Shown here: piece after piece, positions 1-64,000 of the stretch | Layout: each line of letters starts with the position of its first letter | How positions within the stretch are numbered: position 1 is the first letter of the stretch | Assembly (NCBI GenBank): GCA_018402725.1 | Contig: JAGYII010000001.1 | Span: 1-64,000 of the forward strand | Reading direction: 5' to 3' | From: Candidatus Izemoplasma sp. | Lineage (GTDB): Bacteria > Bacillota_I > Bacilli_A > Izemoplasmatales > Izemoplasmataceae | DNA: 64,000 nucleotides | Notes under the pieces: generated by a model | What the model was told of the DNA's origin: nothing | What the model saw: the letters and a program-made list of their open reading frames with translations, nothing else | The model's database searches: none | Made by a program: the position numbers and the translations under genes

Positions 1-522
1 TTGGAATTTAACCACGACATCATGACGATTGTTGAATTCCAACACGTGAAACCCGGTAAAGGTGCAGCCTTTGTTAGAAGTAAACTTAGAAACCTAAGAA
101 GTGGCGCAGTGATTGAAAAAACATGGCGTGCGGGTGAAAAAGTCGCCCCGGCTCTGATTGAAAAAGATGAAATGCAATTTTTATATATCAACGGGGATCG
201 GTATGTCTTTATGAATACAGTCACCTACGACCAAATTGAAGTGGCTGATTATCAGATTGAGTATGAGAAAAACTTCTTGTTAGAGAGTATGATGGTGATG
301 ATGAAACGTTATAACGACGAAATCATCGGCGTTGAGCTCCCTGAAAAGGTCGCTCTCACTGTGGCTGAAACCGTTCCTGGCGTGAGAGGAAACACCGTCA
401 CCAATGCGACCAAAGATGCCGTTTTAGAGACTGGCTACTTAGTACAAGTCCCTATGTTCATTAATGAAAACGATAAGATTTATATTAATACGTCAACTGG
501 CAAATATATGACCAAGGCGTAA
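1..522 (+). CDS. efp: Elongation factor P, 5' end cut off by the window edge
   Basis: EF-P enters the ribosomal E/P region and relieves stalling at polyproline stretches. The visible 173 residues hold the three beta-barrel (KOW-like, OB, C-terminal) domains. The N-terminal motif VEFQHVKPGKGAAF contains the loop lysine that is modified in many species, and the C-terminal signature region GVRGNTVTNATKDA is present. The family is normally about 185 residues and starts roughly a dozen residues earlier, so the TTG at base 1 is most likely an internal leucine and the true start lies outside the window. It lies upstream of a DUF21/CBS gene with no obvious terminator between them. Confidence 0.96.
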   Translation: MEFNHDIMTIVEFQHVKPGKGAAFVRSKLRNLRSGAVIEKTWRAGEKVAPALIEKDEMQFLYINGDRYVFMNTVTYDQIEVADYQIEYEKNFLLESMMVMMKRYNDEIIGVELPEKVALTVAETVPGVRGNTVTNATKDAVLETGYLVQVPMFINENDKIYINTSTGKYMTKA

Positions 523-570
523 AGGAGTGTCTTTCTTGGAAGTTTCCGACCCCCGACAGGAGGTTAAAGT

Positions 571-1875
571 ATGCCCCTGTTAATCACAACCCTCGTTATT
601 TTACTTTTACTATCGGGATTCTTCTCGATGAGTGAAACGGTATATTCTAGTATTAATCCGATTCGGATCAAAAGCGCGATTGATGAAAAGAAAAAAGGCA
701 GTAAACGGGCGTTATGGATTCATGACCATTTTGATGTGACCTTATCTACGATATTGGTGGGTAATAACTTAGCGAACATTGCGCTCGCTTCAGCATCCCT
801 TGGGCTGATCGCCAGTTTTTTTAACAATAACGAAGCTCTCGTCGCCGTAGTCAATACTTTAGTCATGACCACCGTAGTCTTGATTTTTGGTGAAATTATT
901 CCTAAAAGCTATGCCAAAGTTAATGCTGACCGTTTAGCCTTGACGCTTGCCGCTCCTTTGTATGTGGTGATTCAAGTCTTAAAACCGGTGACGGCCTTTT
1001 TTATTATGATTAAAAAAGCTTTTTTAAGAGGTGAACCCACCGTGACCATTACGGTGACTGAAAATGAGCTTGAAACGATAATTGATACGATGGAAGAAGA
1101 AGGCTCCATTGATGAAGATGAAGCCGAAATGTTACAAAGTGTTTTAGATTTATCAGAGCGCCAAGTCTATGAAATCATGACCCCCCGAGTCGATATGATT
1201 GCGATTAATATCGATGACTCGATTGACGATATTAAAGCTACTTTCTTAGAGCATCAATTTTCAAGAATTCCCGTTTTTTCGGAAAACCGCGACAATGTCG
1301 TCGGGATATTAACCGAACGTGATTTTTACACCTGCTTAATTAAGAACGAACCTTTTGAAATCAAAACGTGGTTGAAAGCGCCCATTTTTGTCCCTCGCTC
1401 GATGAAAGTCGACCGCTTAATTGAAGTCTTACAAAAAGAAAATATGCACCTTGCGGTTGTAACTGATGAGTATGGTGGAACCTCTGGGATTGTGACCATG
1501 GAAGACGCCTTAGAAGAGCTAGTGGGCGAAATTTATGATGAGCACGATGATATTGAACCGGACTTCATTCAAAAAGAAAGCGCGAACGATTATTTAGTAA
1601 ACGCCGGCATTTCTTTAGATGATTTATTTGATGAACTTAATTTAGGTGAACCCGAAGAATCCGATCAATCCATTTCGGCCTTTTTATACGCTCAATTTAA
1701 AGAGATTCCTGAGGAAGGCCAATCCTATACTTTAGTGCATTCAAAACCAAGTTATGATCATGATAAAACTGAAATTGTCCATGAAATTAAGTTCTTAATT
1801 AAAAAAATGGAAGACCGCCGGATCATTACCGTGCTGATTACCATCAACGAAATTGAAGGGGTTAAAAATGAGTGA
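571..1875 (+). CDS. DUF21/CBS-domain membrane protein (CorC/HlyC, hemolysin family)
   Basis: Integral membrane protein of the CNNM/CorC-like family, linked in characterised members to Mg2+ or other divalent cation export. Residues 1 to about 180 form the DUF21 domain with three to four hydrophobic helices and the polar GNNLANIALAS segment. Two CBS motifs follow (about 200-330, including MTPRVDMIAI and DEYGGTSGIVTMEDALEELVGEI), then a CorC_HlyC C-terminal domain. The 434-residue length is typical. A strong AGGAGG site lies 7-12 bases before ATG 571. The 3' end overlaps the start of rluB by 8 bases. The ion specificity cannot be read from sequence. Confidence 0.9.
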   Translation: MPLLITTLVILLLLSGFFSMSETVYSSINPIRIKSAIDEKKKGSKRALWIHDHFDVTLSTILVGNNLANIALASASLGLIASFFNNNEALVAVVNTLVMTTVVLIFGEIIPKSYAKVNADRLALTLAAPLYVVIQVLKPVTAFFIMIKKAFLRGEPTVTITVTENELETIIDTMEEEGSIDEDEAEMLQSVLDLSERQVYEIMTPRVDMIAINIDDSIDDIKATFLEHQFSRIPVFSENRDNVVGILTERDFYTCLIKNEPFEIKTWLKAPIFVPRSMKVDRLIEVLQKENMHLAVVTDEYGGTSGIVTMEDALEELVGEIYDEHDDIEPDFIQKESANDYLVNAGISLDDLFDELNLGEPEESDQSISAFLYAQFKEIPEEGQSYTLVHSKPSYDHDKTEIVHEIKFLIKKMEDRRIITVLITINEIEGVKNE

Positions 1876-2614
1876 CCGGGTCCATAAACTAATCGCTCAA
1901 TCAGGGATCATGTCACGACGCCAAGCCGAAGTCATGATTGCTGAAGGGAAAGTTAAACTTAACGGTCAAACGATTACCGAATTGGGCACTAAAGCCACCT
2001 TTGATGATGTCATCGAAGTGGCTGGACAAGTCATTGAAAAAAAAGAAGAACCCGTCACCTATCTCTTTTATAAACCTGAAGGTGTGGTCACCACCACCCA
2101 TGACCCAGAAGGTCGTTCTAAGGTCGTTGATTACATCGATGATGCCCGCCGACTTTATCCGATTGGCCGACTCGATTATGATACCTCAGGGCTATTGCTT
2201 CTCACCAATGAAGGGGAGCTTGCAAACTTACTCACCCAACCTAAAAATCAAATCCCTAAAGTATATGAAGTCACTTTCACAGGAGTCTTAAGACGAAAGA
2301 CTTCCAGTATCTTTGAAAAGGGAATGATCTTAGAAAAACGTAAACTTCAACCCGTCGAAGTCAACTTTGTAAAAGTCGATGCGAAAGCGGAAAAAACCAG
2401 TTGTCAACTTGTTTTAAGAGAAGGTAAGAATCATCAAATCAAAAAGATGCTGGCCGAATTTGGTCACGAAGTTATTCGCTTAAAGCGTCTTCGAATCGGC
2501 CCATTAACTTTAGACGGTCTCCAAAAAGGGACCTACCGAGTATTAAAACCTTTTGAAAAGAAACAACTTATTAATGCGGTTCAAACAAAAAAATCCCCTC
2601 ATCCGAAATCCTGA
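1868..2614 (+). CDS. rluB: Ribosomal large subunit pseudouridine synthase B family (RluB)
   Basis: RsuA/RluB-family enzyme that isomerises a uridine of 23S rRNA to pseudouridine. It has an N-terminal S4 RNA-binding domain (RVHKLIAQSGIMSRRQAEVMI), then the catalytic core with the family motif GRLDYDTSGLLLLTNEG, whose Asp is the catalytic residue. The C-terminal part contains REGKNHQIKKMLAEFGHEV. I chose ATG 1868 rather than the in-frame TTG at 1853 because an AAGGGG site lies just before it and it gives the family-typical N-terminus. Translation is probably coupled to the preceding DUF21 gene by the 8-base overlap. The stop codon lies inside the terminator stem. Confidence 0.92.
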   Translation: MSDRVHKLIAQSGIMSRRQAEVMIAEGKVKLNGQTITELGTKATFDDVIEVAGQVIEKKEEPVTYLFYKPEGVVTTTHDPEGRSKVVDYIDDARRLYPIGRLDYDTSGLLLLTNEGELANLLTQPKNQIPKVYEVTFTGVLRRKTSSIFEKGMILEKRKLQPVEVNFVKVDAKAEKTSCQLVLREGKNHQIKKMLAEFGHEVIRLKRLRIGPLTLDGLQKGTYRVLKPFEKKQLINAVQTKKSPHPKS

Positions 2615-2630
2615 TGAGGGGTTTTATTTT
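2587..2630. terminator. Bidirectional intrinsic terminator between rluB and hppA
   Basis: CCCCTCATC (2595-2603) pairs with GATGAGGGG (2613-2621) around a 9-base loop. It has a T-rich tail on the right for rluB and an A-run on the left that acts as the T-tail for the convergent hppA. The stem includes the rluB stop codon. Confidence 0.88.
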
Positions 2631-2640
2631 ATTTGTTATT

Positions 2641-4656
2641 TTAGACTAATCCGCTTCCAAATAAGGCCGCAAAGACTAAAGAAACAATACTCATTAATTT
2701 AATTAAGATGTTAATCGAAGGACCCGAAGTATCTTTGAAAGGATCGCCGACGGTATCCCCTGTGACAGAGGCTTTATGTGCTTCTGAAGATTTACCACCT
2801 TCATTGCCTTCTTCAATGAATTTCTTCGCATTATCCCAAGCCCCTCCAGCGTTCGCCATAAAGATGGCCATCGCAATGCCTGAAGCTAAGGATCCTCCGA
2901 GCAATCCGCCTAAGCTTTCAGCGCCTAAGAAGAAGCCGACTGTTAAAGGGGCCACCACAGCTAAGACCCCCGGAAGAATCATTTCTTTAAGGGCTGCTTT
3001 CGTTGAAATATCAACGCAGCGTGCATAATCTGGTGTTTGAGTGCCATCCATAATGCCAGGAAACTCTCTAAATTGACTTCTCACTTCATCAATCATTTTA
3101 TTTGCAGCCCGGCCCACTGAGGCCATCGTGAGTGAACTAAATAAGAAGGGTAACATCGCTCCAATCAAGACGCCAACAATGACGCGAGGGACCACGAGAT
3201 CAATCGAAGTGAGTCCCGCCGCGGTCACAAAGGCTCCAAAAAGAGCTAAGGACGTTAGGGCCGCTGAACCGATTGCAAAACCTTTACCAATCGCAGCAGT
3301 GGTATTGCCAACACTATCTAATTTGTCGGTGATGTCACGAACCCGTTGATCCATTCCGCACATCTCCGCAATCCCTCCTGCGTTATCCGCAATTGGTCCA
3401 TACGCATCAATGGCAATGGTCATTCCGGTGGTGGCAAGCATTCCCACTGCAGATAAAGCAATTCCGTATAGACCTGCAAGTTCAAAAGAAACAAGGATAA
3501 CTAAGCCAATCGCAATAATCGGTAAGGCGGTGGATTGCATCCCAATGGATAAACCCCCGATGATGTTGGTCGCATGACCGGTTTGAGATTGTCTAGCGAT
3601 ATCTTTGACGCGTTGATAATCACTTGAGGTATAAAGCTCAGTGACAAGTCCAATGAATAATCCAACCGCAAGCCCGGCCATTAAGGCAAAAAAGATGCCA
3701 TAATTTTCAAAGATGCCTCGATCGACATAAAACCACGTTAACCCGAGCGTAATAATAAAGAAGACGATGCCCGCAGAATAGGTGCCTTGTTTCAAGACTT
3801 TGTGAGGTTGATCGGCTTTTTTAGTTCTGACCGTGATCGTTCCGATCATCGCCGCTAAGATGCCGCCCCCTGCTAATAGCAATGGAAATAAAGCGCCTTC
3901 TAAACCAAAAGATACAATTCCAATGGTCATGGCTGCAATTAATGACCCGACGTACGATTCAAACAAGTCAGCGCCCATCCCAGCCACATCTCCCACGTTA
4001 TCTCCCACGTTATCAGCAATGACCGCAGGGTTGCGTGGATCATCTTCTGGAATTCCAGCTTCAATTTTACCGACCAAGTCAGCTCCAACATCGGCCGCTT
4101 TGGTATAAATTCCTCCACCCACTCGGCTAAATAAAGCAATCGATGATGCGCCTAAACCAAACCCAGTGATGACTTTCATCATCGAAGGAAGATTTAAATC
4201 AGTGACATAAACGCCTACTAAATAAGCGGTGACTAAGCCGAGTAAGCCGAGTCCGACCACCGCCATTCCCATGACGGCTCCGCCTGAAAAGGCAACATCA
4301 AGAGCCTTATTCATTCCCTCATCACGCGCTGAGACGGCGACTCGTGAATTCGCAGCGAGAGCCCCTCGCATTCCAATGTAACCCGCTAACGCAGAAAGAC
4401 CCGCTCCATAAATAAACGTAAGTGCGGTTCCCCAATCAATGGCTAAACCAAGGATCATCGAAGCAACGATGACAAAGAGGGCTAATATTCCATACTCCCG
4501 CTTTAAAAAGGCCATCGCCCCATCTCTAATATAGCCAGAGATTTCTTCGATTCGGCCGTCGCCTTTTTTAATACTTTTTATCTTTCTAAATAAAAATACA
4601 GCATAAATCATAGCTAAGATACTAAATCCTAAAGCTATCCAAATTAATTGTTCCAT
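2641..4656 (-). CDS. hppA: Membrane-bound ion-translocating pyrophosphatase, K+-dependent type
   Basis: Hydrolyses pyrophosphate and pumps H+ and/or Na+ across the membrane. The 671 residues carry about 16 hydrophobic helices and the family's PPi/Mg2+-binding motifs: [32 protein letters not shown], and the C-terminal [15 protein letters not shown]. The motif [10 protein letters not shown] has Ala where K+-independent enzymes carry Lys (GNTTKA), which places it with the K+-dependent enzymes; these include both Na+- and H+-pumping members. ATG 4656 has a good AGGAGGG site upstream on the minus strand. It is a single-gene unit, divergent from cmk and convergent with rluB. Confidence 0.95.
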
Positions 4657-4733
4657 GGTCCCTCCTTAATATCATTAAACAGTGTAGCATTAAACGGTTT
4701 TCATTTTCAATATAAACGAAGAATAAACCAGAT

Positions 4734-4767
4734 TTGACATGCACCCCTCTAATCCTTATGATATAAT
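4734..4767 (+). promoter_or_regulatory. Sigma-70-type promoter for the cmk operon
   Basis: TTGACA at 4734-4739, then 17 bases, then TATGAT at 4757-4762. A second perfect TATAAT overlaps at 4762-4767 but would give a 22-base spacer, so TATGAT is the better -10 for this -35. The start codon at 4792 follows with a GGAG site. Confidence 0.75.
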
Positions 4768-4791
4768 GGTATGGGAAAAAAGGAGCACACC

Positions 4792-5442
4792 ATGGAACCG
4801 ATTCATATCGCTATTGACGGCCCTGCGGGTGCCGGAAAATCGACCATTGCCAAAGGACTCGCTCAAGCCTTAAATATCATTCATTTAGACACTGGAGCGA
4901 TGTACCGGGCAGTGACCCATCAAGCCCTTCAACTCGGCCTTGATTTAAGTGACCCAGAGGCATACGGTTTTATTGAGACCTTAGACTTTACCTTCAAAGA
5001 AGGAGAACTCTTTCTCAATCAAGTCAACGTAGAAACCTCAATTCGTAATCAAACCACCACCCAAAACGTCTCCTTAGTTGCGTCTCATAAATCGGTTCGA
5101 GATGCCCTGGTTAAAAGACAACAAGCGATTGCACTTAATCAATCCCTTGTTATGGACGGGAGAGATATTGGTACGGTGGTTCTTCCAAAAGCCCCGTTTA
5201 AATTTTTCTTAACCGCCGATCCTAAAACCCGTGCCTTAAGACGGCAACAAGAACTTTTAAAAAAAGGCGAATCCGCCGATTTAAATTTCCTCATTGAAGA
5301 TATAAAACGTCGTGACGATCTCGATTCAAACCGGCTTTTAAACCCCTTAAAAAAAGCCCCCGATGCCTTAGAAATCGATACGGCTCAGTACTCAATCATT
5401 GAACTCATTCAATACTTAACTCAAATTGTGAAAGAAGGCTAA
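4792..5442 (+). CDS. cmk: Cytidylate kinase
   Basis: Phosphorylates CMP and dCMP using ATP. The P-loop is IDGPAGAGKSTIAKGLA near the N-terminus, followed by LDTGAMYRA in the nucleotide-binding region, the MDGRDIGTVVLP motif and the lid region with RRQQELLKKG. At 216 residues it is slightly shorter than the usual 220-230. I preferred ATG 4792 over ATG 4771 because the AGGAG site at 4781-4785 fits only the former. The S1-protein and der genes follow closely, the conserved order cmk - S1 protein - der seen in Firmicutes. Confidence 0.95.
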   Translation: MEPIHIAIDGPAGAGKSTIAKGLAQALNIIHLDTGAMYRAVTHQALQLGLDLSDPEAYGFIETLDFTFKEGELFLNQVNVETSIRNQTTTQNVSLVASHKSVRDALVKRQQAIALNQSLVMDGRDIGTVVLPKAPFKFFLTADPKTRALRRQQELLKKGESADLNFLIEDIKRRDDLDSNRLLNPLKKAPDALEIDTAQYSIIELIQYLTQIVKEG

Positions 5443-5444
5443 TC

Positions 5445-6812
5445 ATGGAATTTAAAAACGTGAGAGAAGGCAGCATTGTTACAGGGACTATTTACGAAGT
5501 GAGAGCGACTGAACTCATTGTCGCAATTGATGGGGTTCCAACCGAAGGCACCCTCAGCTTAGAACAGATTTCAAAAAAACCCATTTTATCGTTGAAAGAT
5601 CTTTTTAAAAAAGGCGATTCGATTGACGTCCAAGTGATAAAAAAAGATGATGAAAATTTGATTCTTTCACGGTTAGATATCGAACGTCAAAATATCTTTG
5701 ATTCCCTTCAAGATTTCTTTAGCCAAGATCAAGCTTTTGAAGCCTTAGTCAAAGGGGCAAACCGGGGCGGATTATCCTTAGACTATGATGGCTACGAACT
5801 ATTTATGCCAGCGTCTGAAGTATCCACCACCTACACCGCGAGCTTAGCTGATTTTGGAGGTAAAAAGCTCTTAGTTAAAGTCATTGAAATTCGCCGTGAC
5901 AAAGTGGTTGTTTCTCATAAAAGTGTCGAAAAAGAAAGCCAAAAAATAAATAAACAAAAAGAACTCGAATCAATCAAAGTGGGCGACGTTTTAGACGGTA
6001 CGGTCATTAAGATTTTAGACTTTGGGGCCTTTATCCGTTTTGAATATGCGGAAGGGTTGGTTCACATTTCTCAGCTATCGCATCATCAAGTCGGTAAAGT
6101 CTCTGATGTATTAAAAGAAGGTCAAAAAGTCAAAGTTAAAGTCATTGACGCTGACGGTGATAAACGAGGTCTTTCCATAAAAGCCTTAGAAGCGACCCCC
6201 TGGGAAGCGTATGCAAAATCTCACAAAGAAGGCTCAAAAGTCACGGGTAAAATCATTAAAAAAATGCAATTTGGCTTTTTAGTGGAAGTGGCGCCTGATG
6301 TGGTCGGGATGGTCAATAAATTTGATTATTCTTGGGATCCTAACTATAACTTAGCGGGGCATGTCAATGAAGGCGATGAAATCGAGGTTCAAATCTTATC
6401 CCTCGATGCCAAAAAGCGCCGGATGCAACTCTCTAAAAAACATCTAGAATATAACCCATGGGATGACGTTAAAGTTAAAATTGGTGAAAAAGTTTCAGGC
6501 GTCGTAAAAGTGCTTCAATCAGGGGGCGCTCTCGTTGAAATCCAAGGGGTCAATGCCTATTTACCGATTGGTGAGATCAAAGAAGAACGCCTTGAACGGG
6601 TCGCTGATGGCTTAAAAGAAGGCGAAGTTATCAATGCCGTCGTTAAGAAATTTGATCCCCAACGCTGGTCTTTAGTTATTTCGAAGATTGCCTATGAAGA
6701 TCAAACGAGTCGTGAAGAGTATCAACAATATATGAAAACAGAATCCAAAGAAACTCAATCCCAAACCTTGGGAGAAATGTTTGCAGAAAAGTTTGCAAGC
6801 TTGAAAAAATAA
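5445..6812 (+). CDS. S1 RNA-binding repeat protein (RpsA/YpfD-like)
   Basis: 455-residue protein made of about five S1-type OB-fold repeats, at roughly residues 1-78, 95-168, 178-248, 260-335 and 348-418. The third repeat is the most canonical (GTVIKILDFGAFIRF ... GLVHISQLSHH). It corresponds to the YpfD group encoded between cmk and der in Firmicutes, which resembles but is not proven equivalent to ribosomal protein S1. It is likely a cytosolic mRNA- or ribosome-binding protein. It starts two bases after cmk and is followed by der after 9 bases, so all three are probably one transcript. Confidence 0.9.
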   Translation: MEFKNVREGSIVTGTIYEVRATELIVAIDGVPTEGTLSLEQISKKPILSLKDLFKKGDSIDVQVIKKDDENLILSRLDIERQNIFDSLQDFFSQDQAFEALVKGANRGGLSLDYDGYELFMPASEVSTTYTASLADFGGKKLLVKVIEIRRDKVVVSHKSVEKESQKINKQKELESIKVGDVLDGTVIKILDFGAFIRFEYAEGLVHISQLSHHQVGKVSDVLKEGQKVKVKVIDADGDKRGLSIKALEATPWEAYAKSHKEGSKVTGKIIKKMQFGFLVEVAPDVVGMVNKFDYSWDPNYNLAGHVNEGDEIEVQILSLDAKKRRMQLSKKHLEYNPWDDVKVKIGEKVSGVVKVLQSGGALVEIQGVNAYLPIGEIKEERLERVADGLKEGEVINAVVKKFDPQRWSLVISKIAYEDQTSREEYQQYMKTESKETQSQTLGEMFAEKFASLKK

Positions 6813-6821
6813 AGGAGCATT

Positions 6822-8123
6822 ATGGCCCTTACGATTGCGATTGTCGGACGACCGAACGTTGGTAAAAGCTCTCTCTTTAACCGACTCATTGGCGAACGCA
6901 AATCGATCACCGATGATACCCCAGGTCTAACTCGGGACCGTATCATCGCCAAAGCCACATGGCTTAACCAACCATATCAACTGATTGACACGGGCGGCAT
7001 TGATTTCGATGACGCCCCTTTTTTACATGAAATTCGGATGCAGGCCGAAATTGCGATGGATGAATCCGATGCGATTTTATTTGTCGTGGATGGTCGGACG
7101 GGACTCACCGATGTCGACATGGAGATTGCGAAACTCCTTTACCGAGTGAAAAAGAATGTCTACTGCGTAGTCAATAAACTCGACAGCGGGACGTCGGATA
7201 CGTTATATGAATTTTACAGCTTAGGGTTTGGCGATCCTTACCCCGTCTCGACGATTCATGGGCTTGGCGTTGGAAACTTATTAGAAGCTGTCTTTGAAAA
7301 TACCGAAGAAACGTTCCCAGAGTATGACCCATCGACCATTAAGATGTCGGTGATCGGCCGGCCGAATGTCGGAAAAAGTTCTTTAACGAATGCAATCATC
7401 GGTCAAAACCGCGTCATTGTCTCAGAGATTGCAGGAACAACGCGCGATGCCGTGGACACCCCTTTTACCCGGGATGATAAGAATTACGTGATCATTGATA
7501 CCGCCGGGATGCGGAAACGGGGCAAGGTCTATGAAGCCAGTGAAAAATACAGCGTTTTAAGGGCCCTCAAAGCGATAGAACAATCGGATGTATGCTTGAT
7601 CGTGATTGACGCCAGTGAAGGCATCTTAGAGCAAGATAAAAAGATTGCGGGCTATGCCCATGACGCCGGAAGAGCCAGTATCATTGTGGTCAACAAGTGG
7701 GACCTATTAGAAAAAGATTCGATGACCATGGCCCGGTTTGTTGAAAAAATCGAAGATGCGTTTCAATTTTTATCCTACGCCCCTATCGTTTTTGTTTCAG
7801 CAAAAGAAAAAACCCGACTTCATACGATTTTTGAAGAAGTCAATGAGGTCTATGAGAATTATCAAAAATCCTTTAAGACCAGCATCCTCAATGACGTCTT
7901 TAATGACGCCTTAACCTTTAATCCTCCGAAACGATTTAATAATGGGACATTTACCATCAAATATGTGACGCAGGCCTCGACTAAGCCCCCGACATTCTTA
8001 TGTTTTTGTAATGATCCGCATTTTTTACACTTCTCCTATGAACGTTATTTAAAAAACCGATTAAGAGAAGCCTTTGCCTTAAAAGGAACCCCCGTTCACC
8101 TGATTTTAAGGGAGAAAGAGTAA
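6822..8123 (+). CDS. der: Ribosome biogenesis GTPase Der (EngA)
   Basis: Tandem-GTPase factor for 50S subunit assembly. The first G domain has the P-loop GRPNVGKSSLFNRLIGE and DTGG; the second has GRPNVGKSSLTNAIIG, DTAGMRKRGK and NKWD. A C-terminal KH-like domain (about 350-433) ends with LRLREAFALKGTPVHLILR-like residues typical of the family. The length of 433 is standard. AAAGGAG precedes ATG 6822. It is the last gene of the cmk operon; the 140 bases after it hold the HU promoter and no clear hairpin. Confidence 0.97.
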   Translation: MALTIAIVGRPNVGKSSLFNRLIGERKSITDDTPGLTRDRIIAKATWLNQPYQLIDTGGIDFDDAPFLHEIRMQAEIAMDESDAILFVVDGRTGLTDVDMEIAKLLYRVKKNVYCVVNKLDSGTSDTLYEFYSLGFGDPYPVSTIHGLGVGNLLEAVFENTEETFPEYDPSTIKMSVIGRPNVGKSSLTNAIIGQNRVIVSEIAGTTRDAVDTPFTRDDKNYVIIDTAGMRKRGKVYEASEKYSVLRALKAIEQSDVCLIVIDASEGILEQDKKIAGYAHDAGRASIIVVNKWDLLEKDSMTMARFVEKIEDAFQFLSYAPIVFVSAKEKTRLHTIFEEVNEVYENYQKSFKTSILNDVFNDALTFNPPKRFNNGTFTIKYVTQASTKPPTFLCFCNDPHFLHFSYERYLKNRLREAFALKGTPVHLILREKE

Positions 8124-8202
8124 ACTTCAACTTGAATCAAGTGGATAATTTGTTTATTTTGACCGAAAAAACAATTTTTTTCGCTAAACGGTGCGATTAT
8201 TC

Positions 8203-8231
8203 TTGCAAAATGAATTTTTAGTTGATATAAT
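8203..8231 (+). promoter_or_regulatory. Promoter of the HU gene
   Basis: TTGCAA at 8203-8208, 17-base spacer, TATAAT at 8226-8231. The HU start follows 32 bases downstream with a strong GGAGG site at 8251-8255. Confidence 0.8.
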
Positions 8232-8263
8232 TTCATTAGATTTAAGAAAAGGAGGATGGTCAC

Positions 8264-8536
8264 ATGAATAAAACTGAATTAGTTGCATTGGTTGCTGATC
8301 ACGCTGGGTTAAGTAAAAAAGATGCTCAAGCGGCTTTAGATGCGGTACTTGAAGGCGTTAAAGGCGCATTAGTAAAAGGACAAAAAGTTGTTCTTACCGG
8401 TTTTGGAACTTTCGAAGTAAGAAGCCGTCAAGCCCGTACTGGTCATAACCCAAGAACAGGAGCTTCAATCAAGATTCCTGCTCAAAAATCTCCTGCTTTC
8501 AAAGCTGGAAAAGTATTAAAGGATGCAGTTAGATAA
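8264..8536 (+). CDS. hup: DNA-binding protein HU
   Basis: Small histone-like nucleoid protein that binds and bends DNA as a homodimer. The 90 residues match the family length, with MNKTELVALVADHAGLSKKDAQ at the start, GFGTFEVRSRQARTG entering the DNA-gripping arm, and RNPRTG-type residues (HNPRTGASIKIPA) with the conserved proline at the arm tip. It is a monocistronic unit with its own promoter and terminator, as expected for a highly expressed gene. Confidence 0.97.
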   Translation: MNKTELVALVADHAGLSKKDAQAALDAVLEGVKGALVKGQKVVLTGFGTFEVRSRQARTGHNPRTGASIKIPAQKSPAFKAGKVLKDAVR

Positions 8537-8550
8537 TTGACCTCAAGTAA

Positions 8551-8579
8551 AAATACCACTTCATGTGGTATTTTTTTTT
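8551..8579 (+). terminator. Intrinsic terminator after HU
   Basis: AAATACCAC (8551-8559) pairs with GTGGTATTT (8565-8573) around TTCAT, followed by a run of nine or more T. Confidence 0.92.
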
Positions 8580-8613
8580 GCTCTATGCTACGATATTTTA
8601 TAAGGAGTGTGTG

Positions 8614-9756
8614 ATGATTCCATTGGCTAGCCCGCTGATAAAAGCCGTTAAAGATAACGACTTAAAAGCGCTTAATGAAGCGCTCAATGAACATTCAATC
8701 AACGGGGTTGATGCCCGCCATCAGACGCTTCTTTTTTATGCAGTCAAATCAAAAAGTTTAGATATGCTCCAGGCTTTAATTGATCATCATCTCGATGTTA
8801 ATCACATCAATGATTATGGGGAAACACCTTTACACGTGGCGTCCCGCTTAGGGGATGAAGCCGCTTTAAAAATTCTCTTATCTCATGGTGCCGATTTAAG
8901 AATGACTAATCAACTCAGACAAACCGCGTTGATGCTAGCGGCATTGAAGGGATCAAAAGAGGCTGTAGCGGTCTTACTCGAAAATGACGCGTCCTTAAAA
9001 CCCGTGGATTCGATGGGTGAAAATGCTTTATTTTATGCATTACGAGGAAGAAAATTATCGATTTTAGAGACCTTTATTCAAAAAGGGTCTTTTTTGCATG
9101 CACTTAATGATCAGGGTCATTCTTTAGTTCATGAAGTCGCCAATCTTGGTGACGTCCGGTTGCTTGAACGCTTATTAGAAGCTGAAGTCAATCCTTTCAT
9201 TCTCAACGTCCACCGGCAAAGTGCCCTTCATTTAGCGACCTTTAAGCGTCATCACGAGATGATTGATGCCTTACTAGCGTGTGGCCTTGAACCTGAACTA
9301 AAAGATCATTTTGGGCAATCCCCCACCCGGTATGCGGCCACCATTGTTGATTTAGATAGCATCCACCGTTTTGATGCTTTAAAATCAGAAACGCGCTTTT
9401 TATCATATCGCTTAACCACTCCGCTCCATCATGCAATCAGAACCGAATCATATGACCAAGCCCTGGTCTACATAAAAAAACAACAAATTGAACCTCTTTA
9501 TGATGGATATGGCAAAACCCCGCTTTTTTATGCGATGATGCATCAAGATGCGTATTTAGTGGATGCCCTGATTAGAAGTGGCCATCCCCTCGATGCGTTT
9601 TCAAAAAAAGGACCTTCTTTAGTCTTAACGGCCCTGATTACGCATCAACTTTCTCTTTTAGAAGTCTTAAAGTTTCACGGGGTTTTCAAAGTTTTAGCGC
9701 CCGAAGAAGAAGCCTATTTAAAGCAACACCCTTCGTTAGAAAAATACATTCACTAA
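8614..9756 (+). CDS. Ankyrin-repeat protein
   Basis: 380-residue protein with no signal peptide, consisting almost entirely of ankyrin repeats of about 33 residues. The clearest are DYGETPLHVASRLGDEAALKILLSHGA, RQTALMLAALKGSKEAVAVLL, GHSLVHEVANLGDVRLLERLL, RQSALHLATFKRHHEMIDALL and YGKTPLFYAMMHQDAYLVDALI, giving about 9-10 in total. Such repeats mediate protein-protein contact; the partner is unknown. ATG 8614 follows AAGGAG by 6 bases, so the upstream in-frame region is excluded. It stands alone between two terminators, so context gives no functional hint. Bacterial ankyrin proteins are not necessarily host effectors. Confidence 0.88.
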   Translation: MIPLASPLIKAVKDNDLKALNEALNEHSINGVDARHQTLLFYAVKSKSLDMLQALIDHHLDVNHINDYGETPLHVASRLGDEAALKILLSHGADLRMTNQLRQTALMLAALKGSKEAVAVLLENDASLKPVDSMGENALFYALRGRKLSILETFIQKGSFLHALNDQGHSLVHEVANLGDVRLLERLLEAEVNPFILNVHRQSALHLATFKRHHEMIDALLACGLEPELKDHFGQSPTRYAATIVDLDSIHRFDALKSETRFLSYRLTTPLHHAIRTESYDQALVYIKKQQIEPLYDGYGKTPLFYAMMHQDAYLVDALIRSGHPLDAFSKKGPSLVLTALITHQLSLLEVLKFHGVFKVLAPEEEAYLKQHPSLEKYIH

Positions 9757-9783
9757 CCCCACTCATCGACGTGGGGTTTTTTT
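9757..9783 (+). terminator. Intrinsic terminator after the ankyrin gene
   Basis: CCCCAC (9757-9762) pairs with GTGGGG (9771-9776) with an 8-base loop, followed by TTTTTTT. Confidence 0.85.
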
Positions 9784-9804
9784 ATGGGAATCAGGGTGAG
9801 GATG

Positions 9805-9833
9805 TTTGTTGACACTTTAAAATATGTTATAAT
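9805..9833 (+). promoter_or_regulatory. Probable promoter upstream of the KtrA gene
   Basis: A perfect TATAAT lies at 9828-9833. A perfect TTGACA lies at 9809-9814 but only 13 bases upstream, too close for a normal spacer; TTTGTT at 9805-9810 gives 17 bases. Which hexamer serves as -35 is unclear. Confidence 0.55.
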
Positions 9834-9870
9834 TCATTGAAATTAATGCACATTTTTGAGGTAAATAGAA

Positions 9871-10566
9871 ATGGCTAAAAAAAGTTTTGCAGTCATTGGC
9901 TTAGGCCGGTTTGGTCAGGCTTTGATTGATGAATTAATCCGCCTAGACCACGATGTTCTCGTCATGGATAAAGACCCTGATCAGATTCAAAAAGCAGCTA
10001 AAAAAGCGACTCATGCGGTGGCCGTTGATACGACCGATGCAGCCGCACTTAAAGACATTGGTATTACGTCCATCGATCACGTGGTAGTCGCGATTGGGAA
10101 AGATATTCAAGCGTCGATTTTAACAACTTTAATCTTAAAAGAACTAGGGGTTAAAAATATCACCGTCAAAGTCCAAAACGAATACCACGAAAAAGTGGTT
10201 GCTAAACTGGGGGTTGATGATACCGTATTCCCTGAAAAAAGTGCTGGCTATAACTTAGCTTCACGGCTTTCAACCGGTGAATTTGTGACCGATTATTACG
10301 ACATTGGGGATAAACATACTTTTTTCAGTGTAGAACTGACCGAAGATAAGATGACCTCGGCCCAAGTGGATCCTGTAAACTTAAAAAATCAAATTAAAAA
10401 AGTGGCCAGTGTTGAACTTGTGGCGATTCATCAAAACCAAGCTGTATACACGCCTAAAGATGAAATTGAAGTCATTGAAGGCGCTGAACTTTGGCTTTTA
10501 GGGTCCCACGCTGAGATGAAACTATTCATCAAAGAATGGTTCAAAGATACCAAGCCTGAAGAGTAA
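9871..10566 (+). CDS. ktrA: K+ uptake regulatory subunit, RCK domain (KtrA/TrkA-like)
   Basis: Cytosolic nucleotide-gated subunit that controls a Ktr/Trk potassium channel. Residues 1 to about 135 form an RCK_N Rossmann domain with the dinucleotide motif VIGLGRFGQALIDEL and the acidic DKDPD end of beta-2. Residues about 140-225 form an RCK_C (TrkA_C) domain. The 231-residue length matches KtrA. No membrane subunit (KtrB/TrkH) is encoded in the window, so it must lie elsewhere. It appears to head a run of tightly spaced genes: rdgB starts two bases after its stop. Confidence 0.9.
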   Translation: MAKKSFAVIGLGRFGQALIDELIRLDHDVLVMDKDPDQIQKAAKKATHAVAVDTTDAAALKDIGITSIDHVVVAIGKDIQASILTTLILKELGVKNITVKVQNEYHEKVVAKLGVDDTVFPEKSAGYNLASRLSTGEFVTDYYDIGDKHTFFSVELTEDKMTSAQVDPVNLKNQIKKVASVELVAIHQNQAVYTPKDEIEVIEGAELWLLGSHAEMKLFIKEWFKDTKPEE

Positions 10567-10568
10567 TC

Positions 10569-11150
10569 ATGTTAAAAGCGATTTTGGTCTCTTACAATGC
10601 TCATAAATATTATGAGTACCAACAGTTATTAAAAGGATTCCCCCTTGAACTTCGGCCGCTTGATCCGAGTTTCAAGGGGCTTTTAAGCGAGACAGGCGAT
10701 ACCTTTGAAGCCAATGCGACCGAGAAAGTGAATGCGATTAACCCCCCTTTAAATACCGTCCTCATTGCCGAAGATTCAGGCTTGATGATTGAAGCCTTAA
10801 ACGGAGCTCCAGGCATTTATTCGAGCCGGTTTTCAGGACTTGATTCAGATCATGCAAACAATTTAAAAGTGTTAGACTTGATGAAAAACGAAACCAACCG
10901 CAAAGCCCGTTTTGTGGCGGTCATCGCGTTTAAAGACACCGATCATCAGATTCATTTATTTAGGGGTGAATGTTTGGGATATATTCATACCGAACTCGCC
11001 GGAAATGACGGATTTGGTTATGACCCTTTGTTTATTCCACAAGGGGAGTCAATGACCCTCTCTGAACTCGGGATGGACTATAAAAACACCCATTCCCATC
11101 GTCATCATGCGTTACTCAAATTAAAAAATTATTTGAAAGTTCACGTATGA
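10569..11150 (+). CDS. rdgB: Non-canonical purine NTP pyrophosphatase (RdgB/HAM1)
   Basis: Hydrolyses ITP, dITP and XTP to monophosphates, keeping deaminated purines out of nucleic acids. It has the N-terminal substrate region LVSYNAHKYYEY (normally ATxNxxK; here SYNAHK), the acidic core AEDSGLMIEALNGAPGIYSSRF, and the C-terminal GNDGFGYDPLFIP and SHRHHALLKL motifs (family consensus SHRxxAL). 193 residues is normal. It overlaps the next gene by an ATGA junction. Confidence 0.93.
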   Translation: MLKAILVSYNAHKYYEYQQLLKGFPLELRPLDPSFKGLLSETGDTFEANATEKVNAINPPLNTVLIAEDSGLMIEALNGAPGIYSSRFSGLDSDHANNLKVLDLMKNETNRKARFVAVIAFKDTDHQIHLFRGECLGYIHTELAGNDGFGYDPLFIPQGESMTLSELGMDYKNTHSHRHHALLKLKNYLKVHV

Positions 11151-11644
11151 AAATTCTGATTGTGAGTGACATTCACGGAGACGTGGATGCCTTTCAACAG
11201 ATTGTTAAAAATGAGCCTGCCGATCACATTGTTTCTTTAGGGGATTCAGAGTGTTCGGTGCAAGCCTTAAAACAGGTCGATACGATCATTCATGGGAATG
11301 CTTTGATGGATGTTGGTCAAGCTGTTGCTGTGAGGTCTTTTAAAGCCTTAAAAGTCGTCATGACCCACGGGCATTTAGCTCAGGTTAATCAAGGGGATGA
11401 AGGGTTAATTAAACTGCTTCAAGAACACCAAGCCCACCTCATCATGCATGGGCATACCCATCTTGCCCGGTTTATTCATCAACCGCCTTATTATTTCTTA
11501 AACCCAGGGGCCATTTTTGGACCTCGTGGTTCATGGCCTTCAAGTTATGCCCTCTTAACCGTTTCCGCAGCGACGTTTACAGTCACCTTTAAGAGCTTAA
11601 ATCAAACCATTCTCAAGACGGAAAAAGGAGTGATTCCCCAATGA
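11147..11644 (+). CDS. YfcE/MJ0936-family metallophosphoesterase
   Basis: Small calcineurin-like phosphodiesterase. Metal-binding motifs are VSDIHGD at the N-terminus, SLGDSEC, HGNA (replacing the usual GNCD), MTHGH and MHGHTH. Family members cleave simple phosphodiesters in vitro; the physiological substrate is unknown. In many Firmicutes this gene directly follows rdgB, as here. 165 residues is typical. ATGA overlaps link it to rdgB upstream and to the amylase downstream. Confidence 0.9.
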   Translation: MKILIVSDIHGDVDAFQQIVKNEPADHIVSLGDSECSVQALKQVDTIIHGNALMDVGQAVAVRSFKALKVVMTHGHLAQVNQGDEGLIKLLQEHQAHLIMHGHTHLARFIHQPPYYFLNPGAIFGPRGSWPSSYALLTVSAATFTVTFKSLNQTILKTEKGVIPQ

Positions 11645-13215
11645 AAAAAACGCTCTTACTAGCCTTAGGGCTCTTCACGATGTTCGTCTTAAGTGCGTGT
11701 GAACCCCCAACCGAAGAGCCGGTCTTAGCCTACCCTGAAGTTCGTAATTACTATCAGCTTTTAGTGAGAAGTTTTGCGGATAGTGATGGGGATGGGATTG
11801 GCGATTTTACGGGAATTAAAGAAAACCTCGATTATTTTGTTGACTTAGGGATCAATGGCCTTTGGCTTTTACCGATTCATCCCAGTGGATCTTACCATGG
11901 GTATGATGTGGAAGATTATTACGCCGTGAATGAAGACTACGGAACGATGGAAGAATTTGAAGCTTTAGTCGCTGCCGCCGCTGAAAAAGGGATTGCGATT
12001 ATGATTGATTTTGTGATTAATCATTCTTCCAATCAACATCCTTGGTTTCAAGCTTTTTTAGCGGGCGAAGCTCCGTATGATCAGTATTACCGGAAAATTC
12101 CAGCCTCCAGTGATATGCGCTTAAATCTGGGGTCATGGGGTCAAAGCATTTGGCACTCGACCGGAGATGGTTCTTTTTATGCCGGCTATTTTGGGGGCTA
12201 CATGCCCGACCTTAATTGGTCAAACCCTGACGTGGTTGAAGAAGTGATTAAGATTGCTGAATTCTGGGCGGAAAAAGGGGTCATTGGATTTCGGATTGAC
12301 GCCGCTTTACACATTTTTGGGTTAGGCGAATACCCTTCAGGGTTCCCCCTCTTAGATGAAACCTTATTTCAACTTGAGTACATGAAATTCAGAATACAAG
12401 ATAACTATCCTGAATCGTTTTTCATCGGGGAAGTGTGGACCTCCGCGAGTGTCTATCAAATCTTCCATGGGACGCTCGATTCAGTCTTTCATTTTGATTA
12501 CGGCAACGAAGTAGTTCAAGCCATCAACCAAGGTTTTTCAAGAAACTATGCGGACCGCGTGGTTCGTTGGTATGAAAATGCGTTAGAACAATCAGAAAAT
12601 TCAGTCCAAGCTCCGTTTTTAAGAAATCACGACCAAAACCGTTTAGCCTCAGGTTCTGAACCCGGGTATCAAAACTTAGGGGATGATTTTACGAAATTGC
12701 GACTCGCTGCTGAAATGTTATTGACTGTACCTGGGATGCCTTTTATCTACTACGGGGAAGAACTTGGAATGAAAGGAGAAAAGGCCTTTCAACCCCCTTT
12801 GTGGGATGCCACCACTCGGTTACCCTTTTTATGGCCCGACCAAAGAAAACCAACCTGGGTTTTTGATGAATTTGGCTATCTTGATACTTTCAATCGCCAA
12901 GTTGAAGATGCAATCACTCAACAAAGTGATCCTGAATCCTTACACCGTGTTTATCAAACCTTGCTTCATTTAAGGCTAGATTTCCCGGTATTAAGAGTCG
13001 GTTCGATACGGGTTTTTGAAGATAATCATCCGGGGATCCAAGGATTCTACCGAGAAAAAGAAGGGCATCAAACGCTTTTAGTACTCCATAACTTAACCGA
13101 TGAATCCTTATTGGTGAGTGGACTTGAACGTCGAGGAACTCTACTTTATGGTGATTTAGAGGGGTCTAATATCCCCGCTCAATCCACCGTCATCATCGGC
13201 TTAGAGAACGAATAG
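11641..13215 (+). CDS. Lipoprotein alpha-amylase, GH13 family
   Basis: Cell-surface glycoside hydrolase acting on alpha-1,4-glucans. A signal peptide ends in the lipobox LSAC (cysteine about residue 20), so the enzyme is lipid-anchored outside. The GH13 barrel shows YQLLVRSFADSDGDGIGDFTG, DFVINHSS, the nucleophile in GFRIDAALH (Asp about 220), the acid/base in FIGEVWT (Glu about 264) and the transition-state stabiliser in LRNHDQNR (Asp about 331). A short C-terminal beta domain follows. It is tied by an ATGA overlap to the phosphodiesterase and lies three bases before a DUF1189 gene. The fine specificity (amylase versus maltogenic or glucosidase) is not resolved. Confidence 0.92.
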   Translation: MKKTLLLALGLFTMFVLSACEPPTEEPVLAYPEVRNYYQLLVRSFADSDGDGIGDFTGIKENLDYFVDLGINGLWLLPIHPSGSYHGYDVEDYYAVNEDYGTMEEFEALVAAAAEKGIAIMIDFVINHSSNQHPWFQAFLAGEAPYDQYYRKIPASSDMRLNLGSWGQSIWHSTGDGSFYAGYFGGYMPDLNWSNPDVVEEVIKIAEFWAEKGVIGFRIDAALHIFGLGEYPSGFPLLDETLFQLEYMKFRIQDNYPESFFIGEVWTSASVYQIFHGTLDSVFHFDYGNEVVQAINQGFSRNYADRVVRWYENALEQSENSVQAPFLRNHDQNRLASGSEPGYQNLGDDFTKLRLAAEMLLTVPGMPFIYYGEELGMKGEKAFQPPLWDATTRLPFLWPDQRKPTWVFDEFGYLDTFNRQVEDAITQQSDPESLHRVYQTLLHLRLDFPVLRVGSIRVFEDNHPGIQGFYREKEGHQTLLVLHNLTDESLLVSGLERRGTLLYGDLEGSNIPAQSTVIIGLENE

Positions 13216-13218
13216 TCT

Positions 13219-14055
13219 ATGTTTAGAAAAATACTTAAAGCCGGAATCACCTTGTCCGATCGATCCTTTCAACTATTTCAAGGCAAACTCATTACATTTT
13301 TTGTCTACTTTTTTTTCCTTAATCTTGTGATGTTTATTCCTTTGACGTTTTCGATCTATGAGCTTGATAGTTCGGTTCAAACCTTATTTGGGATAAATAT
13401 CAATGAACAGCTTCCTGATGATTTAGGGACCTTATTCCCTTCATCCTGTGAAATCGTGAATCAACAACTCCAATGTGATGACACAATTGAAACATCGTTT
13501 CAAGTTGAATTAAACCGTCCATTTACGGTGATAATTAACGCTCAAAGTGAGGCTTATGATGATTCTTTTGATCATTTGGTGTTAAAAGAATCCACCGCCT
13601 CATTAAGACTCAATAATGCCCAACTCGATCTAGATTACCGGGGGTTTTCTTACTTACCTTTTTCAGATTTAGAATCCCTCAGCAAAGAAGAAGTCTACAC
13701 CATCTTTTTTGATGGGTTTTATGGCTCGGTCCGTCCTTATTTTGCCTTGCCGATGATTTTAATTTTAGTAGGGGGCTATATTGCTTTAAACGTTGTTTTA
13801 TTATTTGGACTGAGTGGTTTTGCGATGTTATTTAAACTTACGATATCAGACCTACCGAACTATCAGGATATGTTGAAACTATTTATCATTGGCTCAACGA
13901 TTCCTGCGATGATTAATTTATTCATTGGATTCTTTGGGCTTTCGGCCTTTAGTTCGATCGTTTATAATTTCTTAACCCCGTTAATGGTCTTCATTTTATA
14001 TCGGCGGCAGGTCAACCGAATCGCGATTGAGCACCGTTTACAAAAAGCCTCTTAA
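13219..14055 (+). CDS. DUF1189-family membrane protein (YvdJ-like)
   Basis: 278-residue protein with one hydrophobic segment near the N-terminus (about 26-45), a roughly 120-residue presumably external region, and three further helices (about 175-265). This layout and the LPNYQDMLKLFIIGSTIPAMI motif fit DUF1189. A DUF1189 gene (yvdJ) sits in the Bacillus subtilis maltodextrin operon, and the position here beside maltodextrin genes matches. Its function is unknown; a role in stabilising or regulating sugar uptake is inference. The start has only a weak ribosome-binding site. Confidence 0.75.
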   Translation: MFRKILKAGITLSDRSFQLFQGKLITFFVYFFFLNLVMFIPLTFSIYELDSSVQTLFGININEQLPDDLGTLFPSSCEIVNQQLQCDDTIETSFQVELNRPFTVIINAQSEAYDDSFDHLVLKESTASLRLNNAQLDLDYRGFSYLPFSDLESLSKEEVYTIFFDGFYGSVRPYFALPMILILVGGYIALNVVLLFGLSGFAMLFKLTISDLPNYQDMLKLFIIGSTIPAMINLFIGFFGLSAFSSIVYNFLTPLMVFILYRRQVNRIAIEHRLQKAS

Positions 14056-14058
14056 AAG

Positions 14059-14080
14059 CCTGTGAAAACAGGTTTTTTTT
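14059..14080 (+). terminator. Intrinsic terminator after the DUF1189 gene
   Basis: CCTGT (14059-14063), GAAA loop, ACAGG (14068-14072), then eight T. Confidence 0.85.
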
Positions 14081-14147
14081 AAGCCCATTTGATCGTAAAA
14101 AGAAGGATCATAAAAAACTTTTTAAGGCCTTGAATAAAGCGATAACG

Positions 14148-14165
14148 TGTGTAATCGGTTACACA
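14148..14165. promoter_or_regulatory. LacI-family-type operator, upstream copy
   Basis: TGTGTAA-TCGG-TTACACA, a perfect 7+7 inverted repeat whose centre contains the TAAxCGxTTA pattern typical of LacI-family sugar repressors such as MalR-type regulators. It lies about 40 bases upstream of a second, weaker site that overlaps the -35. Confidence 0.7.
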
Positions 14166-14189
14166 TTTCATAGTTTCCATACTTTTCCA

Positions 14190-14226
14190 TAAAAACGTTT
14201 ACATTTTTTGGTGAATTTGATATATT
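14190..14226 (+). promoter_or_regulatory. Promoter of the surface maltodextrin genes with overlapping operator
   Basis: TTTACA at 14198-14203, 17-base spacer, TATATT at 14221-14226. The operator-like TAAAAACGTTTACA (14190-14203) covers the -35 box. Its centre is 40 bp from the centre of the upstream operator. The start codon at 14277 has AGGAGGA at 14266-14272. Confidence 0.68.
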
Positions 14227-14276
14227 TAAAGAGTAAAAAAGGTATCAAAGATAAATCTATTTTTTAGGAGGAACGA

Positions 14277-15830
14277 ATGAAGAAGTTACTAAAGTTATTC
14301 TCAGTGACAGCCTTCTTTATGGGAGTACTCGTCTCACTGAATTTAGTGGGCGCTGAGGAAATTACTACGACCTCAGAAGAAACCCCTTCCCGTAAAGTTG
14401 TGGTTCATTATCACCGCTGGGACGGCGAATATGAAGGCCGTACAGTATGGACTTGGAATACAGGAACAAACGGTTCACAAGCTCCCGTTGAGTTATCAGG
14501 AACCAGTTCTTTTGGTGGAACGTTCGATATCTTTATCGATGATGACGCCCAAAGTGAAATTGGTTTAATCTTACGATACGGCGCAGGCTGGGGAAATGGT
14601 CAAAATGACCGTGATGGTCTCATCCCTCCAGGCGGCGGCGATAAAGCAAACAAAGCCATCATCATCCGCGATGAAGCGGGAGAATTCACAGGCTTTGGAG
14701 AAGATGGCGTTAAACACGTCTTCGTCTTTGAAGGTAGCGATGATGTGATTTATCAAGATGAAACCCATGGACCCCTCCGTGAAGGTTACGGAACCTTAGC
14801 CGTGGTCTATTATGATCCCGCTGAATCCTATGACGGTTGGAACATTTGGACCTGGGATACAGGAACCGGTGGGTCTGCCCCTGCCAATGATACCGGTGTA
14901 CCCTTTAGTTTAGGCGCCCTTGATGTAGATGGCGCTGAGGGAGGCACTGAAATGTTCCGTGTCGCATTCTTGTCCATTGGACCTGACGCTGCCGATTCAA
15001 TCGGCTTCATCGTCAGAACCGATGCATGGGTTAAACAATGGGAACAAGATTTATTCTTAGATGTATCCGATATTAAAGGTGAAGGATTTAAAACCTTATT
15101 CTATATTGGTAATAGCGACGTCATCTACACTGAATTCAGTGAATTTGAAGCGGTAGCGAATGCCTTTGAAGTTGAAAATGGTAATTTAGAAGATGCACGC
15201 TCGTTATTGGTTGAATTCAATAAACCGATTCGGGTCAATACCGAAGAAGGCGATGTCGTTACAAGTATTTTTGATCCATCTTGGTTTACTGTGACAGATG
15301 GTTCAGGTAATGTGGTTCCTTTTACATCGATTTCTTATGAGCAAGGCGTCAATACGATTTCTCGCTTCATGGTCATCTTTGAAAATGAATTAAGAAAAAA
15401 TGTAGACTATACCTTTACGTATCAACAAACTGAAGAAGATATTCCAGCGGTCTTAGAATTTGCTGTACCGACCGAAGCTCCAACGATTACTGTCATTGGT
15501 TCAAGAAGCGTTACTTTAGAACTCGGTGACCGTTATTCACTCCCTACGTTTAGAGCAACGGAACAATTCTATGGTGAAAACTTACCTCTTTATAATGCAC
15601 GTGTTAAAGATGGTAGCGGCTTCTTATCCACCCGTGAAGCTGGTACTTATCAAATCGTTTTAACCGCGACGGACCGTTTTGGTAATGTCGGTGAAGAAAC
15701 CATCACCGTCACCGTTGTTGATCCATGTGAACCAAGCACTGCTGTTCCTGCGGTTCAAATTACCTTGTTAGCAGGACTCCCACTCTTGGCGGGTGCATAC
15801 TTTGCGCTTCGCCGCAAGGAGGACCAATAA
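14277..15830 (+). CDS. Surface glucan-binding protein with two CBM41-like domains
   Basis: 517-residue protein with an N-terminal signal peptide (cleavage near LVGAEE) and a C-terminal hydrophobic helix plus positive tail (LLAGLPLLAGAYFALRRKEDQ), so it is exported and held in the membrane. Two pullulanase-type CBM41 modules lie at about residues 38-160 and 165-285; each starts with VVHYHRWDG or VVYYDPAESYDGW, followed by WTW and an acidic EIGLILR/SIGFIVR strand. An Ig-like region follows (about 290-500). No catalytic domain is present. CBM41 binds alpha-glucans, so this is probably a non-catalytic starch/glycogen capture protein. It heads a unit with the binding lipoprotein gene one base downstream. 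Confidence 0.82.
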   Translation: MKKLLKLFSVTAFFMGVLVSLNLVGAEEITTTSEETPSRKVVVHYHRWDGEYEGRTVWTWNTGTNGSQAPVELSGTSSFGGTFDIFIDDDAQSEIGLILRYGAGWGNGQNDRDGLIPPGGGDKANKAIIIRDEAGEFTGFGEDGVKHVFVFEGSDDVIYQDETHGPLREGYGTLAVVYYDPAESYDGWNIWTWDTGTGGSAPANDTGVPFSLGALDVDGAEGGTEMFRVAFLSIGPDAADSIGFIVRTDAWVKQWEQDLFLDVSDIKGEGFKTLFYIGNSDVIYTEFSEFEAVANAFEVENGNLEDARSLLVEFNKPIRVNTEEGDVVTSIFDPSWFTVTDGSGNVVPFTSISYEQGVNTISRFMVIFENELRKNVDYTFTYQQTEEDIPAVLEFAVPTEAPTITVIGSRSVTLELGDRYSLPTFRATEQFYGENLPLYNARVKDGSGFLSTREAGTYQIVLTATDRFGNVGEETITVTVVDPCEPSTAVPAVQITLLAGLPLLAGAYFALRRKEDQ

Positions 15831-15831
15831 T

Positions 15832-17196
15832 ATGAAAAGATTAGGATTCTTAAGTATATTTTTTATCGCTGCCATCGCCATTTCATTGACTTTAAGTGGT
15901 TGTGGAGGCGAAGAAGCGTGTGAAAACCGAGCTGAAGAAGGCGTTGTTTACAACTTTGATCAACTCTTCACGGATACAGTTGAACTCACCGTTTGGCTCG
16001 ATGACGAAGATTACTTCAATGCCTTAAAAGCGGCCTTTGAAGAAGCGAACCCAGATATTACTTTACGGTTTGTCGAAGTCGGATCGGTGGATGTTCGTCA
16101 ACGTTTAGAACTTTACTCAGGTTCTAGACAAGCGGCTGACGTCGTCGTTTATCCCCATGACCATATCGGGGCGGCTTTACAATCAGGATTACTCGCTGCG
16201 ATTGAAGGTAATCAAGCCACCGATTTAAGATCACGGATGATTGATTCTGCGTGGCAAACGGCTTCAGCGTGCTACAACTTCTCAAACAACACGATTATTG
16301 ATTGTGCCAGTCCTACCGATCAAGGTACCTTATTCGGCGCTCCACTTGTTGGGGAATCGGTAGCCTTGTTCTACAATAAAACCCTCTTAACTCAATTAAC
16401 CGGTTCAGATACACCTCCAGCGACGTTTGAAGCATTACTTGCTCAAGCCGCCCTTCCAGCTTTTAGCACGTTCTTAGATGGCCGTCCGATTGTTGGACTT
16501 GATGTTGGGAATGCGTATGATATGCATTTCATCTCTACATCATTTGGATTTGAACTCTTTGGTCCTGATGGCCAAGACCCAACGCGTGCGAATTTAAATT
16601 CACAAAGTGTCGTGGACGCTTTAACCTTCTTTAATGCGGAAGTTCGTCCCGCCCTTGGCAACTTACCATCCGCTGATTTAAGTGGTGAAGCGAACCGGAC
16701 CGCTTTTGAAGCGGGAGAAATTCCTTACATCATTGATGGTCCTTGGTCTATCAACCGTTACTTAGAAGCTGAAGTTGATTTTGGGGTCACCTTAATCCCA
16801 ACCATTCGTGGCACCAACCCAACGTCATTCTCAGGCGTTCAGCTGGCTTCGGTTTACCGTCAGTCTAGCAACCCAGATGCTGCCTTTAGACTCTTAGCTT
16901 TCATGACATCAGCTGAAGGGTTAGCGATTCTTTATCGCGAGAAAAACGTATTACCCGCCCTTAAAGACGTGTCTGTAGTAGAGGGTGTTTCAGATGATGC
17001 CTTCTTAAGTGGTATTTCAGCCCAACTTAACTTCTCTCAACCGATGCCAATTATTCCGGAAATGGGATTCTTCTGGTCCAATGCGGGAAGCATGTATTCA
17101 AATTCATGGAACGGCACAAGAACGCCTCAAGAAGCAGCTGATATTGCTCAACAAGGCTTTACGTCTCAGTCGGGGATTCCCCAATCAGAGGATTAA
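15832..17196 (+). CDS. malE: Maltodextrin ABC transporter substrate-binding lipoprotein
   Basis: Extracellular solute-binding protein of family 1 (MalE/MdxE type). The signal peptide ends in the lipobox LSGC, giving a lipid-anchored receptor for maltodextrins. Features are VELTVWLDDEDYFNALKAAFEEANPDITL at the N-terminus, GAPLVGESVALFYNKTLL around the hinge and AFEAGEIPYIIDGPWSINRYLEA, typical of maltose receptors. ATG 15832 is chosen for the AAGGAGGA site at 15816-15823; 454 residues. It follows the CBM41 protein gene immediately and is separated from the permeases by a hairpin that may allow excess receptor synthesis. Confidence 0.92.
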   Translation: MKRLGFLSIFFIAAIAISLTLSGCGGEEACENRAEEGVVYNFDQLFTDTVELTVWLDDEDYFNALKAAFEEANPDITLRFVEVGSVDVRQRLELYSGSRQAADVVVYPHDHIGAALQSGLLAAIEGNQATDLRSRMIDSAWQTASACYNFSNNTIIDCASPTDQGTLFGAPLVGESVALFYNKTLLTQLTGSDTPPATFEALLAQAALPAFSTFLDGRPIVGLDVGNAYDMHFISTSFGFELFGPDGQDPTRANLNSQSVVDALTFFNAEVRPALGNLPSADLSGEANRTAFEAGEIPYIIDGPWSINRYLEAEVDFGVTLIPTIRGTNPTSFSGVQLASVYRQSSNPDAAFRLLAFMTSAEGLAILYREKNVLPALKDVSVVEGVSDDAFLSGISAQLNFSQPMPIIPEMGFFWSNAGSMYSNSWNGTRTPQEAADIAQQGFTSQSGIPQSED

Positions 17197-17205
17197 TTTA
17201 ACGTA

Positions 17206-17236
17206 AAGGCCATGACAACCTCATGGCCTTTTCTTT
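17206..17236 (+). terminator. Hairpin between binding protein and permease genes
   Basis: AAGGCCATGA (17206-17215), CAACC loop, TCATGGCCTT (17221-17230), then TTCTTT. It probably causes partial termination or 3' protection, since the permeases have no strong promoter visible after it. Confidence 0.8.
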
Positions 17237-17260
17237 AGTTTTAGATAAAGGATGTGAAGT

Positions 17261-19234
17261 ATGAAAATCAGTCCGGTGGTAATCCTTAAAACTGCGGCTT
17301 CCTCATTGATTTGGGGGCTTGGTCAACTCCTCAACAAACAGTGGCTAAAAGCCCTCTTTTTCTTTGGTTTTTTTGCCCTCTTTTTAACGATAGAGCTTTC
17401 GACTTCATCGTATGGTCAAGAGATTTCAATTTACAATTTGATGGCTGGGCAAAATATCACTTCATGAGACGTCTAAAGGGATTTTCAATGATTATTACTA
17501 TAACCTTTTAGATGAACGCTATGAAGACACATCGCTCTTAGAATACGTCGCAGATGTCAATGATTTGACCTATGATAAAGACTCTCAACTCTTTTTAAAC
17601 GCCTCAGGCATATCAGTGGAGCCTGAAAGTACAATATTCAGTTCAATGAAGAACAGCTCTAGGATTTTCTAGCCGAACAGATGCTCATCATTGATGAAAC
17701 CCGTAACTTACGCACGAATGGGTTTGAAGTCCTTCTTGAGTATGATGTTTTTAAAGCCTTTCAAGAAAGTATTATTGGCGGCTTAGGCGGCCGTGATAAC
17801 TACAATACGGATGCCTATAACAAAATGCTCGTCCAGCTGATGTTCCGTTTTGATGAAACGATTTACGAAAGTTACGCTGAAGTCTTCTTAAATCCTTTTC
17901 ATGAGAACGCTGGATTTTTCGTTAAAGGTTTATGGGGCGTTATTACCTTAGGAGTCACCCCCTCAAGAACCGTGACGGAGCATTACGAACTGACGTTCTT
18001 TATCCCTGATGGATTCTCCCGCCGAGGCGTCGAGCTCCAAGGGAATTTTTCGCAACAACTCTTATTACGAGGCATCATTTCTAATTTACTCTTGGTTTAT
18101 TTTATCGGTATTTTCATTTGGAACATTCGAGATGCCTTTAAAACGTCAAAAATTATTGAAGAAACTAAAAAAGTGCCCGATCAAGTCCAGTACTTTAAAG
18201 ACGTGTACGAAAATGCCTTTGAATACATTGTCTTGATGCCGGCTTTATTCTTAGTCACCTTTATTTCAGTGATGCCGATCTTATTTGGGATGTTGGTCGC
18301 GTTTACGAATTATGACGCTCAACACATCCCTCCCAATAATTTATTTACCTGGGTCGGTCTTGAAAACTTTAGGGTCATATTTACCCTCAATGAACAAGGC
18401 GGCCTTCCCTTTGGGACCCAGTTCTTTAGAGTTTTTAGTTGGACGCTAATTTGGGCCTTTGCCTCGACGTTTACCGTCTTTTTTGGCGGCTTTATCCAAG
18501 CCGTTATCTTAGCCAATAATCGCGTCGTCTTTAGAAAAATATGGCGGAGTTTACTGATTTTACCGTGGGCCATTCCTGCCCTTATTTCCCAAATGGTCTT
18601 TAACGTTATGTTTAGGGACCGAGGCTGGGTCAACCAAACCCTCAGTAACATCGGGGTCTATGATTGGCTCTTAGAAAGAGGCATGCTTGGAAGGTCCTTT
18701 GCCGATGCTGGAACGGGCTTAGACCGTTTGTTATACTTCGGTGAAGAAAACATCCAGTGGATATCCAATGAAGCCAATCCATGGTTTGTAAGAATATTTA
18801 TCATTGTCTTAAATATTTGGTTAGGATTCCCCTTCTTTATGGCTTTAATGACCGGGGTTATGACCTCAATTGACCGTTCATTATACGAGGCAGCTTCGAT
18901 TGATGGGGCCACCGGTTTCCAACAATTTAGGTTTATCACGATGCCGCTAGTCTTGTTTGCCACGTCTCCGCTCTTGATCATGACGTTTGCAGGGAACTTT
19001 AATAACTTCGGGGTGATTTACTTCATCACCCAAGGCGGACCGGGCGGTGACTTTACGACCGCCTTTGCCGGTCAAACCGATATCTTGATCTCGTGGATTT
19101 ATAAACTCACCACCGATGCCAATGTTCGTTGGTATTCAATGGCCAGTGTATTTTCACTATTAATCTTCCTCATTATTGGAACGATTTCTGCGTGGAACTT
19201 CACCCGAACACGGGCCTTTAAGGAGGAAATGTAA
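17261..19234 (+). pseudogene. malF: Maltodextrin ABC permease MalF/MdxF, N-terminal part disrupted
   Basis: Binding-protein-dependent permease. ATG 17261 (AAAGGA upstream) opens a frame that stops at TGA 17465-17467. Coding sense then continues one base over, from 17466 (GAG ACG TCT), to about 17620, encoding KGIFNDYYYNLLDERYEDTS and onward. It returns to the first frame near 17622-17627 (KYNIQFNEEQL), meets TAG at 17660-17662, and then runs open to 19234. The two shifts compensate, leaving one nonsense codon. The C-terminal 517 residues are intact, with six or more helices and the permease loop EAASIDGATGFQQFRFITMPLV. If the lesions are real, translation might restart at ATG 17681; if they are consensus errors, the gene is whole. 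Confidence 0.85.
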
Positions 19235-20292
19235 TGGGCTGGTTATCGATTACTGCCATCACCTTAATACTCCTATTTACCCATCAATCCCTGACCTATC
19301 AAATCGCCCAGAAACAAGGCCATTCAAAAGTCATTCCAGGGCTCATTGGCTTAATCCCTGGGTTTGGGATATTCTATTATCTAAAACTTAAACCTCCAGT
19401 AAGACCCTCAAATACAGGGAAAACTAAATCCGTCTTTAACCTTAAAAATATCTTAGGGACCCTCCTTTTATATACGGAGTTAGTCCTCTTAGGAATCATT
19501 GTCTTGATTCCAGTCGTTTATGTCATCGGGACAAGTTTAAACCCGCTCGCCGGGATTCCTAATCAAATTTGGCCGGATGAACCCACCTTGAAAAACTTCA
19601 TCTTCTTGTTTGAAGGAGAAGCGCAATACGGAACCCAAGTCAGAACCAATGAATTTGTGAGTTGGTATTGGAATACGCTTCAAGTCGCGTTCTTGACGAT
19701 GATTTTCTCGGTTTTATTTGTGACGGGTACGGCGTACGTCTTTGCCCGGTACAAATTTAAAGGTAAACGGGCGGGACTTTTGACCATCTTAGTCTTGCAA
19801 ATGTTCCCCAGTTTCTTAGGTTTAATTGCGATATTTACCTTGTTTCAAACCTTTGGTTTACTCGACCAACCCTTAGCCCTTGTCATCATTTATACCGCGG
19901 GGGCTGTGCCCTTTAACGTCTGGTTAATTAAAGGTTATCTGCAAGGGGTTCCCAAAGAACTCGATGAAAGTGCCCGCATTGATGGGGCCAACAAACTTCA
20001 AATTTTCTTTAAGATTATTATGCCCCTTTCTGTACCGATTATTTCATTTGTGGCGGTCACCCAATTCATGGCCCCTTGGCTGGATTACATCTTGCCTTCA
20101 TTCGTCATCGAAACCGAAGAGCGGTGGACGCTGGCTGTCGGTATTTTCCGGTTCATTAACGACCAAACAAGAATCAATTATCCCGCCTTTAGTGCTGCGG
20201 CCTTAATGATTGCCGCACCGATCACCATCTTATACATCGTCTTCCAACGATTCCTGATTGAAGGGATTACGGCTGGCGCAAATAAAGGCTAA
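19234..20292 (+). CDS. malG: Maltodextrin ABC permease MalG/MdxG
   Basis: Second membrane subunit of the maltodextrin importer. The 352 residues include two extra N-terminal hydrophobic segments (about 2-17 and 30-50) ahead of the usual six-helix core. The ATPase-contacting EAA loop is DESARIDGANKLQIFFKIIMPLS. The C-terminus ends ITAGANKG, close to the common GLTAGAVKG ending of MalG. TAATG overlap with malF indicates translational coupling. No MsmX/MalK-type ATPase is encoded nearby, so a shared ATPase elsewhere is likely. Confidence 0.93.
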   Translation: MGWLSITAITLILLFTHQSLTYQIAQKQGHSKVIPGLIGLIPGFGIFYYLKLKPPVRPSNTGKTKSVFNLKNILGTLLLYTELVLLGIIVLIPVVYVIGTSLNPLAGIPNQIWPDEPTLKNFIFLFEGEAQYGTQVRTNEFVSWYWNTLQVAFLTMIFSVLFVTGTAYVFARYKFKGKRAGLLTILVLQMFPSFLGLIAIFTLFQTFGLLDQPLALVIIYTAGAVPFNVWLIKGYLQGVPKELDESARIDGANKLQIFFKIIMPLSVPIISFVAVTQFMAPWLDYILPSFVIETEERWTLAVGIFRFINDQTRINYPAFSAAALMIAAPITILYIVFQRFLIEGITAGANKG

Positions 20293-20324
20293 AAAAAACT
20301 CACCCTCTGGGTGAGTTTTATTTT
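20291..20324. terminator. Bidirectional terminator between malG and the neopullulanase gene
   Basis: AACTCACCC (20297-20305), TCT loop, GGGTGAGTT (20309-20317), with an A-run on the left and T-rich tract on the right, serving convergent genes. Confidence 0.87.
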
Positions 20325-22105
20325 TGATAAAGTTTAAAACCGTCTTTTTCAACGGTATGATGGGCCTGACTTTCAAAAAGAACATGCGCCCCTTTAAAGC
20401 CGTATTTAGCCAGATCAATCACGTGATCAGGTCCCGTATTTAAAACCAATAATAACTCATTATCTTTATGGTAGATGATGAGGTCGCCTTCATGATGAAG
20501 GTGGCCCTCAGACGATCTTAAAGCAGGTAAGGTCTTTCTTAACTCAATGAGTTGTTTGAACCAGTCTAACAGTTCAAAATCCATTGCCTGCCAGGGCATC
20601 GGCCGCCGATTTTTAGGATCGTGGTCGCCATCCACCCCAATTTCATCGCCATAAAATAAACTCGGTGACCCAGGAAACGCGAACATGAAGAGATAGGCTT
20701 GTTTAAATTTATTGAGGTTTCCTTCGGTAATCGTCAGTAGACGAGCGGTGTCATGACTGTCGACTAAGTTATACATCGCTTCTAAGACCGGTTTTGGATA
20801 CGTCGTTATCAGTTGGTTGATCCGCTCGACAAATTCTAAAGCGGAGAGTTTCGGCATGTTTTTAACTTTCCCAAAGGTTTGCCAAAGCGGGAATAAGAGC
20901 CCATAATTCATGACCGCATCATATTGGTCTCCGCGGAGCCAAGGATTTGAAATATCCCAATTTTCGCCGACGATATAAACGTCAGGGTCAACTTTTTTGA
21001 GGGTGGTTCTAAATTCACGCCAGAACCGGTGTGACACTTCATTTGAAACATCGAGCCTAAATCCATCGACCTTCGTTTCTTGAAGCCAGAATAAAGCCAC
21101 ATCCATAAAGTAAGCAGAGACGTCTGGGTGATCGGTATTGACTTTGGGCATAAACGGAGTAAAGCCAAACGTTTCATAATTAAGCGTTTGAGGCGTTAAT
21201 TTATCTTTTAAGACCGCGTAAGGCAAGTCTTTAAGTTCTTCTAACGTAAAGGGAAGGAGAGGCTTGGTGGGATCTTTGATAAAGAAATAGTCATGATAAG
21301 GGGACTGATTTCCTTTTTCTAAGACGTCTTGAAACCAAGGGTGAAAAGCGCCAATGTGATTAAAAACAAGGTCTAAGACGATTCGAATCCCTTTTTCATG
21401 GGCTTTTTCAACCAGTTCTTTAAAGTCTTCCAGGGTGCCAAATTCAGGGTCAATCGCATAATAATCCGTGGTGTCATATTTGTGTTGGGAATAGGCTTCA
21501 AAGATCGGGGTCAGGTAAATTGCCGTAAAACCAACCTCAAAAAGATAATCGAGTTTTTCGGTGATGCCTTTGAGGGTTCCCCCGTATTTATCTTGATTCG
21601 ATAAATCATCAATGTTTGTCCAGGCTTTTAAAGAAGCATCGAAAGGGGCCGCTTGATGCCGATGAAACCGGGAAGGGAAAATAGAAACCCACACTTGATC
21701 TTTAGACCACGCCGGGGCGATGAAACGATCGGCGTCTAAAAGATATGGAAAATTAAAATAGTTAAAAAGGTTAAATTTCAGGTCAGGATGTTGATTTAAG
21801 TCAATGATTTCTGAAGTCCCAAATAGATAAGACCCATCTAAAACAAAAGCATATTTCATCCGTTTATAAGGGGGCGTAAAACTTGCAAAATAAACATCAT
21901 GAAGGGCTGTTGTGGCCTCTAAAGTCATGGTGACTTCCGCAAATTTGACCCATCCATTTTGATCATAGTGAAAAGGATCCCCTGCGATGACCTCGACGGA
22001 TTTTAAAAGTCCTTTTTTAGCCTTTAAACGAAGGTGAATCGTCGCTCCATCAAAGGCATAGGCCATGGCCGATTTTGCTTCGTGATAAACACTTGAATAG
22101 TCCAT
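20318..22105 (-). CDS. Neopullulanase / cyclomaltodextrinase-type GH13 enzyme
   Basis: 595-residue enzyme without a signal peptide, so cytoplasmic. An N-terminal CBM34-like domain (about 1-120, YHEAKSAMAYAFDGATIHLR) precedes the GH13 barrel. Catalytic segments are GFRLDVSNEV (nucleophile Asp), IVGENWD (Glu acid/base) and VDSHDTARLL (Asp). This architecture is that of GH13 subfamily 20 enzymes, which open cyclodextrins and cut pullulan or maltodextrins. It should act on imported oligosaccharides. The start ATG at 22105 shares a TAATG overlap with the end of the pullulanase gene, so the upstream in-frame extension is rejected. Confidence 0.9.
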   Translation of the reverse strand: MDYSSVYHEAKSAMAYAFDGATIHLRLKAKKGLLKSVEVIAGDPFHYDQNGWVKFAEVTMTLEATTALHDVYFASFTPPYKRMKYAFVLDGSYLFGTSEIIDLNQHPDLKFNLFNYFNFPYLLDADRFIAPAWSKDQVWVSIFPSRFHRHQAAPFDASLKAWTNIDDLSNQDKYGGTLKGITEKLDYLFEVGFTAIYLTPIFEAYSQHKYDTTDYYAIDPEFGTLEDFKELVEKAHEKGIRIVLDLVFNHIGAFHPWFQDVLEKGNQSPYHDYFFIKDPTKPLLPFTLEELKDLPYAVLKDKLTPQTLNYETFGFTPFMPKVNTDHPDVSAYFMDVALFWLQETKVDGFRLDVSNEVSHRFWREFRTTLKKVDPDVYIVGENWDISNPWLRGDQYDAVMNYGLLFPLWQTFGKVKNMPKLSALEFVERINQLITTYPKPVLEAMYNLVDSHDTARLLTITEGNLNKFKQAYLFMFAFPGSPSLFYGDEIGVDGDHDPKNRRPMPWQAMDFELLDWFKQLIELRKTLPALRSSEGHLHHEGDLIIYHKDNELLLVLNTGPDHVIDLAKYGFKGAHVLFESQAHHTVEKDGFKLYQK

Positions 22106-25013
22106 TAAGCATCTCTTTTTTTCAAGAACATAAAGGCCCCAGCGCCCCCTAAGGCCACCAAACTGATGACTCCGACACTGATCCAAATGAAGAGATTGTT
22201 GGAGCCGGCTGGGGTTTCTTCACCTGGCAAGACTGGGTTTAAATCCGCTTCAGAGGGCCACTCAGCGCCCCGTCTTAATTGGTATAATACGACGGTTTCA
22301 TTGGGCATGAGGCGGTAGTTTGCAGTATCGAGGACTTGAATGGTTTCAAGCCCCGCTTGGTCTTTACCGACCACCATATTCCAGGTCATGTTTAATAAAT
22401 CTAAGTTGGTTTCACCATTGGCATTATTATGCGCAATGATGGTGTATTCCCAGGGGTTATTGGGGTTGGGATCATAGATGAATAATGCCGCGAGGTCTCG
22501 ACTGCTTGAAAAGACATTAAAAGTGGTGTTTTCAGCAATTTCTTCGGCGCTCATCGCAAAGATTGGGGCCGCTTTTCTTAAGGCTACCAGTCCGCGATAA
22601 TATTCATAGGTATCCGCATGGTCAATTTTCCATTGCCAGTTGATTTGATTGACTTCATCGGGAGAGCGATAAGAGTTATGGTCAAATAAATTATCCCCAT
22701 CACACGTTCTTTCTCCCCCGGCCGGAACGACACAGGGTTTTGTTCTAAGTAGTTCAACGCCCCCGTGTAAGAAGGGGATCCCTTGGGCCGTCATGACGAT
22801 GGCGTTGGCTTGTCGATGCATGGTTTTAATCGTCTCTAAATCTAAGTCTGTGGTCGATAAAACGAGTTTGTCATGAAGGGTATTATTGTCATGCGCACTG
22901 ACATAATTAACGGTTTGATTCGGTTCAAACGCCCAAAGGCCTTTAGGTAATGCGGGTGCGTTGATTTCAGGATGATTCACATACCCAATCATTCCCGCTA
23001 ATATGCGTTGATGAATGGCTAACGAGTTTTCACCATGAAGCCAGCCACCCTCTCTTGAATTAAAGACGGATCCTTTGACCCCATCTCTTAAGTCATCATT
23101 GAAGACCGAAATGTTTTCCATTTGATCAAGGTTCGCATTGTAAGCAGCGATTTCGGCTGGAAGTTGTGAGCCGCCCGCATCCCAAGGTTCACCGTAAACA
23201 ATGATGGTTGGATCAATCGCATGAAGCGCATCTCTAACGGCTTGCATGGTTTCAACATCATGGAGTTTCATGAGGTCAAACCTAAACCCTGAAATGTTGT
23301 ATTCCTCGGCCCAAAAGACCACCGAATCCACAATCAGTTTACGAACCATCGCTCGCTCAGAAGCCGTCTCATTCCCGGTGCCTGATCCATTAGAAAACTG
23401 ACCGCCTTCAGTGAAGCGGAAGTAATATCCTGGTAGAATCTTTTCAAAGTTAGAATCTCCAGAGGTCGCGGTGTGGTTATAAACAACGTCTAAAACGATA
23501 CGAATATTACGATCATGGTAATTTTGAACCATTTGTTTAAATTCAGTGATTCGGACGCTTCCATCATAAGGATCAGTGGCATAAGAGCCTTCAACGACAT
23601 TAAAATGAAGCGTCATGTAACCCCAGTTGAAAACCCCATCGTGAACCCCATAATAACGAGGATCTTCAATCCGAGTTTCATCAATGGCCATTCCAATATC
23701 ATGGATGGGGAATTAAGTGAACATGGGTCGCCCCAAATTCGACAATGTGATCCATTCCAGTGGTGACGCCTTGATAGGTGGTGCCGGGTTCACCAAAACC
23801 CAGATATTTCCCAGGCCACGCTTCCGTGCCATTCCAGCTTTCATGGGAGGTGTAGTCACGGATGTGGGCTTCATATAAAATAATTTGGCCCATGGAACGA
23901 ACATTATTGGGTCTAGCATACTGCCAATTGGCCGGATTAAGCCGTTCAAAATCAACGACCATCCCCCGGTTTCCATTGACACCGGTGGATCTGGTGTAAG
24001 GGTCGACGACATCACGGTGAGTCACGTTGCCTTGATCAATATCATAGGTGTAATACACCCCGTGAAGATCACCAGGTAAGGTGATTTCAAATACACCCTT
24101 GTCCCCTAGGGTCATCTCGTGGGTACTGATCGGATGTGTTGCTGCCAGGGACCCCGTTAAAACTAGAAGTGTCCGCGGGATGTCCTACTTCATATAAATT
24201 GAGGGTGACCCCTTGTGAAATGGGCGCCCATAATTTAAACGTGGTTGAATCTTTAGAATAAATGGCTCCAAGTTGACCATCGTAATAAAAAGCGTCATTA
24301 AATGCTTGAGAATTATATAAGCCCGCAAACCCGATGGGGTTGGATTTCGGCCGGTCTGGAAAATCGGGGAACGTTATATTAAGACGATAGGCTTTAGATA
24401 AGTCAATGGGTTCATTGAACATAACCGTTACCGTGTTTCCCGATTTAGTATAGTTTCTAAAAGTAGCCGGTTGACCATTGGCGGTAAAAGAAAAATCCGA
24501 TTCAGTAAAGTTATCGGTTGTCGCTGTAAAGCGAACTTCTTGAAGAGAGATAAATTCTATTTGACTGATGCGGTGGGATAAATCCACGTCATCGAGCCCG
24601 TAATAGACCGTAGGGTCTCCAGAGACTAAGAAAATTTCAATCACTCCATTTGCATCCGCCTTTGACATATCAATGAATAAGTCAACAGCGACATCTTTCG
24701 TCCAGTCCGCTTGTCTTACAATGACTCCCACCCGGGTGGCGCCTTCTAAATGAGTGCCAGCTAAAGAATAGGTTAATTGACGGGAACCGGTGACAGGATG
24801 ATAGCCGTTAAAATTAATATTCTGACCATCCCCTGAGTTGGGTTGGTTTTGCCATAACCATAAAGACCAAGGGGCATACTGATCATCAAAACGATGATAG
24901 TTCACGATCAGGGTTTCGGCCGTGGCCGCTTGAATTTGAAAAACGGAAATAAAGCTTAATATGAGCGTAAGAAAGGTAATAATAAGACCTTTTTTTATAG
25001 GGGTAATGAGCAT
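22105..25013 (-). pseudogene. pulA: Surface type I pullulanase, two frameshifts
   Basis: Debranching enzyme cleaving alpha-1,6 links. The reading order is signal peptide, CBM41-like domain (TLIVNYHRFDDQYAPWSLWLW), linker, CBM48-like region (YSKDSTTFKLWAPISQGV), GH13 barrel and a C-terminal membrane helix (SVGVISLVALGGAGAFMFLKKRDA). Catalytic motifs are GFRFDLMKLHD, VYGEPWDAGG and VSAHDNNTLHD; NWGYMTLHFNVVEGSYATDP is the pullulanase signature with variation. Frame breaks lie near 24134 and 23707-23710. Dropping base 24134 gives SNTPISTHEMTLGDKG, and dropping one G of the GGGG at 23707-23710 gives HLIPIHDIGMAIDETR, restoring one frame. ATG 25013 has AAGGAGGA upstream. Sequencing error or recent loss cannot be told apart here. 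Confidence 0.88.
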
Positions 25014-25028
25014 GAAATCCTCCTTAAT

Positions 25029-25047
25029 GTATAGCGCTTTCATTATA
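25029..25047 (-). promoter_or_regulatory. Pullulanase promoter -10 with overlapping cre/LacI-like operator
   Basis: On the minus strand TATAAT (plus 25042-25047) runs directly into TGAAAGCGCTATAC (25029-25042), which matches 12 of 14 positions of the catabolite-responsive consensus TGWAARCGYTWWCW. A repressor here would sit on the transcription start. Confidence 0.6.
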
Positions 25048-25083
25048 ACATAGCAAAACGCGATAAACCTTGATAACTCTTAA

Positions 25084-25104
25084 GGAAAACGGTTACCGTT
25101 TTCC
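25084..25104. promoter_or_regulatory. Perfect palindromic operator between pullulanase and glucosidase genes
   Basis: GGAAAACGGT (25084-25093), central T, ACCGTTTTCC (25095-25104). The core AACGGTTACCGTT resembles LacI-family sites. It lies in the divergent intergenic region and could control both genes. Confidence 0.65.
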
Positions 25105-25160
25105 TCTTTTAAATTGTCTTTTCTTGTGATATCTTTAGAACGTTGAGATAAGGAGTGACT

Positions 25161-26834
25161 ATGAAAAAACATTGGTGGCAAGACGCAGTTCTTTATCAAG
25201 TCTATTTAAGAAGTTTTAAAGATTCTAATGGGGATGGGATTGGAGATATTCCTGGAATTATCTCGAAGTTAGATTATTTAAAATCTTTAGGGGTCAATAC
25301 CTTATGGGTCTCTCCCCATTATGATTCACCGATGGATGACAATGGGTATGACGTCAGAGACTTTTATAAGGTTGCGAAAGAATACGGCACCCTTGAGGAC
25401 TTTAAAGCCTTATTAAAAGCGGCCCACGATCGTAACATGTACATCTTGATTGATTTAGTTTTAAATCATACATCGGATGAACATGCGTGGTTTGAAGCGG
25501 CCAAAGACCCCGATCATCCCGATCATAAAAAATATCACGATTATTATATTTGGCACCCTGGGAAAATCTCAGAAGCGGGCTTAAAAGAAAAACCGACGCA
25601 ATGGATATCTTGGTTTGGGGGAAGTGTTTGGGAATACAACGCTCCGACTGATGAATATTATCTTCATATCTTTTCTAAAAAAATGCCGGATTTAAACTGG
25701 CGTAACTCCGCAATGAAAAATGACTTAAAAGCAATGATTAAGTGGTGGATTGATTTAGGGATTGATGGCTTCCGCGTCGACGCTTCAAATCACTTAGAAA
25801 AAAATTGGGAGTTCCCAGACGCCTCCCCTGGCTATGAACATTTTTCTTCACTGCCCAAACACCATGAATACCTTCAAGAACTCGCCGAAGAATTATTTAT
25901 CCCCCATGAACTACTCATTATTGGGGAAGCTGGCGGAGCGTCTAAAGAAGAAGCCCTGGACTACGCTGGATTTGATTCTAAAAAATTTAATCTCCTGATT
26001 CATTTTTCTCATGTCTGGGTGGATGGTGATGATTCAAACCGTTTAACCCCTGGAAAATGGGCAAAAGGAACGGTCCAACTTAAAAAAATCAAAGAGGCCT
26101 TAAAACATTGGGTGGAAGTCTTCCATGAAAAAGGCTGGAATACGCTTTATTGGCATAATCACGATCATCCAAGAATTGTTTCACACTATGGGAATGACAC
26201 GGACACTTACCGTGAAAAATCCGCCAAGATGCTAGCGCTCATGTTATATGTTTTGCCCGGTACCCCGATTATCTATCAAGGGGAAGAAATTGGGATGACC
26301 AATGTTGATTATCAAAACCTTTCAGATTTCAGAGATGTTGAAGTTTTTACAGAATATGATAACTTCATCCGAAACGGCGCTACCCATGAGGTGGCCATGC
26401 AAGCTTTAAGAGATCGCAGCCGTGATAACGCTCGTTCACCGATGCCATGGAGTGATGAAGCCCATGGAGGCTTTTCTGAGCAAGAACCTTGGATCCCAAT
26501 GGTTAAAAATTATCCGACTATCAATGTCAAAAAAAACCGTGCTGAAAAAGACTCCATTTTATCGTTTTATCAAGACCTGTTGATGATCCGTAAATCAGAA
26601 GAACTTGCTTACCAAAATCCTCGCTTTGACGAGCAAGAGTCAACCGCCTTGTTTGCCTATCAAATTCATGGAAAACATCATGATATTTATGTCATCGGCA
26701 ACTTTACTAATCAGCCCCAAGTCTTTCATCCCGACCTTGATTTAAAGGGCTATCAAATTAAGCTTTCAAACGACGCCAATAGCGGTCCCCAACTCACCCC
26801 TTATGAAGCAAGACTTTATCTGAAAAAACGATGA
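25161..26834 (+). CDS. malL: Oligo-1,6-glucosidase / alpha-glucosidase, GH13
   Basis: 557-residue cytoplasmic GH13_31-type enzyme that releases glucose from the ends of isomalto- or maltooligosaccharides. Start motif is WWQDAVLYQVYLRSFKDSNG. Other motifs are LVLNHTSDEHAWF, the nucleophile in GFRVDASNHL, the acid/base in IIGEAGGA (E-A where most relatives have E-M), NHDHPR around the third Asp and GTPIIYQGEEIGMTN. ATG 25161 follows AAGGAG by 5 bases, preferred over GTG 25155. A trehalose-6-phosphate hydrolase is possible by family, but the maltodextrin context favours a glucosidase. It is divergent from the pullulanase gene across a palindromic operator. Confidence 0.9.
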   Translation: MKKHWWQDAVLYQVYLRSFKDSNGDGIGDIPGIISKLDYLKSLGVNTLWVSPHYDSPMDDNGYDVRDFYKVAKEYGTLEDFKALLKAAHDRNMYILIDLVLNHTSDEHAWFEAAKDPDHPDHKKYHDYYIWHPGKISEAGLKEKPTQWISWFGGSVWEYNAPTDEYYLHIFSKKMPDLNWRNSAMKNDLKAMIKWWIDLGIDGFRVDASNHLEKNWEFPDASPGYEHFSSLPKHHEYLQELAEELFIPHELLIIGEAGGASKEEALDYAGFDSKKFNLLIHFSHVWVDGDDSNRLTPGKWAKGTVQLKKIKEALKHWVEVFHEKGWNTLYWHNHDHPRIVSHYGNDTDTYREKSAKMLALMLYVLPGTPIIYQGEEIGMTNVDYQNLSDFRDVEVFTEYDNFIRNGATHEVAMQALRDRSRDNARSPMPWSDEAHGGFSEQEPWIPMVKNYPTINVKKNRAEKDSILSFYQDLLMIRKSEELAYQNPRFDEQESTALFAYQIHGKHHDIYVIGNFTNQPQVFHPDLDLKGYQIKLSNDANSGPQLTPYEARLYLKKR

Positions 26835-26853
26835 GAAATCATCGTTTTTTTTT
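26825..26853 (+). terminator. Intrinsic terminator after the glucosidase gene
   Basis: AAAACGATGA (26825-26834), GAAA loop, TCATCGTTTT (26839-26848), T-run. The stem's left arm contains the stop codon. Confidence 0.9.
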
Positions 26854-26868
26854 AATTGAAAAAAATCG

Positions 26869-26896
26869 TTGACAAACTGATATTCATAAGTATAAT
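26869..26896 (+). promoter_or_regulatory. Promoter of the potABCD operon
   Basis: TTGACA (26869-26874), 16-base spacer, TATAAT (26891-26896): a near-ideal housekeeping promoter about 105 bases before potA. Confidence 0.85.
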
Positions 26897-26930
26897 TTAA
26901 CCGTATATGTTTAGCATGATTAAGAAAAAA

Positions 26931-26947
26931 GTTTAGTAATACTAAAC
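26931..26947. promoter_or_regulatory. Inverted repeat in the potABCD leader
   Basis: GTTTAGT-AAT-ACTAAAC lies 35 bases after the -10. It could be an operator or a small leader hairpin; there is no T-run, so it is not a terminator. No regulator is recognised. Confidence 0.4.
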
Positions 26948-27000
26948 ATTTGAGTCTTAAAACCTTTGAATTTCTATGCCGCGTTTAAGGAGCTCTCCCC

Positions 27001-28029
27001 ATGCATCTCATTGACATAAAAAATGTTAAAAAAGGTTTCAATGATACGTTGGCTTTAGATGATGTTTCTTTTTATGTCAGAGAAAATGAATTCGTTACCT
27101 TACTTGGACCTTCTGGGTGTGGAAAAACGACTTTATTAAGACTGATTGGTGGGTTTGAAGACCTTGATGAGGGAGCGATTGAGTTAAATGGTCATTCCTT
27201 AGTCGATATTCCCCCTTATGACCGAGCGATTAATACCGTCTTTCAACAATATGCTTTATTTCCACATCTCAACGTCTTTAATAATGTCGCCTTTGGATTA
27301 AAGATGAAAAAGCTTCCGAAGGATGTTATTGAAGATAAGGTCATGCGCAGTCTTGCTCAAGTTCGCTTGAAGGGGTTAGAAAACCGGAGAATTGATCAAC
27401 TTTCTGGGGGCCAAAAGCAACGCGTAGCGATGGCCCGGGCCATTGTCAATGAGCCTAAAGTCCTCTTGCTCGATGAACCTTTAGCCGCACTAGATTTAAA
27501 ACTGCGTCAAGAAATGCAATATGAGCTTAAAGATCTTCAAAGACGATTAGGAATTACCTTTATCTATGTGACCCACGATCAAGAAGAAGCTCTAACCATG
27601 TCGGATACGATTGTCGTCATGAATGAGGGAAAAATCTTACAAATTGGAACGCCAGTTGACATTTATAACGAACCAGAAACAAAGTTTGTGGCCTTCTTCA
27701 TCGGAGAAAGCAATATTATTCCTGGGAAGATGCTCGCAGATTATCAAGTTGAGTTTGAAGATCATCAGTACGTATGTGTCGATCATGGCTTTAGAAAAAA
27801 CCAAAAAGTCAATGTGGTGATTCGGCCTGAAGATATCACCCTGAAAAAAACTAAAGGTCAACTCAACGGCATCGTCGACGCGGTCACCTTTAAAGGGGTC
27901 CACTACGAAATTATTGTTTATGTCGGAAAACGCGAATACATCATTCATTCGATTTATCCAAAAGTCAAAGGGGATAAAGTTTCGCTTCATTTTGATCCAG
28001 AAGCCATCCACGTGATGAAAGATGTTTAA
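27001..28029 (+). CDS. potA: Spermidine/putrescine ABC transporter ATPase
   Basis: ATP-hydrolysing subunit of a polyamine importer. It has Walker A GPSGCGKTTLL, signature LSGGQKQRVAMARAI, Walker B VLLLDEP and the switch His in YVTHDQEEA. The C-terminal TOBE domain (about 230-342, VVIRPEDITL) is typical of PotA/MalK-type ATPases. AAGGAG precedes ATG 27001. The stop overlaps potB, and the four-gene order A-B-C-D is conserved. The assignment to polyamines rests on the PotB/C/D partners. Confidence 0.94.
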   Translation: MHLIDIKNVKKGFNDTLALDDVSFYVRENEFVTLLGPSGCGKTTLLRLIGGFEDLDEGAIELNGHSLVDIPPYDRAINTVFQQYALFPHLNVFNNVAFGLKMKKLPKDVIEDKVMRSLAQVRLKGLENRRIDQLSGGQKQRVAMARAIVNEPKVLLLDEPLAALDLKLRQEMQYELKDLQRRLGITFIYVTHDQEEALTMSDTIVVMNEGKILQIGTPVDIYNEPETKFVAFFIGESNIIPGKMLADYQVEFEDHQYVCVDHGFRKNQKVNVVIRPEDITLKKTKGQLNGIVDAVTFKGVHYEIIVYVGKREYIIHSIYPKVKGDKVSLHFDPEAIHVMKDV

Positions 28030-28828
28030 AAAGTCATGGATTTTCCAACTTTGGTTGTTGGTCTTCATTGTCATCCCAATTGGGTTGATGTTGTTATCCG
28101 CTGTCAGTACGTTTTCGGTCTTAAATCCGACCTCGCTTGAATTTGGTTTTCGGGCCTTAGAAGTCTTAAGAAGCGAAGTCTTTTTAAGAGCCTTGATGCA
28201 ATCGTTAAAGTTTGCAGGTTATGTCACAGGTCTTGGCTTATTGATTGGTTACCCTGTTGCTTACCTGTTGGCCCGCTCAAAAAGTCCTTATAAACGGATT
28301 TGGGTCATGGCATTGATTGTTCCGGTGTGGTCGAATATGCTTTTAAGAATCATTGCCTTTGAAAAATTGTTTTATCCAGAATCAATTCTTAATATGTTTG
28401 GGATTTCATTAGATTTGATTGGAACAGATTTTGCGATTGTGATTGGGATGGTTTCGATTTATCTTCCCTTTATGATCTTTCCCATATATGCCGTTTTAGA
28501 AAAACTTGACCCCTCCGTCTTAGAAGCGGCTTATGATTTATATGCCTCTCCCTTTAAGCGCTTTGTCCACGTGGTTTTACCCCTATCGTATGGAGGAATT
28601 ATTTCAGGGGTTTTGATGACTGCCCTTCCGGCGATGACGACTTTTGCTTTACCAGAACGATTATCCGGGGGACAACTGCTTCTGATTGGGAACCTGATTC
28701 AAAATTATGTGATGCGAACGGGCCGCATTGACCTCGCATCCTCGATGGCGATTTTATTATTAGTCGTTATGGTCATCTTTTACCGGACGTTGCTTAAATT
28801 TGACGCGGAAGGGGAGACCTTGGTATGA
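28022..28828 (+). CDS. potB: Spermidine/putrescine ABC permease PotB
   Basis: 268-residue permease with about six hydrophobic helices and the cytoplasmic EAA loop region LEAAYDLYASPFKRFVHVVLP. The TM core LARSKSPYKRIWVMALIVPVWSN and the C-terminal GNLIQNYVM are characteristic of PotB. It begins inside the end of potA and overlaps potC by an ATGA junction, so the four Pot proteins are probably translated in a coupled manner. Confidence 0.94.
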   Translation: MFKKSWIFQLWLLVFIVIPIGLMLLSAVSTFSVLNPTSLEFGFRALEVLRSEVFLRALMQSLKFAGYVTGLGLLIGYPVAYLLARSKSPYKRIWVMALIVPVWSNMLLRIIAFEKLFYPESILNMFGISLDLIGTDFAIVIGMVSIYLPFMIFPIYAVLEKLDPSVLEAAYDLYASPFKRFVHVVLPLSYGGIISGVLMTALPAMTTFALPERLSGGQLLLIGNLIQNYVMRTGRIDLASSMAILLLVVMVIFYRTLLKFDAEGETLV

Positions 28829-29610
28829 AATATATCAACCGTTTACTCACCGTATTCGTCTATTTCGTCATCTACTTCCCAATCATCATCATTGCGGTCT
28901 TATCACTTAATGAGAGTATTCGCGATTATCAATTCACGGGATTATCCTTCAAGTGGTATGCAGAAATTATCAGAGAAGCCAGTTTACTCAGTGCAATTCA
29001 AAATACCCTATTAGTTGCCTTCTTATCAACCATCATCGCGACCGTCGTCGGCACTTATTTCTCCGTTGTTCTCTTGAGAGTTTCCAAAAAAGTTCGATTA
29101 CGATTATTGATGATAAACAATGTCCCCGTCGTGAACCCTGATATTGTCACGGCGCTTGGGTTACTTACCGTATTTAGTGTCATCGGCATTCGCTTTGGGT
29201 TTCCATCGATGTTGTTGGCCCATGTATTCTTTTCAGTGCCCTTTGTGGTATTAACGGTCTTCCCTAAGCTTAAAAGCTTAAAAAAAGAAGTCTACGAAGC
29301 CGCTCTTGATTTAGGTGCAAAGCCTTTTAACGCCTGGATTAAAGTCGTCTTGCCGGAAATTAAAGGCGCGATGATTGCCGGAGCTTTAATTGCCTTCACG
29401 ATGAGCATCGATGACTTCGTAATCAGTTACTTTGTTTATGGGGATGGCTTCCAAAATGTTTCGATATGGCTCTATTCTAGACTCGGAAGACGCTCGTTTT
29501 CCCCCGCCATATATGCCTATAATACTTTGATCATGAGCGTCACGATGATGATTCTCATAGGACTAAGTCTAAAAATAAGAAAAGGAGAAAAAAATGAAAA
29601 AATTAGTTAG
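28825..29610 (+). CDS. potC: Spermidine/putrescine ABC permease PotC
   Basis: Second membrane subunit, 261 residues, six helices. EAA loop: EAALDLGAKPFNAWIKVVLPEI. Typical PotC segments FPIIIIAVLSLNES and FTMSIDDFVISYFVYG are present. The 3' end overlaps the potD start by 17 bases, with potD's ribosome-binding site inside the potC frame. Confidence 0.94.
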   Translation: MKYINRLLTVFVYFVIYFPIIIIAVLSLNESIRDYQFTGLSFKWYAEIIREASLLSAIQNTLLVAFLSTIIATVVGTYFSVVLLRVSKKVRLRLLMINNVPVVNPDIVTALGLLTVFSVIGIRFGFPSMLLAHVFFSVPFVVLTVFPKLKSLKKEVYEAALDLGAKPFNAWIKVVLPEIKGAMIAGALIAFTMSIDDFVISYFVYGDGFQNVSIWLYSRLGRRSFSPAIYAYNTLIMSVTMMILIGLSLKIRKGEKNEKIS

Positions 29611-30658
29611 TAGCTTTTTAGTATTATTCATGATGGTAGTCTTAGCGGCCTGTGGGAGTTCAGATGACGTCATTTATGTTTTAAACTGGGGGGATTACAT
29701 CAACACCGATTTGATTGATGCGTTTGAAGAAGAAACAGGCATTCGCATTGTCTATGAAGAAGCGGGCGGAAATGAAGAATTTGATATCCGTTTAAGACTC
29801 GGAACCACCCCATATGACATCATCATTCCTAGTGACTATATGATGGATAAATGGGCCAAAAATGGTCTGATTCAACGCATTGATTTAAGCTTAGTCCCTA
29901 ATTACGATAAAGGTTCTCTCATTCCTGAGGCCGTTGCGCTTTATGAAAATGAAGAATATTATCCGTATATGATTCCTTATTTCTTTGGCACTTTTGGGTT
30001 GATGTACAACACCCGCGCTGAAGGGATTGAAGAAGCCATTCAGGAACAAGGATATGGCATATTATTTGACCCTAATAGTCCTTACAGAGTCGGCCTTTAT
30101 GATTCTCCTAGAGACACGATGGCCGCTGCGCTTATTCATTTAGGCTACAGTGTTAACACCACCGATGCTGGGGAAATCCTAGAAGCTGAAAACCTCATCA
30201 AAAATGTCCCAAACCCTACCTTTGGGGGAGATACTTTAAAACAACGCATCATTGAAGGAAACCTCGATGTCGCGCTCGTTTATTCAGGGGATTATTTTGA
30301 TGAAATGTATGCGCATGAAGAGGAAGAGTTAGAAATCAATTTCGCCTTCTACACTCCTGACTTCTCCAATGCGTGGATTGATGGAATTGTCATTCCTGAA
30401 AATGCTAGAAACGTAGCAGGAGCCCATGCGTTTATTAACTTTATGATCGATCTTGATAACGCCTATGAAAACGCAAGTTATGTCGGATACACCCCCGTCA
30501 TTTTGAGTGTTTATGAAACCATTTTAGAGGAATTTGAACTCGACGAATCGATTTTCTTCCCCTTCCCAAGTGGGGCGACGAGACAAATTTTCCAATATAT
30601 TTCAGAAGAACATCTTCAAGCGCTAAGTGATGCGTTTAACCGAGCGAAATCAAACTAA
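29594..30658 (+). CDS. potD: Spermidine/putrescine-binding lipoprotein PotD
   Basis: Surface receptor of the importer. A signal peptide ends in the lipobox VLAAC, followed by VIYVLNWGDYINTDLIDAFEEETG, the hallmark N-terminus of PotD-type proteins. Acidic residues expected to bind the polyamine are in the segments PSDYMM, DSPRDTMAAAL and YSGDYF. 354 residues is normal. AAAAGGAG lies just upstream within potC. It is the last gene of the operon before a strong terminator. Confidence 0.94.
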   Translation: MKKLVSSFLVLFMMVVLAACGSSDDVIYVLNWGDYINTDLIDAFEEETGIRIVYEEAGGNEEFDIRLRLGTTPYDIIIPSDYMMDKWAKNGLIQRIDLSLVPNYDKGSLIPEAVALYENEEYYPYMIPYFFGTFGLMYNTRAEGIEEAIQEQGYGILFDPNSPYRVGLYDSPRDTMAAALIHLGYSVNTTDAGEILEAENLIKNVPNPTFGGDTLKQRIIEGNLDVALVYSGDYFDEMYAHEEEELEINFAFYTPDFSNAWIDGIVIPENARNVAGAHAFINFMIDLDNAYENASYVGYTPVILSVYETILEEFELDESIFFPFPSGATRQIFQYISEEHLQALSDAFNRAKSN

Positions 30659-30660
30659 AA

Positions 30661-30686
30661 GGGAAACCGTGTTTCCCTTTTTTTTT
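30661..30686 (+). terminator. Terminator of potABCD
   Basis: GGGAAAC (30661-30667), CGT loop, GTTTCCC (30671-30677), then nine T. Confidence 0.93.
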
Positions 30687-30732
30687 GGCCTAAAGCTATG
30701 GTAAAATAAAGTGACTTAAAGAGGAGTATCCC

Positions 30733-31125
30733 GTGACTGAAAATAAGCCCTTAACTCGCCGCGAACAACGGATGCGAATTATTGAAATTCTTTATCAATT
30801 TGACATGGGGGTCACCCCAGAGCCCAGTCAAGAAGTCTATGTGGATGAAACGGTCCAAAACGTTTTAGCCGACCAGTTACAAATTGATCAGATTTTAGAA
30901 TCGGTCCTTGAAAATTATAAGCTTAAACGGATCTCGACGGTCGACCGAGCCATTTTAAGATTGGCTTGTTACGAGTTAAGAGATACTCAAACCCCCGCTG
31001 AAATCATCATTGATGAAGCCTTAAGACTTACCCATATTTATACGGATTTAGGCGATCATAAATCAGTCTCATTTAATAATAAAGTATTAGATAAAATGTA
31101 TAAGCAAATCCGAGGCAAAGCATGA
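30733..31125 (+). CDS. nusB: Transcription antitermination factor NusB
   Basis: All-helical RNA-binding protein that with NusE/S10 supports rRNA antitermination. It starts at GTG 30733 after a GAGGAG site and reads MTENKPLTRREQRMRIIEILYQFDMG; the C-terminal half has ISTVDRAILRLACYELRDTQTPAEIIIDEALRL and the closing SVSFNNKVLDKMYK, all typical. A weak -10 (TAAAAT, 30702-30707) precedes it. It overlaps xseA by ATGA, and the order nusB-xseA-xseB matches many Firmicutes. Confidence 0.95.
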   Translation: MTENKPLTRREQRMRIIEILYQFDMGVTPEPSQEVYVDETVQNVLADQLQIDQILESVLENYKLKRISTVDRAILRLACYELRDTQTPAEIIIDEALRLTHIYTDLGDHKSVSFNNKVLDKMYKQIRGKA

Positions 31126-32396
31126 AGCAAGCCCTCACTGTCTCAGCGCTTACGCGCTATTTAAAACATAAAATCACCACCGACCCCCACTTATCCGATG
31201 TGCACCTTGAAGGTGAAATTTCCAACTTCAAACATCATTCTAGGGGTCATTTTTACTTTACGCTTAAAGATGAAGGAGCCGCCATCAACGCCGTGATGTT
31301 TCAATCGGATACCCTCAATGTCACTTTTAAACCTCAAGAAGGGGACCATGTCGTAGTTGAGGGTTACATCAGCGTTTTTGAAAAAGCAGGTACCTATCAG
31401 ATTTATGTCAAAGCGATGTCACCTGTTGGACAAGGAGCCCTTTTCCAACAATATTTAGCTTTAAAAGAAGCCTTAGAAAAAGCAGGGTATTTTGACCCGG
31501 CTTCTAAAAAACCGCTGCCCCTTTACCCTCAAGGTATTGCGATTATTACTTCTAAAACAGGTGCGGCCGTTAAAGATATGATTTCAACCATCTCGCGTCG
31601 TTACCCCTTAACTGAGATCGTCTTATTTCCCACCACCGTTCAAGGTGAAAATGCCAAAGATGACATTGCTTTAAATATTAAAAGGGCGGATGCCTTGGCT
31701 AAAATAGATGTCATCATAGTAGGCCGCGGCGGGGGTTCAATCGAGGACCTTTGGGCCTTTAATGAACGCGTCGTTGCGGATGCCATTTATCAAGCCAAGA
31801 CCCCAATTATTTCTGCGGTGGGGCATGAGACCGATTTTACCATTGCCGATTTTGTAGCCGACTTAAGAGCCCCCACTCCAACTGGAGCGGCTGAAATGGC
31901 GGTGCCCGATCAAAAAGATTTAAAGTACCGGATTCATCAAATGAACGCTCGAATCGTTCAGCATGCGGACCGGATGATTCATCGCCAAGAAGAAAAACTC
32001 GCCTATTTATTAGACCATCCCACTTTAAGAAGACCCGAGCGATTTATTGAGCCTTATTTACTCCGTAGTGAACGCTTGCGAGAACGATTAAAAAATGCAT
32101 CTCCAGCCACTCAAATAGAAACCACTACGACGCGGTTTAAGTATCAAAAAGAAAAACTCAATACCACCTTTTTGGCTTACTTTAAAGACCTTGACTATCA
32201 GCTGAAAAGCTTAAAACAATCGCTCCTCTTAAGTAGTCCCCAAGCTCGTTTAGAACAAGGGTACGCTCTAGTCTATAAAGAAAAACATCTCATCAAGAGT
32301 CAAAAAGATCTTCAAATAAACGACACCTTAACCATTCAATTCAAAGACGGTCGCACCTCTGTGGTGGTGACTGATAAAGGAGAATCTCATGAGTGA
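31122..32396 (+). CDS. xseA: Exodeoxyribonuclease VII large subunit
   Basis: Catalytic subunit of the single-strand exonuclease ExoVII. An OB-fold N-terminus (LEGEISNFKHHSRGHFYFTL) precedes the catalytic domain with ITSKTGAAVKDMISTISRRYP, GRGGGSIEDLWAFNE and SAVGHETDFTIADFVADLRAPTPTGAAE. A long C-terminal helical region binds XseB. 424 residues is normal. It overlaps nusB and xseB. Confidence 0.97.
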   Translation: MKQALTVSALTRYLKHKITTDPHLSDVHLEGEISNFKHHSRGHFYFTLKDEGAAINAVMFQSDTLNVTFKPQEGDHVVVEGYISVFEKAGTYQIYVKAMSPVGQGALFQQYLALKEALEKAGYFDPASKKPLPLYPQGIAIITSKTGAAVKDMISTISRRYPLTEIVLFPTTVQGENAKDDIALNIKRADALAKIDVIIVGRGGGSIEDLWAFNERVVADAIYQAKTPIISAVGHETDFTIADFVADLRAPTPTGAAEMAVPDQKDLKYRIHQMNARIVQHADRMIHRQEEKLAYLLDHPTLRRPERFIEPYLLRSERLRERLKNASPATQIETTTTRFKYQKEKLNTTFLAYFKDLDYQLKSLKQSLLLSSPQARLEQGYALVYKEKHLIKSQKDLQINDTLTIQFKDGRTSVVVTDKGESHE

Positions 32397-32616
32397 AAAA
32401 TCATTTGAAGCCCAATTAAAAGCTTTAGAAACCATCGTGAAAGTCTTAGAAGAAGGTGATTTACCTTTAGAAGAAGCGATGCAAAAATACCAAGAGGGCA
32501 TGACGCTTGCTAAAGGCGCCGCAGAACGTCTTGAAAAGGCTAAAGTGCTTTTAAAAGAGATGTTAGCTTCCGATCAAGAAATTGATTTGGATGAAGAAGC
32601 CATCGATGCGCCTTGA
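32389..32616 (+). CDS. xseB: Exodeoxyribonuclease VII small subunit
   Basis: 75-residue helical partner of XseA: KSFEAQLKALETIVKVLEEGDLPLEEAMQKYQEGMTL matches the family closely. Start ATG 32389 lies inside xseA with AAAGGAG upstream. It ends 11 bases inside tlyA. Confidence 0.95.
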   Translation: MSEKSFEAQLKALETIVKVLEEGDLPLEEAMQKYQEGMTLAKGAAERLEKAKVLLKEMLASDQEIDLDEEAIDAP

Positions 32617-33304
32617 TGAAGCATTAAAAGATCAAGGTCTTGTTTCATCGCGGGAAAAAGCTAAATCCCTCATTTTATCCGGTCATGTAAAAGTCAACGG
32701 TGAAATCATAAAAAAACCATCAACCCTGGTCACTGATGAAGCCTTAGAAGTATCCAAAACACTTTATGTATCAAGGAGTGCTGAAAAGTTATTAGAGGCT
32801 TTGAACCGCTGGAATCTTGATTTAAACGATCAGGTTGTTTTAGATATCGGAGCTTCAACAGGAGGGTTTACTCAAGTCGCCTTAGAAAAAGGGGCTAAAT
32901 CTGTCTTAGCCCTTGATGTCGGTTCCAATCAGCTTGACCCCTTATTATTAAAAGATTCCAGAGTCATCAATCTTGAAAACATTCACTTTTTAAAAACGAA
33001 CCGAAGTGATTTTGCAGCACTTGATACCACCCTCATTGACGTCAGTTTTATCTCTTCATTAAAAATACTAGCCCACGCTCTGACGGTTTTAGACTGTTCG
33101 CAATATTTGGTTTTATTTAAGCCACAGTTTGAAATGGATGCCCCGCAAAAAGATCATATCGTTAAAGAAAAAAAGCGGCTTGCTCTCAAATCAGCTTGGT
33201 TTGAAGCGGTCAAAGCCATGGGATTTCACATTTTAGAGTCATGTGATGTGACCCCGGGGAAAAAAGGTAATCAAGAAACCATGGTGTACTTACAGGTGAA
33301 ATAA
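32606..33304 (+). CDS. tlyA: TlyA-family rRNA 2'-O-methyltransferase
   Basis: S4 domain (MRLDEALKDQGLVSSREKAKSLILSGHVKVNG) fused to an FtsJ-like SAM-dependent methyltransferase with DIGASTGGFTQVALEKGAKSVLALDVGSNQL and the motif IDVSFISSLKILAHAL. Characterised relatives methylate 16S/23S rRNA ribose. ATG 32606 is chosen because RLDEALxxxGLxxSREKA is the family N-terminus. In Firmicutes the usual neighbours are ispA, dxs, tlyA, argR and recN; here ispA, dxs and argR are missing and recN follows at once through a TAATG overlap. Confidence 0.92.
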   Translation: MRLDEALKDQGLVSSREKAKSLILSGHVKVNGEIIKKPSTLVTDEALEVSKTLYVSRSAEKLLEALNRWNLDLNDQVVLDIGASTGGFTQVALEKGAKSVLALDVGSNQLDPLLLKDSRVINLENIHFLKTNRSDFAALDTTLIDVSFISSLKILAHALTVLDCSQYLVLFKPQFEMDAPQKDHIVKEKKRLALKSAWFEAVKAMGFHILESCDVTPGKKGNQETMVYLQVK

Positions 33305-34941
33305 TGCTGAGAATGCTACAAGTTCAAAATCTCGCTATTTTAGAAAATATCGAAGTCAGTTTCAATGAGGGCTATACTGTGCTAACAGGTGAAACTGGAG
33401 CAGGTAAAAGCCTTATTTTAGATGCGCTTCATCTCTTACTAGGGGAAAGAGCCAGTGCTGACGTGATTCGTTCTAATCAGAACGTATCCCATATTAAGGC
33501 GCTTTTTTCACCCGTCCCAAAACCTATCGCTGATCTTTTAGATATTCCTGATTTAGATGAACTTTTAATTGAACGCTCCATCTTCAAAGATAAACCTAAC
33601 TTAATTAAACTTAACGGAAGTATGACTTCTTTAGCCACGCTTAAAGACATCGCTCCATTTTTAGCAGACATGCATGATCAAGCGGATACAAGAACCGTTT
33701 TAAAACCCGCTTATTATCCCTTTCTCTTAGATGGAATGGATGAAAAACTTCCTGATTTAAGACGGACTTATAATGAGGCATTGGCTCATTATAAATCATC
33801 CGTTGTCGCCCTTAATGACTTTAAGTTAGAGATGGAGCAACTCTCAAAAGAACAAGACTTCATGGCTTTTCAACTTGAGGAATTAGGAACATTCAATCCG
33901 AGTCTTGACGATGAAACCCAATTAAAAGAAGCCCTTAATGGGCTTGAGAATTTTGATCAGCTCTTTGAACATCTTCAACTCATCCAAGAAGGTTTCGATC
34001 GTCCCTCACTCACCGATTTACATAGCTTACAGCGGTTTTTTAATAAAATTAGTCCCGTTCAAACTACGTATCAAGAGTTAGCTTCGCGTTATCAAAGTGC
34101 TTTAATTGAAATTGATGATATCGCTAGTACGGTGTCAGAGATGATGAGTCAATTACAGTTTGACCCAAAAGACCTTGAAATAAAACAAACTCGTCTTGCG
34201 GGCTATGAGCGCTTAAAAAGAAAACATCATACGGATACCGAAGGCTTAGTCAAGTTAAAAGAAGACCTTGAAACGTCAATCCAAAAATATACGGATCAAT
34301 CTGTGGTCATTTCAGATTTAAAAAAAGACGTTGAAAACGCCTTGGTTTTATTGAAATCTCAGGCTTTGAGCCTCACCCAACACCGCCAAGAAGTAGCAAA
34401 CCATTTGATTCCAAATGTCCAAAAAACCTTAGAATCCTTATCCCTTCCGTATGCCCAGTTTGAGATTAAATTTGAACCGATCGATGAGGCGTGGGCGCTC
34501 AATAGTCCGTCGCCTTTAGATTTCTTATTAAGTACCAATCCAGGTGAACCCTTAAAACCGCTTCATAAAGTCGCCAGTGGAGGAGAACTTTCACGCGTGA
34601 TGTTGGCCCTTAAACATGCTTTTTTAAATAAAGACCAAGTTTCCACCTTGATTGTTGATGAGATTGATACGGGAGTCAGTGGTAAAGTCGCGGCTCAAAT
34701 GGGATCTTTACTCCGTCAAATTAGTGAAGGTGTTCAGGTTATCGCCATCACCCATCTCCCCCAAGTGGCTGCCAAAGCGCACCACCACCTAAAAGTCTTT
34801 AAAACCGTAATCGAAGGGTCCACCCAAGCTCGACTTGAACCCTTAGATGAGGGGGCCCGGATTGAGCATCTAGCTGAGATGTTATCTGATGGGCGCCTCA
34901 CTGATGACCAAAGAGCCTCAGCCAAAGCTTTATTGCAATAA
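33304..34941 (+). CDS. recN: DNA repair protein RecN
   Basis: SMC-like ATPase that helps process double-strand breaks. The N-terminal Walker A is LTGETGAGKSLILDALHLLLGERA; a coiled-coil region spans about 150-370; the C-terminal head carries the signature VASGGELSRVMLALK, Walker B TLIVDEIDTGVSG and the ITHLPQVAAKAHHH switch. 545 residues is typical. The start is either ATG 33304 or ATG 33313; the overlap with tlyA favours the first. It is the last gene of the nusB unit. Confidence 0.96.
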   Translation: MLRMLQVQNLAILENIEVSFNEGYTVLTGETGAGKSLILDALHLLLGERASADVIRSNQNVSHIKALFSPVPKPIADLLDIPDLDELLIERSIFKDKPNLIKLNGSMTSLATLKDIAPFLADMHDQADTRTVLKPAYYPFLLDGMDEKLPDLRRTYNEALAHYKSSVVALNDFKLEMEQLSKEQDFMAFQLEELGTFNPSLDDETQLKEALNGLENFDQLFEHLQLIQEGFDRPSLTDLHSLQRFFNKISPVQTTYQELASRYQSALIEIDDIASTVSEMMSQLQFDPKDLEIKQTRLAGYERLKRKHHTDTEGLVKLKEDLETSIQKYTDQSVVISDLKKDVENALVLLKSQALSLTQHRQEVANHLIPNVQKTLESLSLPYAQFEIKFEPIDEAWALNSPSPLDFLLSTNPGEPLKPLHKVASGGELSRVMLALKHAFLNKDQVSTLIVDEIDTGVSGKVAAQMGSLLRQISEGVQVIAITHLPQVAAKAHHHLKVFKTVIEGSTQARLEPLDEGARIEHLAEMLSDGRLTDDQRASAKALLQ

Positions 34942-34943
34942 AA

Positions 34944-34966
34944 AAAGCACCGAAGTGCTTTCTTCT
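34944..34966 (+). terminator. Terminator after recN
   Basis: AAAGCAC (34944-34950), CGAA loop, GTGCTTT (34955-34961), then TCTTCT. It borders the stop of the convergent small gene. Confidence 0.75.
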
Positions 34967-35144
34967 AAAAGGCATTTGCAATGGCTTGCCACATAATAAC
35001 GACGGTCGTCAAGACAAGACCTGCGACAAAAGCAATGGCTAAGATGAGAACGGTAATTTTTCCCCATTTACTTTTTAAAGGGTTTTTATAAACAGGTTCA
35101 ACAACGTTTTTTGCTTTTTTTACCCGTTTCTTTGATTCAGGCAT
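34965..35144 (-). CDS. Small single-pass membrane protein, 59 residues
   Basis: A short reading frame of 59 residues. A lysine-rich N-terminus (MPESKKRVKKAKNV) precedes one clear transmembrane helix (about 30-52, ITVLILAIAFVAGLVLTTVV). On the minus strand a GAGGTG site lies 7 bases before the ATG and a perfect TATAAT lies at 35175-35180. The frame fills the recN-dinB gap between the two plus-strand genes. The layout resembles small DUF4044-like proteins, but I do not recognise it firmly and no function is known. Confidence 0.7.
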   Translation of the reverse strand: MPESKKRVKKAKNVVEPVYKNPLKSKWGKITVLILAIAFVAGLVLTTVVIMWQAIANAF

Positions 35145-35174
35145 TTAGACACCTCTTTCTAATCACATGTCGCT

Positions 35175-35180
35175 ATTATA
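35175..35180 (-). promoter_or_regulatory. -10 box of the small membrane protein gene
   Basis: TATAAT on the minus strand, 31 bases before the ATG at 35144. The -35 candidate TTTTCA (plus 35198-35203, spacer 17) is weak and lies near the dinB start. Confidence 0.55.
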
Positions 35181-35206
35181 CTAAAAAAAGAAAGGATTGA
35201 AAAGAC

Positions 35207-36385
35207 TTGAGTATTCCTTATCGAATCATTTTTCATATTGATCTCAATGCCTTTTTCGCTAGTTGTGAGATGGCCGTCAATCCTGCCTTGAAGACCGTAC
35301 CTTTAGGGATTGGAGGTCATAAAGACCGTGGGGTCTTAACCACGGCGAATTATGTGGCTAGAAAATTTGGCGTAACTTCTGCGATGCCGGTGGCAGAAGC
35401 ACGAAGACGCTGTCCTGATTTAGTGGTCTTGCCAGTGAACTTTGCCCTTTATAAAGAGAAGAGTCAGGCTTTTTTTGATTATTTGAGAACCTTTACTGAT
35501 TTTATCGAACCGGCCTCGATTGATGAAGCCTATCTAGACCTTACCGCTTTTCTTGAAGGGAAAGATCCGGTGGCGTTTGCGAAGAAGATTCAAGCCGATT
35601 TAAAAAAAGACCATGATTTACCTTGTTCCATCGGGATTGCCCCCAATAAGTTTTTAGCGAAGATGGCGTCTGATCATAAAAAACCAGAAGGCATATCCAT
35701 CTTTCGAAAACGAGAAGTCAAAGAGGTACTTTGGCCTTACCCAATTGAGGCCATGCACGGGATTGGGATAAAGACGGTCCCCAACTTAAAACTATTAGGA
35801 ATCCAAACGATTGGGGATTTAGCCCAGTATGAGGACACCACTAAATTATCTAAGTTTTTAGGATCATCCACCGCTTTTTTTCAAGCCAAAGCTTGGGGGC
35901 ATGATGATAGCCTTGTTGACCCTCACAAAGATCAAGCTCAAAGCATTGGTCAGTCGAGGACGTATGATCCCGCTTTATTTACCATCCAAGAAGTCTTAGA
36001 AGAACTTGAAGGCTTAACTAAATTGGTTCACGAACGTTTGATTGAATCGGATCTAAAAACCAAAAGTATCAGTATCAGTATGCGCAATCATCAATTTGAA
36101 ACCCGTTCAAAACAAACGTCACTTCCCTTTCATACCGATGATTTAGGGGTGTTGATAGAAACCATGGAAACCCTCGCAGAATCGCTTTATCAAGGATCTC
36201 CGGTAGCGCTTGTGTCCATTTCTGCGTCTCATCTTGAGAAGAAAGCCCGGCTGGTTGATCAGATTAATTTATTTGATGTGTCGATGTTTCCATCCAAAAA
36301 AGAAGCGATTGAAGATACCCTATCAAAAATTAATGCCCATTATGAAAAATCTATTTTAAAAAAAGGGTGGTCTCATGAGTCATAA
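35207..36385 (+). CDS. dinB: DNA polymerase IV (Y family)
   Basis: Translesion polymerase. The palm and fingers show IFHIDLNAFFASCEMAVNP with the metal-binding Asp, VLTTANYVARKFGV, and PASIDEAYLDLT with the catalytic Asp-Glu pair. IGIAPNKFLAKMASDHKKPEGI, the helix-hairpin-helix thumb and the little-finger domain follow. The 392-residue protein starts at TTG 35207, the only start giving the family N-terminus, with AAAGGA about 10 bases upstream. It overlaps the next small gene by 11 bases. Confidence 0.94.
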   Translation: MSIPYRIIFHIDLNAFFASCEMAVNPALKTVPLGIGGHKDRGVLTTANYVARKFGVTSAMPVAEARRRCPDLVVLPVNFALYKEKSQAFFDYLRTFTDFIEPASIDEAYLDLTAFLEGKDPVAFAKKIQADLKKDHDLPCSIGIAPNKFLAKMASDHKKPEGISIFRKREVKEVLWPYPIEAMHGIGIKTVPNLKLLGIQTIGDLAQYEDTTKLSKFLGSSTAFFQAKAWGHDDSLVDPHKDQAQSIGQSRTYDPALFTIQEVLEELEGLTKLVHERLIESDLKTKSISISMRNHQFETRSKQTSLPFHTDDLGVLIETMETLAESLYQGSPVALVSISASHLEKKARLVDQINLFDVSMFPSKKEAIEDTLSKINAHYEKSILKKGWSHES

Positions 36386-36653
36386 AACTTCATTACGGTA
36401 TATTATTATTTTAACGGCGGGGGTCATCTTGTTAATATTCACCGTCCCCACTCTCTTAGCTTCAACGACCACGTATCAAAGTGGGTATCCTTTCTTGACG
36501 TTGGTAGGGCTCGGGGTGGTATTTAGAACTTTTGTGAAAGAATACCGACAACAAAGACCGTCGCTCTTACTCAATTTCATTCAACTGGGGTACTTAGTAA
36601 CCCTCGTCATCGCCTTATATTTTTCGATTACAGTCTTATTAGATTTGTTTTAA
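36375..36653 (+). CDS. Small integral membrane protein, 92 residues, unknown
   Basis: Starts inside the end of dinB and is probably co-expressed. Hydrophobic stretches at about residues 9-29, 40-53 and 66-90 predict two to three helices, with a basic loop KEYRQQRPS between the last two. I do not recognise a family. The gene ends 12 bases before the aldehyde dehydrogenase gene and has no separate promoter. Confidence 0.6.
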   Translation: MSHKTSLRYIIILTAGVILLIFTVPTLLASTTTYQSGYPFLTLVGLGVVFRTFVKEYRQQRPSLLLNFIQLGYLVTLVIALYFSITVLLDLF

Positions 36654-36665
36654 GAAGAGGTCAAT

Positions 36666-38024
36666 ATGTCCATTCAAAATCAATTCAATGCACAACAAGC
36701 TTTTTTTAACACCAACACCACGAAGCCTTATGCATTTCGCTATCAAATGCTTTCGAAATTAGAAGCCACCATCAAAACCCACCAAGCCGAATTTGAAACG
36801 GCCATCTTTAAGGATTTACACAAATCACCCTTTGAGTTATACGCCACCGAAGTGGGTTTTGTTTTAAGAAGCATCCGGGAAGCGAAACGGGATTTAAAAA
36901 AATGGATGAGAGTAAAGAAAGAAAAGACTCCCTTTTTTCAAATAGGGTCAAAGTCATTTAAGATGGCCGAACCCCTGGGTACCGTCTTAATCATTGGACC
37001 TTTTAATTATCCCTTTCAATTAGTCGTCGAAGCTTTAGTCGGGGCTATTGCTGCGGGCAATACCGTCATCATTAAACCCTCAGAACTTACCGAACATACG
37101 GAAAAAGCCATGGCGAAACACTTCAATGCCGCTTTTGAGCCTACTTATTTATCCGTGGTCACGGGGGGCATTGAAACCACGCAAGAACTGATTCAATTGC
37201 CTTTTGACCATATCTTTTTTACAGGCTCAACGAAAGTCGGACAAATCGTCTATCAAGCCGCTGCTAAAAACTTAACGCCCGTAACCTTAGAACTGGGGGG
37301 CAAGTCTCCAACGATTGTTGATGCAACGGCTAAACTCGCTGTCGCCGCCCGGAGGATTGTCTACGGGAAATATTTGAATGCGGGTCAAACCTGTATTGCT
37401 CCTGATTATATTTACGTTGAAAAAAGCATTGAAGCGGCTTTTTTAGAGGAACTAAAAAAAGCCATTGAACAATTTTATCCGGCCCAAACAGATGATTTAA
37501 GTCACATCGTAAGTCTTCGTCATTTAGAACGGTTAAAAGGTCTAATTGACCCTGAAAAAGTGTTCTATACCCAAGAAAGCCAAGGCGCTCAAAGAATGGC
37601 CCCGACCGTGATGAGGAATGTCACTTGGAGTGATAAGGTCATGCAAGAAGAAATATTTGGACCGATTTTACCCGTCTTAACGTTTAATAGCCTCGATGAA
37701 GTCATCATTAAAATTAAGTCTCAACCTAAACCGCTGGCTTTATATTTATTCACCGAATCTCAAGCTGCTGAAAAAAAAGTCTTTGAGGAACTATCCTTTG
37801 GTGGCGGTGCGATCAATGATACGATTATGCACGTCGCTAATCCCCATTTACCCTTTGGCGGTATCGGCGCTTCAGGGATTGGAAAGTATCATGGAAAAAC
37901 GTCTTTTGATACCTTTTCTCACCATAAGGCTTTCATGAAAAAAACGACGCTTTTCGATCCTAAAGTCCTCTACCCCCCTTATGATGATAAAGCCGTATCG
38001 ATGATTAAAAAAGTCTTAAAATAA
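36666..38024 (+). CDS. Aldehyde dehydrogenase, class 3-like
   Basis: NAD(P)+-dependent oxidation of aldehydes. 452 residues, the shorter class 3/fatty-aldehyde type. Motifs are IIGPFNYPFQLVVEALVGAIAAGN and IKPSE for the cofactor, FTGSTKVGQIV, the general-base Glu in LELGGKSPTIV and the catalytic Cys in NAGQTCIAPDYIYV. A conserved FGGIGASGIGKYHGKTSFDTFSH lies near the end. The C-terminus lacks a long membrane tail. AGAGGT precedes ATG 36666. Substrate unknown. Confidence 0.93.
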   Translation: MSIQNQFNAQQAFFNTNTTKPYAFRYQMLSKLEATIKTHQAEFETAIFKDLHKSPFELYATEVGFVLRSIREAKRDLKKWMRVKKEKTPFFQIGSKSFKMAEPLGTVLIIGPFNYPFQLVVEALVGAIAAGNTVIIKPSELTEHTEKAMAKHFNAAFEPTYLSVVTGGIETTQELIQLPFDHIFFTGSTKVGQIVYQAAAKNLTPVTLELGGKSPTIVDATAKLAVAARRIVYGKYLNAGQTCIAPDYIYVEKSIEAAFLEELKKAIEQFYPAQTDDLSHIVSLRHLERLKGLIDPEKVFYTQESQGAQRMAPTVMRNVTWSDKVMQEEIFGPILPVLTFNSLDEVIIKIKSQPKPLALYLFTESQAAEKKVFEELSFGGGAINDTIMHVANPHLPFGGIGASGIGKYHGKTSFDTFSHHKAFMKKTTLFDPKVLYPPYDDKAVSMIKKVLK

Positions 38025-38047
38025 GAGGCCATAGCCTCTTTTTTTTA
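38023..38047 (+). terminator. Terminator after the aldehyde dehydrogenase gene
   Basis: AAGAGGC (38023-38029), CATA loop, GCCTCTT (38034-38040), T-run. Confidence 0.9.
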
Positions 38048-38052
38048 TATGC

Positions 38053-38058
38053 TATAAT
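38053..38058 (+). promoter_or_regulatory. -10 box of the macro-domain gene
   Basis: TATAAT at 38053-38058, 17 bases before ATG 38075, with AGGAGG at 38065-38070 between. The -35 would fall in the preceding terminator and is not recognisable. Confidence 0.5.
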
Positions 38059-38074
38059 TTCTTCAGGAGGCGTT

Positions 38075-38959
38075 ATGCCACATCATATTCTCTTAGGAGA
38101 CTTAACCACCTTTAAAGCCGACGTCATCGTTAATTCAGCGCATCCTTATCCGCAAGAAGGCTCCGGCGTTGATAAAGCTTTATATCGCGCAGCGGGAGAG
38201 GGGCTATTAAAAGCCCGTCAAGCGTTTGGCGATCTAAACACGGGGGATTGTGTAAAAACCCCGGCTTTTGATTTGAACGCCCAAGCGGTCTATCATGTGA
38301 TCACGCCCCATGTCCATTCCAAAGCCGCTTCAAAACAATTAAAAGCCCTTTACACGACCGTTTTTAATGAAGCCCGCAACGATGACTACCAATCGATTGC
38401 CCTCCCCCTCCTTGCCTCAGGGAATCATGGCTTTGACCGGCACGATGCGTTAGTGATTGCGAAAGAAGCCATTGTTGAATTCTTGCAAGAGAATGAGATG
38501 GATATTTACTTAGTCATTTACGATAAAATTCAAGTTCAAAGAGAGATTCCTCACTTTGAAGAACCGGTCTCTGAATTGATGATGCATCAGATGGCGTTGA
38601 TGGAAGCCCCGTTTGAAATGACCGCAAAGAGTTTTCATCAATGGTTATTTGAGTATATTGATGCCCACCATCTTGAGGACCCGTGGGTCTATAAAAAAGC
38701 CAACTTGACCCGTCAACATTTTTCGAAGATTCGTTCCAATAAATCGTATCAACCGACCAAATATACCGTCATCGCTTTAGCGTTGGCGCTTGAATTAAAT
38801 CTTGATCAGACCTATGACTTTTTAGAGACGGCGGGATTCACTTTATCTGCATCCCTCTTATTCGACCGGATTATTGAATATCACATTAAAAAAGAAATCT
38901 ACGATGTGTTTGAAATCAATGAAGTTTTGTTTTTATATGATCAACGGACCCTTGGTTAA
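38075..38959 (+). CDS. Macro-domain protein with C-terminal helical (HTH-like) domain
   Basis: Residues 1-150 form a macro domain, which binds ADP-ribose and in some members removes ADP-ribose or O-acetyl groups. It has ADVIVNSAHPYPQEGSGVDKA for the phosphate and ribose loop and LPLLASGNHGFDRHDAL for the second loop. Residues about 180-294 are a separate helical domain with VYKKANLTRQHFSKIRSNKSYQPTK, reminiscent of a helix-turn-helix, then ALALALELNLDQTYDFLETAGFTLS. No membrane segment. It precedes a VWA-domain gene but is separated from it by a terminator. The C-terminal domain's role is unknown to me. Confidence 0.82.
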   Translation: MPHHILLGDLTTFKADVIVNSAHPYPQEGSGVDKALYRAAGEGLLKARQAFGDLNTGDCVKTPAFDLNAQAVYHVITPHVHSKAASKQLKALYTTVFNEARNDDYQSIALPLLASGNHGFDRHDALVIAKEAIVEFLQENEMDIYLVIYDKIQVQREIPHFEEPVSELMMHQMALMEAPFEMTAKSFHQWLFEYIDAHHLEDPWVYKKANLTRQHFSKIRSNKSYQPTKYTVIALALALELNLDQTYDFLETAGFTLSASLLFDRIIEYHIKKEIYDVFEINEVLFLYDQRTLG

Positions 38960-38960
38960 T

Positions 38961-38986
38961 GTCGCCTCTCAGGCGACCTTTTTTTT
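38961..38986 (+). terminator. Terminator after the macro-domain gene
   Basis: GTCGCCT (38961-38967), CTC loop, AGGCGAC (38971-38977), then C and eight T. Confidence 0.9.
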
Positions 38987-39023
38987 GGCACTGTTTTGTA
39001 AGGTATAAGCAGGAGGTACCACC

Positions 39024-39659
39024 ATGAAAAAAGATGTGATATTTATTTTAGACCGATCCGGCTCAATGTCTGGGCTTGAATCTGATACCATTGGAGGTTT
39101 TAATGGCCTCATCCAGAAACAAAAGAAACTCGAAGGAGACATCGCTATCAGTACCCTTCTTTTTGATGATCATATGGAGTGGCTTCATGACCGAACTCCG
39201 TTAAGTTCGATTGATTTACTGACCGATGCATCGTACTTTGTGAGAGGGACGACGGCTTTACTCGATGCGATTGGATTAACCTTGACCAAGATGTCTACAG
39301 CGTATCAAACACTTGGCGCTGAAAAACCCGATCAGGTGATGGTCGTTATTATGACGGACGGGCATGAAAATGCATCTAAAGAATATTCGTTAAACGTGGT
39401 AAAAACCCTCGTTCAAACGTTTAAAGAAGAGGCAAAATGGGAATTTTTATTCCTGGGTGCGAACATTGATGCAGTGGACACCGGGATGTCGATGGGGATT
39501 GATAAAGACCGTACAGTTAATTTCTTAGCCGATGAAAAAGGGATGCAAACTAATTATAGTGCGGTTGAAAATGCGATGCACGAATTTAGAACATCTGGGA
39601 AGATTTCAGACGCATGGAGAAATGAAATAAAACGCGATTACAAGCGCAAGAAAAAGTAA
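39024..39659 (+). CDS. von Willebrand factor A domain protein
   Basis: 211-residue soluble protein consisting of a single VWA domain. The MIDAS metal motif is DRSGSM at the N-terminus, with the further Thr in the RGTTALLDAIG segment and Asp in IMTDGHENASKEY. No signal peptide and no helix bundle is present, so it is probably cytosolic. AGGAGGT lies 8-14 bases before ATG 39024. VWA proteins often assemble with AAA ATPases or signalling enzymes, but none is adjacent. The upstream neighbour is a macro-domain gene. Confidence 0.87.
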   Translation: MKKDVIFILDRSGSMSGLESDTIGGFNGLIQKQKKLEGDIAISTLLFDDHMEWLHDRTPLSSIDLLTDASYFVRGTTALLDAIGLTLTKMSTAYQTLGAEKPDQVMVVIMTDGHENASKEYSLNVVKTLVQTFKEEAKWEFLFLGANIDAVDTGMSMGIDKDRTVNFLADEKGMQTNYSAVENAMHEFRTSGKISDAWRNEIKRDYKRKKK

Positions 39660-39690
39660 ATTTTTCCATTATCATATGATGGAATAAGCT

Positions 39691-39719
39691 TTGCATAAGA
39701 AGGGGAAGGTTGTTATAAT
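39691..39719 (+). promoter_or_regulatory. Promoter of the Panacea-domain gene
   Basis: TTGCAT (39691-39696), 17-base spacer, TATAAT (39714-39719), 28 bases before ATG 39747. An imperfect palindrome around CATATG (39664-39684) lies just upstream and could be an autoregulatory site. Confidence 0.7.
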
Positions 39720-39746
39720 AGGTTATCAATCCAAGGAGCCTACCTT

Positions 39747-40676
39747 ATGAACCTTCCCTTTTGTAAGCTATGCGAATCCCTTGAAGCTACGGAAAATTCC
39801 ATTCCAATGACTCAAAAAGTTAAAGGGGTTGAGCTCACGATCAAGATCGATCGGTCGTGGTGTGAAAAGTGTCAAAGTGATCCTCAGAAATTAAAAAAAG
39901 CGCTTTCGACGCTTTTTAATAATGCTTATCGGGAAAAAGAAGGGTTGATTTCAACAGAATCGATTCGCTCATTAAGAAAATCTCTGGGTCTTAATCAGCG
40001 TGATTTCGCCCGGTTATTAGGGCTCGGTGAAATCACCGTTGCTCGTTATGAATCAGGGTTTATTCCCTCTAAAGCAAACTCCTTAAGGATGCAACATTTA
40101 TCAACGCTTGATCAAGTTAAAAACTATTATAACGATACCAAAGAACAAATCTCTGAACGCGGTCAAGCCAAGATTGAAAACTACATTCAAACCTTTGTCT
40201 CGATTGAAAACGGAAACCGTGAATATGATGCCGAGCGATTCTTTTCACTAACTCGCTTCTTTGTAGAAGCGGCTCAAAAAGATCAAGTTCCGCTTTATCA
40301 AACCAAGTTAAATAAATGGATGTTTTATGCTGACTTTTTAGCTTTTAAACGTTATAAACAATCGATTACCGGTTCGCGTTATGTGCGCTTATCTTATGGT
40401 CCGGTTCCTAATCGATATGATTATAAATACGACATTAACCCCTACATTAAGCCCATCGAAGAGGATGGTAAAATCATATATCAACTGAATGAATCAACCT
40501 TTGAAGAAATCATGAGCCCCAAAGAAAAAGACATTGCCTTTAAAGTGTATCATCTCTTAAAGCCGATGCGGAGTTCTGAGATTTCTGAAATCTCTCATCA
40601 AGAAGATGCCTGGGTTAAAACTAAGCCCGGTGATTATGTCTCTTACTTGCATGCGAAAAATTTACTGATAGATTGA
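39747..40676 (+). CDS. Zinc finger/HTH/Panacea (SocA, DUF4065) antitoxin-like protein
   Basis: 309 residues in three parts. Residues 1-55 carry paired cysteines (FCKLCESL and WCEKCQSD), as in the MqsA/YgiT zinc-finger module. Residues about 70-125 are an XRE helix-turn-helix (IRSLRKSLGLNQRDFARLLGLGEITVARYESG). Residues about 170-309 match the Panacea/SocA (DUF4065) domain: TKLNKWMFYADFLAFKRYKQ, ITGSRYVRLSYGPVPNRYDY. Panacea domains neutralise diverse toxins in toxin-antitoxin pairs. The gene 7 bases downstream encodes a small membrane protein that may be the partner toxin. The HTH suggests self-regulation. Antitoxin activity is inferred. Confidence 0.82.
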   Translation: MNLPFCKLCESLEATENSIPMTQKVKGVELTIKIDRSWCEKCQSDPQKLKKALSTLFNNAYREKEGLISTESIRSLRKSLGLNQRDFARLLGLGEITVARYESGFIPSKANSLRMQHLSTLDQVKNYYNDTKEQISERGQAKIENYIQTFVSIENGNREYDAERFFSLTRFFVEAAQKDQVPLYQTKLNKWMFYADFLAFKRYKQSITGSRYVRLSYGPVPNRYDYKYDINPYIKPIEEDGKIIYQLNESTFEEIMSPKEKDIAFKVYHLLKPMRSSEISEISHQEDAWVKTKPGDYVSYLHAKNLLID

Positions 40677-40683
40677 GGTCATT

Positions 40684-40959
40684 ATGTTTAACATCATTGA
40701 TACGATTATTTTAGAATGGTTGAATGGCCAACTTGTTTTAGATTTATTTGATCAATACTTTTTATCCCAATCCGAGGTCAATCAAGTCTTACTGATTATT
40801 GGGGTTGGGGCCTTAACCGCGATCGGGATTTTGAAAGTGATCACCTGGATCTTAAAAGTAACGTTCTTGTGGATTAAAATCGCCTTGTTCTTAGGGCTTG
40901 CGTATTATGTCATCGTAGTCTTGTTAGGCATTGATGTTTGGAGTTTATTAAGTGCATAA
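40684..40959 (+). CDS. Small membrane protein, candidate partner (toxin?) of the Panacea protein
   Basis: 91 residues. An amphipathic N-terminal third (FNIIDTIILEWLNGQLVLDLF) is followed by strongly hydrophobic helices at about 34-58 and 60-86, with single lysines between them. It starts 7 bases after the Panacea-domain gene and shares its transcript up to a strong terminator. Some known Panacea-linked toxins are small membrane-active proteins, so a membrane-damaging toxin is a reasonable hypothesis, but there is no recognisable toxin motif and it may be an unrelated membrane protein. Confidence 0.6.
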   Translation: MFNIIDTIILEWLNGQLVLDLFDQYFLSQSEVNQVLLIIGVGALTAIGILKVITWILKVTFLWIKIALFLGLAYYVIVVLLGIDVWSLLSA

Positions 40960-40987
40960 AAAAAGAGCCTAGGCTCTTTTTTTTTAT
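40957..40987. terminator. Bidirectional terminator, Panacea pair and MscS gene
   Basis: Symmetric AAAAGAGCCTAGGCTCTTTT (40961-40980) with A-run on the left and T-run on the right, between convergent genes. Confidence 0.88.
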
Positions 40988-41002
40988 TTAATCGCGACAG
41001 GA

Positions 41003-42115
41003 TTATTCCCCTTTATGAATCACGAGTTGAGGGAATGGAATTCCAATTCCGTTTTCATCGAAGAAAATTTTGAGTTCACGGTTTAAGGCTCTTTGAATTT
41101 TAAACTTATCCGCTTCAATGACTTTTGCGGTGTAGCGTAAGACGACATCAGAAGCCCCTAAGGCTTGAACGCCCACATAATTAGGTCCCTCTAAGATTTC
41201 TGGATATTTTTCTTTGATTTTAGGTAAGAAAGGATTGATCAGGGCTTCGACTTCAGGGATGCTCGCAGAATATTCAATACTCATTTCACAGATGGCTGTC
41301 GAGACATTAGTCGATAAGTTAATAACATTTCGGATGTCAGAATTGTTGATAATTTTTACGTCTAAGTTTGCGGCATCCATCACTTTAGTGGTTCTTAAGC
41401 CGATCTCTTTAATGATGCCTCGGTAATCACTGATTATGACAATATCTCCAACAGCAAATTGTTTTTCAATGATTAGGAATAATCCAGAGATCACATCTTC
41501 AACAAGTTTTTGAGCCCCAAAACTGACGACTAACCCGATAATCCCCACAGAAGCGACAATGGCCGTAGAATTGACCCCAAAGGCGGTTAAGATGAGGAAA
41601 ACGGCTGCAAACGTAATGGCCCAGCGTATGACTTTTTTAAAGAGTAAGAAGGCTGTTATGTTTTTGACTTTTTTACCAAATAAAGCATCAATTAGCATCT
41701 GAACAATCTTATTAAATGCCCAGAAGAAAAGTAAAATACCTAAGGCTTCTAGCGCTCTTAAATAATTATTCTGAACCAGGGCAGTAATGTCAAAGAATTG
41801 CCCAATGGTCTCATCGATAAAGCGAGCTAAACCGGAACGGGGAAACAAAATTCCACTGAACGCCGTCAATCCAAAAAGCAAAATAATAATACTGATTTGA
41901 ATGACTTGACGTTTCTTTTTCATCCAACCCCACGTTACTTTTAAAAAGGCAAAAGAGAATTTCTTTTTTGCTTTTTGCTGATTAGGATCTTTCTTTTTAC
42001 GACGGCGCTGAGTCTCCTCAACCTCAATCGGAGCGGCTTCAAGTTGGTCTTGAACAAGTTCTTTTTGATCATCGAGCATCTTTTGCTCAACGGATTTATT
42101 TTCTTTTTCAGACAT
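41003..42115 (-). CDS. MscS-family mechanosensitive channel
   Basis: Small-conductance channel protein that opens under membrane tension. A charged, lysine-rich N-terminal cytoplasmic tail of about 65 residues (ETQRRRKKKDPNQQKAKKK) precedes four to five helices (about 75-215). The pore helix and MscS core follow with ALGVNST-like ATAFGVNSTAIVASVGIIGLVVSFGAQ and LVEDVISGLFLIIEKQFAVGDIV. The C-terminal beta/alpha vestibule domain completes the 370 residues. AGGAG precedes the ATG. It starts 9 bases after the end of the FN3-like gene, so it probably belongs to the adhesin transcript. Confidence 0.9.
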   Translation of the reverse strand: MSEKENKSVEQKMLDDQKELVQDQLEAAPIEVEETQRRRKKKDPNQQKAKKKFSFAFLKVTWGWMKKKRQVIQISIIILLFGLTAFSGILFPRSGLARFIDETIGQFFDITALVQNNYLRALEALGILLFFWAFNKIVQMLIDALFGKKVKNITAFLLFKKVIRWAITFAAVFLILTAFGVNSTAIVASVGIIGLVVSFGAQKLVEDVISGLFLIIEKQFAVGDIVIISDYRGIIKEIGLRTTKVMDAANLDVKIINNSDIRNVINLSTNVSTAICEMSIEYSASIPEVEALINPFLPKIKEKYPEILEGPNYVGVQALGASDVVLRYTAKVIEADKFKIQRALNRELKIFFDENGIGIPFPQLVIHKGE

Positions 42116-42124
42116 GATAATCTC

Positions 42125-43586
42125 CTAAGGGTTTATTTGGTAAAGTGGAATTTTTAGCCCGGGTGTGACCGATAAGATGACACCGAACTCAATGCGACTT
42201 CCTGGAGGAAGAGGGCCTGCATATTGCCATTCATAAAGCCCTGTATTAAATTGTGAGGTGATAAATAGCATCCCCTCTAAGGATTGAACGTTTCCTTGAG
42301 CGTCAATCAAATCCACATAAGTGGTATCTAATAAGCTATCATAATTTTCAAATTGCATCAATACTTGAATCGCGTCATCTCGACGGATTTCTTGAAGGAT
42401 GTAAAACAGTTCAGGTGGGGTCGTCAAGGTCAAGGATGAAAGCACATCTTGATGACCTTCGCCGGTTCTGGGGTCCGTGTAAATCACCACCCATTCTAAG
42501 GTATAGTTTGTGTCCGGGGATACTTCAAGCAATAGATCATCGATAACAGCAATATTTTCAATCACGAGGTTGTCTTGTTTTAAAATCAACCGGTACTGAG
42601 CTTCGATGAAAGGATCGGGAACAATAGTGGGTTGAATCAAGATTTGATGGGGATAGATATAAGAGGCATCTAGTGTGCTATTAAAAATGGCTTTAGGATT
42701 AAAGGGTCTTGAATCAAGAGTAACGAGTTCAGAATTTGCCGTGATGGCTTGAAGCTGAACTTCAAAGGATTTGTTGGCAGGTGGGAGGTTAAAGTTAATC
42801 GTCTGTTCCCCTTCGACCACGGGTAAAGTGATAATGGCTTGACCATCTTCAATCACCACAAACTGATAAAACTGGATTTCAACGCCGCCTGCTTGGGCAA
42901 AAATGTTCATGGTCACATCACGACCTTCGAAAGAGGCAAGGGTGGAAGCAGGACCTATCACACCGGCCAGTTCACTCTCAGTTTGGACTCGTTGTGAGAC
43001 TAACGTGTTCCACACCAATCCTTTATCCATCTGTACGGTGAAGGTGTATTGGGCATTAGGTCTAAGGCCGGTTAAGACGTTTTGATTGAGGCCATATTCA
43101 AGTTCAACCTCAATGGTTTCCCATTGGCTTTCAACAATCAGTCTTAGAGGTCGCCCGTTGGGTTCTTGTTCTTCCCCGACAGATTCTAAAATCTCAACTT
43201 CATAGTAAATCTGATTTTCTAAAAGCTTTAGTTCAATGAACTGTGCATTAACATTATCAAAAAGAGGCGTCGCTACGCACCACAACAGCCACGGAAGTCG
43301 TTGCGGCTACGGAATTTTGGAAAATCTGGCCGACTTTACTTTGAGCATCCGCCACATTTAAATCTGGCTGCTTTGTAGACACCGTTTCGACTTCGGGTTG
43401 GGACGCGCTGGTTTCAGGCGCTTTATACTCATCGACATTGATTTCAGTTTCAGGAGAGGCAGTATTTAATTCTTGAGTGTGATGGGTATTTTCTTCGACT
43501 GAGGTCGCAAAGACATTTTCGATGTTGTAGTTCTTTTTGGGTTCGGTTTCTTGAGTGGTCCGTTGTTCATCAATGAATTTTTTCAT
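42125..43586 (-). pseudogene. Membrane protein with fibronectin-III-like repeats, one frameshift
   Basis: The start ATG 43586 opens MKKFIDEQRTTQETEPKKNY, a hydrophilic, acidic and Ser/Thr-rich cytoplasmic segment of about 90 residues. It then enters a short hydrophobic stretch SVAATTSVAVVV that breaks off at 43260. Removing the G at 43277 continues the helix as VVVVATPLFDNVNAQFIEL and joins the long downstream frame to 42125. That part (about 385 residues) has beta-rich repeats of FN3 type, for example NVLTGLRPNAQYTFTVQ and SPDTNYTLEWVV. The type II topology is inferred. It overlaps the end of the upstream adhesin by 17 bases and is followed by MscS. Confidence 0.72.
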
Positions 43587-46580
43587 CCCATTTGCCTCCT
43601 TTAGATGCGACATATAAACCAATTAGCGCCATGCTTGTCGTGATAAAAGTAATCGATTCAAACCAAGGGAAACCCTCAGTATGACTCACTGGTGTATCAA
43701 AGTTTCCAAAATAATAAGGTTCAGTACTTAAAAGGTTAGAAGAGGATTCAAAGACTTGGCCCGCTCTTAAATAATAAGGATACATCATGGTATCGTGGGC
43801 ATTATCAATCATCCGTCCCGATTGAATCGTTTCTCCCGCTCCAAAAGGTGCTGTGAAGTAACCCACCCAGGTATATCCGTCCGGGACATTTAATGGATTG
43901 AGATTACTTAAAGGTTGGTTCGTAGTGATGGAGGCTTCAAATTGTTGCAATGGAGTGATAAATGTCATCGAAGCCACGAGAGGTTGATACACTGCACTGA
44001 GTTCAATGATTGCATCGGTCATGACGAGTTGATCAATGACTTGACCATTTCTAGCCCACCCGATGAACCGGTATCCTAATCGCTCTCTCACCGGTAAAGC
44101 CACCGTACTCTCATAAACAAAACGCTCTGTCAACGCTGAATCATGATCTACAAAGGTGACTGGATAGGAGTTAATTAAGAATCGGGCCTCTAAAGTCAGG
44201 TTTCTTGCGGGCATGACGCCATCTCTAATTCGCGTATTCCCTTCATACCAACCATCAAAAGTGTGTCCTCTTTTTTGGGCGACTGGGAGGGTAAAACTAT
44301 CATTGAGATATAACGTTGTCTCACGAATCGTTCGTCCTTCAGAGACCAAGCGAAGAATTAATTCCACTTTTTCAAATGTCGCAGTTAATGTAATGTTTTC
44401 ACCAGGCATTTTCGTTTGACTGTAAGGCAACCCGTTTAAGGTCCATCCGGTAAAACGGTATCCCGCTTTAGTAGGTGTAGGCAGAGTCATTGGGCTATCA
44501 AATGGGAATTCAAGGTTTGGAACCTCAACACCTTCTGCGATAAAGGAGATGGTGTATAGCTTAGGTTCAAAGACGGCGGCAAATGAGGCCCCATTTAAAG
44601 GAACTTGGAAGCTTCCTTGAATGAGCCCATCTGGGCCTTGCCATCCCTTGAAGATAAAATGGTCTACGTTCATGACAGGTAATTGAATGGTCGACCGGTA
44701 AGTGCCTTGAATAGAAGCAGGGGCCGTACCTTTTTCAGAACTGAATGAGATGGGATAGCTTCTCGCATTAAAACTGGCGACTAAGGTCCGGTTTCCTGAA
44801 GGCATCGTCGTGAAACGAACTGGTCGATTATTTTCTAACCAGCCCCCAAAGGTATAACCCGGTTGATTGATTTGCGGCAATTGGATGGGTAATCCAAAAT
44901 TGGTGGTGATGGTGGTTTGTTCGTTGGTCATGGAGTTAACCAGAGTGAGAGTATAAATAAGGGGAGTCCACGTTGCTGTTAACGTCCGGTTCCCAAGGGG
45001 CATCGTTGTGAAGTTGACCGAAGTATCATTCTCAGTCCATCCATCAAAGCGGAACCCTAACCGAGATGGGTTTGGAAGTTCAATGCTGGATTGGTAATTG
45101 GCGGTGAGGTCACTCACTGCTGATCCCCCATTGGAATCAAAGGATAAGGTGTAGGCGTTGATTTGCCATTTGGCATATAAATTTAAGTTTTGACTTGATC
45201 CACTTGAAATAACACTCACTGCAGTACCCGTTAAATCACTGTTATCAAACCAATTTATGAAAGTGAATCCAACTCTTGATGCTGAATGAAGGGTTAAATT
45301 CGAAGAACTAAATGTAAATTGAATAGGATTGTTTTCATCGTTTGTTCCATCAAATAAATTATGATAAGTAATGTAATAGGGTACTTCACTCCACTTTGCA
45401 TAGAGGGTTGTGGGTGAATGTTCTAGAGCAGGCATGGTCACATGATCAAAAAGAGTATTAAAGGTTTCTTCAAGATACCAACCCTCAAAAAGGTACTCAG
45501 TTAGTGATGGAGGAGTGATCTGAATAGAATTACCAAAATCTGCTGTTAAAGAAGTAATGGCTGAACCAGTAAATGTATTAAATTCTAAGGTATATTGATT
45601 AATATTCCATTGAGCATGTAATGTAATACTTGAACCACTTGTATTTTGTAAATTAGAGATACTTTCTAAATCATTGTATGAAGTTCCACTTCCATCCTCT
45701 TGAGTATTCCAGCCAATAAAGCTATGACCTAACTTTGTAAAGTTATGTTGAGGTAGATTGATTGGTTCATCAAAATTTGCAACGATAGAATTAACAGATC
45801 CAGAATCCGAAGTATTCCCGTTAAAAGTTATGTTATATGTAATCGGAGTCCATTGAGCAACAAGATCAACAATTCCCTCAGGCATTGTAATTGGTAATTC
45901 ATTAAGAATTGCTCCTCCAGAAACCCAGCCATCGAAATTATAGCCCGCACGAGTTATTTGATATTCAGATGCCGAGAGATTTATTGGTGAAATTTCTGTA
46001 CCACTCATTTGAACAATAGAATAATTCACTGAGGCCGGATGTACTTCCTGTTGAGTCGTTGTTTAAGAAGTTTATACTGTTTGCAAAGAAACTAAAACCT
46101 ACATCAACTCTATTTGTGTTGATAATGCTTGAATTCCCATTCACTGTTGTATTATTATTCAAATCGTCGCAATACTGGGGCCTAATCCGTAGTATATCAA
46201 TAGAATTCTATGAATGGGATACTAGAATTAAATGTGTCTTTTAGCTCTGTGAAAATTACCAACTGTTTTGCCCTTTTGGATCCCTTGAGCAATAAGATAC
46301 CCTTTTCCAGCCTCCTAAAGTTACTGGAGGATTTAGTTGGATCGTGCACGTGTATTTATTGTAGTAAAATCTTTTTTAATTACATTTGTTTCAATCAAGT
46401 AAGATGTTTGGTTTTTTAGATTGCTTTTAAGTTCCCAAACGCCCACACAAATGTAGTATTGTTTCGTATGTGGCCATAGATTTCCGTCACATAAATATCT
46501 TGTGTTGAATTGGAAATATTAACCCCGACAAGCCAAAATGAATCAACATCGTTTCCTGTTGCAAACTCCTTTATTTAAAG
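43570..46580 (-). pseudogene. InlB B-repeat adhesin, downstream copy, 5' part broken
   Basis: The intact 3' frame (43570-46029) codes 819 residues of Listeria-Bacteroides (InlB B) repeats, about ten units of 60-75 residues with motifs such as GYRFTGWTLNGLPYSQTKMPGENITL. A C-terminal transmembrane helix follows (FESITFITTSMALIGLYVAS). Coding sense extends upstream by frame change: near 46030-46045 it shifts to DVGFSFFANSINFLNNDSTG (46050-46200), and a further piece VDSFWLVGVNISNSTQDIY lies at about 46430-46575. At least three breaks separate these. No signal peptide was found. The C-terminal half is strongly similar to the neighbouring adhesin. Likely a surface adhesin that is now non-functional or mis-assembled. 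Confidence 0.78.
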
Positions 46581-46836
46581 CAGTACTTCCGATAATTTAA
46601 CTCATAGTTACCTAAAAAAAGCGTTCCAATGGTTAATAAGAACACATTGATAAAAGAAAAGATTTGCTTGAATATTCTAAATATGATGGCTTTCATATTG
46701 AATACCTATTTATCTGATAAGCTAAATGAATTTGATAAATTTCATGAGATATTATACATTAAATCAATTAAAAAATTAAATCTATCAATGAAAAATCTAT
46801 TTTCAAAGGCCCTGTATTCGAACATTCTTATTCAGT
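46581..46836. other. AT-rich gap between the two adhesin genes
   Basis: No convincing gene, terminator or promoter seen. A plus-strand frame of 77 residues (46629-46862) runs across it but has unusual lysine/asparagine-rich composition and lies partly over the end of the upstream adhesin. I read it as non-coding or eroded adhesin leader. Confidence 0.45.
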
Positions 46837-49800
46837 TTAAACTGGGTGATTCGCTTTTTTAGAACCCACATAAATTGTAATGATCGTCACTGAAACCGTG
46901 AAGAAAGATATCAGTTCTAACCAAGGTACCCCAATCGTCTCTTCAACAATAGGCTCAAAATCTCCAAAATAATAAGGGTCGGTACTTAAGCGTCTTGTAG
47001 AAGAATTAAAGGTTTGTCCCGCTCTTAAGTAATAAGGATAAATTCTTAAGCTGTGGGCATCATCCACAGGGAGTCCATCATTAAGGCTATCCCCACCCCC
47101 AAAGGGCTGCGTGAAATACCCTAACCAAACATATTCAGATGGAACGCTTAAAGGGTTTAAACCACTGAGTTCAACATCCGTAGTAATCGACATCTCAAGG
47201 ACTTGCGAGGGAGTCGCAAAAGTGATTTTCAGATTTAGTGGTCTAAAGATAGCGTTTAGTTCAATCGGTTGAGCCGGCATGACGAGACTATCGATCATTT
47301 GACCTTGGTACTGCCAGCCTAAGAAACGGTATCCTGTTTTTTCAAGGATTGGAAGTTGCACAGCGCTGTTAAATTCGGTCCGGATCACTTGCGGTGCTTC
47401 TGAGACATAAGTAACGTTATATGAATTAATCAGTAACCTAGCTTCAAGCGTCATGTTTCTTGCGGGCATCGCTCCGGCTAAGACTCGGGTATTTCCTTCA
47501 TACCATCCCATAAAGGTGTAGCCTAATTTAGCGACGGTTGGTAACGTGAAGGCATCCCCTACAATCAGTCGACTTTCTCTTATAAGTTGGTTATCTGAAA
47601 TTAATCGTAAGGTCACCTCAGCCCGTTCAAACCGGGCTTCTAGAGTTATGTTTTCCCCAGGCATTTGGGTCTGTGTGAAGGGCTCACCATCTAAATACCA
47701 TCCGGTAAATCGATACCCTTCAAGGGTTGGATTGGGAAGGGTAAGGGCTTGATTATATTCAAACTCAAGGGGTGAAATCTGAACCCCCGCAGGACCTGTA
47801 AAACTTAAGGTATAAAGTTTAGGTTCAAAAACCGCATTGAGGGTAGCCCCGTTTAAAGGAACTTCAAAGGAGCCTTGAATGAGTCCACTCGGGCCTTGCC
47901 ATCCTTTAAAGGTGAAATGTTCAGCCGTCAAAATAGGAAGGTTCACTGAAGAACGGTAGGGGGCGCTGATGGCTGCCGGTACGGTGCCAAGTTCACTGCT
48001 AAATGAAATCGTAAAGGATCTTGGATTAAAACTCGCCACTAACGTCCGGTTGCCTAAGGGCATCGTCGTAAACCGGACCGGACGATTATTTTCTAACCAA
48101 CCCCCAAAGAAATAGCCGGGTTCAATGATTTGAGGCATTTGAATCGGGGCATTAAAATCGGCAGTCAACGTGGTTTGTTCATTGGTGATTGAGTTCACAA
48201 AGGTTAACGTATAGGGTAATGCCGTCCAGCGAGCTTCAAGGGTGCGGTTGTTTAAAGGCATGAGCTCGTAATCGACCCTCACCCCATTTTCAAACCAACC
48301 GTCAAAACGATAGCCGGGTCGATTTGCTGAGGGCAGGGTAATATCAGACTCAAAAGGGGCATTTAAAGGATCAATCGTGTTACCGCCGGCGACATCAAAC
48401 GTGAGGGTGTAAGTGATGGGTGCCCAGGTAGCTACCAATGATACCGCCCCGATTTGACCGAGGGGAATATCAGTTACCGCTGTTCCAGAGATATTTTTCC
48501 AGCCGTTAAATTGATACCCTGCAACGGTGGCATTTTGAAAAGTTAATGGGTTTTCAATCGTATAGGTGAGTGGATTAGGATGGCTCATCGTGTAACGAGA
48601 AGAATCGGTATTAAAACGAAGTCCTGCTAGTAAATCGTATTCAATCGGGTAATGAATGACATCCCATATCCCAATCAAATGAAGATCAAAAGTTGTCCCT
48701 TTTTGGACGCTAGTTACGACCGCTCCGGTTACGCTATTTAAACGCCACTCTTTAAAGGTGTAGCCAACAGCATAAGGAATCGCAATCTCAAAATCATCAA
48801 ATTCAGGAGTAAAGGTTTCAAAGAGTAAATCATCTAAGAATATGGTTGTCGTAATGGCACGGTTGGTAAGCACATAGTTAATTTGATACGTAATCGGTAA
48901 AAACTTCGCATAATATGTTTTGGCCCCAAAGTTTCCACTAGAGAGAATGGTAACCGAATTTCCGGTAAAGGTTGCGTTGTCATAATAACCCTCAAAGGTA
49001 AACCCGGCACGAGTGTGCACGGTCAGCGTTTTGGTGTCATCGGTAATATAAGTATCTGAGGCTGTTAATCCTGCCCCAAGAATATACGTAATAGGATGTT
49101 GGATGGGACCCCATTTAGCATAAAGGGTTTGCGTTGAGTCTGTTTTATTTTGGTCCGTGGCGGGATTCGCAAAATTATTTTCGGAATTTTCAAAATACCA
49201 GCCATCAAATTGAAAGCCATCTCTTTGAGGAACCGGTAATAAACTAAAAGCGGCTCCATAACCGACATCAAACGTCACATTACTTTGGCCGTTATTAAAA
49301 ACTAACACCAAAGCGTGGTGATTAACTATCGACGTTTCAGTAACATTAATAGCGCTAGAGGTTGTATATAAATGTTGGAATTCACACAGATAATGCGAAG
49401 TAGAATCATTCCACATTCCAGACGTAGTCATCTCAAGATAATCTTCACCTGAACCGGAATCATTTTGGCTCACCTGAGTTCCATTTGAAACCCTGAAATC
49501 GGAACCCTCATTATTTAACCACTGCCAATTACCTCTAAAACCTCATCAGTACCCCAAGCCAAACGTTTGTATTTGGAAATTTGGTTCGATAAAATCCTAC
49601 TCATCTTGAGAAGTACAGTAGCTAGGTAGCTTCCATAGTTGGCACAGAAATTTCCCTTGCATCGTGCCACGTCATAGTAGTATTCGATTTAAAGAATGCA
49701 CGGGTAGAGGGAATGGCTCTACCATCCTGGTCAAAAATAGTTCCACTGGTAATATATACTTCAAATCCAGGAGAAGAGATATTTGAAGGATACTAGGTTG

Positions 49801-51198
49801 GGTGAAAGTATATTCAAAGGTCCCATTTTCGATCTTCCAATCGAAGAAGGTATAACCCCTCCAAAGAGGGGTCTGCAGGAGAAATCGTATTTTCACTGGT
49901 TTCTTGAAGTGCTGATTGTGAAATATTTAAATGAATAAAACTTAGAGTAAACATTTGCTCTGCTGGTAATGGCTACAGATGCTGAAGCATGGGAACATTG
50001 AAATAAGGGTCAGAATAATAACCCCCAAATTCATAGGTTCGATTCTCAAAAACAACCCTCTCTCCAAGGGTATAATGTCCGTAGTCTTCAACGTTGAAGC
50101 TACTACCACTAATCGCAAGCGACCGGAAGTTATTAAAGGTTTCTAATAACGTAGAACGATCATAGTAGTTAAAACGCGTGGATATTTAAATTTGTGTTTT
50201 GTAGATTACCAGCGATGTCGGTGGCTTGAATTTGAACAATTCCGGATTCATTGATACTAAATTGACCACTTGACCCTTCAACAAGAGTAAAAGAAGAATC
50301 AGGGAAGGTCGTTTATATTTAAGGTGGAAAGCCCTGATTGTAAATCACTGAAGAAAGGTCAATGGAAACTTGTGATTGAGATGACGGAAGGGGTCACAAG
50401 GATAGTAGGTGGGATCACCATCTACACTTAAGGGTTGAGACATCAATACTGGTTGGAGTTATGGGTATTGCTGTAATACATGTTTCTCAACCAAGCATTC
50501 ATGGTTGAGCCCTGGTAGCCGCTGTAACCCCTACATGGAAGCCGTTTTTAGTAAAGGTTTCTGAGACCTCGCTCTGGCTAGGTGTATGTGGCAGGTCTTT
50601 GTGGAGTAGGCAATGCTGGTGGCTGTATTTTTAAATGGTAGACTTTTAAATTCCCTCCGGATGGGGTAAACTCATAGTCGACCCAAATGTGAATCAAACC
50701 ATTGGATTGAAGCGATGCTGAGACTTCTTGTTTTGGCGGACGCCTCCGTTTTGTCTAGTAAACTCTTTGGCCCGACCACCACATGAAGTTGATGCCGAAA
50801 CTTTGAGAACCGGATGCAAATCTTGGCGGATAGCCTTTAGCCCCACCATCCGGCCCAGCCCCATTAATCACGCCTTCAGAAAAGACTAATACAAAGCCAT
50901 CGGCCGCGGTAGAAGATACTTGGAACTGAAAATACGTTGAAAACCCGGAGTCATCTCCACTATTTAATTGGGGTTTATAGCCAATATAGCGGCTCAATCC
51001 GCGGGTGGTGTTTAATAGCTGAATCCCATTTACATCAGGTCCGCTGATAATGAGCCGGTTGTAGTTATTGCTAAAATCAGTTGAATTCATCGTCGTAAAG
51101 TTTTCGGCTAACGGCAAAAAAGTCGTTGAAGAAGCACTCAACGATGGGCTTAAAATTAATACAAAAAACATTACTATTAAACTAAGTATTCTTTTCAT
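46837..51198 (-). pseudogene. Large lectin adhesin (L-type lectin, C-type lectin, InlB B-repeats), many frameshifts
   Basis: From ATG 51198: signal peptide (MKRILSLIVMFFVLILSPSLSA), then an L-type lectin domain (FVLVFSEGVINGAGPDGG). In-frame TAG at 50755-50757 interrupts it; the same frame continues IHIWVDYEFTPSGGNLKVY to about 50580. Other frames then give SETFTKNGFHVGVTAATG (lectin end) and FSINESGIVQIQATDIAGN (HYR/Ig-like, about 50200-50290). A B-repeat-like GYTFFDWKIENG lies near 49830. A C-type lectin domain (about 49390-49720) has WHDAR, NFCANYGSYLATV, GNWQWLNNEGSDFRV and GEDYLEMTTSGMWNDS. The 3' frame to 46837 has about eleven B-repeats and a membrane helix. Breaks concentrate at 49500-50760. 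Likely polysaccharide or cell binding. Confidence 0.8.
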
Positions 51199-51202
51199 AT
51201 AT

Positions 51203-51223
51203 ATATTTACCGTAAATATTATA
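51203..51223 (-). promoter_or_regulatory. Adhesin promoter -10 overlapping a perfect inverted repeat
   Basis: Minus-strand TATAAT (plus 51218-51223) lies only 20 bases before the adhesin ATG (51198). ATATTTAC-C-GTAAATAT (51203-51219) is a perfect 8+8 palindrome covering the expected transcription start. There is no Shine-Dalgarno sequence, so the message would be nearly leaderless. Confidence 0.5.
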
Positions 51224-51281
51224 TGTTAAATTGTGTTAAAAATGTACAGATTTTTTATGATTTGAGAGAGGAGATTATTTC

Positions 51282-51779
51282 ATGAATGAATTATTAATTG
51301 CAGTCCTGGCGCTATTATTTATTGTGGCGTTGATTGTCTTGTATGGTTTTTTTAAAGGGGGCGTTGAAAAAATGTTAGAGCAAGAACGCACCCACAATAC
51401 GATAGAGGCGACCGATCAAGTTGAGGTCACGGTTTTTATTGATTTCTTTCATCAAATTAAACGCGTAGATTCATTGTATTTTAACCGGGATAGACAGTAT
51501 CTCCAGTTTAAAAAAAATAATCGACTGAGTGATCCATTTGCTTGGAGTGATTTAAAAAAAGTAACGTTCAAAACCAACGAAACTATTCTCTTTGAATCTA
51601 ATCCGTCCAATGCTTTTAATCAACTCCATGACATCCTTCAAACTGCAGACATCGATGATCAAGAACTCATTCTCGAATTAACGACTCAAGAAGGCATCCA
51701 TACGATGGCTTTTGAGAGTCCAGAACGGTGTAAAAACGTTATCAATACGCTTCAAACATGGGAATCTACTCTTTTTTGA
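51282..51779 (+). CDS. Membrane-anchored protein of unknown function, 165 residues
   Basis: One N-terminal transmembrane helix (about 3-25, LLIAVLALLFIVALIVLYGFF) followed by a soluble domain of about 135 residues, probably cytoplasmic because of the GG-K-rich border. The soluble part alternates strands and charged helices (YLQFKKNNRLSDPFAWSDLKKVTFK) and vaguely resembles a PH-like fold, which is only an impression. GAGAGGAGA precedes ATG 51282. It is transcribed away from the adhesins; 43 bases separate it from the antiporter gene. No family recognised. Confidence 0.7.
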   Translation: MNELLIAVLALLFIVALIVLYGFFKGGVEKMLEQERTHNTIEATDQVEVTVFIDFFHQIKRVDSLYFNRDRQYLQFKKNNRLSDPFAWSDLKKVTFKTNETILFESNPSNAFNQLHDILQTADIDDQELILELTTQEGIHTMAFESPERCKNVINTLQTWESTLF

Positions 51780-51822
51780 AAATAAGCCTTGAATTATACA
51801 AAAATAGGCGTAAGATATAAGC

Positions 51823-53166
51823 ATGATTAATCTCGCTTATCTAGCCGCTAATACCGTCGCATATGATGTCATCATTTTTTTAGGTTTAACGTTAATCGTT
51901 GGCCTTTTTTTTGGTCGCCTGTTTGAACACTTTAATATTCCTTCGATCACCGGGTATATTGTCGTTGGTTTAGGAATCGGAATTTTAATCCGTTTAGTCG
52001 ATCAAGAGGCCGCGGTTGAAACCTTTAAAATTGTCACGTCCGTAACGATTGGATTGATTGCTTTTAGTATCGGGATGGAACTGGATTTCAAAAAACTCAA
52101 AAGACGCCGAAAAGAAGTGGTCGTGATCACTTTGACTCAGGCTATTTTTGCGGCGTTATTTACCACCATTGCAATGTGGGGATTTGGCTTAGACCTTCAT
52201 ATCGCCCTCATCTTTGGGTCGATTGCGATCGCTACCGAACCTGGGCCTATCTTATCCATTACTAAGAAGTACCGTGCGCATGGCCCTCTAACTGATACCC
52301 TGGTGCCCTTACACGGGGTAGAGGATATGTTTGCGATCCTCTTTTTTGGATTAACGATTGCCTATGCGGTGGCGGTTGAAAGCCAAGTCATTAATGTAGA
52401 GTTGATTGCCCGTCCCTTTTTAGAACTTTTATTTTCATTCTCGATTGGGATTGTGATTGGCCTCATCTTCCATAAAATCATCCAAGTGACTTCATATAAC
52501 GACCCGGATAAAGACTTAGTTGTGATGACCACGGCCATTACGGCCATCATGATTGCGGTTGCGATTGCCAACCGGGGGTTTTACATCGCTGATGTGTATA
52601 TTCACTTATCCCCCATACTACTCCCAATGGTGGTTGGGATTACCTTTGCGAATACCTCCTCTCAAAAAGCCAAACATGAAATCGAACACGTCACCGATTT
52701 ACTATCAGCGCCGCTTATGATTGTTTTCTTCACCGTCATTGGCGCCGAAGTTATCATCTTAGTGTCTGACCCTCTTCCCGGGATTGGGCTTTCAAGAATT
52801 GCCCTTTATGTCGGGGTGTACGTGATCGCTAGAACCATCGCTAAATTGACGGGGTCGTATGTGGGAGCTAAATGGGCCCATTCTGCCCCGGTCATTAAAA
52901 AGTATCTGGGTTTAAGTTTATTGACTCAGGCCCAAGCGGCAATTGGACTTGCGTTTATCGCCCAAGGCAGCTTATCCAATGTTTCAGAGGCCAATTTAAT
53001 CCTCATCGTCATCCTCATCTCCACCGTGATTTATGAACTTTTTGCGCCATTTGCCTTACAGTATGCGATCATCAAAAGCCATGAAGCCGATGAAAATATT
53101 CAAAAAATATTGTACGATCAACATCATCAACCCTTATTTAAATATGGCTTAAAGAAAAAAGAGTGA
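51823..53166 (+). CDS. CPA2-type cation/proton antiporter (NhaP/KefB-like)
   Basis: 447-residue protein with about 12 membrane helices. It has N-terminal GRLFEHFNIPSITGYIVVGLGIG, typical of the Na+/H+ exchanger (PF00999) fold, and the internal IAIATEPGPILSITKKY and PLHGVEDMFAILFFG segments corresponding to the ion-binding crossed helices. No C-terminal RCK/TrkA domain is present, unlike KefB proper. Ion preference (Na+ or K+) cannot be assigned. No clear ribosome-binding site precedes ATG 51823; it may be co-transcribed with the upstream gene. Confidence 0.88.
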   Translation: MINLAYLAANTVAYDVIIFLGLTLIVGLFFGRLFEHFNIPSITGYIVVGLGIGILIRLVDQEAAVETFKIVTSVTIGLIAFSIGMELDFKKLKRRRKEVVVITLTQAIFAALFTTIAMWGFGLDLHIALIFGSIAIATEPGPILSITKKYRAHGPLTDTLVPLHGVEDMFAILFFGLTIAYAVAVESQVINVELIARPFLELLFSFSIGIVIGLIFHKIIQVTSYNDPDKDLVVMTTAITAIMIAVAIANRGFYIADVYIHLSPILLPMVVGITFANTSSQKAKHEIEHVTDLLSAPLMIVFFTVIGAEVIILVSDPLPGIGLSRIALYVGVYVIARTIAKLTGSYVGAKWAHSAPVIKKYLGLSLLTQAQAAIGLAFIAQGSLSNVSEANLILIVILISTVIYELFAPFALQYAIIKSHEADENIQKILYDQHHQPLFKYGLKKKE

Positions 53167-53185
53167 CTCGGTCACTCTTTTTTTT
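53155..53185 (+). terminator. Terminator after the antiporter gene
   Basis: GAGTGAC (53161-53167), TCG loop, GTCACTC (53171-53177), flanked by A-run and T-run. It covers the stop codon. Confidence 0.9.
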
Positions 53186-53243
53186 GTGCTAAAGCCTCAA
53201 AAAAAGGGCCTTAATATGTTAGTCTATTTAAAGGTGAAACGAC

Positions 53244-53882
53244 ATGATTAGAAATCTGATTTATTATTTTTTAGGCTTATTTATTATGCCCTTAGGCATT
53301 GTCTTAATGTACCGGTCTAATTTAGGACCTCCACCTCTAGCGACCTTATCGGTGCATCTTTCAACCTTACTTCCGATCACGTTAGGGACGGCTTCGTTTA
53401 TTTTACAAACGAGCATTATGTTATTGGTAATGGCCGTGAATAAGAAAATCTCGTCCCTTTTGATTTTTGTGGCGGCGACCCTTTTAGGTTTTGGCGTAGA
53501 TTTTTGGGACTTACTGGTTTTAAGAGGGCTTTTTGTAGAGGGACTCCCTTATCAAATCATGACCTTTTTGATGGGTCTATTTTTCTTAACGTTTGGTCAA
53601 AACTTTGTTCGGTATAGTCGTTTTAAAGCTACCCCACTGATTGAATATATGTTTTTATTTCAAAGGCTTTACAAAACCAGCTCCGTCTTACTGGCACGGT
53701 TTTCGGTCGAGTTTTCAATCCTTCTCATCTCTTTAACAGTGGCTTATTTTGGAGGATTAGGACTAGGGGCTATTAGAATTGGGACCTTCTTGATTTTAAT
53801 TGGGTTGCCCTCCGTCATGAAGCTTCAAGATGGCTGGATGCATAATGTTTTCGATAAAAAAAGCCTGCCTAAAGCAAGCTAA
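53244..53882 (+). CDS. YczE/YyaS/YitT-family membrane protein
   Basis: 212 residues with about five hydrophobic helices. The start [29 protein letters not shown] matches the YczE-type pattern (G-G-LG-PW/PP-DxL) and [16 protein letters not shown] is the second conserved segment. Function unknown in the family. Its 3' end overlaps the terminator of the opposing tRNA gene. Confidence 0.8.
53856..53880 (-). terminator. Terminator of tRNA-Pro, inside the YczE gene end
   Basis: On the minus strand AGCTTGC, TTTAG loop, GCAGGCT (one mismatch), then seven T. It is coded within the last codons of the convergent YczE-like gene. Confidence 0.7.
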
Positions 53883-53883
53883 A

Positions 53884-53960
53884 TGGTCGGGACGACAGGA
53901 TTTGAACCTGCGACCCCTTGCACCCCATGCAAGTGCGCTACCAAGCTGCGCCACGTCCCG
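53884..53960 (-). tRNA. tRNA-Pro (anticodon GGG)
   Basis: 77 bases on the minus strand. Acceptor CGGGACG pairs with CGTCCCG. D-arm GGCGCAGCTTGGTAGCGC; anticodon stem CTTGC/GCAAG with loop ATGGGGT, placing GGG at positions 34-36. T-loop GGTTCAAATCC and an encoded 3' CCA are present. Confidence 0.95.
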
Positions 53961-54056
53961 CAAAAATAAGTATACACGGCTTTAAAATTATTGCAAGAGT
54001 GTGTCACAAAATGGCGTAAACAGTGATACACTATTAAAAATGTTTAGGAGGCCTTT

Positions 54057-55292
54057 ATGCCCAGTCAAAATCGTCTAGAAAAGTATGCCGCCCTTGCGGT
54101 TGAACTCGGAGCGAATGTTCAAAAAGATCAATCCGTGGTGATCCGGACTGCCACCGATTCTTTAGAGCTCGCCCGTGAAATTCAAAAGAAAGCCTATGAA
54201 GTTGGCGCTAAACGGGTCCGTTTAGATATCACCGATGCCCATGCCAGCCGGATTGGCCTTGATTATATGGACGTAGAAACCTTAAAAGAAGTGCCTGAAT
54301 GGTTTGTGAGCAAGTACCAACTCGATGTCGACCAAGGCGCTTGTTTAATCTCCATCACCTCTCCGATTCCAGAAATCAATAAAGGGGTATCCCCTGATAA
54401 AATGCAGCAAAGTGCGATGGCCATGATGCAAAAATTAGCTTTTTTTAGAGAACATACGATGGGAAACCGGACTCAGTGGACCATTGTCGCGGCCTCTAAT
54501 CCAGCTTGGGCGATGAAGATTTTCCCCGGTCTAGAAGCATCAGAAGCGACTGAAAAGCTATGGGAAGCCATCTTTGATGCGACCCGGGTCTATGAAAACC
54601 AAGACCCTGTTTCTTTGTGGAATGAACACAATAAAACCTTAGCGGCCCACAATAAAGTCCTCAACGATCTTCAGTTTAAACATCTTCATTTTAAAAACCA
54701 ATTAGGGACTGATTTGATTGTTGAACTGGTTAAAAACCATGTCTGGGCGGGGGGCCAAGAAAAAACCACTCAAGGCGTCTTTTTTAATCCTAACATCCCG
54801 ACCGAAGAAAGCTTCACGATGCCCTATAAACCTGGGACACGGGGCAGAGTGTATGCCTCTAAACCCCTCGATTACCAAGGGAATTTAATTGATGGTTTTT
54901 GGTTAGAATTTAAAGAGGGTAAAGTCGTTGATTTTGATGCGAAAGAAGCAAAAAGTTCTTTAGAAAACTTGCTCAATTTTGATGAAGGCGCTCGTTACAT
55001 TGGGGAGATTGCCTTAATTCAGCACGATTCCCCGATTCAAAATACGGGATTGTTATTTTATAACACGCTTTTTGATGAAAATGCCTCATGTCATATGGCG
55101 CTTGGCCGGGCGTATCCGATGAATGTCAAAGGCGGGACTTCGATGAGTCAAGATCAACTTGATGCGGTGGGGGCTAATAACTCCATGACCCATGTCGATT
55201 TCATGTTTGGAACCGAAGACCTCGATGTCATCGGTGTAACGCATGAAGGTAAAGAAGTGCCGGTCATGCTTAAAGGAAATTTTGTCATCTAA
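54057..55292 (+). CDS. M29-family metallo-aminopeptidase (AmpS/PepS-like)
   Basis: Cytosolic zinc or cobalt aminopeptidase releasing N-terminal residues from peptides. The 411-residue length and features fit family M29: NRLEKYAALAVELGANVQKDQSVVI, the Glu-containing PTEESFTMPYKPGTRGRVYASKPL, and the C-terminal metal ligands in NASCHMALGRAYP and NNSMTHVDFMFGTEDLDVIGV. AGGAGG lies upstream of ATG 54057. It is a single-gene unit with a TTCG-loop terminator. Confidence 0.93.
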   Translation: MPSQNRLEKYAALAVELGANVQKDQSVVIRTATDSLELAREIQKKAYEVGAKRVRLDITDAHASRIGLDYMDVETLKEVPEWFVSKYQLDVDQGACLISITSPIPEINKGVSPDKMQQSAMAMMQKLAFFREHTMGNRTQWTIVAASNPAWAMKIFPGLEASEATEKLWEAIFDATRVYENQDPVSLWNEHNKTLAAHNKVLNDLQFKHLHFKNQLGTDLIVELVKNHVWAGGQEKTTQGVFFNPNIPTEESFTMPYKPGTRGRVYASKPLDYQGNLIDGFWLEFKEGKVVDFDAKEAKSSLENLLNFDEGARYIGEIALIQHDSPIQNTGLLFYNTLFDENASCHMALGRAYPMNVKGGTSMSQDQLDAVGANNSMTHVDFMFGTEDLDVIGVTHEGKEVPVMLKGNFVI

Positions 55293-55316
55293 GCTTGCTT
55301 CGGCAAGCTTTTTTTG
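55291..55316 (+). terminator. Terminator after the aminopeptidase gene
   Basis: AAGCTTGC (55291-55298), TTCG tetraloop, GCAAGCTT (55303-55310), T-run. Confidence 0.93.
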
Positions 55317-55389
55317 TATAATCAACCCTAATTCCAATAAAATTTAATATAATAAGGTTAATTTGATGAACCTTTAAAGGAGTGAAACG

Positions 55390-56883
55390 ATGCGTCGATG
55401 GATGAAACTCAGTATGTGGGTATCCTTACTATTTTTAGCAGGCTGTACCGGTCTTAATCAAGAGACAGAAGTCTTAGTAAGTTTTACCGGTGAATATAAC
55501 GAAGTGATAAATGATGCGAGTACGGTCGCTGGTAAGCCGGTTGAATTACCTGAGGTTACTTTAGATAACGCGGTCTTTTTAGGGTGGTTTGATGCCTCAA
55601 ATCCACGGTATCAAGTGACGCCGTTTACGCCTTTATTTGAAGACATCACCTTAGTGGCACGTTTTGAAGCTATTCCGGTGGTGATTACCTTTGAACGTTT
55701 TGATGAAGGGTATACCGCTCCGCTTGAAGTCCTCATTGGGCATTCAATATCAGAACTTCCCATTCCAAGAAGAGCTAATTACGCTTTTGCGGGATGGTAT
55801 TTAGATGAAAACCTCACTCAACCCGTTTTAATCCCTTCGGGCTTTGAGCAAGATACCACCTTGTATGCGAGCTGGGTCTTTGATGTCACGGGTAATTTAA
55901 GTATTTTAGAGTACGAACAAAGCATCATCGACATGATCGAGCAAGTCAGAACCTCAGTGTTAGGGATTTCTAATATTCAAGATGGCCTTCCAGGGTCTTC
56001 AGGCTCTGGGGTGATATACCGCAAAGAAGGTAATACTTATTATGTGGTTACCAATCATCACGTTTTAGATGATTTTGAAGAACTTGAAATTATCTTTGAA
56101 CGAAACGATCTTATCTTCACCATCACCGATGGGGCCATTGAATTCATCGGATCAGATCCGACCACCGATATTGGGGTCGTGAAGTTCACTTCAGAACTCG
56201 ATTTCGCGGTGGCTGAGTTTGCGGATTATTATAGTTTACAACTCGGTCAATATGTCTATGCGGTTGGGTCGCCTTTAGGGTTTACTTATTTTAATTCAGT
56301 CACGCAAGGCATCATTTCGGGGCTATCAAGATTCTTTGAAAATAGTGCCGGATTAGGGGCCTTTGCGGGGTTTGTGATTCAACACGACGCCGCGATTAAC
56401 CCGGGTAATAGCGGTGGAGCCTTATTTACCTCGCAAGGTGAATTTGTCGGTATTAACACCTTTAAAATTGATGCTTCACCCACCGGACGTAACTTAGAAG
56501 GTCTTGGGTTCTCAGTGCCATCAAACACGATTATACGAGTCGTGGCGGACTTAGAAGAAAATGGCCGGGTGATTCGTCCGTTCTTTGGAATCTCTTCTCA
56601 AGTCTTAGTGGCCAGTTGTGGCCAGGACTTCGGGGTTTGTGTTCAGGCGGTGGTCGCTGATTCATCGGCGTCAAGACTGGGCATTGAAGTTGGAGATGTT
56701 ATCATTGGGTTCCAAAACGATACAATGAGTGAAATGTTTAGAACGAATAACTTTAATCAATTACGTGAAGCCATATTAAATTCCCGAGTCGGTCAAAATG
56801 CACGGGTGGAGTTGATACGCGATGGTGAAACGATTATCACGGATTATGAACCTTTGGTCACCCATCCGGATGACCGTGAATAA
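55390..56883 (+). CDS. Lipoprotein HtrA-like serine protease with N-terminal B-repeats
   Basis: 497 residues. The signal peptide ends in lipobox LAGC. Residues about 30-170 form two InlB B-type repeats (VELPEVTLDNAVFLGWF and ISELPIPRRANYAFAGWYLDEN). A trypsin-like S1C domain follows with the triad His 224 in VTNHHVL, Asp 260 in TDIGVV and Ser 341 in NPGNSGGALF. A PDZ domain closes the protein (about 395-490, SRLGIEVGDVIIGFQNDTM). It is a surface-anchored housekeeping or processing protease; substrates unknown. The B-repeats are the same type as in the adhesins at 43-51 kb. It overlaps the next, related protease gene by 14 bases. Confidence 0.9.
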   Translation: MRRWMKLSMWVSLLFLAGCTGLNQETEVLVSFTGEYNEVINDASTVAGKPVELPEVTLDNAVFLGWFDASNPRYQVTPFTPLFEDITLVARFEAIPVVITFERFDEGYTAPLEVLIGHSISELPIPRRANYAFAGWYLDENLTQPVLIPSGFEQDTTLYASWVFDVTGNLSILEYEQSIIDMIEQVRTSVLGISNIQDGLPGSSGSGVIYRKEGNTYYVVTNHHVLDDFEELEIIFERNDLIFTITDGAIEFIGSDPTTDIGVVKFTSELDFAVAEFADYYSLQLGQYVYAVGSPLGFTYFNSVTQGIISGLSRFFENSAGLGAFAGFVIQHDAAINPGNSGGALFTSQGEFVGINTFKIDASPTGRNLEGLGFSVPSNTIIRVVADLEENGRVIRPFFGISSQVLVASCGQDFGVCVQAVVADSSASRLGIEVGDVIIGFQNDTMSEMFRTNNFNQLREAILNSRVGQNARVELIRDGETIITDYEPLVTHPDDRE

Positions 56884-59872
56884 AAAACGTTGGACCGCCT
56901 TTTTCCTCTTTCTTGGACTGAGTTTATTTTTAGGCGGGTGCCAACCCAGAGAAACGATTGTCATTCCCGATCAAACGTACGCGTTTGATCTTTTTGACGT
57001 AAGTCAAATCAAGGTCATTGAAAATCAAGGTGAAGAGGACGAGCGTTTCATGGCGTTTGATCTAGCGTGGTTATCTCAAATCGACCAAGGAAAACTGACT
57101 CGGCCTGGACATCATATCTTAACGGTATCTTTAGAAGAAGAAACGATTTTATTCTTACTCACCCTGACTGATGAACCCTTACTGATGCAGCTATCTAATA
57201 TTTACACCCTTGGCGTGGAGAGTTTCACCGTCCACATGTCTTTTGAAGACTGGATTGATTCGATTGCGGGGGCGGATGGAAGAAGTATTGTTGATAGTTA
57301 CCTCAATGAACGCGGTGAACTCATCCTTGCTTTTTCAGATAATCAAACGAAAAATTTAGGCCGAATCTTGGGTGAAGATGCCCCAATGATTGAACTGTTT
57401 GTTGAAAATAATCAGCTCCGCTATAGCTTTGAAGGCCAGCAAGCCTCAGAAGCAATTTTTGATTTAAATCTTTTAAAAGGGGACCAAGGGGTCTCTATTG
57501 AATCCCTAAAATTCAATGAAACCGATGAGCTTGTGGTGACCTTTGAAGATGGAAGAACGCAGAACTTAGGCTCTTTTTCTAGTTTTTTAGACACGTTAGC
57601 GATCCGGACGATTGCAACGAATTTCAGAGGTGAACTCGTCATCACCCTCACCGATGGACGGAGTTTTAACGTTGGAAATGTGATTGGTCCGCAAGGGGCG
57701 ATTGGTCCTCAAGGGGTCCAGGGTGTTCAAGGTCCAATGGGACCCCAAGGAGCCACCGGACCACGAGGTGAATCAATCGAGCTAAGACTTTCAGGCGCGA
57801 TAATGCAGTATAAATACCCTTCTGAAAACAACACCGCATGGCGAAACTTATTTAATTTTCAAACCTTAGAAAGTGAAACGTTTACCTTCGTCACCTCCCC
57901 AGGGATTGTCCTTTCGATGGCCACTGGCGATTTACGTTGGAAACAAGAAGAAGCGCCCGATAGTTCCTTTCAAACCTTAGCAACCGCTCAAGAATTGACC
58001 GGTCCGCAAGGGCCTCAAGGACCCACCGGTCCAGCCGGGTCTGATGGAACCGACGGGATCGACGGCCGGGAACTAGAAATAAGACTTCAAGGCACCGAGA
58101 TTCAAACGCGTTATGCCGGTGAAACGACCTGGAACGTTCTTGCGACTAAAGCCGATTTCGAGGGCCCAAGAGGCGAATCGGTCTCGGTTGTCGTGACTCA
58201 AGACGCTATTTATTGGACGTCTGAAAATGATCCGACCACTCTTAATTTCATCGTCTCACTTAGTGCTTTACAAGGACCCCCAGTGGATATCTTTGTCAGT
58301 GGAGCCTCCATCTATTATCTTGACTTAGTTTCGATGAACTCCGTTGAAATCATTTCTTTGGCCGCACTTCAAGGCCCGATCGGAGCGACGGGTAATGGCA
58401 TTGCCTCAGTCGCCATCGTCAACGGGGATCAACTTGAAATAACGTATGAAGATGGCACGGTAGATAATATCGGTGCCGTTACGCGCCCCAATCAAGTCAT
58501 TTTTAAACTTCCCAGTGGCGTTGTCTTTGATATTCAGCTCGTAACCACGGGCCAAAACGCCAGCACTCCCAACGCCATTCCAGTTCCCTTTCAAACCACT
58601 CTTTCAGGATTTAATACCGGCTTAGAAAACATTACCGGTGATAAAGAAATCATCGCGAACTTATCGTATATCGAATTGACGGTCAATTTCGTCGATATGA
58701 CTCCCATTACCTTAACCGCGATTGATGCTTTAGTGTTACCGTCTGCGCCGGTGCGTGAAGGCTATCTATTTACGCATTATGCTTGGTTTGACGCCCTTGG
58801 CACCGAAGTTCCTATTTACAGTGGAATCCCCTTAGAAATCCTATTCCATAACCGGACGGAAGTTACCTTAACGCCCCGTTACCGGATGGATACGGTCTAC
58901 TCTGAAGAAGAAGAACGACGGATTAGAGCCTTAGAAGATGTCATTTTAGCGACCGTGAATGTCTTAAACGTAAGTATTGGCCAAGGCAGTGGATTTATTG
59001 TCAGTAAGACGGCTGTTTCTGGCGGCTTTGAATACATCGTTATCACCAATGAACACGTCATTAACGGTTATACCCAAGTCAATATCCGCTTATTCATAGG
59101 CGGTAATCAATACACGTATAGTAATGTGAATGTCGTTGGGGCCGATGCGAGAAATGATATAGCGGTGATTAAATTTACTTCGGCGATGGACCTTCCTTAC
59201 ATTGCCTTTACCAACTCATTTAATGTCCGGTCTGGTCAAATTGTCTATGCGATTGGAAATCCACTTGGCGTGGTGAATTTTGACTCGCTATCGCAAGGAG
59301 TCCTCACCTCGGCTCGGCGTTATTTAACCGTTGAAACTTCAACCACCTATGTCTTCCAACATGACGCCGCGATTAACCCCGGAAACAGTGGGGGGCCTTT
59401 AGTTGATTCCAATGGCCGTTTAGTCGGTGTGAATAGTGCCAAAACCGTTTATGTGGCCACCCTCCCCGATCCGATTCCCTCAGAAGGACTGGCTTACGCC
59501 GTATCCTCATTTATCGCCGAGCGGGTCATGCTGGATATCTTAGCCACCAACGGAGACTTAACCAGCCACCCAACTCTAAACACCTTTGGTATTACTTCGA
59601 CCAAACTCCCCACCAATTGTAATAACGACCGCTTTACGGGGGTCTGTATTGATAATACCGTCGTGGGAAGTACGGTGGCGGGTCAACTTGGTCTTTTAAG
59701 AAATGACCTCATTATTGGGTATAAACATGCTAGACTAAGTGAGTTCATTCCGATTCTTAATCCGTTTGAACTTGACGAAGCCATCATTGGAACCCGGGTC
59801 GGTGAAGGCATTACCTTGCAAGTCATCCGCTCAGGTAACCTCATTATATTGGGGCCTGAAAACTTAGAATAA
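56870..59872 (+). CDS. Lipoprotein with collagen-like stretches and HtrA-type protease domain
   Basis: 1000 residues. The lipobox LGGC (Cys about 24) anchors it at the surface. Two Gly-X-Y runs, residues 273-302 (ten triplets, GPQGAIGPQGVQGVQ onward) and 378-401 (eight triplets), plus shorter ones near 450 and 502, alternate with small beta modules repeating the pattern ELRLSGAIMQYKY / EIRLQGTEIQTRY. An S1C protease domain follows (about 695-915; His 729 in TNEHV, Asp 763 in NDIAVI, Ser 840 in NPGNSGGPL), then a PDZ-like end. A B-repeat-like segment sits near 620-690. Start ATG 56870 is chosen because it puts the signal peptide first; GTG 56876 is possible. Confidence 0.88.
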   Translation: MTVNKKRWTAFFLFLGLSLFLGGCQPRETIVIPDQTYAFDLFDVSQIKVIENQGEEDERFMAFDLAWLSQIDQGKLTRPGHHILTVSLEEETILFLLTLTDEPLLMQLSNIYTLGVESFTVHMSFEDWIDSIAGADGRSIVDSYLNERGELILAFSDNQTKNLGRILGEDAPMIELFVENNQLRYSFEGQQASEAIFDLNLLKGDQGVSIESLKFNETDELVVTFEDGRTQNLGSFSSFLDTLAIRTIATNFRGELVITLTDGRSFNVGNVIGPQGAIGPQGVQGVQGPMGPQGATGPRGESIELRLSGAIMQYKYPSENNTAWRNLFNFQTLESETFTFVTSPGIVLSMATGDLRWKQEEAPDSSFQTLATAQELTGPQGPQGPTGPAGSDGTDGIDGRELEIRLQGTEIQTRYAGETTWNVLATKADFEGPRGESVSVVVTQDAIYWTSENDPTTLNFIVSLSALQGPPVDIFVSGASIYYLDLVSMNSVEIISLAALQGPIGATGNGIASVAIVNGDQLEITYEDGTVDNIGAVTRPNQVIFKLPSGVVFDIQLVTTGQNASTPNAIPVPFQTTLSGFNTGLENITGDKEIIANLSYIELTVNFVDMTPITLTAIDALVLPSAPVREGYLFTHYAWFDALGTEVPIYSGIPLEILFHNRTEVTLTPRYRMDTVYSEEEERRIRALEDVILATVNVLNVSIGQGSGFIVSKTAVSGGFEYIVITNEHVINGYTQVNIRLFIGGNQYTYSNVNVVGADARNDIAVIKFTSAMDLPYIAFTNSFNVRSGQIVYAIGNPLGVVNFDSLSQGVLTSARRYLTVETSTTYVFQHDAAINPGNSGGPLVDSNGRLVGVNSAKTVYVATLPDPIPSEGLAYAVSSFIAERVMLDILATNGDLTSHPTLNTFGITSTKLPTNCNNDRFTGVCIDNTVVGSTVAGQLGLLRNDLIIGYKHARLSEFIPILNPFELDEAIIGTRVGEGITLQVIRSGNLIILGPENLE

Positions 59873-59884
59873 CAAAGGAGCATT

Positions 59885-60949
59885 ATGCAAAACGAATGGC
59901 TTAAAGCATTAGGTTTTCAGGAAATGACAGACGTTCAAAAACAAGTCATTCCCATGCTGAAAGCCACCTCTCATTTATGTGTCACATCGCCTACCGGCAC
60001 GGGAAAAACGCATGCTTTTTTAGTGCCTCTTTTGACTAAAGTCACCCCCGGCAAAGGACTGCAAGCACTCATTTTAGCCCCGACCAGTGTCCTTTCTAAA
60101 CAATTAGCCGAGATGGCCAATCATTTCTTTAAATCGATGGACTCAAACTTAGAGGTTAAACATTTAAAATCACAGACGGATAAACAAGGGCCCCAGGAAA
60201 TCATGGTGGCGACTCCGTTTCAAGTCTTGGATGCGGTCACCCATCATCACGTCATGCATTTAAAAACCGTTAAAATCGTCATCATTGATGAAGCGGACAT
60301 GATGCTTGATCAAGGATTTATTCACGAACTTGAAAAACTCTTTACGCTCATTAAAGGCGCTCAAGTCGGCGTTTTTTCTGCAACCATGCATCCTCAATTA
60401 ATGCCCCTCCTTAAAAAGTCATTTCAGCCCTTAAAAGTGATTGATTTAAATCCGAAATTGCTCTCTGAAAGTGCGCTTAAAAGTCGCTTTTTATACATGG
60501 AAAAAGACCGGAGAATTGAAGGATTACTGAGACTATTAAATGACATCCAACCTTTCTTCGCAATCGTCTTTGGTTCAACTAAAAAAGAAGTGGATGAGAT
60601 TTATAAAGCGTTAAAGCCCCTCAAGAAAAAAGTAGAAATGTTATCCGGGGATTTATCCCAGCGCGAACGAAATCAAATCATCAAAAAAGCAAGAAACTAT
60701 GAAATCCAGTATCTAGTGGCCAGTGATATTGCGGCCCGGGGTATGGATTTACCCGATGTTTCTCATGTCATCAATATAAGTCTGCCGAAAGATCCCTCTT
60801 ATTTTATTCACCGGATTGGAAGGACGGCTCGGATTGGTAAACCTGGCATGGCCATCACTTTTTATGATCGCGATGAAAAAGCCTATTTTGATAAACTTAA
60901 ACTATATGGCTTTGAAGTCGACATGACGAAAAAGGATGTGAAAGAATGA
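59885..60949 (+). CDS. DEAD-box RNA helicase
   Basis: Short 354-residue helicase core without long extensions. Q motif region LGFQEMTDVQKQVIP, motif I TSPTGTGKT, motif II IIDEADMML, motif III FSATM, and the C-terminal motifs ASDIAARGMDLPDVSHVIN and HRIGRTARIG. Likely unwinds RNA in ribosome assembly or decay. AAAGGAG precedes ATG 59885. ATGA overlap with nfo. Confidence 0.94.
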   Translation: MQNEWLKALGFQEMTDVQKQVIPMLKATSHLCVTSPTGTGKTHAFLVPLLTKVTPGKGLQALILAPTSVLSKQLAEMANHFFKSMDSNLEVKHLKSQTDKQGPQEIMVATPFQVLDAVTHHHVMHLKTVKIVIIDEADMMLDQGFIHELEKLFTLIKGAQVGVFSATMHPQLMPLLKKSFQPLKVIDLNPKLLSESALKSRFLYMEKDRRIEGLLRLLNDIQPFFAIVFGSTKKEVDEIYKALKPLKKKVEMLSGDLSQRERNQIIKKARNYEIQYLVASDIAARGMDLPDVSHVINISLPKDPSYFIHRIGRTARIGKPGMAITFYDRDEKAYFDKLKLYGFEVDMTKKDVKE

Positions 60950-61860
60950 AGTTAGGATCACACGTCGGTCTAGGCAGTCCTGATATGTATCTAGGCAGTG
61001 TTAATGAAGCCTTGTCATATCACGCTGATGTATTTATGGTCTACACCGGAGCCCCCCAAAACACCCGACGCAAAAAAATCGAAGAACTTAATATCGAAGC
61101 CGCTCTTAAAAAGATGGATGAACGTGGAATCGATTCAAAAGACATTGTCGTCCACGCCCCTTACATCATGAATCTTGCGAATCCGAGTTTAGAAACCCGG
61201 TCTTTTGGAATCGAATTTTTATCCGAAGAAATTAGAAGAACCGCCGCGATGGGAGCGACTCAAATTGTGTTGCATCCAGGCGCCCATGTCGGTCAAGGTC
61301 CAGATGTTGCGATCGCCTTTATCATTGAAGGGCTTAATCAAGTCATTGAAAAGACAAAAGGGTTAAATGTCCAAATCGCTCTTGAGACGATGGCGGGTAA
61401 GGGCACTGAAATTGGCCGGTCCTTTGAAGAACTTGCGGCCATCATTAAAGGAATTAAAGATCCCTCAAGAATCAGTGTCTGTTTAGATACGTGTCACATC
61501 CATGATGCGGGGTATCCAGTTAAAGATGATTTAGAGGGGGTCTTAGAACAATTTGACCAAACTGTCGGACTTAACTACATAAAAGTCGTTCACGTGAATG
61601 ATTCTTTAAATATAAAAGGGGCGATGAAAGATCGTCATGCCAACTTTGGGTTTGGAGAAATTGGATTTGAGGCGCTCTTAAACGTCATTGAGCACCCCAT
61701 CTTTAAACCGCTCCCAAAAATATTAGAAACCCCTTATGTGACCGCGTCTCATGATGACACGAAACGCGTATATCCTCCCTACTTAGAAGAAATTGCAATG
61801 ATCAAACATAAAACCTTTAATCCTAATCTCCTTAATGAGATTCGCGCCAAACATGAATGA
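60946..61860 (+). CDS. nfo: Endonuclease IV (AP endonuclease)
   Basis: Cuts DNA 5' of abasic sites using three metal ions. 304 residues in a TIM barrel. Signature motifs are GSHVGL at the start, VVHAPYIMNLANP, VLHPGAHVGQG, LETMAGKGTEIG, VCLDTCHIHDAGY, VHVNDS and DRHANFGFGEIG, which include the conserved His/Glu/Asp metal ligands. ATGA overlaps on both sides tie it to the helicase and queG. Confidence 0.97.
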   Translation: MKLGSHVGLGSPDMYLGSVNEALSYHADVFMVYTGAPQNTRRKKIEELNIEAALKKMDERGIDSKDIVVHAPYIMNLANPSLETRSFGIEFLSEEIRRTAAMGATQIVLHPGAHVGQGPDVAIAFIIEGLNQVIEKTKGLNVQIALETMAGKGTEIGRSFEELAAIIKGIKDPSRISVCLDTCHIHDAGYPVKDDLEGVLEQFDQTVGLNYIKVVHVNDSLNIKGAMKDRHANFGFGEIGFEALLNVIEHPIFKPLPKILETPYVTASHDDTKRVYPPYLEEIAMIKHKTFNPNLLNEIRAKHE

Positions 61861-62828
61861 GAGAACTATTAAACCTTTACTTCGATGATCACCGAATCAT
61901 CCCTACTGAAGCTTATATTAAGCACCGTCAAACTTTCTTCGCTCAAAAGAACGAAGATTTTTCCTTTCTAGCCCCTTATCAAACCCTTGCTGTGGTCTGT
62001 CTTTCTTATCCGAAAGACCAAGTAAAACTGGGTGGCAAAGGCTATGGAATCGTCGCCAGGTATGCGTACGGAGAAGATTATCATCAAACCTTTAAGAAAC
62101 GGTTTGATGTCTTGAAAGAAGAAGCCCTTAATGAAGGCTTTCATATTGAGGGGAAAGCGGATGTTTCGCCGATTGAAGAACGTCAACTCGGTCTGATATC
62201 GGGGCTGGGGTATTTGGGGTATAACGACCTCCTTATTCATCCTGAATTTGGAACTTACATGATGTTAGGGACGGTCTTTATTGAAGAAAAGTTGGATCCT
62301 GTCATCATGCAAATCAATGATGAATGCGGGGAATGCCGGTTATGTATTGAAGCGTGCCCTGGGGATGCATTGAGTGTCGATGGGTACACCAAAGACAAGT
62401 GTTTATCCTTTCAAAATCAGATGAAGCTTCCCTTTACTCTTGAAGAGATTAAACCCTTTAAAGCGATGCTTTTTGGGTGTGATATTTGTCAGCGAGTGTG
62501 TCCTAAAAATAAAGCGATTACCTCCAAACATCACCCTGAATTTGAACCCGATGGGATGGAGCGGATTGACTTAGCGGAACTTCTAACTTTATCAAACCGA
62601 GCGATTCAAAAGAAATATCAAAATTATGCTTTTTCATACCGGGGCGGCTTATTACTTAAACGCAACGCGATTATGTTGATGTATAACCAACGTCAAACCA
62701 AATATCTCGATTTAATAAAAAAAACCTACCACGATTATAATCATGTCGATTGGTTTGAAAAAACGGTGGGTTTAATTATCCAAGAAATGGAGGCCTCCCT
62801 TGAATCACGTCGTTTTATACCAGCCTGA
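61857..62828 (+). CDS. queG: Epoxyqueuosine reductase
   Basis: Final step of queuosine formation in tRNA, using cobalamin and two [4Fe-4S] clusters. Two cluster motifs are visible: CGECRLCIEACPGDAL and CDICQRVCPKN. DUF1730-type residues occur in the N-terminal half (LSYPKDQVKLGGKGYGIVARYAYGEDYH). The 323-residue length is on the short side because the C-terminal HEAT-like extension is absent. It overlaps trmL by 29 bases. Confidence 0.93.
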   Translation: MRELLNLYFDDHRIIPTEAYIKHRQTFFAQKNEDFSFLAPYQTLAVVCLSYPKDQVKLGGKGYGIVARYAYGEDYHQTFKKRFDVLKEEALNEGFHIEGKADVSPIEERQLGLISGLGYLGYNDLLIHPEFGTYMMLGTVFIEEKLDPVIMQINDECGECRLCIEACPGDALSVDGYTKDKCLSFQNQMKLPFTLEEIKPFKAMLFGCDICQRVCPKNKAITSKHHPEFEPDGMERIDLAELLTLSNRAIQKKYQNYAFSYRGGLLLKRNAIMLMYNQRQTKYLDLIKKTYHDYNHVDWFEKTVGLIIQEMEASLESRRFIPA

Positions 62829-63315
62829 AATCCCCCAAAACACAGGAAATATCATGCGCACCTGTGTGGCTGTTAATGCAAAACTGCACCTCATAAAACC
62901 ATTAGGATTTTCATTAGATGAAAAACATATCAAACGGAGTGCAGCCAATTATTTAGAACATCTCGATTATCAAGTCTATGAAAATATTGAAAGTTTTTTT
63001 GAACAAAATCAAGGGGAATATTACTTTTTGACTCGCTATGGTAAAAAAGCGCCCAGTGCCTTTAATTACCAATCGACGGACGTCCATCGATATTTCATCT
63101 TTGGCTCTGAGTCGACGGGGATGCCCAAGGATTTACTCGAAAAAAACCTAGATCGGTGTTTTAGACTTCCGATGAGCGGACACATTCGAAGTATGAATTT
63201 ATCGAATGTGGTAGCGATTATTATGTATGAAGTCATGCGTCAACAGGATTATCAAGGACTAGAAGCCTTTGAACCTGATCATTTTAAAGGAAAAGATTAT
63301 CTCAAGTCGCGTTGA
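62800..63315 (+). CDS. trmL: tRNA (cytidine/uridine-34) 2'-O-methyltransferase
   Basis: SPOUT-class methyltransferase modifying the wobble base. VLYQPEIPQNTGNIMRTC, FGSESTGMPKDLL and LPMSGHIRSMNLSNVVAIIMYE form the knotted SAM site. 171 residues. The start is TTG 62800 because the family N-terminus begins NHVVLYQPEIP and a GGAGG site lies just upstream, inside queG. Confidence 0.94.
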   Translation: MNHVVLYQPEIPQNTGNIMRTCVAVNAKLHLIKPLGFSLDEKHIKRSAANYLEHLDYQVYENIESFFEQNQGEYYFLTRYGKKAPSAFNYQSTDVHRYFIFGSESTGMPKDLLEKNLDRCFRLPMSGHIRSMNLSNVVAIIMYEVMRQQDYQGLEAFEPDHFKGKDYLKSR

Positions 63316-63332
63316 GGTCATCTTTTTTTTAT
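63289..63332 (+). terminator. Terminator after trmL
   Basis: AAAAGATTATCTCAA pairs imperfectly with TTGAGGTCATCTTTT around GTCGCG, followed by T-run; the stop codon is in the stem. Confidence 0.65.
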
Positions 63333-63365
63333 TCGCTATGCTATACTTTAAGTAATAAGGATGTG

Positions 63366-63908
63366 ATGAAGATGGAACCGAACCTTGGTCAAACCGTCGT
63401 CGTGCAAAGTTACAAGCATGATGAACGCCTTCATCGCATATGGGCGAAAGCAACCATTATTGATAGTAGTAAATCCCAAATCATTGTCGCGAACCAGAGA
63501 ACCAAAGTGATTGAAGCCAATGGACGTTTTTGGTACACCAAAGAACCTTCGGTCACCTGGTTTTATAAAGAACACTGGTTTAACATCATTGGCATCATTA
63601 GACCCAATGGAATTTATTATTACTGCAATATTGCCTCCCCCTATGTGATTGATGAAGAGGCCCTCAAGTATATTGATTATGATTTAGACATTAAAGTTAA
63701 TAAAGATTTGACCTATAAGCTATTAGACCGTAAGGAATACAAAGAAAATTTAAAGAATATGCATTACTCAGAAAAGCTTCAAAATATTCTTGAATCCCAG
63801 CAAGAACTTTTAAAAAAATGGATTGAAGAAAAGACGGGTCCTTTTACGGGAGGCGTTGTGGAACAACTCTATGAGCGCTACTTAATTTTGAAACCAGAAA
63901 CCCCTTAA
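63366..63908 (+). CDS. DUF402 nucleoside tri-/diphosphate phosphatase (Ntdp/YgaC-like)
   Basis: 180-residue protein matching the Gram-positive Ntdp group, whose characterised members hydrolyse nucleoside tri- and diphosphates. Recognisable are VVVQSYKHDERLHRIWAKATI, the RFWYTKEPSVTWFY region, GIYYYCNIASPYVIDEEALKYIDYDLDIKV with its acidic metal-binding residues, and the C-terminal KWIEEKTGPFTGG. ATG 63366 has AAGG 5 bases upstream; ATG 63372 is the alternative. The upstream in-frame extension overlaps the trmL terminator and is rejected. Confidence 0.9.
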   Translation: MKMEPNLGQTVVVQSYKHDERLHRIWAKATIIDSSKSQIIVANQRTKVIEANGRFWYTKEPSVTWFYKEHWFNIIGIIRPNGIYYYCNIASPYVIDEEALKYIDYDLDIKVNKDLTYKLLDRKEYKENLKNMHYSEKLQNILESQQELLKKWIEEKTGPFTGGVVEQLYERYLILKPETP

Positions 63909-63932
63909 TTACAACAATTAAGGGGTTTTTTA
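63901..63932 (+). terminator. Terminator after the DUF402 gene
   Basis: CCCCTTAATT (63901-63910), ACAAC loop, AATTAAGGGG (63916-63925), T-run. The stop codon lies in the left arm. Confidence 0.93.
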
Positions 63933-64000
63933 TAGTTTACAAAAGGGGTCTGAAATGTTACTTTTAATGGGTATCTTACGTCTAAAATATCGAGGGTAAA

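Follow-up and report, generated by a model that had tools for sequence, protein, structure and literature searches.

We describe a gene of Candidatus Izemoplasma sp. (GenBank assembly GCA_018402725.1, contig JAGYII010000001.1) that encodes a non-catalytic surface protein with two CBM41 modules and stands at the head of a maltodextrin transporter operon. The open reading frame occupies exactly positions 14277-15830 (+) of the window, the whole 64,000-nucleotide stretch that was analysed, and codes for 517 aa. We consider it probable that the product is an exported, anchored, non-catalytic alpha-glucan-binding protein that serves the MalEFG importer of this wall-less, Izemoplasma-type bacterium; its most likely role would be to hold starch or glycogen at the cell surface. 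The coding sequence is laid out as follows:

14277..14354, + strand: signal peptide (approximately residues 1-26, ending in ...NLVGA), read from the sequence; helix at 2-23 in the model
14388..14756, + strand: CBM41 module 1 (residues 38-160), profile match to pullulanase CBM41
14787..15137, + strand: CBM41 module 2 (residues 171-287), profile and fold match (2j72)
15165..15470, + strand: first Ig-like domain (approximately residues 297-398), model and fold match to S-layer Ig-like domains
15471..15725, + strand: second Ig-like domain, Bact_surface_Ig-like (approximately residues 399-483), Pfam and fold match
15744..15812, + strand: C-terminal membrane helix followed by an Arg/Lys-rich tail, read from the sequence

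A preliminary description of this DNA had proposed the two CBM41 modules, and the domain search bore this out. The Pfam family PUD (PF03714, CBM41) matched two stretches of the protein (whole-protein E 6.4e-21, 75.5 bits against a cut-off of 25), and in a whole-genome search modules 1 and 2 separately reached 46.8 and 37.5 bits, each above the PUD cut-off of 25; the genome holds three PUD stretches in total, the third being in the pullulanase. Profile-profile comparison with the CBM41 modules of the neighbouring pullulanases gave E 2.2e-19 for module 1 and E 9.2e-15 for module 2, the two modules matched one another at E 9.6e-12, and a sequence search of the PDB returned the pullulanase CBM41 chains 2wan, 2j71, 2j44, and 2ya1. 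The tryptophans that mark CBM41 membership (W-x-W and a later W with K) are present in both modules: module 1 retains W58, W60, and W105, with R112-D113 where the CBM41 consensus has K-D, and module 2 retains W188, W191, W193, W251, and K253. W105 is invariant in an alignment of 33 members of the family, as are W188 and W191 in an 11-sequence alignment (A3). We take these consensus tryptophans to stack on the sugar, following the structural work on Thermotoga CBM41.

The structural match to CBM41 also held for the module that the fold search resolved individually, module 2, with module 1 not being separated. In an AlphaFold model of the protein (11 sequences, mean pLDDT 75, pTM 0.55), module 2 matched the Thermotoga CBM41 2j72 (Z 11.6, 2.4 Å over 97 residues) and the Eubacterium rectale CBM41 6az5 (Z 10.8). 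The modelled pair matched the tandem CBM41 of streptococcal pullulanases (2j43, Z 11.1; 2ya1, Z 11.0) with an rmsd of 13 Å, so that the placement of the two modules relative to one another is not fixed by the model. What had been called an Ig-like spacer is indeed Ig-like but consists of two domains; the Pfam match to Bact_surface_Ig-like lies just below its cut-off (26.5 vs 27), and in fold comparison the pair is closest to domains of S-layer proteins and adhesins (SbsC, Sap, SraP). The C-terminal hydrophobic helix has a 19-residue Kyte-Doolittle maximum of 1.77, and on reading the signal peptide we saw no lipobox cysteine. The protein is non-catalytic, as proposed: GH13 is absent, no catalytic family reached its cut-off in Pfam or NCBIfam, and what NCBIfam returned, a stretch of pullulanase N-terminus and matches at the level of chance, fell below cut-off throughout. 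Across the 33 members, the window included, PUD was found in 32, whereas GH13, the catalytic domain of a pullulanase, was found in none, no member matching an alpha-amylase family. A phage origin was rejected, there being no PHROG match.

The gene lies within the following arrangement:

11641..13215, + strand: GH13 amylase-like lipoprotein (lipobox LSAC)
13219..14055, + strand: DUF1189 membrane protein
14059..14080, + strand: terminator-like hairpin and T run 3' of the DUF1189 gene, found by eye and missing from the list given by a scan
14148..14165, no strand assigned: palindromic operator-like site of 18 bases, TGTGTAATCGGTTACACA (0.02 expected by chance, both strands counted)
14192..14205, + strand: second operator-like site, AAAACGTTTACATT, over the -35 box, read from the sequences
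14198..14226, + strand: promoter-like TTTACA-17-TATATT
15816..15823, + strand: malE ribosome-binding site, AAGGAGGA, within the 3' end of the CBM41 gene
15832..17196, + strand: malE-like maltodextrin-binding lipoprotein (lipobox LSGC)
17261..19234, + strand: malF permease, with two frameshifts and stops here and intact at 657 aa in three genus relatives
19234..20292, + strand: malG permease
20318..22111, - strand: neopullulanase-type GH13 with an N-terminal domain, no signal peptide seen
22105..25043, - strand: pullulanase with one CBM41 and a C-terminal membrane helix, in three ORFs

The adjoining receptor lipoprotein gene of the preliminary description is the solute-binding protein gene malE, which starts one base past the stop of the CBM41 gene and has its ribosome-binding site in the last CBM41 codons; the CBM41 gene is the first gene of a transporter operon CBM41-malE-malF-malG. 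Because a terminator-like hairpin follows the DUF1189 gene, the CBM41 gene probably heads a transcription unit of its own. A site similar to TGTGTAATCGGTTACACA occurs at about -120 in three genus relatives, and AAAACGTTTACATT is identical in all four genus members. The operon may be controlled by a LacI-type repressor; the genome has five LacI-type genes, none of them within the window, and one OB_MalK match, on another contig. An operator common to the whole class was rejected, the two-site pattern being confined to the genus, with at most scattered weak matches elsewhere.

The gene order, the pair of binding modules, and an architecture of stalk and anchor together suggest a capture mechanism in which glucan binding is predicted. 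On the outer side of the membrane, starch, glycogen, or long maltodextrin would be retained by the CBM41 modules, with the two Ig-like domains serving as their stalk; the anchored amylase, joined in relatives by an anchored pullulanase, would cut the chains beside the MalE receptor, and MalEFG would take in the fragments and pass them to cytoplasmic glucosidases. A passage of PMC8397711 reports growth of one cultured Izemoplasma on starch and maltose.

The relatives of the protein that carry a name, at 10 loci, come from metagenome assemblies labelled Candidatus Izimaplasma, Acholeplasmatales, Mollicutes, and Tenericutes. A search with the 517-aa protein against 101 genomes, the window's own included, found matches at E 0.001 in 51, which is not a count of orthologues since many match only through the Ig-like domains or through pullulanase CBM41. 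Within the family of the window, the CBM41 protein is encoded immediately 5' of malE in all 11 loci that could be read, that of the window among them (L042 and L046 stop too soon, and L051-L053 differ in layout), and the same holds for the five loci of a second family (L048 via a minus frame), whose CBM41 protein measures 800-840 aa and has the CBM41 pair doubled. In L051 (8916-18547), L052, and L053, a pullulanase, a 1206-1556 aa surface protein with a weak CBM41 match, and a 605-617 aa protein are followed by a 1010 aa protein with a C-terminal solute-binding protein (checked in L051) and then two permeases. In the phylum, PUD is present in 89 of 392 genomes, and stand-alone CBM41 proteins proved widespread in the class when these 392 were searched; the premise that CBM41 normally sits inside pullulanases describes most matches but not these proteins. 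The class-wide sample comprised 17 stand-alone PUD frames and three long-frame loci, the frames of G243, G302, and G268 being left out; 16 of the 17 stand-alone frames adjoin malE on its upstream side, the exception being L080. Two observations weigh against the proposed role, namely this exception and the weakness of module 2 among the Acholeplasma-like proteins.

Choosing loci by their CBM41 frame is biased, so the test was reversed to start from malF. The malF of a genus relative was searched against the 392 phylum genomes, 35 of which matched at E 1e-60. For the 24 genomes with malF at E 1e-140 or better, a protein of the CBM41 family is encoded directly 5' of malE in 22 of 22 readable loci (G139 and G112 stop at a contig edge, and the CBM41 frame of G098 is partial), which answers the proposal that conservation of the neighbours be checked. 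Among the 12 weaker matches, which represent other malF lineages, no CBM41 protein precedes malE in any of the 10 readable loci (L100 and L101 stop at contig edges), and G173 (L103) has the amylase, DUF1189, and malE genes in the same order with no CBM41 gene in between. The CBM41 gene is thus tied to the maltodextrin transporter more than to the pullulanase, and the earlier suggestion that glucans are passed to the pullulanase gives way to one in which malEFG is the constant partner, the pullulanase being frameshifted here.

The MalF proteins of this lineage are also distinctive. They measure 657-882 aa in the 33 loci with a CBM41 protein and 457-577 aa in 12 loci without one, and the extracytoplasmic stretch between TM1 and TM2 spans 221 to 445 residues in 12 long MalF proteins and 46 to 76 in seven others (in L035, TM1 falls below the threshold). 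Examples of the long malF are found at L034 9361-11334, L064 707-3067, and L079 11319-13967. Pfam gave no match above cut-off for the extra domain; an AlphaFold model of a 280-residue TM1-TM2 piece from one member (pLDDT 75) is mainly helical and had no PDB match by Foldseek at E 0.001 and none by VIA-align at Z of 5 or more over 159 chains. Thus, no known fold was matched, which does not in itself make the fold a new one. In a tree built on the permease part that all sequences share, the 33 malF with a CBM41 protein form one clade (100/97). The pairing of the CBM41 protein with a long MalF therefore has a single origin and counts as one evolutionary event; its weight comes from the lack of any observed loss within the clade and from the placement of two loci of another family, L077 and L078 (group f16; genomes G252 and G239), whose malF sits inside the window-family part of the tree. 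That position suggests that the CBM41-malEFG cluster moved as a unit by horizontal transfer. One could go further and picture the CBM41 protein as a docked importer subunit that contacts MalE and the TM1-TM2 domain of MalF, so that in wall-less and related Bacilli capture and import at the surface would be the work of one complex, comparable to a Sus complex but with a single membrane; we regard such direct contact as speculative and quite unlikely.

Whatever the protein does in relatives, its gene in this genome might be a remnant of a starch pathway under loss, a possibility that we entertain tentatively. When ORFs of three genus relatives were compared with the window, 35 stretches of it were matched, of which only malF (17261-19234, +; two frame changes and an in-frame TAG) and the pullulanase (22105-25043, -; two frame changes) are split; with both broken, the local system may be decaying. 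Both split genes belong to the same pathway. On the other side, the frames of the CBM41 gene, malE, malG, the amylase, and the cytoplasmic GH13 genes are uninterrupted, and indel errors in a draft assembly could give the same frameshifts, which may reflect either assembly error or decay.

We think it unlikely that the protein mainly serves the pullulanase as a set of extra binding modules on a separate polypeptide, its link to malEFG being one of operon neighbourhood only. The pullulanase does adjoin the cluster in most loci, often divergently, and partnered pullulanases carry one CBM41 where an unpartnered one (L081) carries four, but it is malE that is the constant neighbour, and here the pullulanase is broken while the CBM41 gene is open. 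Anchoring points both ways: CBM41 protein and neighbouring pullulanase agree in helix status in 26 of 27 pairs (12 both with the helix, 14 neither, one mismatch), yet this agreement tracks family lines. The domain that follows the CBM41 pair, which is Ig-like, gave no sign of relationship to the post-CBM41 domain of the pullulanase in profile comparison (hhalign probability 0.2%), and descent from the N-terminal half of a pullulanase was for the same reason rejected beyond the CBM41 modules themselves. The L081 pullulanase (4305-8591, +) is 1428 aa long, and no stand-alone CBM41 frame is listed in its genome; the listing suggested a mutual exclusion of stand-alone CBM41 proteins and multi-CBM41 pullulanases, which we do not claim, as it is confounded by ancestry.

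The C-terminal helix is itself variable, occurring in 19 of 35 proteins and absent from 16 (one truncated protein excluded), mostly those of the Acholeplasma-like group f12. Membrane anchoring, correctly proposed for the protein of the window, is therefore not a constant of the family and cannot be the conserved core of its function. Several surface proteins of this bacterial order (L045, L047-L050 with both genes, L097, and L052) have C-terminal tails that run from TGC or SGC through a hydrophobic stretch to Arg/Lys residues, much like a C-terminal sorting signal of the cysteine type. A function as adhesin or surface coat, fixing cells to particles that bear starch such as algal or plant debris and having no part in feeding, would fit the likeness of the Ig-like pair to S-layer and adhesin domains (SbsC, Sap, SraP). 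However, operator-like sites overlie the promoter of the gene, which is the first of an operon for maltodextrin import and stays with malEFG even in relatives that have lost the anchor, and this makes such a reading very unlikely.

A Sus-like starch-binding scaffold of different construction is the best-supported reading of the protein, with binding predicted, and its nearest functional analogues would be SusE/SusF, Sas20, and Cgt. SusE and SusF are outer-membrane lipoproteins that accompany SusCD. Like them, the protein described here is non-catalytic, has its modules in tandem (tandem X25 modules are described in PMC9112005), and is encoded with transport genes, and it is predicted to bind alpha-glucan at the cell surface; it differs in having CBM41 modules, a C-terminal membrane helix in place of a lipoprotein anchor, no outer membrane, and an ABC importer, and the locus has no susC or susD genes, the neighbours being malE-malF-malG and GH13 genes. 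Sas20 and Doc22 of the Ruminococcus bromii amylosome are described in a section of PMC9112005 as starch-binding proteins of a Gram-positive lineage that lack a catalytic domain, and the 517-aa protein, with its predicted binding, is of the same general type; theirs are other CBM types held to a scaffoldin by a dockerin, whereas here there is a transporter operon, and no dockerin or cohesin match was found by Pfam at E 0.01 in the 33 members. The protein is thus a member neither of the SusE/SusF family nor of the amylosome families.

Cgt of Actinoplanes sp. SE50/110 is, according to a passage of PMC7275007, a secreted protein made only of a starch-binding CBM, with binding shown in vitro. It resembles our protein as an exported, CBM-built protein with no catalytic part, and differs in its single CBM20, its proposed multimers, and in not being described as an importer gene. 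Its deletion caused no growth defect on starch (same passage), which by analogy would count against our preferred explanation of a role in glucan capture. The streptococcal pullulanases SpuA, PulA, and SAP (the last described in part of PMC2582482) share tandem CBM41 on a surface-anchored protein, consistent with the fold matches to 2j43 and 2ya1, but they alone have a catalytic domain (GH13) and are anchored to the wall by LPXTG. In the passages of the open-access PMC literature consulted, we noticed no CBM41 protein without a catalytic domain, nor one of this kind in Izemoplasma or Acholeplasma; a section of PMC7301438 notes pulA in environmental Tenericutes and makes no mention there of the present protein.

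Non-catalytic glycan capture is a hallmark of the Sus systems of Bacteroidetes and of the R. bromii amylosome, and a malEFG lineage in which a CBM41 gene comes first points to a simple equivalent of the Bacteroidetes proteins for starch capture on the Gram-positive side. For annotation, stand-alone CBM41 frames should not be labelled pullulanase. The system is small and testable, as it has a single binding protein, a single receptor, and a single permease, whose additional domain is unexplained. If our reading is correct, capture built from CBM41 would have been kept with one malEFG lineage class-wide, free-living wall-less bacteria included, and surface capture would be a standing part of an ABC importer.
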